Origin: a virus
DNA length: 30,279 bases
Reading direction: 5' to 3' (one strand)
IMG/VR virus record: IMGVR_UViG_3300010396_000085
Location: 1 to 30,279 of that record
Part shown: positions 1-30,279 of the stretch, one piece after another
Position numbering within the stretch: the stretch's first letter is position 1
How the letters are laid out: each line of letters opens with the position of its first letter
Notes under the pieces: model-generated
Told to the model about the DNA's origin: nothing
The model's input: the letters and a program-made list of their open reading frames with translations, nothing else
Database searches by the model: none
Translations under genes and position numbers: made by a program

Positions 1-161
1 GCGATATAATTGTATCCATCGGAAGCCAGGAGCGTCGCCACCATGGTCACGCTGTCGGTAGATGTGGATGCAGAGGGCGTAAGACAAAAGCTATAACTCA
101 GCTGTGCTTTGCAGGCCAGTGAAAGAAGAAAAGCCGCGACGATAAGGATGTTCTTTTTCAT
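1..161 (-). CDS. Secreted protein of unknown function, 5' part only (runs off left edge)
   Basis: About 53 codons are visible. The N-terminus MKKNILIVAAFLLSLACKAQ is a Sec signal peptide: basic start, hydrophobic core, and likely cleavage between A19 and Q20. 'AQ' after the core is very common in Bacteroidetes exported proteins. A lipoprotein reading at C17 is possible but the lipobox (S-L-A-C) is acceptable rather than strong. The mature start is rich in Ser and Thr. The ATG lies one base after the TAA of the upstream gene, so it is the last visible member of the fibre operon. It is probably another fibre or adhesin component by position; the visible part shows no domain. Confidence 0.75.
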   Translation of the reverse strand, partial: MKKNILIVAAFLLSLACKAQLSYSFCLTPSASTSTDSVTMVATLLASDGYNYI

Positions 162-162
162 G

Positions 163-1314
163 TTAATGCAGAATTATTTTTCTTGGCGATAGGATGCAAT
201 TGCAGGCGATATTGTTTACCGTGACCTTCACATTGGCCGTATCCTGACCGGTATTGCTGTTAGTTTCCGTGAGATGGAAGGTGTAGACGCCGTTTGCCGT
301 CATGCCGGAGACGCCCGTAGATTTGCTACTCGGGCTGACAATCGTAGGCGTCACCGGTCCGGATTCGTAGCTCCACGCATAGGAGACGTAAGGATACCCT
401 ACGGTGTCTGTCGAATTGGCGACATTGATCAGCAGCGCCGAATGTCCACCGGCGGTAAGCGTGGTTGATGTACTATTGATGGTCTGATTGGAACCTGCAG
501 ATGGCGCGGGACTAACCCATCTCAAACTCTTAGTGCTGTTGATGGCGAAGGGCGACCCCATAGTTGGAGTAAGAACATCCAGCGCATTAGGAACGAGATC
601 GTTGAAGCTAATATTCATCGCCAATCCAAAAGGCTGAACCTCGGTTTTATTCCGGCCCCATGAGTGCAGACTATCCTTGTCGTCGGTTGCGAATTTGTAA
701 TATGTGAAAAACTTGTTTGAATAGAGATGTACCCAATGTGTGCCTATTCCGATCTGCTGCATGCCGGTTACCGGATATTCGCCGCCCACCCCGTCCCAGC
801 CATATAATCCTGTTGGGTAATTGACGTAGTAATAGCTATTCACCGCTTCGCTGCCTATGCCGACCTCTCCCATTACGTTCATACCAGTTCCGTACATATT
901 TCCTGCAGAATCGGTAATATGCGTTGTTTCGAAATTGACGCAAATTTCTCTCACCAACGAGGTCAACCCCCAAAGGGTATAGAGATCGGTGAAGCTGGAA
1001 AAGGATTGCGCGCTTGCCGCTCCCCACTTGCTCCAGTCATTCCCCAATGCATAAGGATGGCCATAGGGGGAACCGGCAGTCTGTTGGACGACGGCGAAGA
1101 TCACGTAAGAGAACGCGTTCCCGTTGGACAGATCAAACCAGGTCAATTTCCCAGTACCCTTTCCGGTGAACGGAAATATCGTCGTGGGTGTCGATCCCGC
1201 GCCGGCGGCCCAATAATAAAGTTTCGTACTGTCCGAAGTCTCTGCAACAACCCCGTATTGTGATATCCTGACCTTCTGGAACGATACGCCCGGGGCCAAG
1301 GCGGTAGGCCGCAT
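163..1314 (-). CDS. C-terminal part of an amber-split RCC1-like propeller / PKD-like adhesin or fibre protein
   Basis: This reading frame is continuous with the gene ending at 1366. Only a TAG at 1366-1368 separates them, and the 17 codons from that TAG to the first ATG (1314) are open in the same frame. The first two thirds carry RCC1-like blade signatures such as 'DSAGNMYGTGMNVMGEVGIG' and 'DDKDSLHSWGRNK'. The last ~95 residues look like a PKD/K319L-type Ig-like domain: 'YAWSYESGP', 'IVSPSSKSTGVSG', then 'GVYTFHLTETN', ending in an alternating beta strand. Such propeller and PKD modules are common in Bacteroidetes surface proteins. No signal peptide belongs to this piece alone. It is either a translated fragment restarted at an internal ATG, a readthrough product, or the remnant of a broken gene. 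Confidence 0.6.
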   Translation of the reverse strand: MRPTALAPGVSFQKVRISQYGVVAETSDSTKLYYWAAGAGSTPTTIFPFTGKGTGKLTWFDLSNGNAFSYVIFAVVQQTAGSPYGHPYALGNDWSKWGAASAQSFSSFTDLYTLWGLTSLVREICVNFETTHITDSAGNMYGTGMNVMGEVGIGSEAVNSYYYVNYPTGLYGWDGVGGEYPVTGMQQIGIGTHWVHLYSNKFFTYYKFATDDKDSLHSWGRNKTEVQPFGLAMNISFNDLVPNALDVLTPTMGSPFAINSTKSLRWVSPAPSAGSNQTINSTSTTLTAGGHSALLINVANSTDTVGYPYVSYAWSYESGPVTPTIVSPSSKSTGVSGMTANGVYTFHLTETNSNTGQDTANVKVTVNNIACNCILSPRKIILH

Positions 1315-1365
1315 GAATTGAGAGCCTGCCGAGTAGAAAATGCCGGGGTTATCGTTCCCGCCATA

Positions 1366-1368
1366 CTA
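1366..1368 (-). other. In-frame amber (TAG) codon splitting one fibre gene
   Basis: The codon follows ...FLRTDGSL and is followed in the same frame by YGGNDNPGIF and then the downstream piece. The residues on both sides together form an RCC1-type blade pattern (DGxL-x-YGGN), so the two sides belong to one ancestral protein. A single C-to-T change from CAG, or a change from a Tyr codon, would explain it. Confidence 0.85.
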
Positions 1369-1797
1369 AAGCGAGCCGTCTGTTCTCAAAAAGGCATAGG
1401 TATCCTGGTATCCATCGATCCATGCCGCGTTGGTAATCGTCGCGCCCGTGCTGTCGGTCGTGATCTGTGACCAGCTGAGCGGCTCGTTGTAGTGAGTAGA
1501 CTGCCTGATCGTGCCATCCGAAGCCACAACGCGAAAGAGGTTAAAGCACATCGTAGCCTTTATGACGGCAAGTCCGCCAGGCAGGGAGGTGGTTAGATCA
1601 GCTATTCCGCCTCCATAGTTGATCGCCCAAAGGTGGTTATCCGTCGTATGATACCCGCACCAATACTCCCCGGCGACGATATCGTCGATGGTGTGGCTCA
1701 GGAACATCGGTTTCGCACGGCTAGGCACATGAGACCTTGGCATCTTCACCCAGCAGATGCACAAGGCCACAAAGGCTATGAATAGGAGGCGTTTCAT
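1366..1797 (-). CDS. N-terminal part of RCC1-like fibre or adhesin, ends at in-frame amber codon
   Basis: 143 residues. The N-terminus MKRLLFIAFVALCICWVKMP is a signal peptide or membrane anchor; no clear cleavage site follows, unlike the other fibre genes. The body has repeating propeller-like beta signatures: 'HTTDNHLWAINYGG', 'RVVASDGTIRQS', 'YAFLRTDGSL'. The ATG overlaps the TAA of the upstream gene (TAATG), so it is translationally coupled. It stops at TAG in the middle of a blade, with the same frame open for another ~400 codons to 163. Together the two parts would make a ~544-residue protein. Family membership (RCC1-like) is by eye and tentative; the split is directly visible. Confidence 0.7.
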   Translation of the reverse strand: MKRLLFIAFVALCICWVKMPRSHVPSRAKPMFLSHTIDDIVAGEYWCGYHTTDNHLWAINYGGGIADLTTSLPGGLAVIKATMCFNLFRVVASDGTIRQSTHYNEPLSWSQITTDSTGATITNAAWIDGYQDTYAFLRTDGSL

Positions 1798-3416
1798 TAA
1801 TGCGGGATTTGGTTGAACTGGAAGTAGATGGTATACGATCCCGTGGCCGTGGGATAGAAGCTGAGGAGCACGCCGTTATCTGAGGTGACGCCGGAGCAAT
1901 AGCCTGCTACATTCCCGGTCGAAGTATTGTTCCACGCGGTAAGCGGCCCAACCACGTCGGTGGTCGCGGTTACTGTGTATACTCCGGGATAGATTTCAAG
2001 CTGAGTCAGCGTATTCGCGGCGGTCACTGTAACTGTGACATAACCGGTATTGACTAAGCCCCCTACCGATCCGTTTACAAAATGCGCCGTCCCGGGAGAA
2101 GAGCAATTCGCAACGGCAAAACTGCTACCATTGGAGGACGCGCTGACAAGGGGATTGTTTTTCACCAACCCATAGAAAGAATTGGCGTGAACGGTGGAAT
2201 TGGCACCCTTTGTAAGGATGGAATCGGCGGGGAACGAAACCGGCGTTTTTGCGAGCTGCATAGTATCGCCGAAATAGCTGGTACTTCCGTCCTGAAAAGC
2301 CTGACCACCATCAACAGTATCCGCCACCTCTACGTGTTGGTTTTCGCTGATCCGCATGGCTTCCGCCTGAGCGGCTCCGTTGAGGCGAGTGAAAAACCGC
2401 AGACCAGCGGAATAATTGCCTGAAGTGGAATTGGCTTTGTATCCTTGAATAAAAGAGCCCCCCGTAAAAACGTTAGACGATCCCGTTTCAGTACCCCACA
2501 TTAGTCTAGCGCCGGCGTCCAAATTCGGGCCACGTTGATCGTTGAGCATAAGCGTCGCACCATACCCAAGATTTGGCTCTACCCCTATAATCTCAGCGAT
2601 CGAATATTGCGCATTTGCATCGGGGGTCGTTGCTGAGGACCCGACGACCGCATGTAAAATATTTGTGGTTTGAGTATTGTCTATTGACATGGATTGAGTG
2701 AGAAAAGATGGGACAGCCGAATTGTTAGTCAAAAAATCCAATTCTCCGGGAATAGTAGTGCCCGATGGAGTACCGGTCACCTTCCCTTTTATCATTGCAA
2801 TCGTCTGCTCAGCGCTTCCGGTATACTTTCTCCATCTTATGCTTCCGGCAGAATCCAACGAGTTGGGACCGACAGGTGACGTCCTCGTTCCACGATTAAA
2901 AACAAAGTCTAGATAGTTGTTCCCGTTAGACGAGCCGTTACCGCTCAATATCAATCCAGCAAGCTTATTGCCGCCTGCGTTGTGGTATATCTCTGCGTCC
3001 GCGGCGGGACTGTTGTTATTCAGCCCAAGACCAAAATTGGTATAATCCCAATAGAAATTATTATTGTCTTGTGCTAAAAAACTCGAACCATTTGCAAACA
3101 ATATCGATCCAGGCGTACTGCTGGAGACAGATGCGCCGATAGCCATCCCTCCCCCGCCGCCACCCCCCGAAGTCCCATAGATATTTACGGGGAAAACTCC
3201 ACTGGGCGTGACATAATACAGACCACCGGTGATTGTGGACGCCAAACTATCTTGCACAGCACAAAGCATCGGAAATGTTGAAGTGGATGGGAGATCAGAT
3301 ACATGCGTGTACAGTGGTAAGAAGAGTTTTCCCCCTTTTGCTCCCCAAGGATAGACTAGTTGGGCCTGAACGGCAACAGATATTAAAAGGGAGAGTATGA
3401 AAAGTATTCGTTTCAT
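1797..3416 (-). CDS. Secreted tail-fibre-like protein with polyglycine linker
   Basis: 539 residues. A Sec signal peptide MKRILFILSLLISVAVQAQ has likely cleavage at A18|Q19. A short N-terminal module (residues ~20-80) ends in a run of seven or more glycines, followed by a long Gly/Ser/Asn-rich, low-charge beta-type body typical of phage fibres and of Bacteroidetes 'structural variant' repeats (for example 'GSSNGNNYLDFVFNRGT', 'AGARLMWGTETGSSNVF', 'AGLRFFTRLNGAAQAEAMRI'). The last ~100 residues form a distinct beta tip ('TVTVTAANTLTQLEIYPGVY'). The gene sits two bases after the beta-helix fibre gene and overlaps the next by TAATG. The fibre call rests on composition, position and neighbours; the signal peptide is at odds with a virion protein assembled in the cytoplasm. 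Confidence 0.7.
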   Translation of the reverse strand: MKRILFILSLLISVAVQAQLVYPWGAKGGKLFLPLYTHVSDLPSTSTFPMLCAVQDSLASTITGGLYYVTPSGVFPVNIYGTSGGGGGGGMAIGASVSSSTPGSILFANGSSFLAQDNNNFYWDYTNFGLGLNNNSPAADAEIYHNAGGNKLAGLILSGNGSSNGNNYLDFVFNRGTRTSPVGPNSLDSAGSIRWRKYTGSAEQTIAMIKGKVTGTPSGTTIPGELDFLTNNSAVPSFLTQSMSIDNTQTTNILHAVVGSSATTPDANAQYSIAEIIGVEPNLGYGATLMLNDQRGPNLDAGARLMWGTETGSSNVFTGGSFIQGYKANSTSGNYSAGLRFFTRLNGAAQAEAMRISENQHVEVADTVDGGQAFQDGSTSYFGDTMQLAKTPVSFPADSILTKGANSTVHANSFYGLVKNNPLVSASSNGSSFAVANCSSPGTAHFVNGSVGGLVNTGYVTVTVTAANTLTQLEIYPGVYTVTATTDVVGPLTAWNNTSTGNVAGYCSGVTSDNGVLLSFYPTATGSYTIYFQFNQIPH

Positions 3417-3418
3417 GA

Positions 3419-6079
3419 TTATTTGCCATTGAGCGTTAAATGAAAAACATAAGTTGTTGAAGGGTCAAGAGCAATTGCACCGGACGTAAGCCCTACATAA
3501 TTGAAAGTCCCGGTCTCTGCTGCGATTGGCATAGCCGCCCCAGCCAATAGTTGCGCCGCTGCATTCGCAGGGGTAATTAGCGGTGTCACGCCTACCGTAG
3601 ACCATTGAATGTCATATCCATATACCATGATCGTACTGCTCGCCGCAGGACTCGTCCCTGTGGTGACAGTAATGTCTCCACCGAGAGTATTATCCCAGCT
3701 AGAAAGAGTCACCGTGCCGCCAGTTCCCAATCCGGTCCCGGTAGAAGAGACGAAAGAAGACCCGCTGGCTCCCTTCGGCCAAGCCACAGCATAAGCGGTC
3801 CCGTAGTTGTGCTCGTAATAATATCTTGATGCTGTCGAGTTAGTGCTAGTGGTGAATGTAGATCCCGTCCCCGGCTGTGTGATCGCATTTATCGTTACAC
3901 TTCCGCTTGCATTCAAATCGACCGAATCACTTCGAAATTTTGTTCCACTAACGTTGATCACTAGCGGAAATGAAACATTAGCATACAAGCCATAGCTGGG
4001 CGTCAAAGTATTGCCGATCACTAAATTTTCGAGACTCATCTGCATAGAATCGGTCGTTGATTCCACTCTGATGAGTGTTCCAACATTATGCTCGAACCAC
4101 GTGCCAGCAATGCGTATTAATGAAGTTCCCCTAAGAGATGCGTTGGTAAGATGAACGCCACCCGTGTTTGGATTATGCAGTGTGCCTTCGTCTGAGATAT
4201 CTCCGTTTTCTATATTTATTGCGCCGTTGCTTCCATTGATATTATACCCCCAGTTAGCACAATTATATATATGACAATCCTTGAAGGTCATTAGATTTGG
4301 AGCGACAGCACCTCCCGGAGAACGGTTGATAGTATCCGCCCAAACTGCTACAGGACACCACTTGATTAGAAAATTATCAAACTCACCAGTAAGCGTTCCT
4401 TTTAGGTTTAACCCCGCCGAGGTACAAGAATCTACGCCTATATCTGACCATTTGAACCAATACCCGTATTGCAGATTCATGCCAATAGCGGCTTTGTTAT
4501 GACCTTCCAGCATGAAATCCCGCATAGACGCGTATCCGTAGCCTGCCGCATTAGGACCGCCGCTATAGGGGAGTGTTATGAAGGTGTTGTTGTTCCACTT
4601 GAACATGGTATCACCCACGACTAGTTCGGAGAAGATCGTATTGGTCACGCCAGCCCCGCGAACTGAAACATCTGGCATGCCAGTTAGATCGATAGAACTT
4701 ATTCCCCATGTCCCGGGCGGCATCATCACAGTACCACCTCCATGAGCATGGGCGGAGTCTATACAGTTCTGCACATAAGACGTCACATCTGTAACACCCC
4801 CGCTCATGGCCATTGTCAGGCCGTAATCGGTGGGGCGGTAGAATGGGAGAAGGACGGAGCCGGTCGCACTCCCATTAGCCGCAGCCGTTAATCTACCATC
4901 AGCCCCCACAGTGATATTGGCATTGGTATAGCTTCCGGCCGTAACAGCGGTGCTGGCCATGCCCGGATTAGGATAAGTACCCGAAAGCACGCCTCCAGCC
5001 GATCCGGACGGAGGCAGCGAGGTCGGCCCACCTGTGATCGCGCTATAGGGAATAGTCGCCGCCGACTTCAATTGTTGGCCCGCCGTCTTAACGACGAACG
5101 AATCGGTCGAAGCCGCCGCCGCCTCCCCCACCAACCCCGTCCAATAGAAAGGGAAGCCGTTGATGTAGATCGTATCGGCCCGAGAGAAAGCCCCGTTGAT
5201 GCCGCCCAATACAAGGGAATCCCCAGCCACCACAGAAACCCCCTGCCGCCCATAAAAATTGAACGCTGTCGACGTCCATGTCGATCCATTACTATAGAAG
5301 AAGTATCCGGAGTCAGTGGCATAATACAACCCCGGACCTGTAGAAGCCGAAGGGATACTCGCATAGGTTCCTGATCCGAGGATCTTGGCTCCTCCGGAGT
5401 TGGTGACTTTACCAGCAAGGGCGCTATTGTTTATCGCTATAAGGCTATCCCGAACTTTGGCCAGCGTGTTGATGGAGGCGAGTGTCTTGGTATAACCCGT
5501 ATCCGCCAAACTGAATTTTGTTCCTAATCCAGCAACGAAAACTGCTGCGAGAGAGTCACTTACTTTACGAAGCGTATATACGGAAGAAAGCGTATGCGTA
5601 TAACCGGTATCGGTTAAGCCGAATTTGGCGCTTAGCAACCCACTAATTACCGCGCTGATCGAGTCTATTTTTTTCTGCGCACCTGCGTTCGTGGCGATGC
5701 CCCCTGGATGAGATCCGGTTGTGTCGTAGAGAATATAGCGATGACCGCTGCCGTCGACAAACTTTGCGATCGGAATACCTCCAGCAAGTGTGGTATTTAC
5801 GACCTGGAAGCCGGAGTCGCTGCCACTACCTCCGCCGCCAACGACCTGATGCCACATGATTCCATCGCCTAGGTAAAGGGTGCCGGATTTGAGCGCTATA
5901 CCGTCTTTACTATAGGTGGTATCGGCGGGGATAAGCAACACTTTCTTCGCCCAATACCGGTCGAGGGCATCGCCGTAGGCAAACTTATAGTACGTGTACT
6001 TGGTTGTGTCGTTTCCCGCACTTTGTGCGTGGACAAAGAAAGGCAGTACACTGAATAATATAGAGACAATCTTTTTCAT
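3419..6079 (-). CDS. Secreted tail fibre/tailspike with pectate-lyase-type beta-helix
   Basis: 886 residues. Order of parts: signal peptide [19 protein letters not shown] (1-18); an N-terminal module ending in [10 protein letters not shown] (~81-90); two 30-residue repeats (151-180 and 187-216); a fibre linker with '[20 protein letters not shown]' (~365-384) and '[12 protein letters not shown]', a wording seen in many Bacteroidetes phage fibres; a pectate-lyase-3-like right-handed beta-helix beginning near 415 ('PTDYG', '[13 protein letters not shown]', '[13 protein letters not shown]') and running to ~720; and a C-terminal tip domain (~775-886) with '[15 protein letters not shown]', '[11 protein letters not shown]' and '[12 protein letters not shown]'. 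The helix may bind or cut host glycan; catalytic residues cannot be assigned by eye. The start overlaps the previous stop (TAATG). Confidence 0.8.
5432..5629 (-). repeat. Two tandem 30-residue repeats in the fibre shaft
   Basis: Residues 151-180 and 187-216 of the fibre repeat the pattern (A/T)KF-x-L-x-DTGYT-x-TL-x-S-x-x-TL-x-KV-x-DSL. The six residues between them differ. They look like shaft or trimerisation repeats of a fibre. Confidence 0.7.
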
Positions 6080-6786
6080 TAATAATCACGATATAGAATT
6101 AAGAATCGGGTTCCTTTTATGACAGGTACGGATATGGTTATGTCTGTCCCGTCGAACACATACTGCGTTGTATCGGGATTGTTGCTCACTGGCGCCAGGA
6201 TCGAATTGTCCCGCGTCAGGAGCAGAATTTTTTTATCATCAAGTGCGTCTACGGTAATCGTCGTCCCTTCAGACCCGATGGCGATATACTCTATGTCGTT
6301 GACGATTTTCATGGTCGTATCTGTTGGCTTGAAATCGGTGAACGAGGTCGGTACCTGACATATGTTCTGCGCGAATGGCGTGCGAATGGTGAAATCAATG
6401 TAGACGCCGGCAAACTGGTCATTTTCGGTTTCCACAAATAATTGGACCTGCATTTCCGAACTAAGTGCCCAATCATTGAAAGCTGGATAATTGATCTGCG
6501 CCATTAGGTCCATCATGACCAGAAGCATATCGGATTGTATGTCCAGCTCGTTTGCTTTCGTGTCCTCGCTGACATGCACTAAGTCTGCCAGATAAAGCCG
6601 GTAATTCAGCGTAAGCACCTTACCTGCCGTGCTTAATGAACCGCCGGTGAACTGCAGCAATGCCGAAGGATAAAGAGTAAACTTATCCGTCAGCCAATCA
6701 GTTGCGAGACCCTGGTAAAAGTTTCGCAGTTGCCTGTGATCCAGCGCCAGCGTTTTGATTCTTCGTATGACCTGGTTTAACGTCAT
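6079..6786 (-). CDS. Phage structural protein with C-terminal beta domain shared with the gene at 16399
   Basis: 235 residues. The N-terminus ([20 protein letters not shown]) and the central part form a compact domain that I recognise from Bacteroidetes phages as an unnamed structural family placed next to connector and fibre genes. Residues 166-235 form a second, beta-rich domain ('GSEGTTITV' ... '[11 protein letters not shown]' ... 'FLILYRDY') that aligns without gaps to residues 52-120 of the 120-residue protein at 16399-16761, with about 41% identity counted by eye. The gene lies between the connector-like gene and the fibres, and its TAA overlaps the fibre ATG, so a role in the neck, tail terminator or fibre attachment is plausible. 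The exact role is unknown. Confidence 0.75.
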
Positions 6787-6849
6787 TCTGTTTGGCGAGG
6801 TAAACCCTCATTTTTTCTTCGTTCTTTTTGCTGATGTTTTTGCACATGG

Positions 6850-7443
6850 TTACGGTTTGTATGGTTGCCCGTTGAAGCCGCCCGGATTGCAATATGGATT
6901 GTCCCGCCTGTCGCTGTCGCCCAGATAAACCGGCATGGTAAATGCCCGCTGCTGCGGCGTTATCGTGTCGATGGTGCTACCCGGGTTGAGGTATTCAGGA
7001 AAATAATCCGGCGCATTTTGTACGATCCACAGCCGCATCCGCTGGCCGTAATGCTCGGCTCTGCTCTTGTACTTTGCCGCGATACTCAGCAATTCGGTCA
7101 TCGTCGGCAATTCCGTATTCTCTCCCTGCTTTCTTACAACCCCTTTATTCCAGAACTGGTAGGATAGCGTTTCAGGGAGTTCCGAAAGGGTGTAATAGAT
7201 CAGTGCGTCAACGAGATAGTCATCAATCAAATTCTTGTAATGGATGTTTTCGGCATCCATTATTGACCCGTCACCTATCAAGGATTTCAGTTTGTTATCC
7301 AGCGCCGTACCAAGCAGTGGAGTGATATACACGTCCTGCGCGTACTTGATGTCGGGATAGATCAGCTTCGGATCGATATTGCCGTGAATGGCTGTCCGCT
7401 CCTTGATCATGGTATCGCTGATCAGTAGAATATTTTGGCTCAT
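6850..7443 (-). CDS. Head-tail connector-like protein (DUF6712-type)
   Basis: 197 residues from the ATG at 7443, which overlaps the portal stop (ATGA) and is preceded at six bases by AGGAGG. A longer frame reaching 7533 would run into portal coding sequence and is not needed. The start 'MSQNILLISDTMIKERTAIH' and 'GNIDPKLIYPDIKYAQD' are characteristic of a Bacteroidetes phage family I associate with DUF6712, which by size (~200 residues), helical make-up and position after the portal resembles gp6-like head-completion adaptors. The C-terminus is Pro/Gly/Asn-rich. The family match is from memory; the adaptor role is inferred from position. Confidence 0.75.
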   Translation of the reverse strand: MSQNILLISDTMIKERTAIHGNIDPKLIYPDIKYAQDVYITPLLGTALDNKLKSLIGDGSIMDAENIHYKNLIDDYLVDALIYYTLSELPETLSYQFWNKGVVRKQGENTELPTMTELLSIAAKYKSRAEHYGQRMRLWIVQNAPDYFPEYLNPGSTIDTITPQQRAFTMPVYLGDSDRRDNPYCNPGGFNGQPYKP

Positions 7444-9560
7444 TGGTCGCCTCCTTTTTTTACGACCACATGCGAAACCCAACGGTGCCGACATTCCGGA
7501 TTTTTTCCCCACCACCCGCCTTTCCGGTCCCACACACTATACCCTAACCGCGTGCTGATCTTTTCAATATCGGATCGGGAGTAGATGCGGTTAAGGGCGA
7601 TCATGCGCCGGCAGAAGGGTCGCGAGCCCGGAATAATAGTCGGCCCAACACCTGGCTTCACCTCGTAGCTATATTTCACAAAGACCGTCGCCGGGTTGAG
7701 CGATCCCTCCCTCGGCGGAGGCGCTAAGATGTCGGTGTCCGATACCGTATGCTCAATGACCATGTCGTCACCTTCTACCTCCGTGCTTTCTTCCAAGTAT
7801 CCCCTGGTAACGAGGTCCTGTATCTTATTCTCCACATAAGACAGGGATTGCCCAATTGTGTCAGCGATCACCTGGGCCGTAATACGTTTATCTTTCCGGA
7901 TGAGCTCGATGATCCGGTCCTCTGTGATTGTGACGTCGTAATCCGCGAATGTTTGAATGAACTTCGCCTCGTCATCTTTGGCTTCGGCGTCGGTCGAGAA
8001 AATAACCTTCTTGGTGCGCAGGATGTCGAAGTCGTCCTTGCAATCACCGTAGGCATCGAACAGCCCGATAATGCCATCCTCGTCATAGACGGCAGACATA
8101 GCGCCGGGCGCCGATGAGGTGATTCCCAAGATGTGATCGATATCGGTGTCGGCCAAACCAAGACCTGTACGCAGGAGTGTCCGCGCCTGCATTTCCGATA
8201 ACTGACCTTTCCCGTATTGGCGAATGATCCGGAGCAACTGCTGGTGTTGCTTGGTGGACAGGTTCTTGATGTTTTCGTTGACCGCTGCATCTACAGATGG
8301 AATGCCAGGAGAATCCACTTTGGTAGACGGCGCAATGGGTGTGGTGGGTGTCGGCCGGTTGTCGGCACCGATATTCTCCAGGTTCCACATTTCTTTGGGA
8401 ATACCAAGCTTTTCAAAGACAAAGGCCTTGGGCAGTGAGTTGATGACGTCTTTGACGTCGAATTGAACACCGATAGGGTCTAGCGGCCGCAAGGTATATT
8501 CGCCCGGCCATTGACTGAACGGTATGAGCTTCGCGATCTGCCGGTCGAACGCATGCGACTTCGGCTTGCCATACGTGCTTTGGAAGATCGAATATGCGGT
8601 ATAGAGCTCGGTATTTCCGCCCAGCTGCCCTTCCGTCTTGATGCCGAAAAGCATAGGGCTCGTGACCTTGTGGCCGCTGAATATCTCCTGCTGGCAGATT
8701 TGATTGACCTGCGCGAAGAGTTTATCCAGCTCCGTAGCCGACAGATCCTCTACGTCCACGGACTTGTCCTTAGTCTTATTGAAGACCATGATGAACCGGC
8801 CGGCGTTCTCGGCGCCCGTGAATTTCTGGGCCATCCGCCGCTCCATTTCCCTCTTCTTATCCTCGGAAGGTTCGCCGTCGTAGAACTGGAGCATTTTCGA
8901 CGGCATCATCCCGTTGCGAATTGCGCTGAGATTGAACTTGCTGATCTCGATATCGGTCTCGATGTAGTTGTTGCTGCCAATGTATTCAGGAAGCGGATAG
9001 AACCGGACCATCGGCCGGTATTCCCGGTAGGCGAATATCTGGGTCGTAAAAGGCTTCGACGGGTCAAAGTTCGGGATAAACTCTTCCTGCTCTTTGGATT
9101 TCAGGTCGCGGACATTCCATGTCTCTTTCCAGTAGTAGCCATCGCCTTTTTTTGACCGCCGCAGGGTTGAAAAATCGACGTGATAAAATTCACATATGCG
9201 TCCGATCCGGTCGTAAACGACCTCAAGATAAAATCCGCCATACGTCTCGATATCCAGCAGGCTCATGCTGGATACATCGTTCAGTGTTTCCTCGAGGCGG
9301 TTGCAGACAAAGTCTCCATTCTCATAGCCTTCGCCGAAGATGTATTTGGTCTTGCCGGTGACGATGGCGTTGTGCTTGCCCGACTTGTCGAAAAGGTAGG
9401 TCAGGTATTCGGGGTACATATTATCCTCCCCGTAACGGATATAGTCCTTGCCGCGCACTTCCTTGAAGACGGGTATCTTGCTATCCGCAAACTTCATAAC
9501 GAGGACGTCGGGTCCTGAAACATCGGCAGTCACGGGTGATATAGCAACGGCATTATCCAT
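7440..9560 (-). CDS. Portal protein with C-terminal winged-helix and MuF-like modules
   Basis: 706 residues, longer than a usual siphovirus portal (~400-500). Residues 1 to ~400 look like a PBSX/SPP1-type portal: 'YIRYGEDNMYPEYL', 'TYGGFYLEVVYDRIGRI', 'FYPLPEYIG', 'HKVTSPMLFGIKTEGQLGG'. After a Pro/Thr-rich linker (~415-430) come a helical region (~440-545), a winged-helix-like segment at ~545-595 (ELIRKDKRITAQVIADTIGQ), and a C-terminal module (~635-702) with 'SRPFCRRMIALNRIYSR', 'GYSVWDRKGGWWG' and CRHRW. The last resembles the C-terminal part of MuF-type minor head proteins fused to portals in Bacteroidetes phages; C650, C690 and H692 may bind metal. It would form the dodecameric DNA entry ring at the capsid vertex. 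It overlaps the upstream gene by 8 bases. Confidence 0.85.
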   Translation of the reverse strand: MDNAVAISPVTADVSGPDVLVMKFADSKIPVFKEVRGKDYIRYGEDNMYPEYLTYLFDKSGKHNAIVTGKTKYIFGEGYENGDFVCNRLEETLNDVSSMSLLDIETYGGFYLEVVYDRIGRICEFYHVDFSTLRRSKKGDGYYWKETWNVRDLKSKEQEEFIPNFDPSKPFTTQIFAYREYRPMVRFYPLPEYIGSNNYIETDIEISKFNLSAIRNGMMPSKMLQFYDGEPSEDKKREMERRMAQKFTGAENAGRFIMVFNKTKDKSVDVEDLSATELDKLFAQVNQICQQEIFSGHKVTSPMLFGIKTEGQLGGNTELYTAYSIFQSTYGKPKSHAFDRQIAKLIPFSQWPGEYTLRPLDPIGVQFDVKDVINSLPKAFVFEKLGIPKEMWNLENIGADNRPTPTTPIAPSTKVDSPGIPSVDAAVNENIKNLSTKQHQQLLRIIRQYGKGQLSEMQARTLLRTGLGLADTDIDHILGITSSAPGAMSAVYDEDGIIGLFDAYGDCKDDFDILRTKKVIFSTDAEAKDDEAKFIQTFADYDVTITEDRIIELIRKDKRITAQVIADTIGQSLSYVENKIQDLVTRGYLEESTEVEGDDMVIEHTVSDTDILAPPPREGSLNPATVFVKYSYEVKPGVGPTIIPGSRPFCRRMIALNRIYSRSDIEKISTRLGYSVWDRKGGWWGKNPECRHRWVSHVVVKKGGDQ
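7450..7455 (-). promoter_or_regulatory. Strong Shine-Dalgarno AGGAGG deciding the connector start
   Basis: On the minus strand AAAAAAGGAGG lies six bases upstream of the ATG at 7443. Most genes here lack such a site, so it stands out and supports the short form of the connector-like protein. Confidence 0.7.
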
Positions 9561-9939
9561 TATACGTCTTGAAACTGGCTGTGGAATCGTAAGGGGTGTA
9601 CGCGAAATCAGTGGACCGGTCGAGGATCATCTTGCCGGATTCGATCAATCCATTAGTCTGCGCCGGATCGGTGTTTTCGGCATACTCCTGATCAAAGACC
9701 TGATAATGCCATTCGCCTGGCTGCTTGCCCGCGAAAAGCGTGGCAGGGTCGATCGTGAATTCATTGTAGCGGTCCGGGTAATCGCTCTGGTCGTCGGTGT
9801 TCAGTTTGGCGAAAGAAACCACATCTCTGGTTAGGACGTGTGTGAAAACGAATAGATAATTGGGCTCTGGGATTGTAACCAGTTCCGATAGCGTGAGGAT
9901 AATAGCAACGGCCGCGTCATTTTGCTTGAATCTAAGCAT
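9553..9939 (-). CDS. Bacteroidetes phage structural protein (unnamed family)
   Basis: 128 residues from ATG 9939; a TTG three bases upstream is a poorer choice. The pattern 'AIILTLSELVTIPEPNYLFV', then 'SDYPDRYNEFTID', then 'PGEWHYQVFDQE' is one I know from small proteins in Bacteroidetes phage structural operons, predicted all-beta and of unknown role. It is the first gene after the terminator at 9973-10002 and overlaps the portal start by 8 bases, so it may be translated together with the portal. It carries a leader (ACACTAACGG) nearly identical to that of the gene at 20136-20759. A head- or tail-decoration or adaptor role is possible. Confidence 0.7.
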   Translation of the reverse strand: MLRFKQNDAAVAIILTLSELVTIPEPNYLFVFTHVLTRDVVSFAKLNTDDQSDYPDRYNEFTIDPATLFAGKQPGEWHYQVFDQEYAENTDPAQTNGLIESGKMILDRSTDFAYTPYDSTASFKTYNG

Positions 9940-9942
9940 CAA

Positions 9943-9952
9943 CCGTTAGTGT
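9943..9952 (-). promoter_or_regulatory. Shared leader motif ACACTAACGG before a structural gene start
   Basis: The minus strand reads CCTTTTTGACACTAACGG then TTGATG. The same stretch, with one inserted C and one A-to-T change, precedes the gene starting at 20759. Related forms precede the genes at 12437 and 13087. It may be a translation or processing signal. Confidence 0.45.
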
Positions 9953-9972
9953 CAAAAAGGCGTTTCTGTTTC

Positions 9973-10002
9973 AAAAAAATCCTCCCGTTGCCAGGAGGAT
10001 TT
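9973..10002 (-). terminator. Rho-independent terminator after the tail-tube-like gene
   Basis: On the minus strand a 9-bp perfect stem (AAATCCTCC / GGAGGATTT) with an 8-base loop (TGGCAACG) is followed by a T run. It lies 25 bases after the stop of the gene at 10028-10555 and before the portal-side genes, so it would separate strongly expressed capsid and tube genes from downstream genes. Confidence 0.85.
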
Positions 10003-10027
10003 CAAACAACTAAAAACAAATAGGAGG

Positions 10028-10555
10028 TTATGCGCCGGGCGTCTGCAGGGTGGCGATGATAGCGGGATCAATAAAGGGTGCGAGCTCCGGTTCGGCGCCG
10101 GTGAAGTTCAGTGTATAGCCGTTCCGGTCTCCCCAGGCCGTGCCGGTGGCGGCGGTGCCGGTCTGAAGCATGAGCCCATAGAGGCGTCCGTACAGGCGGT
10201 AGCTGTCATTGTTGTCGTGGGCGATCACAATGAGCTTATTCTTCGACAACAGCAATATTTCATTACGCACGGCCACCTGCTGCTTGTTGAGGATGATCGT
10301 CCCGGCTTGGGTGTAGAACAGGGTTCCATTCTGCCGGTTGCCGGTGATCGTCTCTTCGAAGTTGGCCGTTTCGAGAACAAGTTGGTACTTACGAAAAACT
10401 TTGCCCGTGAGCTTGGTGATCGTCGTAATCGTTCCGCTGCTCTCTACCAGTTCGCCAACGTTCTCCAGCTCGATGAGCCAGCACTCTTTGGTGCCGCCAG
10501 TGCCAACGTCGCAGCCGAAATTATAATCCTGGGTGAGGGCACAACTGGTGCTCAT
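10028..10555 (-). CDS. Putative major tail (tube) protein
   Basis: 175 residues, beta-rich, with 'DYNFGCDVGTGGTKECWLIE' near the start, 'VFRKYQLVLETANFEETITG' and 'RLYGLMLQTGTAATG' in the middle, and a small C-terminal strand region. The Cys and Gly-rich N-terminal pattern is one I associate with Bacteroidetes phage structural genes. Position right after the major capsid gene, the size, and a terminator just downstream fit an abundant virion protein such as the tail tube. A head decoration or stopper protein is the alternative. Confidence 0.6.
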   Translation of the reverse strand: MSTSCALTQDYNFGCDVGTGGTKECWLIELENVGELVESSGTITTITKLTGKVFRKYQLVLETANFEETITGNRQNGTLFYTQAGTIILNKQQVAVRNEILLLSKNKLIVIAHDNNDSYRLYGRLYGLMLQTGTAATGTAWGDRNGYTLNFTGAEPELAPFIDPAIIATLQTPGA

Positions 10556-10595
10556 GGTAGCAAAATATTAAAGGGAGGCTGTGACCCCCGGGTGA

Positions 10596-11552
10596 TTAAA
10601 CGAGTTTGAAGGAAACCACTTCGTTCGGGAACGCCACCTGCACGCCGTATTTAAATGCGGCCTTGAAGCGCAGGTAGTCCTTGAACTGGTCAGGGATCAG
10701 GTCGAAGTCTTCCTCTTCGTTCTCCAGGTCCGTTCCGCCGTACAGGTTGCTCATTCGGGCCGTGAACAGGCGTTTGGTTTGATCCAGTCCGTGAACGGCG
10801 GTGAGCTTGTAGTTGGTGCCGGGGATGATCACCTCGCCATTCTCCATCTTTACTTCGGAGCCAGTAGGCGCGAAGTTGAACAGGTTCTGATCCCTGTAGG
10901 CAGCGATGAAGACCGAGAAGACGTCCCAGCCGCAAAAGACGCGGATATCGTCCTGACCGAGCACATCGGCAGGAAGGTCCTGCCACATGCCATCTACGAT
11001 ACCTTTGATATTCGCCGAGGTGATGCCGGTTGCAACGGTTATCGCCGTGGGGTTGCCGTTGACGGAAGCAGCAGCCGTATCCAGCAGTTTAATGAAACCG
11101 TCGAACCGGGAAAGGTTGGCGTTTCCGCTAGTGGTGTCGCCCTGCCAGATGGCGACCTCCAATTGCTTGGCTATCGTCTTGGTCTTTAGCTCCGTATAGT
11201 CCTGTTCGAAAGGAATCTCGTTTTCCTGGCTGCCTTTTGCAAGGACCTTGCTCAGATATTTGGACCGCAGGTCCTTGACGCAAAGGTCTTCTACGACGGC
11301 AATGTTGCCCACGGTGATCTTGCGCTGGGTGATCCTGGTGGTACCCGAAGAGGTCCGGGTACATCCCGCGCCGTCCTGGAAGATGGCGTCGGTATCCAGC
11401 TGGTTGATCTGTTCGGCGAACTTAATGCCCGTCATGACCGTGCCTTCACTGCGGAGCAGATCGGAGGTGCGGGCACCGAAGATTGATTTGGTGACGAGCA
11501 CATCCGTGTTCTCGATCACATAGTTCACTAAAGTACTAACATCAAAAGGCAT
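10596..11552 (-). CDS. Major capsid protein (HK97-fold type)
   Basis: 318 residues, the usual size for an HK97-fold capsid protein without a long delta domain. Features: an N-terminal arm with 'TLVNYVIENTDVLVTKSIFG'; 'CTRTSSGTTRITQRKITVGN', typical of the E-loop/P-domain start in this group; 'LEVAIWQGDT' (the 'WxGD' element common in Bacteroidetes capsid proteins); an A-domain segment 'VFCGWDVFSVFIAAYRDQN'; and 'RLFTARMSNLYGGTDLENEE' toward the C-terminus. It follows the protease and scaffold-like genes as expected. It assembles into the procapsid shell around the portal. The family call is by pattern, not by search. Confidence 0.85.
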   Translation of the reverse strand: MPFDVSTLVNYVIENTDVLVTKSIFGARTSDLLRSEGTVMTGIKFAEQINQLDTDAIFQDGAGCTRTSSGTTRITQRKITVGNIAVVEDLCVKDLRSKYLSKVLAKGSQENEIPFEQDYTELKTKTIAKQLEVAIWQGDTTSGNANLSRFDGFIKLLDTAAASVNGNPTAITVATGITSANIKGIVDGMWQDLPADVLGQDDIRVFCGWDVFSVFIAAYRDQNLFNFAPTGSEVKMENGEVIIPGTNYKLTAVHGLDQTKRLFTARMSNLYGGTDLENEEEDFDLIPDQFKDYLRFKAAFKYGVQVAFPNEVVSFKLV

Positions 11553-11585
11553 GACTATGACGGTTTAAATTTTTACGATGTTGAT

Positions 11586-12437
11586 TTATGCTTCAGATTT
11601 CACCTTCTTCAGGCTATTGGCAATCCCTTCGAACCTTTGTTCGGTCTTCCCCCGCTTGGCCGCGAAGTCTTCTTTCTTTCCGCTGGTCAGCGTCCGCGGC
11701 TCTGCGGTGGGCAATTCGACAACTTTATCCAGCAGTTCGAACATGGCCTTGATCGTCGCCTCGTGTTTGTCAACCAGCGCTTTTAATGCGACCCCCTCCT
11801 CTTTGGACGCGAACTTCTGCGAGGAAGCCTGAAGCGTTTGGAGGCTGTTCTGATAGGCATTGATGGCGGCGTTCGTATCGGCGAGCCGTTTCTGTTCAAG
11901 TATCTGCCAGCCGAATTCGCTTTGCATGAGCGCCTTGACGCATGTGACCAGCACGGCAGTGAGATCGTCGCCGGAGGCGGTATCGAAGAGCGCTACGAGC
12001 TTTGCTTTGTCGTCCTCATTGTATCCGGATTTACCGGGCACGCCAGCGACTGGGCTTTTCGGCGGAATGGCCGGGGCGCCAACTGCCGGAGATCCTGCGA
12101 CAGGCGGCTTCTTTGCGGCGTCGCCGTCGGGGACGTCCGTTGTTACAGGAGTTCCGCCAACAGGCGTATAGAGCGTGATCTTCCCGGTCGCATCGCAGGT
12201 GATGGTCGATCCATCCTGAAGCGTCAGGATTCCTTCAGGAGCCGGAGCGCCGGAAACGGTAACCATATCGCCAGGGGCGGGCGTGTCGCCGGCTTGCTGA
12301 ACGGCGATCTGTGTACCGTCAATAAGCGTATAGATCGTCGCGTTGGACGTATCAGCGGGCGCAACAGGGGCCACTGGAGCCAGCGGCGGCGCGTCGAATA
12401 CTGCTCTTACCTTGCCAAGAAGTTCTTTCAGACTCAT
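11586..12437 (-). CDS. Putative scaffold / capsid assembly protein
   Basis: 283 residues between the XkdF-type protease and the capsid gene, where scaffold proteins sit. Residues ~35-95 hold a small beta domain with two similar halves ('YTLIDGTQIAV' and 'LTLQDGSTITC', with 'GDMVTVSGAPAPEG' between). A Pro/Ala/Gly/Val-rich linker (~95-135) follows, then a charged helical, coiled-coil-like C-terminal half with a run of Lys/Glu ('TSGKKEDFAAKRGKTEQRF'). A disordered middle and a helical basic tail fit a scaffold that binds capsid subunits and is cleaved by the protease. No enzymatic motif is visible. Confidence 0.7.
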   Translation of the reverse strand: MSLKELLGKVRAVFDAPPLAPVAPVAPADTSNATIYTLIDGTQIAVQQAGDTPAPGDMVTVSGAPAPEGILTLQDGSTITCDATGKITLYTPVGGTPVTTDVPDGDAAKKPPVAGSPAVGAPAIPPKSPVAGVPGKSGYNEDDKAKLVALFDTASGDDLTAVLVTCVKALMQSEFGWQILEQKRLADTNAAINAYQNSLQTLQASSQKFASKEEGVALKALVDKHEATIKAMFELLDKVVELPTAEPRTLTSGKKEDFAAKRGKTEQRFEGIANSLKKVKSEA

Positions 12438-12439
12438 GC

Positions 12440-12449
12440 CCGTTAGTGT
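12440..12449 (-). promoter_or_regulatory. Shared leader motif ACACTAACGG before the scaffold-like gene
   Basis: The minus strand reads TTAACACTAACGGGCATG; the motif partly overlaps the stop codon of the protease gene and matches the ten-base core found before 9939. Confidence 0.4.
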
Positions 12450-13087
12450 TAATCGGTGAAGGATGTTTCGTTTAAGATTTTGCGGATGCTCTGCCGCTGT
12501 TCTGGCGTGCAGGTTTCATTCAGCTTTTCAAAAAAGGTGATGACCGGGTGCTGACTGAACTTGACCGGGACATAATTAAATATCCCTTCGACGGAAAAGC
12601 CTTTGATCTGCCCGTCCTTCACCCGCGCCCATACATCGGGGTTGTTCACCTGCGCGGAGATGAACCAGCTACCTTCGGCCAGATCCTCAAACCCGGTTGG
12701 TGGACGAATGCCCATGGAGGCATCGATGAGGAAAGAATTGAAGATGGTAACATTGTTGACCTGCTGCTGATCGTCATGGAACAGGTTGAACTTCTGCATG
12801 AAGCCTTTGGCGGCAAACTTTTTGACGATGGTGGAGATGGCTCCTGCGTCGAAGACCACGTAGTACTCGCCAAGCTGCTGATCATTTCGGTACAGCGGCA
12901 TGTCGGCGATCATGGCGGGCCCCGAAATGATCTGACGCGCTTCGTCAAGGACGAATTTGGCGACATGCGCTTTGAATGCCTGGAAGTTCCGCTCAATGGC
13001 GGGCCGGTCGACGAGACCAATAAAACTGACCTCCAGGTCTGAATTAAGCTCGGGATCGATCTGCGCGCGGTATAGCTGAAGCTCCAT
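12449..13087 (-). CDS. XkdF-type phage maturation protease
   Basis: 212 residues. Motifs: 'EVSFIGLVDRPAIERNFQAF' at the N-terminus, 'QIISGPAMIADMPLYR' (~53-68), the 'YYVVFD' strand, 'VNNVTIFNSFLIDASMG', and 'GSWFISAQVNNPDVWARVKD' with 'GQIKGFSVEGIF' (~142-170). These are the marks of XkdF-like putative phage serine proteases, which in head modules process scaffold and capsid subunits. The last residues are helical. It is the first gene of the head group on the minus strand and is divergent from the lipoprotein gene across a 74-base gap, so a late promoter may lie in that gap. Confidence 0.85.
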   Translation of the reverse strand: MELQLYRAQIDPELNSDLEVSFIGLVDRPAIERNFQAFKAHVAKFVLDEARQIISGPAMIADMPLYRNDQQLGEYYVVFDAGAISTIVKKFAAKGFMQKFNLFHDDQQQVNNVTIFNSFLIDASMGIRPPTGFEDLAEGSWFISAQVNNPDVWARVKDGQIKGFSVEGIFNYVPVKFSQHPVITFFEKLNETCTPEQRQSIRKILNETSFTD

Positions 13088-13089
13088 GC

Positions 13090-13099
13090 AAGTGAGTGT
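13090..13099 (-). promoter_or_regulatory. Degenerate copy of the leader motif before the protease gene
   Basis: The minus strand reads CGACACTCACTTGCATG. It keeps the core ACACTNAC at about the same distance from the ATG as the three other copies. Confidence 0.3.
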
Positions 13100-13115
13100 C
13101 GATCGGAGCCAGGCG

Positions 13116-13146
13116 TTTCACTTATGCAGTTTTTTCTCTATCTTGG
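13116..13146 (+). promoter_or_regulatory. Bacteroidetes-type promoter candidate for the lipoprotein gene
   Basis: TTTC at 13116-13119 and TATCTTGG at 13139-13146 are 19 bases apart. They resemble the Bacteroidetes primary-sigma consensus TTTG and TAnnTTTG, each with one mismatch. The downstream start codon at 13162 leaves a short A/T-rich leader. It would give this one forward gene its own transcription. Confidence 0.5.
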
Positions 13147-13161
13147 GCGTAAACTATTAAT

Positions 13162-13464
13162 ATGAAACTTGTAATTCTATGTCTGTCAGCTATTTGTATA
13201 GCTTCTTGCGGTGATAATCAAAATGGCTTAATATCAAATATGCTGGTTCGAAAAAAGGCATTAGAAGATTCTATCAGCTTGGCGCACAACGCCGAATCGT
13301 ACTATAGGGCAAAAGCCAGCGATGCGATAAAAACAAGCGCCGACACTGCTGTTTGGCAGCGGCTTGTAGATAGTTCAACGGCGCAATGGTCGCTCGGGAA
13401 AACGCAAGAAAAAGAATTGCAGGCCGTCGAATTTTCGATCGACAGTCTTTCTAAAATGAAATAA
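13162..13464 (+). CDS. Small lipoprotein, phage moron candidate
   Basis: 100 residues and the only forward gene in the window. The start MKLVILCLSAICIASCGDNQ is a lipoprotein signal with lipobox I-A-S-C (C16). The mature part is short, charged and mostly helical, with Ser/Ala/Lys/Glu-rich helices up to the C-terminus. The gene sits alone between the tape-measure gene (convergent, stops abutting at 13464/13465) and the head genes (divergent), with its own promoter candidate. This is the classic layout of a moron expressed apart from the lytic genes. By analogy with phage lipoproteins such as T5 Llp it could block superinfection or alter the host envelope; no family match is visible. Confidence 0.8.
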   Translation: MKLVILCLSAICIASCGDNQNGLISNMLVRKKALEDSISLAHNAESYYRAKASDAIKTSADTAVWQRLVDSSTAQWSLGKTQEKELQAVEFSIDSLSKMK

Positions 13465-15681
13465 TTAGGTTCCGCCCAGCCGTGCCGCGCGTTCGAGCCT
13501 AGCATTGCGTTCACTGGCATTTCTAACATCCGAATCAAGCACATACGCCCGGTTGCTATTCGCGGACCCCGTCGTTGAGTTCTGCTGCGGGGTAAATGTA
13601 GTGCTCGTCTGAACGGGTGCAACGGGAGCAGCTGGAGCGGCGGCGGCTGTCGTTGCGACCGCGCCCGTGGTGGTTGGCGCTGTCGTTCCGGACGTATCAA
13701 CCGCCATAATCTTCTTCACATTGGCGATACCGGCAGCTACGGCGGCGGCTGCGGCAATGACACGCAGCGCAGGACCGACAACCGGGATATCCGCCATCGC
13801 ATTATAAGACTTCACTGCGCTAGAATAAGTGTCGATCGTTGCCTGGGCGGCCGCTAAGAATTTTCCCGCAGTCGTCGTCTTACCGACAAGTGCGGCGAGG
13901 TTTCCGAAGGTCTGTCCGATGGCATTAGCAATCCTTTCATGCGCCTGCTGCTCCTGTTGGCGGATGCTGATGCGATCTTTTGCTAGATCGTTGACTTTGG
14001 TATTGTAATCGGCCTCCGAAATAATCTTATCATTGAAGGCCTTTTGAATCAGGGATTGTTCGTCGTCTAATGCCTTTACTCTGGCTGAATAGGCCGCCTT
14101 TTGATTATCGGCGACGCCTTTGAGTCGCGCTTCCTCCGCCTTAAACCTATTGTCAGCGTCCTCTTTCCGGAACTTTTCTGTCAATGCCTGATCTTCGGCA
14201 TGGTATTCCTCGGCGAGCGCCTGCTGGATCTGATGCAGGTGATCGGCGTTGTCCTTGTAATTCTTGGATGCGTCCGCGAGTTGCTGCTTATAGTCGGCCA
14301 CCAACTGCTGCCGCTGCTGCGTTCTTAAATCAGTTGCGGCGCCGGCGGCCGCTTTCGCGCGAACAGCAGCCAGGTCCTTTTGAAAGGTCGCCTCTTTGTC
14401 AGCAATGTCCTGATTGTGCTTATCTCGCGATGCGTCGAGTTTGATCTGCCGGTTCTTCTCGAGTTCGATATCTAACTTCGTCGCCTGATCGGCAGTAATC
14501 TTTTTCTGCTGCAAATCCTGCTGTACCTGCCGCTTCTGGTCATCGATCTGAATTTGTATCTGTTTTTGCTCCTTTGCATATGCATCCTTAATGCTCGACA
14601 GGTCGTTATCCTCCTGGATTTTATTCAGCCGGGTGATGAAGTCCGCCAGCTCCTGCCGCCGTGCCTTGGCATCGGCGACCGCCTTGTCCCGCGCCGCTTT
14701 CTCTTCGGCCAGCGCTTGTTTCGTCGCCTGGGTCAACTGCCGGCGGATTGCGCGGATCTCGTTGGCGTTTTCCGTCTCCACGTTAACCTGGTCGATCCGG
14801 AGTTTGTTGATCTCGTCCTGGTTCTTGAGCTCGCCATCTTTTTCTATGGTAAGTTGAGCGATTTTATTATCTGTGACACGTTTGGCCAGGTCGATATCCT
14901 CTTTGGCGTTCTGCTCCGATGCAGCCAGCAATTCTTTCAGCGCCGCCTTCCTTTTGGCAACGGGCACGTCTTCGTCTTGAGCCTGAGAGCGCAGAACGGC
15001 CAGTTGTTTTTGCCGGTTGGCCTGGTCCAGATCATTGGCCAGCTGCTCGCGGTGAAGCTCCTGCGCCTGTCTGGTTAGATCGGCCATCTTCCCATATGCG
15101 GCAGCCGCGGCATTGGCTACTTGCTTGATCTCATCGACGGCCCCGCTGAAGTCAAAGGAAAATAGCTTTCCTATGGCGCTGGCGATATGGCCTATGTTAT
15201 CGAGCAGTGATTGGGCTGCGGCTTTTATGCCCGCGAACACCTGTTCCATCTTCTCCCCGCCGGCGAATGTATTCGTAAAGGCCTTGTAGAGCAGCGCCAG
15301 CACTGCGATAATGGCCGCTATGATCAAGACGACGGGGTTAGCGAGTAGGGCTTTGAAGGATAAGTCTAGTTTCCCCACCCCTTCCGATGCCTCGCCTATG
15401 GGACCGCCCAGGCCGGCCAGCTGCTCCCTGATCTTCCCAAAACTGGTATTGCCGCCATCTACCGCATCGGCAACATTCTTTGTAGACGCTGCTAGATCAT
15501 CCTGCGCCTCCTTGAGTTTTTTATATGCTGCGACCTGCTCGACGCTTCCCTGCTTCGTCGCCTCGAAGGCCTTTTGCAGGTCCTTGATGTTCTGTTTCAG
15601 GTCGGCAGTGCTCTTTGACGCGTCCTTGACGGAAGACGCCTCTACCTGTATACTCGCTCCTATGACCTGGTTATCCGCCAT
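13465..15681 (-). CDS. Tail tape-measure protein
   Basis: 738 residues. The N-terminus has short coiled-coil segments ('DLKQNIKDLQKAFEATKQG', 'AAYKKLKEAQDDLAASTKNV') typical of tape measures. A strongly hydrophobic segment follows at ~113-135 (NPVVLIIAAIIAVLALLYKA), then very long, highly charged Lys/Glu/Asp/Gln-rich coiled coil (~200-590) and an Ala/Thr/Pro-rich C-terminal region. It sets tail length by extending through the tube; using the usual rule of ~1.5 A per residue, this predicts a tail near 110 nm. The N-terminus overlaps the upstream chaperone-like gene by 11 bases. No C-terminal hydrolase domain was recognised. Confidence 0.85.
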   Translation of the reverse strand: MADNQVIGASIQVEASSVKDASKSTADLKQNIKDLQKAFEATKQGSVEQVAAYKKLKEAQDDLAASTKNVADAVDGGNTSFGKIREQLAGLGGPIGEASEGVGKLDLSFKALLANPVVLIIAAIIAVLALLYKAFTNTFAGGEKMEQVFAGIKAAAQSLLDNIGHIASAIGKLFSFDFSGAVDEIKQVANAAAAAYGKMADLTRQAQELHREQLANDLDQANRQKQLAVLRSQAQDEDVPVAKRKAALKELLAASEQNAKEDIDLAKRVTDNKIAQLTIEKDGELKNQDEINKLRIDQVNVETENANEIRAIRRQLTQATKQALAEEKAARDKAVADAKARRQELADFITRLNKIQEDNDLSSIKDAYAKEQKQIQIQIDDQKRQVQQDLQQKKITADQATKLDIELEKNRQIKLDASRDKHNQDIADKEATFQKDLAAVRAKAAAGAATDLRTQQRQQLVADYKQQLADASKNYKDNADHLHQIQQALAEEYHAEDQALTEKFRKEDADNRFKAEEARLKGVADNQKAAYSARVKALDDEQSLIQKAFNDKIISEADYNTKVNDLAKDRISIRQQEQQAHERIANAIGQTFGNLAALVGKTTTAGKFLAAAQATIDTYSSAVKSYNAMADIPVVGPALRVIAAAAAVAAGIANVKKIMAVDTSGTTAPTTTGAVATTAAAAPAAPVAPVQTSTTFTPQQNSTTGSANSNRAYVLDSDVRNASERNARLERAARLGGT

Positions 15682-16402
15682 GATTTTGCATTTTAAATTC
15701 CTTCATCAATCGATTTCGCTCCCTGATCTCATATTCTCCCCGGGCTTTTATAAACATGAGATCGTTGAACGCCTGGCGGACCGACAACGCGTACACCGCC
15801 TCCAGCGGGATACGCTCATAATCTGCAATCGCCGATGCCGAGTAGGTCCATCCGTAACGTTGATTGAACCGGTCAACCTTTGCCTGCTGCGAATGCACAT
15901 CATCGGACAATCCGAAAAGGGATTTATATTCGCCATTAAACGCTTCGAAACGCTCCTTGATAACCTTGACAGCGCCGACGGCTTGTTCCATGCGGCAGCC
16001 CAAAAATCGATCTGCTCGCGCTGGGTGACCTGTCGTAGCGTACTTTCGAAGCAATCGCCTGCTGCATGAGGCGAGTATGTAATGCATGTTCTTTGTCGGC
16101 TGCTGCAGGAAGAAAGCGAGTTCAACATATTGCCCAAACGTGAACCTAGATACATCGTACAATACCCAGTATCGCCCAATCCTCTTCGGGATCAGTACGG
16201 CTGGGCTGGTGGTGAACAATCGCTTAATTCGCTTGATCATCTTAGCAACCTGCTTTAGGCCTTTCGCATCCATCTCCTGTTCGGTCAAGCCAAAGGCAAC
16301 GCAGGCTGAAAACAGTACCTTTTCCAACTCGTCGAACTTTTTATCGGCGTTGATCGTTTCGATTTGCTGGTATTTGAACAGCGTTATCTTTTTCCAGTTC
16401 AT
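15671..16402 (-). CDS. Tape-measure-adjacent tail protein, putative tail assembly chaperone
   Basis: 243 residues from ATG 16402, whose ATGA overlaps the stop of the previous gene; a longer frame to 16477 would read into that gene and is rejected. The N-terminus 'MNWKKITLFKYQQIETI' and 'GRYWVLYDVSRFTFGQYVEL' match a pattern I know from proteins directly upstream of tape measures in Bacteroidetes phages. The C-terminal half is helical and basic. Position fits the tail assembly chaperone (lambda G/GT role). I saw no convincing slippery site for a programmed frameshift, and the single frame is complete, so the chaperone role is inference from position. Confidence 0.65.
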   Translation of the reverse strand: MNWKKITLFKYQQIETINADKKFDELEKVLFSACVAFGLTEQEMDAKGLKQVAKMIKRIKRLFTTSPAVLIPKRIGRYWVLYDVSRFTFGQYVELAFFLQQPTKNMHYILASCSRRLLRKYATTGHPARADRFLGCRMEQAVGAVKVIKERFEAFNGEYKSLFGLSDDVHSQQAKVDRFNQRYGWTYSASAIADYERIPLEAVYALSVRQAFNDLMFIKARGEYEIRERNRLMKEFKMQNHGG

Positions 16403-16761
16403 GCGTACCGATATAAGATTAGCAATCGCTCGCCCGCGCCGAGCGCCACGCCGAACGTGAACGTCGTTCCGTCCCACACGTATTCGACGCTATCGGGCGA
16501 GGAAACAACGTCGTAATTTATACTCCCCTCGCGATAGACAGCCAGCACATACCGTCCTGAAAGGTCAGATATCGTTAATGACGTCCCTTCTGTCCCAGTC
16601 GCCGTATACCGGTATCGTTGGGTGCCGAATATCTGTTTAACCTGCTGCGAGGTTAGTTTCAGAGATACGCCGGAGACGGGATCACAGCAAGACCATAGCC
16701 GATTGTCATTAGCTATCGTGTCGTTGTCTGCTGCGTCCAATAGATTAACTGTCTTGCCCAT
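16399..16761 (-). CDS. Small tail protein with a beta domain paralogous to the one at 6079
   Basis: 120 residues. The first ~50 residues contain 'DNRLWSCCDPVSG' and 'LTSQQVKQIFG'. Residues 52-120 are a beta-rich domain: 'GTEGTSLTISDLSG', 'YVWDGTTFTFG', 'RLLILYRYA'. That domain aligns end to end without gaps to the C-terminal 70 residues of the protein at 6079-6786 (29 of 70 identical by eye). The gene starts 9 bases after the large tail gene and overlaps the chaperone-like gene by ATGA. It likely provides a docking or fibre-contacting beta-sandwich; function unknown. Confidence 0.75.
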   Translation of the reverse strand: MGKTVNLLDAADNDTIANDNRLWSCCDPVSGVSLKLTSQQVKQIFGTQRYRYTATGTEGTSLTISDLSGRYVLAVYREGSINYDVVSSPDSVEYVWDGTTFTFGVALGAGERLLILYRYA

Positions 16762-16769
16762 ATAAGAAT

Positions 16770-18974
16770 TTATTCATATAGTAATGCATTACCTGGTGAA
16801 TATTCGAGATCATCGCCGGTTTCCCAGTCGATCGTCCGCTCAGATTCCGGGACGGCGCCTATTGGGTAGGAATAGGCAGTGTTGATAACCTTCAATAATT
16901 CTACCGTGCAATCTGAAGGCAACGTTGCGTTATAGTCTTCGATCTTGTTCAACCGCCATAACACGCCGTCGATATAGATGAACGTCGAGAAGTCCAGGTT
17001 CAAGATATCGATCGGGTCGAGCTTGAACTTCGCCGAAAGAAGTTTGCTATCCTTGTCGGTGATCTCATCCATGTAGGCGCTCCAATACATGTTGAACTGT
17101 GTCCTATCCAGCGTACCGCCAGTGATGGCATAGAAGGCTTCGAAGAGGCCGCCGAAGTTCAAATCGTTGTCAGGGTTTCCGGGGTCGTCGAAATGTCCAG
17201 CGTACCCATAGTTTGAATAAGTTCCGAGCGATGTTGTCAGATCGTCGGTAACACTCAATATCTGCCATGCACTCACGCTATAAAGCTTCCGGGTCTGCAT
17301 GATTCGGATGACACTATCAGTTCTGTCTTCTGTTGTTCCGGATAATTTGAAGATAGTCGGATAAACCTTGTCCTCTCCCTGGTAACCTATGATCGGTGTC
17401 GAGGCGAAGATCAGCGCGAGTTTATTGTCATCGGTGTTGAAGTCGGCCTCGCTGTCGAAGGTGTATGATCCATAGACCTGGTTGTACCTCTTTTGGTAGA
17501 GATCGTTGTAATAATCGGAATCCGAGGCGTAATTGAAATAATAAAGGCTGTACGTGAGCTCCGACATGGGCTTGATGGCAATGACGCCTGTTCGGTTTAG
17601 CTTATTGGTCCAATCCACTACCGTGTTGCCGGGATAGAAGTCTACGAAAGGGGCAATGTTGATCAGCCTGTTGTCGTACTTATCTTCATAAACATATAAG
17701 TTGAAAAGCTTGACGATAGAGACCAGGAAATCGATCTGTAAGATGTTTTTCGGAATCACGAAGGACATGTCGATTAGCTCATTGTAATCCAGCGGATTTT
17801 GCACGGTGCTAGATGTCTTCACACCCAGCGAAGGGTTTTGAACAAAGACCTGTCCGGCCGCGCCTCCTGCCAATGTCCCCTGCAGTGAGTAGTGAACTTC
17901 GATATAATCCCCCGTTGCGAAGGTCATGGGAAGGGAATAGTCTTTCGTGTAGTGGATATCACGGCCCAAATTGGCGTTAAGCGTTGAAGGGTCGGTATAA
18001 TATATCGATCCGTTCTTCAGGATCTCAATGACTGCATTAAGGCTGGCGCCAATGGCAAAGTTGTAATAGCCCTCCAAATGTATAGCGACAGTAGTTGCCA
18101 GCGTATCGGAACCGGTATAGGTGAACTTTCTTCGGCTGGTGAAGGAGTCGATCGGTGTCTCAGTGTAAGGGAATTGCGCGCCGACGCGTGTGTTAAACTG
18201 CGCATCGTTCTCGAACATGCCCACAACGTGATCGATAACTTTAAATGTCGTCGTATCGCTGGCGCTCAGCACCCCGGACGTCAGCTTCGTGAGGTCTTTG
18301 GTGTTCGTAGGAACGATTAGCCGTTTAAATCTCTCCGTATTGAAAAGGGCACAGTTATACCGAAAGCCGGATGCCGAGAATATCTTATCGATGTACTCCT
18401 TGACATAGAGCGCCGGCCTGAAAGTCCTGAAGTTCCAGTGCTTCTTAGACGTACTATATGTCCCATAATCTATCATTGGGAAGTATACGCCCGATCCGGG
18501 TGCGTTGTCCCAGCTTGCGGAAATGTTGGTTACGTTCCACAGAAGGTTATAGGCCGAGAAATCCAGATCAGCCAGGTACGCTGTTGATAGCGTGGCGCCC
18601 AGCACCGTCATATCCCCGCTGACCGAGACCTGGTATTCTACACGGCCGTTGTCGATGTCAATCTCGATAAGCCTGAGCACTCCCTTGAAAGTCTGGATGT
18701 AGTCTTGAAAGATGATGCAGGCCGCGCCCTTGGTAGGATTGAAATTCGTACCGACATTGGGCTGTGCATTATCGTGGTCGTTATCGAGTCCTGTTGCGAA
18801 AACGCTGGCAAATATCTGGTTGTTGTTGGCTGTACCGGGCAGAACAATAGTTTTACTGAATGTCGTCTGCCGACTGGAAAAGTCTTTCACATCGTCGAGC
18901 GCGAAGGTCAATAGGCTGCTGATGTCGGCGGAAACATCCAGGCGTCGGTTCTCTATGAAGACCTCTGTTATCAT
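16770..18974 (-). CDS. Large tail/baseplate-type structural protein
   Basis: 734 residues. The N-terminus 'ITEVFIENRRLDVSADISS', 'DDVKDFSSRQTTFSKTIVLP' and 'GTANNNQIFASVF' follow a pattern (a bound or edited variable entry, then 'sFtvPgt.xNN.iF') that I have seen in large tail proteins of Bacteroidetes phages. The body alternates beta strands with Tyr/Asp/Asn-rich loops, e.g. 'YYFNYASDSDYYNDLYQKRYN'. No signal peptide, hydrolase or lectin motif was recognised. It is coupled to the upstream gene by ATGA. It probably belongs to the distal tail or hub, but it lies before rather than after the tape measure, so the role is uncertain. Confidence 0.7.
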   Translation of the reverse strand: MITEVFIENRRLDVSADISSLLTFALDDVKDFSSRQTTFSKTIVLPGTANNNQIFASVFATGLDNDHDNAQPNVGTNFNPTKGAACIIFQDYIQTFKGVLRLIEIDIDNGRVEYQVSVSGDMTVLGATLSTAYLADLDFSAYNLLWNVTNISASWDNAPGSGVYFPMIDYGTYSTSKKHWNFRTFRPALYVKEYIDKIFSASGFRYNCALFNTERFKRLIVPTNTKDLTKLTSGVLSASDTTTFKVIDHVVGMFENDAQFNTRVGAQFPYTETPIDSFTSRRKFTYTGSDTLATTVAIHLEGYYNFAIGASLNAVIEILKNGSIYYTDPSTLNANLGRDIHYTKDYSLPMTFATGDYIEVHYSLQGTLAGGAAGQVFVQNPSLGVKTSSTVQNPLDYNELIDMSFVIPKNILQIDFLVSIVKLFNLYVYEDKYDNRLINIAPFVDFYPGNTVVDWTNKLNRTGVIAIKPMSELTYSLYYFNYASDSDYYNDLYQKRYNQVYGSYTFDSEADFNTDDNKLALIFASTPIIGYQGEDKVYPTIFKLSGTTEDRTDSVIRIMQTRKLYSVSAWQILSVTDDLTTSLGTYSNYGYAGHFDDPGNPDNDLNFGGLFEAFYAITGGTLDRTQFNMYWSAYMDEITDKDSKLLSAKFKLDPIDILNLDFSTFIYIDGVLWRLNKIEDYNATLPSDCTVELLKVINTAYSYPIGAVPESERTIDWETGDDLEYSPGNALLYE

Positions 18975-20134
18975 CGATATTGCGCATTTTGTTGGGTGCC
19001 GAATTGAACATTGATCGTCAGGTTGGTGAGATCATCGTTGATGACCTTCTTTGCCTCATAGTCGGTGTCGGTGATCTTTACCACATAGATCCCGGTCGTA
19101 TCCTCAATATAGACCAGCGGCGATATCAACAGCTCCCGAAGCCATACATATTCTTCATCCGTTAGAAAATCCGTGTTCAGCAACATTTTCTCTTGGTATA
19201 GGCTGGCATAGGTCGCATCCTGTTCTATGAACACACCGTTGTTTGACTTGAAGGAGATAGCGCCGGCACCGTCAACCGAATAAGGCAATCGCCCATAATC
19301 CGTCTTCATCACCGTTACTGTGTTCCTGCTAACCTTTGTAAAGAATTTTGTGTCGAAGCCGCCATATTGATTAAGGAAATGGACGGCGTAAGGTGTATAG
19401 ATCGCTTCACAAATCAATCGTACATTCAATGCTCTGCCGGCTATCTGGATAGTATAAGAGGTGGTTGCCGGCGTAATGGTCCCAGGCTGCAAAGAATTGA
19501 TGACATTGGGAGCGAGGTTAAGGAGCGCCATCTCGATCGTTTCCGATGGAGTGAAAGACGTCGATAGCGGAAAGCCTCCGCCTGTGGGGGTGATTATGAT
19601 CGGCACGGGAATCGCAGGCGTGGCAAATGCAAAAAAAGGAATGAAGAGCGCTTGGCTCCCAAAAAATACATCCAATTGTGCAGGCCGGTTAGACGCAACC
19701 TGGTTTGCTATGGTGGCCATGACACCCCGTTGACCGCGAGGCTCATAGCTGTTATAGATCAGGGTATACCCATATTCTTCTATGTCGTAGGTCGGCGTGT
19801 AATTCCATTCCTCGCCAAACTTCACCTTAACAGAGGTATAGAACGTATCGCCCTTTGCCTCTTGGGCGAGAAGGACATTCGGGACAGGATCAAAAAAAGA
19901 AGAGACATAGCTACGGACGATCATTCCTATATTCACAATGCCGACGCCGGTAGAGGGGTCTGGAATAATTTTGAGCCGGGAAACCAGAACCAGACCGATG
20001 TATACGTCTGCAATGAACTTGAAATTAGGATAGGTCACGGGATCCGAAACCTTGCCCTCGTCCATGACCGTGTATATCAGATCGCTATGCGCAGAATTCC
20101 ATGCCCCTGGGTGGTCGGTGATCGTCAAGGCCAT
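18971..20134 (-). CDS. Tail structural protein (unnamed Bacteroidetes phage family)
   Basis: 387 residues. The N-terminus 'LTITDHPGAWNSAHSDLIY' with 'YPNFKFIADVYIGLVLVSRL' and 'DPSTGVGIVNIGMIVRSYV' matches a conserved pattern of Bacteroidetes phage structural proteins, usually paired with the next large gene as here. The middle has a hydrophobic Pro-rich stretch ('ALFIPFFAFATPAIPVPIII') that is more likely an internal beta/loop element than a membrane helix. The C-terminus ends in beta strands. It could be the distal tail or a baseplate component; assignment is by association. Confidence 0.7.
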   Translation of the reverse strand: MALTITDHPGAWNSAHSDLIYTVMDEGKVSDPVTYPNFKFIADVYIGLVLVSRLKIIPDPSTGVGIVNIGMIVRSYVSSFFDPVPNVLLAQEAKGDTFYTSVKVKFGEEWNYTPTYDIEEYGYTLIYNSYEPRGQRGVMATIANQVASNRPAQLDVFFGSQALFIPFFAFATPAIPVPIIITPTGGGFPLSTSFTPSETIEMALLNLAPNVINSLQPGTITPATTSYTIQIAGRALNVRLICEAIYTPYAVHFLNQYGGFDTKFFTKVSRNTVTVMKTDYGRLPYSVDGAGAISFKSNNGVFIEQDATYASLYQEKMLLNTDFLTDEEYVWLRELLISPLVYIEDTTGIYVVKITDTDYEAKKVINDDLTNLTINVQFGTQQNAQYR

Positions 20135-20135
20135 A

Positions 20136-20759
20136 TTATGAGGTTAATGAAGTTTTGATGTCTATTTTCAATGCCGCGCTCAGCCTGTCGGCTATCTTGA
20201 CCGTCACATCTCGAACGGCAGAATTAAGAAACCCGGTTGATTTGATGCCCTTTTGCTTTATGGCTCGCGACACTGCGAAAGCAAGATCTGCATCGTGCAA
20301 TGATGCCAGACTTCTTTGTTTTCGTTCGTGGGCGCCGTAGCCTGAATATTGTTTCACCGTCGCCGTAGTTAGTTTGCCGCGCTTGAGCCACTCGGCGATA
20401 GCTTCTACCATCTTCTTGCTGGGCATGTCGTACTTGAACGAATAGCCGGCAAGGCTACCGCCGGCTTTAGTGCCCTTTACGCCCATGTTGATGAACCGCA
20501 AGTAGAAATTCATGTAGATGTCAACAAACATCGTTTCTCCCTCGACACGCGGGTCCGAGGCGACGAGGGATGCGCTGCCGGCGCCAGAGCTGACGTTGTT
20601 GCTTGAGGCCAGGTTCTTTTGAGCCTGCTCGATGAGTTCGCCGGCTAAAACGATAGCCTCGGAGTAGGTCTCTTTCAGATAGAGGCCATCCCGGTCCGAT
20701 CCGATAGAATCAAGAAATCCTTCTGCCAAGGCGGCAGCCTGTGCTTTTGCAATGCTCAT
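20136..20759 (-). CDS. Putative tail-completion protein (HK97 gp10-like)
   Basis: 207 residues from ATG 20759 (a TTG lies three bases upstream). The N-terminal half is helical ('AQAAALAEGFLDSIG', 'AIVLAGELIEQAQKNLAS'); then 'VDIYMNFYLRFINMGVKGTK' and 'AGGSLAGYSFKYDMPSKKMV', and a basic helical end. The helix/strand 'YxxFVNxGVKGTK' pattern recalls HK97-gp10/XkdI-like minor tail or completion proteins that join tube and head. It lies between the terminase large subunit and tail genes. The match is by pattern and I rate it as moderate. Confidence 0.6.
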   Translation of the reverse strand: MSIAKAQAAALAEGFLDSIGSDRDGLYLKETYSEAIVLAGELIEQAQKNLASSNNVSSGAGSASLVASDPRVEGETMFVDIYMNFYLRFINMGVKGTKAGGSLAGYSFKYDMPSKKMVEAIAEWLKRGKLTTATVKQYSGYGAHERKQRSLASLHDADLAFAVSRAIKQKGIKSTGFLNSAVRDVTVKIADRLSAALKIDIKTSLTS

Positions 20760-20762
20760 CAA

Positions 20763-20772
20763 CCGTAAGTGT
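20763..20772 (-). promoter_or_regulatory. Shared leader motif (ACACTTACGG) before the tail-completion-like gene
   Basis: The minus strand reads CCTTTTTCGACACTTACGG then TTGATG, nearly the same 24 bases as before the gene starting at 9939. In one frame both copies read as a peptide end (FFDTYG stop, LFDTNG stop) with TGATG overlap, so the motif could also be the 3' end of a short coupled reading frame. Confidence 0.45.
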
Positions 20773-20797
20773 CGAAAAAGGCTGGCTGTTGGTGGGA

Positions 20798-20923
20798 CTA
20801 TTCGTAGCGGCGAAACAGAAGAAAACCGCGGCTGCCACCAATCACTTCATGCGTGGCGCCGAACCGGCCGCGGTATAGAAGAATACCTAAGTGATTGATA
20901 AATAAGCAGTCAGATAGAATCAT
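20798..20923 (-). CDS. Candidate small gene, 41 residues, between terminase and tail genes
   Basis: ATG 20923 to TAG 20798, 24 bases after the terminase large subunit stop, in an otherwise empty 185-base gap. The product (MILSDCLFINHLGILLYRGR then FGATHEVIGGSRGFLLFRRY, E) has alternating hydrophobic and basic residues like a small beta protein. After the TAG the frame stays open for 12 codons (ending FFDTYG) and stops at TGATG overlapping the next gene's ATG, which hints at readthrough or an earlier longer form. The gap also holds two interleaved inverted repeats. No family recognised. Confidence 0.4.
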   Translation of the reverse strand: MILSDCLFINHLGILLYRGRFGATHEVIGGSRGFLLFRRYE

Positions 20924-20947
20924 GGGCTGGTAAGATACAAAATATTA

Positions 20948-22168
20948 TTACCAAATCGAATACTCTCCCTGTGCGGCTTCCGTGGCGAGATTCTTTCGAG
21001 CCAAGGCCAGGGAATATACAGCATCGTCGGTCATGCCGTCGGGAACGGAATAGCGTACACCGGTGCGGGTGTATTCAAACTCGAAGGCCTCGAGCTCATC
21101 CTGTAGCACGCCGGCGATAGCGGTCACCTTTCGGTTCTGGAGATCGTAAGCCAACCCCTCGACCATTTGCTGCTTGGACCGCTCCGTGAAGATCACGACG
21201 TCGAGATCGCGGTGCCGGCCAATATCCTCGGCGATGGGGTCACCCACGCCCGTGCCATCGATGGTGATCTTACCCGACGGCAATGATAAGATGGTTTCTT
21301 TTGTCTGCTTCCAATCCTTTTGAAACCGGTCCCAGTGGCATATCTGACCGAACTTATCCAGGCCGGTGATTACCGTCCAATCGCGTTTTTTCGCCAGGTC
21401 GATACCAAAGCAGACCGGCGGCAGACTACTGAGCCCAAAAATGGCCCGGCGGATGTGATCAAACCCAAATGGGTTGCTGCCGTCTTCCGAAGCCTCGGCG
21501 AGGTAGAGCTCATTGAAGACGTTCTCCGGCAGATCACGTTTGGCATCTTCAATCTCCTCGATGAATGGTCGGCCGTCCTTGGTTTTCATGCCAGCAGCGG
21601 CCGCGTCGTATGCTGTGATCTTGAAGTAGGCGTAATCCTTGTCCTGTCCATTCTTCGCCCGCATGCCCAACTTATGGCCCCAGTTTTTTCGACCCTTGAC
21701 GTTGCCGATGAATTTACATTTACCGCCGGTCGCTGTCAGCGTGGATCGTAGCGCATGCCATGCCTCTTCCCGGGCGCGGGTGAATTCGTCGAAGACGGCG
21801 GCGTAAACGTCGTCGCCGTACAGGTTGTCGGGCTTTTCGGCGGACTTGAAAGCAAAGATAGCGCCGGATGGATAGGTCGCCGTTAGCTTGCTCTCGTTGA
21901 AGCGGAGAAAGCCTTTGTCGCTCAACTGCGTTCGCAGGCGACGGAACATGATCTCAGCCTGGCCATAGACGGGCGCGATCCACCACACGGATTGCCCTTC
22001 TTTCAGATCCATGGCGAGCGGTTGTTCGAAGAGCCAGATTAGGTGAGAGGCGGATTTGCCGACCTTCGTTGCGGCTTCGGTGACCGTGAAGCGGGCCGGC
22101 GAGTCGATGATCGCCCGCTGGTAAGGATAGACAAATGGGCGTGTATAGTTGATCACCGGCTCTCCCAT
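20948..22168 (-). CDS. terL: Terminase large subunit
   Basis: 406 residues, on the short side for TerL. The ATPase domain (~1-215) has a degenerate Walker A 'TKVGKSAS' (~34-41, TKVGKS in place of GxxxxGKT), Walker B 'AAVFDEF' (~123-129; D127, E128), and a coupling motif near 'KFIGNVKG'. The C-terminal nuclease domain shows three acidic positions expected of an RNase H fold: D257 in 'GIDLAKK', D304 in 'ITIDGTGVGD', and D381/D382 in 'DGMTDDAVYSLALA'. It packages DNA into the procapsid and cuts the concatemer. It overlaps the upstream fusion gene by 16 bases, so it is in the same operon as the glycan genes. Confidence 0.93.
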   Translation of the reverse strand: MGEPVINYTRPFVYPYQRAIIDSPARFTVTEAATKVGKSASHLIWLFEQPLAMDLKEGQSVWWIAPVYGQAEIMFRRLRTQLSDKGFLRFNESKLTATYPSGAIFAFKSAEKPDNLYGDDVYAAVFDEFTRAREEAWHALRSTLTATGGKCKFIGNVKGRKNWGHKLGMRAKNGQDKDYAYFKITAYDAAAAGMKTKDGRPFIEEIEDAKRDLPENVFNELYLAEASEDGSNPFGFDHIRRAIFGLSSLPPVCFGIDLAKKRDWTVITGLDKFGQICHWDRFQKDWKQTKETILSLPSGKITIDGTGVGDPIAEDIGRHRDLDVVIFTERSKQQMVEGLAYDLQNRKVTAIAGVLQDELEAFEFEYTRTGVRYSVPDGMTDDAVYSLALARKNLATEAAQGEYSIW

Positions 22169-23427
22169 TGCCTGAGCTTTTGTACGACTTGTTCCGGTGT
22201 GATGCTTGGGATATTGCCCTCAAAGACAATAGCGTCAGGGTTCTTGCCCCAAGGGCCCTGGTTGCAGAATAGGAAGTTGCGGACGCCGAGAGCATGGGCA
22301 AGATGGCTCGTGCCGGTGACGACGGAGATAAGGCCATAACGCGCCTCCTTTAGTAGATTTGACACGCAGGTAAAGTGGTGGCCAAATAATGATGTTGTCG
22401 CATTCGGTATATAGTCGTGGTCGTCATTATCGCCCCCAATGACGGCAAATTGCCTTGAAGGCATCAGATCAACGAGCTGGCGCCAATACTCTTTGGGCCA
22501 GCGTTCGTTTTCCGGCAATGATCTACTGAACGGAGAAAGGATATAATCAAAATAGGGCTGGGCGATGCGACGAACCACAAATGAAGGCCGCACAGGCTTG
22601 GGTGGGATAGGCAAGCCAACGGCGTGGAAGTTCGCCTGTGTCATATGTAGATTGTCCTTTGCCGCCAGTTTAAAGGCGGCATGAAGATCGAAGGCAAGGT
22701 CGCCGCGCTCATCGGGCGTCCATTGATGCCGTCGCCATTCGGCGTGAGGCTTTAGCCCTGCCATGCTCAATAATTCGAACATCGACACACCGCAATGAAC
22801 CTCCATCGGTGCGCCTTTGGCAAGCTCTTGCATGGCCGGTATCGTCCCGATAAAATCCCCGATCAGGTCATTGTCGTTCCGGACCACCAACGGACGCTGC
22901 CATATCGCCGCCTGAAACTTTGCCCGCGTCGGACTCCACAATTTTCCACTTTCTTCCAGCGCCTTGCGGACGCCCGGGCAATTGGGCCAATCGAAATCGT
23001 CGAAGACCATAACGCCGCCGGGCATCATCCGCGGTACGAACCATTCGATACAGGCCTTGACCGACAGGTAGAAGTCTGTATCAACATGGACGAAGGAGAA
23101 GCGTGTATCATCGCCGATCGCCCATACGCTTTCTGGGAACAGACCTTTGATAAGTTCGACGCGCGGATTGTTGATGAATCTAGCGACGGACTCCACATGC
23201 GTGTCTGCGAATTCGCCGGGCTTGTGAATCTCTATCTCGCTATGGTATGCCGCCGGCAGTCCTTCGAAAGTGTCAAACCCGTATAGTCGCCGATCTGGGA
23301 ACGCGTCGGCGAGATATTTTAATGAACCGCCCTTGTAGACGCCGATCTCAGCAATAGGGCCACGTGGACACAGCTTCGCTATTCGGATCAGTTCATCGAG
23401 GCGATCTTTTGTAATGAGTGTGTTCAT
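22153..23427 (-). CDS. TylF-type methyltransferase fused to GT9-like glycosyltransferase
   Basis: 424 residues. N-terminal part (~1-178): class I SAM methyltransferase of TylF/macrocin O-methyltransferase type, with 'IAEIGVYKGGSLKYL' (SAM loop), 'GFDTFEGLP', 'FVHVDTDFYLSV' (metal and substrate side) and 'VFDDFDWPNCPGVRKAL'. C-terminal part (~179-424): GT9/heptosyltransferase-like, with N-lobe 'RNDNDLIGDFIGTIPAMQEL' and C-lobe 'SVVTGTSHLAHALGVRNFLF' (the pattern 'sxDTGxxHlAaALG'). The two domains suggest one protein that adds a sugar and O-methylates a glycan. It is coupled to the previous gene by ATGA. The target (phage virion or host surface glycan) is not shown by the sequence. Confidence 0.8.
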   Translation of the reverse strand: MNTLITKDRLDELIRIAKLCPRGPIAEIGVYKGGSLKYLADAFPDRRLYGFDTFEGLPAAYHSEIEIHKPGEFADTHVESVARFINNPRVELIKGLFPESVWAIGDDTRFSFVHVDTDFYLSVKACIEWFVPRMMPGGVMVFDDFDWPNCPGVRKALEESGKLWSPTRAKFQAAIWQRPLVVRNDNDLIGDFIGTIPAMQELAKGAPMEVHCGVSMFELLSMAGLKPHAEWRRHQWTPDERGDLAFDLHAAFKLAAKDNLHMTQANFHAVGLPIPPKPVRPSFVVRRIAQPYFDYILSPFSRSLPENERWPKEYWRQLVDLMPSRQFAVIGGDNDDHDYIPNATTSLFGHHFTCVSNLLKEARYGLISVVTGTSHLAHALGVRNFLFCNQGPWGKNPDAIVFEGNIPSITPEQVVQKLRQWESR

Positions 23428-23879
23428 CGGCGGCGGTGGTGTTTGTGCGATGGAAAGTTTGCTTTGGTCTGGATAGGCGGTTGCTCTGCCTCGTCCTTAG
23501 ATTCCGGCTCAGGCAGATCGTCACCGGTCGTCTGTTCGGCAGCCTGTATCGAGTGGTCTATTAGCTCGTTTGCTTTCGCTTCGCTCCCCTCGATTAGCTT
23601 TGCCGCCGCTTTCTCTATCTCAGCTAAACGGGTGACTGTCTCCAACCGCTTTTCCTCTTCCAGGAACTGATCATAGCGACGATATACCTGCAGGATCATA
23701 TTGGATACGCACGGCGGACACCACAGGTCGGCCGTATAGCCTGGCTGGAACTCCTCACTCATCGCCTTGACCAGGTTCGAACGATCCAGTCCGGATAGAT
23801 GTTTGAGGTAACCGGCTTTGACGAGCGTGTCGTGGTGCTTTCGGTTGTCTTCGAAGATTTGTCTATTCTCGGGCTTCAT
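23424..23879 (-). CDS. Hypothetical phage protein with CPPC motif
   Basis: 151 residues. The first half is helical with 'QPGYTADLWCPPCVSNMILQ' (~46-65), a CxxC-type element found in small phage proteins near terminase genes, possibly metal binding. A coiled-coil segment follows (~70-110, 'FLEEEKRLETVTRLAEIEKA'), and the tail is acidic then basic with a final HKHHRRR. The start is one base after the TGA of the upstream gene; the end overlaps the methyltransferase start. No function is known to me. Confidence 0.7.
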   Translation of the reverse strand: MKPENRQIFEDNRKHHDTLVKAGYLKHLSGLDRSNLVKAMSEEFQPGYTADLWCPPCVSNMILQVYRRYDQFLEEEKRLETVTRLAEIEKAAAKLIEGSEAKANELIDHSIQAAEQTTGDDLPEPESKDEAEQPPIQTKANFPSHKHHRRR

Positions 23880-23880
23880 A

Positions 23881-24198
23881 TCATTCGGTTATATAAATAG
23901 GTGACGGCCGATCGAAATATTTTAATTCATCATCCTTGATGGTATAGTCATTTTTGGCAATCGCCGGCGGCCTTTCAGGACACTCGAGCACATACATTGC
24001 CTGACATCCCATGATCGACATCGCTCCAACAATTAAATACCAGTTTGCGTGGGCTCGGTTCGGAATAAAACCGAGCATCTTGCCGGCATCATTGACGGAA
24101 TTCAAAGTTCCCCACACGGCGCGATATTGAATGCCGTCCGGCCCATAGAACCAATTCTGCGTAGTAACCAAGACTTTTTTACCGACAAGAGACAGCAT
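23881..24198 (-). CDS. Conserved phage protein of unknown function ('QNWFYGPDG' family)
   Basis: 105 residues from ATG 24198, which lies inside the end of the glycosyltransferase gene (20-base overlap). A longer frame to 24321 is mostly in shadow of that gene. The start 'MLSLVGKKVLVTTQNWFYGP' with 'DGIQYRAVWGTLNSV' and 'GFIPNRAHANWYLIVGAMSI' is a pattern I know from Bacteroidetes phage packaging regions. Residues ~45-75 are moderately hydrophobic. One Cys each in 'MGCQAM' and 'LECPER'. A function cannot be inferred. Confidence 0.7.
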   Translation of the reverse strand: MLSLVGKKVLVTTQNWFYGPDGIQYRAVWGTLNSVNDAGKMLGFIPNRAHANWYLIVGAMSIMGCQAMYVLECPERPPAIAKNDYTIKDDELKYFDRPSPIYITE

Positions 24199-25183
24199 AT
24201 TCAAATATTTGTTTCCGCTTATCATTGATCCGCGAAAAGTTATAATGCTCGTTACAGAACTCGGCGAGCTCCTGCCCTGCTTCGCGGCGCCGCTTCTTGC
24301 TCTTGACCAGCCGCGTGACATGCTTGATCCAATCCGAGCCTGATTTACAATATAGCAACGGCATGTTGAGATAGGGGTCGACCTGGCTTGCGATCGCCGG
24401 TAATCCCATATTAGCGGCCTCCAGGACCTTCAGATTGCTCTTATAACTATTGAACCGCGATTTGACTAGGGGCACCAGACAGATGTCTGCTTCCTGATAG
24501 GGAGCGTAGTATTGCAGCACCCCGGCGCCGGGGATAATCTTGTACTGGTGGTGGAAGCCAGAGGTATACATCTTCGCCATGCGTTGCCACGCTGGCTCTT
24601 CCTCGACAAAGCCGGCCATGATCATTTTGATCTTCCCGGCGATCGTCCGAAGTCCGGCGATAGGCCGGCAAAGCACACCGACGTCATTCTCGTGGGTTAC
24701 CGATCCCTGCCAGAATACACGCACCAGGTTGGACGGGATCGTCTCAACGTCAAACTGGCCGGTTCGGGCAATGGCGTTGGGCAATATCTCCACATTTGGG
24801 TTGATACCTTTGGCGGCATCGGCAAGCCTGCCATGGGTGACAAAAACGGTATCCGCGGCCCGAATGTTCTTTACCTGCCTTTGGGTGTGGCCGGCGTCGT
24901 CGTATTCCTGGAACAGAATATGGTGGGGATCCAGTTCCCAATAATCATCAATGTCGCAGACGGTCCGGAATCCGTATTTCTCCTTCAGCGCAGGCAGTTG
25001 GTCGAATAACGCATCGGGCAGCCACCGATTCCAAATGAAGATATCTACGCCTTTGTCGAAGCCGTTCTCTCCCAATGGATCATTGGTGAGGCAGACGTCG
25101 ACATCCGGCATCGTATATAGAGGCACCGTGATCCGGTGATAGGTCGGGCCGGAATGGGCTGCTATAAAGGCGACGATTCTCAC
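24179..25183 (-). CDS. GT4-like glycosyltransferase
   Basis: 334 residues from a GTG at 25183 that overlaps the TGA of the upstream membrane gene (GTGA). A longer frame to 25372 contains antisense-like sequence inside that gene and is not credible, while 'RIVAFIAAHSGPTYHRI' is a proper first beta strand of a GT-B fold. Further marks: 'VCDIDDYWEL' (~75-84), 'VEILPNAI' in the interdomain region, 'VFWQGSVTHENDVGVL' at the start of the C-lobe, and 'KSNLKVLEAANMGLPAIAS' (~275-293), the EX7E-like donor-sugar region of GT4. It transfers a nucleotide-activated sugar. With the methyltransferase/GT9 fusion it forms a glycan-modification cassette within packaging genes. Confidence 0.85.
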   Translation of the reverse strand: MRIVAFIAAHSGPTYHRITVPLYTMPDVDVCLTNDPLGENGFDKGVDIFIWNRWLPDALFDQLPALKEKYGFRTVCDIDDYWELDPHHILFQEYDDAGHTQRQVKNIRAADTVFVTHGRLADAAKGINPNVEILPNAIARTGQFDVETIPSNLVRVFWQGSVTHENDVGVLCRPIAGLRTIAGKIKMIMAGFVEEEPAWQRMAKMYTSGFHHQYKIIPGAGVLQYYAPYQEADICLVPLVKSRFNSYKSNLKVLEAANMGLPAIASQVDPYLNMPLLYCKSGSDWIKHVTRLVKSKKRRREAGQELAEFCNEHYNFSRINDKRKQIFEYAVSCR

Positions 25184-25404
25184 AGATAGCGCATTTGAAT
25201 GGCCGAATAAATTGCCCCGATAAATACAGCAACTGGGCAGAGGATGATCCCATGCCATCCTTGTTGCCAGACACCTAGGCCCAAGGCGAACCAACCCGCC
25301 ATACAGCGCACGCAGGTGAACGGTTTGACAACGCCCAATTTCAGCACCTCGACCCAGCAGAAGCCGAGGCACAGCGCATAGAACACTATCTCGATACTTG
25401 ACAT
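25180..25404 (-). CDS. Small membrane protein with CxxC motif
   Basis: 74 residues: an N-terminal hydrophobic helix (~4-22, IVFYALCLGFCWVEVLKLG), then 'KPFTCVRCMAGWFALGLGVW' with CxxC at C30/C33, then another hydrophobic stretch (~50-66). This architecture, two helices around a CxxCxxGW element, occurs in small phage and prophage membrane proteins (DUF1360-like proteins show a similar CxxC arrangement). It overlaps the sigma-like gene by 19 bases and the glycosyltransferase by GTGA, so it is part of the glycan cassette; it could hold the enzyme at the membrane. Confidence 0.7.
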   Translation of the reverse strand: MSSIEIVFYALCLGFCWVEVLKLGVVKPFTCVRCMAGWFALGLGVWQQGWHGIILCPVAVFIGAIYSAIQMRYL

Positions 25405-25940
25405 CGAATATGTTTTAAAGATTTTTGAATGGATTTGTATGCAGATTCCCAGGGGATGCCGGTTGCCGCTTCGATTGCCCGGTAGTTGCCGTGTTGGATG
25501 TAAAGTCTTACAAGCTCCTGATCATACCAGTATAGGTTTTCGATCTCCGCCAGAGCTTTGTCTTCGCGCAGTTCGCGGATCTCACGGGCCTGGATGTCGT
25601 CGACATGAACGGCAATTCCGCTTGTTACCTTCGCCGGCTGCCATTCTTCGTCTTCGAGAAATGCATTACCGCCATCATCGTATTCGCTGACCATGGCGCG
25701 GTACTTCTTATAGAAGGGCGAATACTTATTGATCACCATGTGCAGCATGACCTTCGCTACGTAAAAGCCCAGCTTGCCGCGGGTATATAGGTCTATTACC
25801 TTTTCGTCCGTCCAGGTACAGACCTCGACCATGACCTCCATCTTCAAGTCTTCCCGGAGATGAGCCGGCTCCATCTTCTCAATGGCATCCCGGAAGTTTC
25901 TACCGGTGAACAGGTCGTGGATGATCTGGTCTCGCGTCAT
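25386..25940 (-). CDS. Sigma-factor-like / HTH protein
   Basis: 184 residues. The N-terminal half is helical and resembles region 2 of ECF-like factors ('EDLKMEVMVEVCTWTDEKVI', 'LYTRGKLGFYVAKVMLHMVI'); the middle is an acidic linker. The C-terminal ~55 residues ('LVRLYIQHGNYRAIEAATGI' then 'PWESAYKSIQKSLKHIR') look like sigma region 4: a first helix, 'YRxIExATGIPxxSAYKSI' as helix-turn-helix, and a basic end. It overlaps the small terminase gene by ATGA. It may direct host polymerase to late promoters or act as a DNA-binding partner in packaging. The stop is TAG. Confidence 0.7.
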   Translation of the reverse strand: MTRDQIIHDLFTGRNFRDAIEKMEPAHLREDLKMEVMVEVCTWTDEKVIDLYTRGKLGFYVAKVMLHMVINKYSPFYKKYRAMVSEYDDGGNAFLEDEEWQPAKVTSGIAVHVDDIQAREIRELREDKALAEIENLYWYDQELVRLYIQHGNYRAIEAATGIPWESAYKSIQKSLKHIRCQVSR

Positions 25941-26521
25941 CCGAGATTGAGGGTTATGGAGTAGGATTGCTTGTTGCCTTTGGCGTCTTCGCCTTCGACC
26001 TTGGCTTTCACGGTCGCCGATCCGGTCCAGCCCATCAGTTTGCCAATCTCACTTACGGCTGTGATCCGGGGATCACCCTTGATCTTGCGATTGGTGCCAA
26101 GCCTGCCATCCGCAGTCTTCACCTCGATCACCTCAATGGAAGCGATCGCCCGGGCCGTGTCTTCATCCAGCTCGGACAACTTCTTCATCGTCCCGTCTTC
26201 GTTAAAGATTTTTCGAACATCCAGGTCGGCGATCTGTTTCAATCGACCCAATGCCCACTCACGGCTAATACCGAGCTTTCTGGCGACCTCTTCGGTCTGC
26301 TCTGCCTGTACCCTTGCTCGCACCTCTTCGTCGGCGGCAACCCGGGCCGCAACGATCGTACGGGCTACCCTTATCCACTTCTCAACTGCGGATACGCTTA
26401 GCCCGTACTCATCCGTAAATTTCCGGATGATTTCTTTCGGTTTTGCGCCTGCATATAGCATGTCTGCGCAAATAACCACACCCTTCTCCTTACTTATTGT
26501 CTTTTTACCACCCAAGACCAT
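25937..26521 (-). CDS. terS: Terminase small subunit
   Basis: 194 residues. The N-terminal region is a DNA-binding helix-turn-helix ('KPKEIIRKFTDEYGLSVSAV' then 'EKWIRVARTIVA', ~28-59), followed by a charged coiled coil with Arg/Ala/Glu repeats (~60-95). 'DVRKIFNEDGTMKKLSEL', 'DEDTARAIASIEVIEV' and 'GTNRKIKGDPRITAVSEIGK' are marks of the terminase_2/P27-like small subunit family. It recognises the packaging site and regulates TerL. It is the first gene of the packaging operon; the 65 bases upstream hold a dyad (26567-26586). Confidence 0.9.
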   Translation of the reverse strand: MVLGGKKTISKEKGVVICADMLYAGAKPKEIIRKFTDEYGLSVSAVEKWIRVARTIVAARVAADEEVRARVQAEQTEEVARKLGISREWALGRLKQIADLDVRKIFNEDGTMKKLSELDEDTARAIASIEVIEVKTADGRLGTNRKIKGDPRITAVSEIGKLMGWTGSATVKAKVEGEDAKGNKQSYSITLNLG

Positions 26522-26566
26522 TCGATTTTAGCACTTCGAATGTACGTCCTCGCAAAAGCGTTCCAC

Positions 26567-26586
26567 GTGAATCTAGATAAATTCAC
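26567..26586. promoter_or_regulatory. 20-bp dyad between the regulator gene and the terminase small subunit
   Basis: GTGAAT-N8-ATTCAC, perfect 6-bp arms in a 20-base unit, close to the size of a LuxR-type binding box. It overlaps the last base of the LuxR-like gene and lies ~45 bases before the terS start, where an operator would be. No T run follows, so it is a poor terminator. Confidence 0.4.
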
Positions 26587-26810
26587 TATGCTATTTTTCC
26601 GAAACGCATGTATGTGGCAACCGCTTCGATGGTATTGGCGACGCGCATCTTTCGGATAATATGGCTGCGATGATTGCTCACGGTGCTGGTGCTGATGCCG
26701 TATTTGTCGGCGATCTGCTTTGAGCTAAGGCCGTTGGCAAGGTCTTGGAGCACCTCTTGTTCCCTGGTCGATAGCTTACGGCCTCGGGGCTTGTCCGGGA
26801 TATTGTTCAT
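26586..26810 (-). CDS. Stand-alone LuxR/GerE-type HTH regulator
   Basis: 74 residues, essentially one GerE domain: 'LSTREQEVLQDLANGLSSKQ' then 'IADKYGISTSTVSNHRSHII' and 'RKMRVANTIEAVATYMRFGK', which shows the standard T-x-RE-xEVL, (S/N)-K-(Q/E)-IA, and V-x-x-H-x-x-x-I-x-x-K elements. There is no receiver or autoinducer domain. It binds DNA, probably as a dimer, and could control the late operon beginning with terS just downstream. The start lies ~40 bases after the upstream stop; the end is TAG TGA (double stop). Confidence 0.85.
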   Translation of the reverse strand: MNNIPDKPRGRKLSTREQEVLQDLANGLSSKQIADKYGISTSTVSNHRSHIIRKMRVANTIEAVATYMRFGKIA

Positions 26811-26850
26811 TCAGCAATTAGTTTTCAGGATTTTGGGCCGGATCACTGGA

Positions 26851-27096
26851 TTATTTGTGTTGGCTCTCCCACTCCCCCGCCTCTTCCCTGGTATCGAAAT
26901 AGCGGAGGAGATCGCCTTCGCAGGTGTAGGCGACTTCCAGATCGTGGAGGTATTCCGCCTGCAGTTTATCGTCGATGACCAGGCCGTGCTCATAGACCGC
27001 TGCGCAGATCTCGCAGGGGCAAGTGGTCTTGTTCCGGAATACTCTCTTTCCTACGCGGTCGAGAAACCATTGGAGGCGGGTGTTCTGTGTGTTCAT
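26851..27096 (-). CDS. Conserved small phage protein with CPCxxC motif
   Basis: 81 residues. 'RLQWFLDRVGKRVFRNKTTC' followed by 'PCEICAAVYEHGLVIDDKLQ' and 'EYLHDLEVAYTCEGDLLRYF' matches a small family found in Bacteroidetes phages and prophages; the CPCxxC near residue 26 and a later Cys may bind zinc. The gene overlaps the 42-residue gene by ATGA. The C-terminus is charged ('DTREEAGEWESQHK'). Function unknown. Confidence 0.8.
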   Translation of the reverse strand: MNTQNTRLQWFLDRVGKRVFRNKTTCPCEICAAVYEHGLVIDDKLQAEYLHDLEVAYTCEGDLLRYFDTREEAGEWESQHK

Positions 27097-27221
27097 TTTT
27101 TCTTTTTTGGGGGCTTCTCTGGTTTACGGCGCTTAGGCTTCTTTCTCCACGGTTTTATTTGTGGCCGCTCCGATAACTTTTCGAAAAACCGTTCAGTAGT
27201 TTCGTTTTTTGCCTGTATCAT
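27093..27221 (-). CDS. Lysine-rich 42-residue protein
   Basis: A 129-base gene filling the gap between two others, with ATGA overlaps at both ends, which strongly supports it as real. The product starts MIQAKNETTERFFEKLSERP and ends in a Lys/Pro/Arg tract (KPKRRKPEKPPKKKK), so it is very basic. It could bind nucleic acid or the acidic surface of another protein. The first five residues (MIQAK) are the same as those of the gene at 27746-28135, as if the initiation regions were related. No family recognised. Confidence 0.75.
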   Translation of the reverse strand: MIQAKNETTERFFEKLSERPQIKPWRKKPKRRKPEKPPKKKK

Positions 27222-27493
27222 GGGTTAGGGGGGTATTCGGTTTCCAGTTTCATTTTTTCTTCCGTGGCCCTGAAGGCTTCGCCGTCGATGAGGAACAGAC
27301 CGCCGTGCCGCGTCTTTCCCCGCATCCAGTTGCGAACATCCTCTGTCGGCGTACCAATGGTGAAATAGCCGTTCTTACCTTTGATCTCTACCTTGTCCAC
27401 ATTGGCTAACGATGCAAGACGGCAGCCGGGGTTATTATCATCCACCATGCGTTTGATGACATCCAATGCGCTAATTTTCTTTTCGGTATTCAT
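27218..27493 (-). CDS. Hypothetical phage protein
   Basis: 91 residues: MNTEKKISALDVIKRMVDDN then a mixed alpha/beta body ('KVEIKGKNGYFTIGTPTEDV', 'RHGGLFLIDGEAFRATEEKM'). No signal peptide or membrane segment. The pattern 'TIGTPTEDVRN' with a following helix suggests a small globular fold. It overlaps the next gene by ATGA. I do not recognise a family. Confidence 0.7.
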   Translation of the reverse strand: MNTEKKISALDVIKRMVDDNNPGCRLASLANVDKVEIKGKNGYFTIGTPTEDVRNWMRGKTRHGGLFLIDGEAFRATEEKMKLETEYPPNP

Positions 27494-27503
27494 ATTGTGT
27501 TTA

Positions 27504-27746
27504 TTATCTGATCTTCAATAATTTGCGAATGATCCGGTTTAGCCGGCTGTTTTCGCTTTCCAGTTCTCGGATCTGCTTTGAAAGCTCTTTCAAGTTCTCC
27601 CGGTATTCCTGCTTTTCGAACTCGTTGAAAGTTTGCGGAGGCCTGCTCCGGCAGGTACAATGAGTCGGGCCGTAGATTGCTCCACCCCAACAACCGGGTA
27701 TATGGACATTCCAGGTTTCCTTGTCGTAGATGTAATGGCAGCGCAT
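27504..27746 (-). CDS. Cys-rich coiled-coil phage protein
   Basis: 80 residues from ATG 27746 in a TAATG overlap with the upstream gene (an upstream TTG at 27752 is less likely). 'MRCHYIYDKETWNVHIPGCW' then 'GGAIYGPTHCTCRSRPPQTF' holds a C, C, CxC pattern seen in many short phage proteins, likely a zinc-binding knuckle. The last ~40 residues are a strong coiled coil ('LKELSKQIRELESENSRLNR'). It could be a small regulator or assembly protein. Confidence 0.8.
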   Translation of the reverse strand: MRCHYIYDKETWNVHIPGCWGGAIYGPTHCTCRSRPPQTFNEFEKQEYRENLKELSKQIRELESENSRLNRIIRKLLKIR

Positions 27747-28135
27747 TACCAAAGCGGTTCATAGACGTACCGGAAGCCCTGGAAGCCGCGCATTGGTATT
27801 TTCCCGGGGGCCTTTTCGAACGGCCCTGCTAAGATTAAGCGCGACCATTCAATATCTCGGCTCTGGCCGTTCCATTTCCACACCGTTCGTGGACCAGTTT
27901 CGTAGCCACCATAAAATAGCCGATAAGCGATCCTGTTGCAGACAATGACGTATACAAATGCAATATCGTGCGTGGGCCCGTTCTTGCATTTGTGAAACCA
28001 CCAGCCTAAATCGTCTTGGCAGGTATCTTCAAAATACCGGATAAAGCGAAGTAGTCCGCCGTTGGCTTCGATCATGTCTTTGCCCCAGGTTACAATAATG
28101 CCTATCGGCGGCTGTTGTTTCTTTGCTTGTATCAT
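27746..28135 (-). CDS. Conserved phage protein with GFQGFRYV motif
   Basis: 129 residues. 'GDGF'-type motifs are absent, but 'RLILAGPFEKAPGKIPMRGF' and 'QGFRYVYEPLW' at the C-terminus match a motif (PM-x-GFQGFRY) that I know from hypothetical proteins in phages of many hosts. The middle is beta-rich with aromatic residues ('IAYRLFYGGYETGPRTVWKW'). Starts MIQAKKQQPP. Unknown function; small, no membrane segment. Confidence 0.8.
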   Translation of the reverse strand: MIQAKKQQPPIGIIVTWGKDMIEANGGLLRFIRYFEDTCQDDLGWWFHKCKNGPTHDIAFVYVIVCNRIAYRLFYGGYETGPRTVWKWNGQSRDIEWSRLILAGPFEKAPGKIPMRGFQGFRYVYEPLW

Positions 28136-28156
28136 GGAGGTTATTTGTCTTGTTAT

Positions 28157-28387
28157 TTACCACGATGCTGGAGCGCTCCCTTCATCCATCATCCATGAAA
28201 TTCCTTCCAGAAGTTCTTCTGAAGCGATATCTATCCAAGACAGCGACGCCATGCCCATGCAAAAGTGCCGGTCGCCTACTGTCCATAGATGTTGGGGGAT
28301 TAGCTTTGACATAACCCTACGGCCATTGATATAAGCTATTGGAGTGCCCAGCAAATAAATAATGACGAATATTATTACCTTTTTCAT
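28157..28387 (-). CDS. Small membrane or exported protein
   Basis: 76 residues. The N-terminus MKKVIIFVIIYLLGTPIAYI is a membrane helix or uncleaved signal. The rest is polar with a Met/Trp-rich middle ('FCMGMASLSWIDIASEELLE'). There is no clear cleavage site. Position among small accessory phage genes gives no clue; a holin is possible only on size and a single helix, and I do not claim it. Confidence 0.65.
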   Translation of the reverse strand: MKKVIIFVIIYLLGTPIAYINGRRVMSKLIPQHLWTVGDRHFCMGMASLSWIDIASEELLEGISWMMDEGSAPASW

Positions 28388-28404
28388 ACTTACTGTTTTT
28401 TGCT

Positions 28405-29019
28405 TTAAGGGTGAGGGAGTTGAGAGTATAGATTCTTACAAATCAGATTGCAGGCGGATGAATCGCAGCACGGGCCGACAATTTCCCCAGAGAACGCCAT
28501 TTCGATGCGCCACCTATCCGGAGTTAGGTTGTGTCTGATGCGATAGATCGGCCAGCCTTCCCTATAATAGTCGGGGTAATAGAATCTTACCTCGACTTTG
28601 CCGTTCACCCGGATAAAATCGGTCACCTTTCTGCTGGAATCCCGCAATAGTTCACTCACAGGCCAGCTTCTTTGCGGGCGGTGAGGGGCGTCACGGCGTC
28701 TGCCAGTCGAGGAGCGGCCCCGACGCCATTGGCCGGAAGTAACAAAACTGGAAGCAACAAAAGAGGCAGAGTCGTCTATAAAGGTGCCACTGCTGCTAAA
28801 TCTTAGGCGCTTGGGAAATACGATGCAGCAGCTATTATCTTTAGGCTTAGCCGCTGGATCGCTCTTTGCGTCGATAATTTTTGGCGTGGCGGAAGCGGTA
28901 TCGACCATTCTCCATTCATCGTGGGTGCCGTTTGAGGCCATATCGCAAACCTTTACCAGTTTCTGCGCTTCACACCCCACACTAATCAGCAGGAGCGACA
29001 GAAAGATGTACTGTTTCAT
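28405..29019 (-). CDS. Secreted Cys-rich protein of unknown function
   Basis: 204 residues with a Sec signal MKQYIFLSLLLISVGCEAQK; cleavage between A18 and Q19 is likely, while the lipobox reading at C16 (S-V-G-C) is weak. The mature part contains paired Cys ('DNSCCIVF', 'GPCCDSSACNLIC') suited to disulfides in the periplasm, an Arg-rich stretch of low complexity ('WRRGRSSTGRRRDAPHRP'), and a beta-rich C-terminal region ('KVEVRFYYPDYYREGWPIYR'). It lies among phage accessory genes. It is not recognised; an envelope-acting role is a guess. Confidence 0.65.
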   Translation of the reverse strand: MKQYIFLSLLLISVGCEAQKLVKVCDMASNGTHDEWRMVDTASATPKIIDAKSDPAAKPKDNSCCIVFPKRLRFSSSGTFIDDSASFVASSFVTSGQWRRGRSSTGRRRDAPHRPQRSWPVSELLRDSSRKVTDFIRVNGKVEVRFYYPDYYREGWPIYRIRHNLTPDRWRIEMAFSGEIVGPCCDSSACNLICKNLYSQLPHP

Positions 29020-29042
29020 GGTTGAGTTGTTGGGTGTGAAAA

Positions 29043-29501
29043 TTATTCTGGAACCGGAACGCCGAAGTCGTTAAGTCGTGCATCCATTTCGTTTTCCATC
29101 TCCGGCTTCATGTGAAAAGCCTTGCATGCGGAGATATAGAACCGGTGCCAATGTAAAGCGAGCCCCTTGTCGGGATGCTTGTACCCTATCACCTCTGCGC
29201 AATGGATAAGGTGCATTATGAAATGATGAGGATACCCGTCCGGATCGTCAAAAAAACTTCGCATCCAGTTGCCGAACAAACTATAATCTCCCCACATAAA
29301 GTCATTATTGTTATACCCATCCCAATTCCACGCTGGCTTGCAGATGGCACCGCGCAGATATCTCACAATAGCTTTGGCAGCATTATGCTTATTGCATCCG
29401 TCCGGGCCGCGCATACCGGTCATTAAGAGGGCCTGCATTTGGAAAGTTAAGCCATGGACCCAGTCGTGTAAGGCAGATTCTATTTTCTTTTGTTTTGGCA
29501 T
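29043..29501 (-). CDS. Conserved phage protein ('MRGPDG' family) of unknown function
   Basis: 152 residues. 'FQMQALLMTGMRGPDGCNKH' and 'NAAKAIVRYLRGAICKPAWN' are a conserved start I associate with a widespread phage hypothetical family. The middle has 'DYSLFGNWMRSFFDD' and several His residues ('GYPHHFIMHLIHCAEVIGYK', 'ALHWHRFYISACKAFHMKPE'), which could bind metal. The same frame runs back through the upstream gene's TAG without another stop. Function unknown. Confidence 0.75.
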   Translation of the reverse strand: MPKQKKIESALHDWVHGLTFQMQALLMTGMRGPDGCNKHNAAKAIVRYLRGAICKPAWNWDGYNNNDFMWGDYSLFGNWMRSFFDDPDGYPHHFIMHLIHCAEVIGYKHPDKGLALHWHRFYISACKAFHMKPEMENEMDARLNDFGVPVPE

Positions 29502-29552
29502 CTTATTGTTTGTTTTGATTTTTTCGATTGAAATAACTGGAATAGCGGGGGC

Positions 29553-29915
29553 CTATACCGGAATCGGCCGCGCCTGCCGGTTCATGATATGAGGGAATTT
29601 GTTTATAGCATCATCGATCATTTCCTCGGCATTTGAATAGCCCATGCCTATAAGATTTGCATTCGATCCGGGGCGGCCGTCTACGGAGTAGTCCCACCAT
29701 GCCACGATCATTACAGGAGGCACAACCGAAACTTGATATTTCCCGGCCTCGCGGGTACTTCCCGGGGCGTATGTCCCATCGATTGTGGCCAACACATTCC
29801 TATTTATGCCGGGAAAACCCTTGGCAACACCATCCGGGTAAGGCCCATGGCCTCCTGCGAAATAATGACCCGCTGACGTTCTGGTACCTCCGAAAAAGAC
29901 CAAATGCTTATACAT
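29553..29915 (-). CDS. Conserved phage protein with WWDxSVDxRPGSN motif
   Basis: 120 residues. 'FFGGTRTSAGHYFAGGHGPY' at the start, 'TIDGTYAPG', and 'VPPVMIVAWWDYSVDGRPGS' followed by NANLIGMGYS and a helical end ('EMIDDAINKFPHIMNR') match a family of small phage proteins containing 'xIDG...WWDxSxDxRxGSN'. The start overlaps the previous stop (TAATG). It ends at TAG, after which the frame stays open for 17 codons to the next ATG. Function unknown. Confidence 0.75.
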   Translation of the reverse strand: MYKHLVFFGGTRTSAGHYFAGGHGPYPDGVAKGFPGINRNVLATIDGTYAPGSTREAGKYQVSVVPPVMIVAWWDYSVDGRPGSNANLIGMGYSNAEEMIDDAINKFPHIMNRQARPIPV

Positions 29916-30279
29916 TATTCTTGCTTTTTAGGTTGTTGAGGGTATTGAAGAATAAGCGAACGTGCGGCTTCCGCCGGAGCCTCAAAATAAGCCCCGGCCG
30001 CAATGTCGTCGATCAAATTGCGATAGGCGTATATCTCTTTTTCCAAAGCAGCTATTTTATTCGCATCGTTTTCCAAGATGGCATTCGCGGCGTTAAGCCT
30101 CTCTGCATCGGCTTTTCGTTCACGTTGAAGTTGCTCAATGAGAGAGCCGTTGAAGTCGTTTTCTGTTTTATGGTCGTGTAGAAGTGTGGCCAGTTGCGCC
30201 TCAAGTTGAACTTGGAGCTTATATCTTTCTGTATGTTCGGACTGTAGCTTATAAACAAGCGCGTCAATATATTTTGCAA
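29915..30279 (-). CDS. Coiled-coil protein, 3' part only (runs off right edge)
   Basis: About 120 codons are visible, with frame set by the base at 30277; the start lies beyond the window. The product is highly helical and charged: 'YIDALVYKLQSEHTERYKLQ', 'VQLEAQLATLL', 'RERKADAERLNAANAILEND', then 'IAALEKEIYAYRNLIDDIAA', ending in PQQPKKQE. This is a long heptad-type coiled coil. An alternative ORF in another frame over the same bases has poor composition and is rejected. The stop overlaps the ATG of the next gene. Function unknown. Confidence 0.75.
   Translation of the reverse strand, partial: AKYIDALVYKLQSEHTERYKLQVQLEAQLATLLHDHKTENDFNGSLIEQLQRERKADAERLNAANAILENDANKIAALEKEIYAYRNLIDDIAAGAYFEAPAEAARSLILQYPQQPKKQE

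Follow-up and report, generated by a model that had tools for sequence, protein, structure and literature searches.

A candidate virion-glycosylation cassette between the terminase genes of a Bacteroidota tailed phage

Introduction

The presence of glycosyltransferase (GT) and methyltransferase (MT) genes between the two terminase genes of a tailed phage raises the question of what glycan these enzymes would build, and on which acceptor. An earlier note on the window (the whole stretch of 30,279 nucleotides of viral DNA analysed here) proposed a late-expressed set that builds and O-methylates a glycan on capsid, tail or host surface. The reading as a glycan-building and sugar O-methylating set is retained below as the natural one, with virion proteins favoured over the host surface as the acceptor; the status "late-expressed" is deduced solely from the position of the cassette in the genome.

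Organization of the terS–terL gene run

Eight genes, from terS to terL, have been identified on the minus strand (26521 to 20948), each overlapping its neighbour or lying 1 nt from it. The run begins with the terminase small subunit gene terS (25937..26521, 194 aa; Pfam Terminase_2, 2.8e-6; PHROG 51, 1.1e-5), followed by p184 (25386..25940), an HTH-like protein with a weak HTH_28 match, and mem74 (25180..25404), a small membrane protein of 74 aa with the motif KPFxCxxCxxxW that is a linked gene of the lineage. The GT4-type glycosyltransferase comes next (24179..25183, 334 aa), with a GTG start at 25183 and its stop at 24179, then p105 (23881..24198; PHROG 22562, 5.6e-13) and p151 (23424..23879), a small soluble protein with the motif LWCxxCV. 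The MT–GT9 fusion, a single open frame of 424 aa (22153..23427), precedes the terminase large subunit gene terL (20948..22168; PHROG 2, 5.2e-24), which starts at GTG 22156 or ATG 22168 and is 56–66% identical to 21 viral loci.

The overlaps are 4 nt for terS/p184, 19 nt for p184/mem74, 4 nt for mem74/GT4 (GTGA), 20 nt for GT4/p105 and 4 nt for p151/fusion (ATGA), with a gap of 1 nt between p105 and p151; the fusion and terL overlap by 4 nt (with GTG 22156) or 16 nt (with ATG 22168). With junctions of this kind throughout (overlaps of at most 20 nt or a 1-nt gap), the placement of the GT4-like enzyme and the fusion between both terminase genes in one coupled run, as described in the earlier note, is borne out. 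Consensus promoters and terminators showed no excess over the terS–terL stretch, in a scan that does not cover Bacteroidota promoters.

The small membrane protein previously placed between the GT4 and fusion genes was not recovered there. Both small genes at that position fall under the threshold of 1.6 used for membrane proteins: the best 19-residue hydropathy mean is 1.55 for p105, which is not clearly a membrane protein by its sequence, and 0.60 for p151. The membrane-type protein of the run is mem74 (2.09), directly upstream of GT4.

Glycosyltransferase and methyltransferase domains

The GT4 enzyme matches PHROG 7162 "glycosyltransferase" (E 3e-50) and Pfam Glyco_trans_1_4 (9e-7), and its score with PF13692 (29.7 bits) lies above the cut-off of 27. 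Its model (pLDDT 90) has best PDB matches at Z 25–28 to GT-B enzymes of the GT4 kind (SPS/BshA-type). The protein combines a GT1-type C-lobe, recognised by Pfam, with a GT-B fold over its full length, and is assigned to GT4.

Structure prediction of the 424-residue fusion (AlphaFold2, with comparison to the PDB) gave the two domains that had been expected. The MT domain (residues 1–170; 22918..23427, minus strand) scores 49.8 bits with TylF (PF05711; cut-off 23, E 3.6e-13, residues 3–160) and 4.7e-12 with Methyltransf_24; its model (residues 1–178) matches MycF at Z 21.1 and rmsd 1.9 over 153 residues. The PDB relatives SpnH (9e-8), CalS11, MycF and NovP are antibiotic-pathway O-methyltransferases acting on sugars, and the acidic H-x-D-x-D ... 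DD pattern is present in every MT row of the alignment. The domain has the class I fold, with sugar O-methyltransferases as its nearest relatives, and O-methylation of a sugar is the natural prediction for this TylF/MycF-type enzyme. It shares fold and sequence with TylF, MycF, NovP and CalS11, whereas these act on antibiotic sugars and the domain analysed here is shorter (about 175 aa). A tblastn search of a phage collection with the fusion matched the MT half alone, in mycobacteriophage proteins only, including Che8 gp108 (E 3e-8). The corresponding plasmid search returned no match over most of the protein, the matches listed lying mainly in the MT half.

The C-terminal half (residues 179–424; 22153..22893, minus strand) is shortened but complete. 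Modelled as residues 178–424, it has a two-lobed GT-B fold that matches WaaC/WaaF over both lobes, in agreement with the claim that a complete GT9 N-lobe and C-lobe follow the methyltransferase; a model lacking this fold at residues 180–424, which the earlier note named as refuting, was thus not obtained. The match to WaaF reaches Z 20.9 with rmsd 2.9 over 240 aligned residues (chain 1–345), and that to TibC, a heptosyltransferase of similar fold, Z 18.6; most structural matches of the fusion fall in its MT domain, and the GT9 match is based on WaaF, WaaC, 3tov and TibC. TibC glycosylates a protein. The motifs GDFxGTxP (GDxxxTxP) and GxSHL (TGxSHL) have been identified, and the Asp of the GD motif, aligned to the WaaC Asp, is invariant in 11 sequences, as is SHL. 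The complete GT-B fold and the GD and SHL motifs are thus common to this domain, WaaC/WaaF and TibC, whereas WaaC/WaaF have about 330 aa and the domain about 246 aa. The score with PF01075 (GT9) is 14.8 bits (E 0.018, residues 303–383), under the cut-off of 22, and the half is therefore named GT9-like, not GT9; the relative at locus L065 exceeds this cut-off (27.1 bits), while most members tested fall below it. The Asp of the WaaC DTGxSH motif is replaced by Val which, together with the subthreshold Pfam score, indicates that donor and chemistry may differ.

Origin of the MT–GT9 fusion

A peptide-pattern search of viral contigs with the fused protein gave no matches, and relatives of the window were gathered with TerL as the anchor. 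One close relative carries the whole set: L003, a complete phage genome of 47 kb from a Mucilaginibacter bin (TerL 65% identity), with the order p184 – membrane protein of 75 aa – GT4 (42%) – p151-like – MT (62%) – GT9 (52%) – terL. As this gene order is common to both phages, the arrangement is beyond chance. The contig L059 was considered as an integrated prophage and rejected, as it is the L003 phage in circularly permuted form and has no bacterial flanks.

In L003 the MT and GT9 are two genes with an ATGA overlap. The junction in the window (22887..22905, minus strand), where the MT C-terminus meets the GT9 start, has no linker except one Pro codon, carries TTG in place of the ATG of L003, and is located precisely at the expected stop/start point. 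Removal of GA from the hypothetical CCGTGATGGTGG gives the observed CCGTTGGTGG, so that a loss of 2 nt, biological or an assembly error, would yield the fusion. No other locus with this GT9 type was found to have a fusion in the MT–GT9 order, the MT being separate or missing. These observations speak for an assembly artefact, in which a deletion error united two genes; it would concern the 424-aa protein, not the cassette, and is compatible with any functional reading. Against it, the frame is open throughout, the motifs of both halves are intact, the TTG of the junction is in frame, and natural fusions of GTs with MTs or other domains occur in L004, L060 (where a p151-similar domain is fused to GT9) and Llama gp108; a genuine microdeletion would, moreover, leave an identical sequence. 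An artefact is a distinct possibility, somewhat short of an even chance. The fusion, noted earlier as not known to be a standard phage architecture, accordingly stands as two complete domains in one frame, but is not supported as a standing architecture. Phage GT–MT fusions as such are not new: Llama gp108 (GT2 + MT) and L004 of the lineage studied here (GT_PLOD + MT) have the opposite domain order.

A variable slot near the terminase and head genes

The search of genome neighbourhoods, suggested by the earlier note, revealed repeated co-occurrence of these enzymes next to terminase or portal genes in Bacteroidota phages whose terminases are unrelated. L042 and L063, with another terL type, have the order terL – MT – 112 aa – GT9 – GT4; L063 is a prophage region of Flavihumibacter petaseus NBRC 106054 in which MT, GT9-like and GT4 are all present, and it offers a way to study the three enzymes in a cultured strain. 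The order in L065 and L071 is portal/MuF – GT9 – GT4; L044 and L046 have an MT and a larger gene of GT-like appearance amid head-tail genes, and in L050 an MT precedes a terS–terL pair. In L004 the slot before terL contains GT4, GT2, MT, a GIY-YIG-like gene and the GT_PLOD–MT fusion; in L016 it holds an HNH-like gene and a further MT, and in L002, L005, L018 and L021 none of its genes is glycan-related. The cassette is a variable, swappable module that in other phages adjoins genes for the terminase, portal or head. Its gain is undated in the TerL tree, which has few labels and open forks in the clade of the window.

Homologues of p184 (tblastn; 40–51% in L003/L004, 26% in L002) lie between terS and terL in relatives both with and without GTs. 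Those of mem74 occur in L003 and L004, with a similar small protein in L009 and in L002, a relative without glycosyltransferases.

The strongly varying content of the slot (L002, L005, L018 and L021 versus L004 and L016) would suit a tolerated insertion site before terL for accessory cargo of another kind, such as host protein or small-molecule modification or counter-defence. However, the repeated occurrence of GTs with sugar-type MTs does not resemble random cargo, and the same enzyme trio stands beside a different terminase in L063, which makes this explanation improbable.

Possible functions of the cassette

The best explanation, to which we give an about even chance, is that the cassette is a late-operon virion-glycosylation set with O-methyl capping in a Bacteroidota tailed phage. 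Late in infection, the soluble enzymes would draw on host nucleotide sugars in the cytoplasm to build a short glycan on capsid, tail or fibre proteins of the virion. One GT would attach the first sugar and the other would extend the chain, while the MT would cap a glycan hydroxyl with a methyl group. The MT–GT9 fusion, found here only, would link capping to the addition of the GT9 sugar. Such a glycan would shield the particle or alter its extracellular interactions. This reading draws support from the predicted folds, the kinship of the MT with sugar O-methyltransferases and the recurrence of the set next to virion genes; in addition, the window genes that were scanned included no recognisable flippase, polymerase or lipid-carrier enzyme.

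As in virion-glycosylation sets of the mycobacteriophage type, the GT and MT genes are associated with virion and late genes. Within the open-licence literature, virion glycosylation has been demonstrated for mycobacteriophages (PMC12619734, PMC11256854): the Che8 capsid protein is reported with covalent glycans (PMC11256854, citing Freeman 2023), and capsid as well as tail-tube subunits carry glycans on their C-termini (PMC12619734). Che8 and Llama encode the GT2–MT fusion gp108 beside gp109 and gp110, and thus, like the window, a GT–MT fusion with further GTs; its MT domain (Methyltransf_24/TylF) is related to that of the window (29% identity). In contrast, their fusion has the order GT–MT with a GT2, versus MT–GT9 here, the GT families are different, and the genes lie near the right genome end and not between terS and terL. 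In Corndog (cluster O), an O-methyltransferase (gp35), two GTs (gp36/gp37) and a GlcNAc-transferase (gp38) lie between portal and protease, for which the authors propose capsid modification (PMC4351075). This O-MT with several GTs in a virion operon is comparable to the window in gene content, but differs in its position and consists of separate genes.

The main rival is modification of the host surface. LPS or capsule precursors at the inner membrane would then be the substrates of the GT9-like and GT4 enzymes, the MT would methylate the added sugar, and the altered receptor would block superinfection or re-adsorption of progeny. LPS is built by GT9 heptosyltransferases and many GT4 enzymes, the GT9 half matches WaaF best in structure, and chromosomal GT9 relatives with methyltransferases nearby occur in Chitinophagaceae. 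Nevertheless, coupling to terL and the late-gene position would be too late for lasting conversion, and the same enzyme classes adjoin virion genes in several unrelated phages. Phage serotype-conversion genes of the gtrABC type are likewise phage-encoded glycan-modifying genes, but they are integrase-linked, whereas the cassette is terminase-linked and no gtrA/gtrB-like membrane protein, bactoprenol enzyme or other membrane glycan enzyme was recognised. We regard host-surface modification as unlikely, though a serious candidate.

DNA hypermodification, in which a modified base of the phage DNA would receive a sugar from the GTs and the MT would decorate that sugar, appears very improbable. Phage GTs are known to attach a variety of glycans to DNA (Pyle 2024, as cited in PMC12619734), and the GT4 relatives in Klebsiella phage ZCKP1 belong to a group of four successive GTs that adjoins primase/helicase and is close to DNA polymerase, not to virion genes. 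The cassette analysed here, however, is located with the genes for packaging and the virion rather than with those for replication. A Pfam scan of 20 selected genes of the complete sister genome, outside its main virion cluster, identified an N6/N4 DNA methylase; enzymes that prime a base, of the thymidylate synthase/hydroxymethylase type or another, were not found, although novel enzyme types could escape such a scan.

If the cassette acts as the mycobacteriophage sets do, Bacteroidota phages would join those with glycan-coated virions, here bearing an O-methyl cap, and the swappable, terminase-coupled slot would let related phages change their coat. A broader proposal, put forward tentatively and rather doubtful as a whole, is that GT4, GT9-like and sugar O-MT form a transferable virion-glycosylation module whose expression is tied to that of the terminase in several unrelated lineages of Bacteroidota phages, now and then with fused enzymes such as MT–GT9, and which gives their particles an O-methyl-capped glycan coat; here, one bifunctional enzyme would transfer the GT9 sugar and also place the methyl cap.

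A candidate acceptor is the probable major capsid protein (10596..11552, minus strand; PHROG 1623 virion structural, 7.7e-6; weak SU10_MCP). The acceptor search found no Ser/Thr-rich C-terminal extension on this protein or on p175, and the probable capsid protein showed no clear difference between phages with and without GTs. The capsid result, the deviating GT9 features and the gene neighbourhood in ZCKP1 speak against virion glycosylation. The portal protein (7440..9560; PHROG 11226, 5.6e-35) and an S78/XkdF-like prohead protease (12449..13087; Pfam Peptidase_S78_2, 6.5e-10), both on the minus strand, provide the genomic context. Ser/Thr content is highest in p886, p539 and p383, an observation that is suggestive only.

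Gene run between the terminase genes

The glycosyltransferase and methyltransferase genes of the window are embedded in a minus-strand run bounded by the two terminase genes, in the order: terS (small subunit, 25937-26521), p184 (25386-25940), a 74-aa membrane-type protein (25180-25404), GT4 (24179-25183, GTG start), p105 (23881-24198), p151 (23424-23879), a 424-aa MT-GT9 fusion (22153-23427) and terL (large subunit, 20948-22168, starting at GTG 22156 or ATG 22168). Neighbouring genes overlap by 4-20 nt or, at one junction, stand 1 nt apart, and this bears out the translational coupling with terS and terL proposed in the earlier note. The prohead protease, probable capsid protein and portal genes lie farther along the minus strand, past terL. 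The window comprises a complete viral record (30,279 bases), but judged against the 46,963-base genome of a sister phage it is a fragment.

Directly upstream of terS, a 74-aa LuxR/GerE-type HTH protein is encoded (26586-26810; Pfam GerE, 3e-20), a possible late-operon regulator. The small membrane protein at 25180-25404, which carries a KPFxCxxCxxxW-type motif, has counterparts in L002, L003 and L009 and stays beside p184 even where glycosyltransferases are absent.

Domains of the fusion protein and GT4

The N-terminal part of the fusion matches TylF and Methyltransf_24 in Pfam, and its PDB sequence relatives are the antibiotic-pathway sugar O-methyltransferases SpnH, CalS11, MycF and NovP. 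The C-terminal part scores under the Pfam GT9 cut-off, which is passed by its relative in L065. An AlphaFold2 model of the fusion has been built from a 16-row alignment (mean pLDDT 86.4, pTM 0.70). In this model, residues 1-178 resemble MycF (Z 21.1, rmsd 1.9, 153 residues), and residues 178-424 resemble WaaF (Z 20.9, rmsd 2.9, 240 residues; chain 1 to 345 covered) as well as WaaC and the heptosyltransferase TibC. The predicted second half is therefore of GT-B fold with both lobes present, as the two-domain reading of the earlier note had supposed, and the refutation which that note tied to a missing GT-B fold at residues 180-424 did not come about. The GT9-like family keeps the SHL motif and, by alignment to WaaC, the Asp of the GD motif, both of them shared by WaaC and the fusion, whereas the WaaC Asp preceding TG is replaced by Val in the fusion, so that donor and mechanism need not be of the heptosyltransferase type. 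The predicted GT4 model (pLDDT 90) matches sucrose-phosphate synthase and BshA-type enzymes (Z 25-28).

Origin of the fusion

The TerL relatives show 56-66% identity, with the top score for L003, a close relative with the same gene order (MT 62%, GT9 52% identity). In L003, MT and GT9 are separate genes with an ATGA overlap; in the window, one Pro codon lies between the MT C-terminus and the GT9 start, and TTG stands at the position of the L003 ATG. Exactly this junction would arise if a TGATG stop/start had lost 2 nt, either in the phage itself or in the assembly. This type of GT9 is a separate gene close to an MT in L040, L042/L063, L043 and L068, and has no MT nearby in L065 and L071. Among the loci with this GT9 type, the MT-GT9 fusion that the earlier note called unfamiliar occurs only in the window, but phage fusions of a glycosyltransferase and a methyltransferase exist in reverse order, namely GT_PLOD-MT in L004 and GT2-MT in mycobacteriophage Llama gp108. 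L060 (227-1195) shows another natural partner for fusion: there the GT9-like domain is preceded, within one protein, by a p151-like LWCxxCV domain.

Recurrence beside virion genes

Within the TerL lineage, the slot ahead of terL holds MT, GT9 and GT4 in L003, a different MT and GT4 in L011 and L016, and a different GT9-like gene (assigned by eye) with GT4 in L009, L022 and others; in L002, L005, L018 and L021 it has no glycan gene. In L004, GT4 is accompanied in the terS-terL slot by GT2, an MT (MT24), a GIY-YIG-like gene and the GT_PLOD-MT fusion, these four within 6395-9879; the endonuclease-like gene may help slot content move.

Outside this lineage, the terL of a Flavihumibacter petaseus prophage (L063) is of another type, and after it come MT, a 112-aa gene, GT9 and GT4; in L065 and L071 portal and MuF-type genes precede GT9 and GT4. 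L044 and L046 possess, amid head-tail genes, an MT and a larger gene of GT-like appearance, to which Pfam gave no name. Counted by hand in nine non-redundant phage loci, this GT9 type has the MT within ~2 kb in six and GT4 nearby in five. Shortly upstream of the pair in L046, a proteobacterial-type phage, a collagen-like (GXY repeat) protein (4416-5717) is a possible glycan acceptor. In the Chitinophagaceae chromosomes L061 and L062 (~5000-10900), methyltransferases lie close to the GT9 gene; in L062, one neighbouring gene product resembles DUF4157-type proteins by eye. GT4 homologues also occur in Klebsiella phage ZCKP1 (87472-98365) within a run of four annotated glycosyltransferases, adjoining primase/helicase and close to DNA polymerase.

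Proposed function

These comparisons establish the enzyme classes, the coupling to terminase genes and the recurrence beside virion genes. The cassette is probably expressed late; its enzymes would act in the cytoplasm on host sugar donors, with a virion component as the putative acceptor. The search for an acceptor yielded none; nothing distinctive marks the C-terminus of the probable capsid protein. Among the closest known systems is Corndog, where, as in the window, an O-methyltransferase and glycosyltransferases lie among virion genes: the O-methyltransferase, two glycosyltransferases and a GlcNAc-transferase are located between portal and protease, and capsid modification has been proposed (PMC4351075). 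Che8-type phages, with reported capsid glycans (PMC11256854, PMC12619734), are likewise close, their GT-MT protein gp108 being among the phage matches of the window MT. The main rival to virion glycosylation is modification of the host surface by the cassette. Modification of DNA is less likely, because the 20 genes scanned in the complete sister genome include no known base-priming enzyme for glycosylation; an N6/N4 DNA methylase is among them.

In cellular genome records GT9 has five relatives, all of them in Bacteroidota. The contig of the sister phage was placed in a Mucilaginibacter MAG but has no bacterial flanks, so the host link is suggestive only. This contig, DHIR01000113.1 (L074-L076), is a complete, circularly permuted phage of 46,963 bases, identical to IMGVR_UViG_3300039210_000132 across the 21 kb compared. 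Its reverse complement (25188-27116) encodes four tandem genes with an SGFGFS...W...VGARL-like pattern, apparently paralogues.
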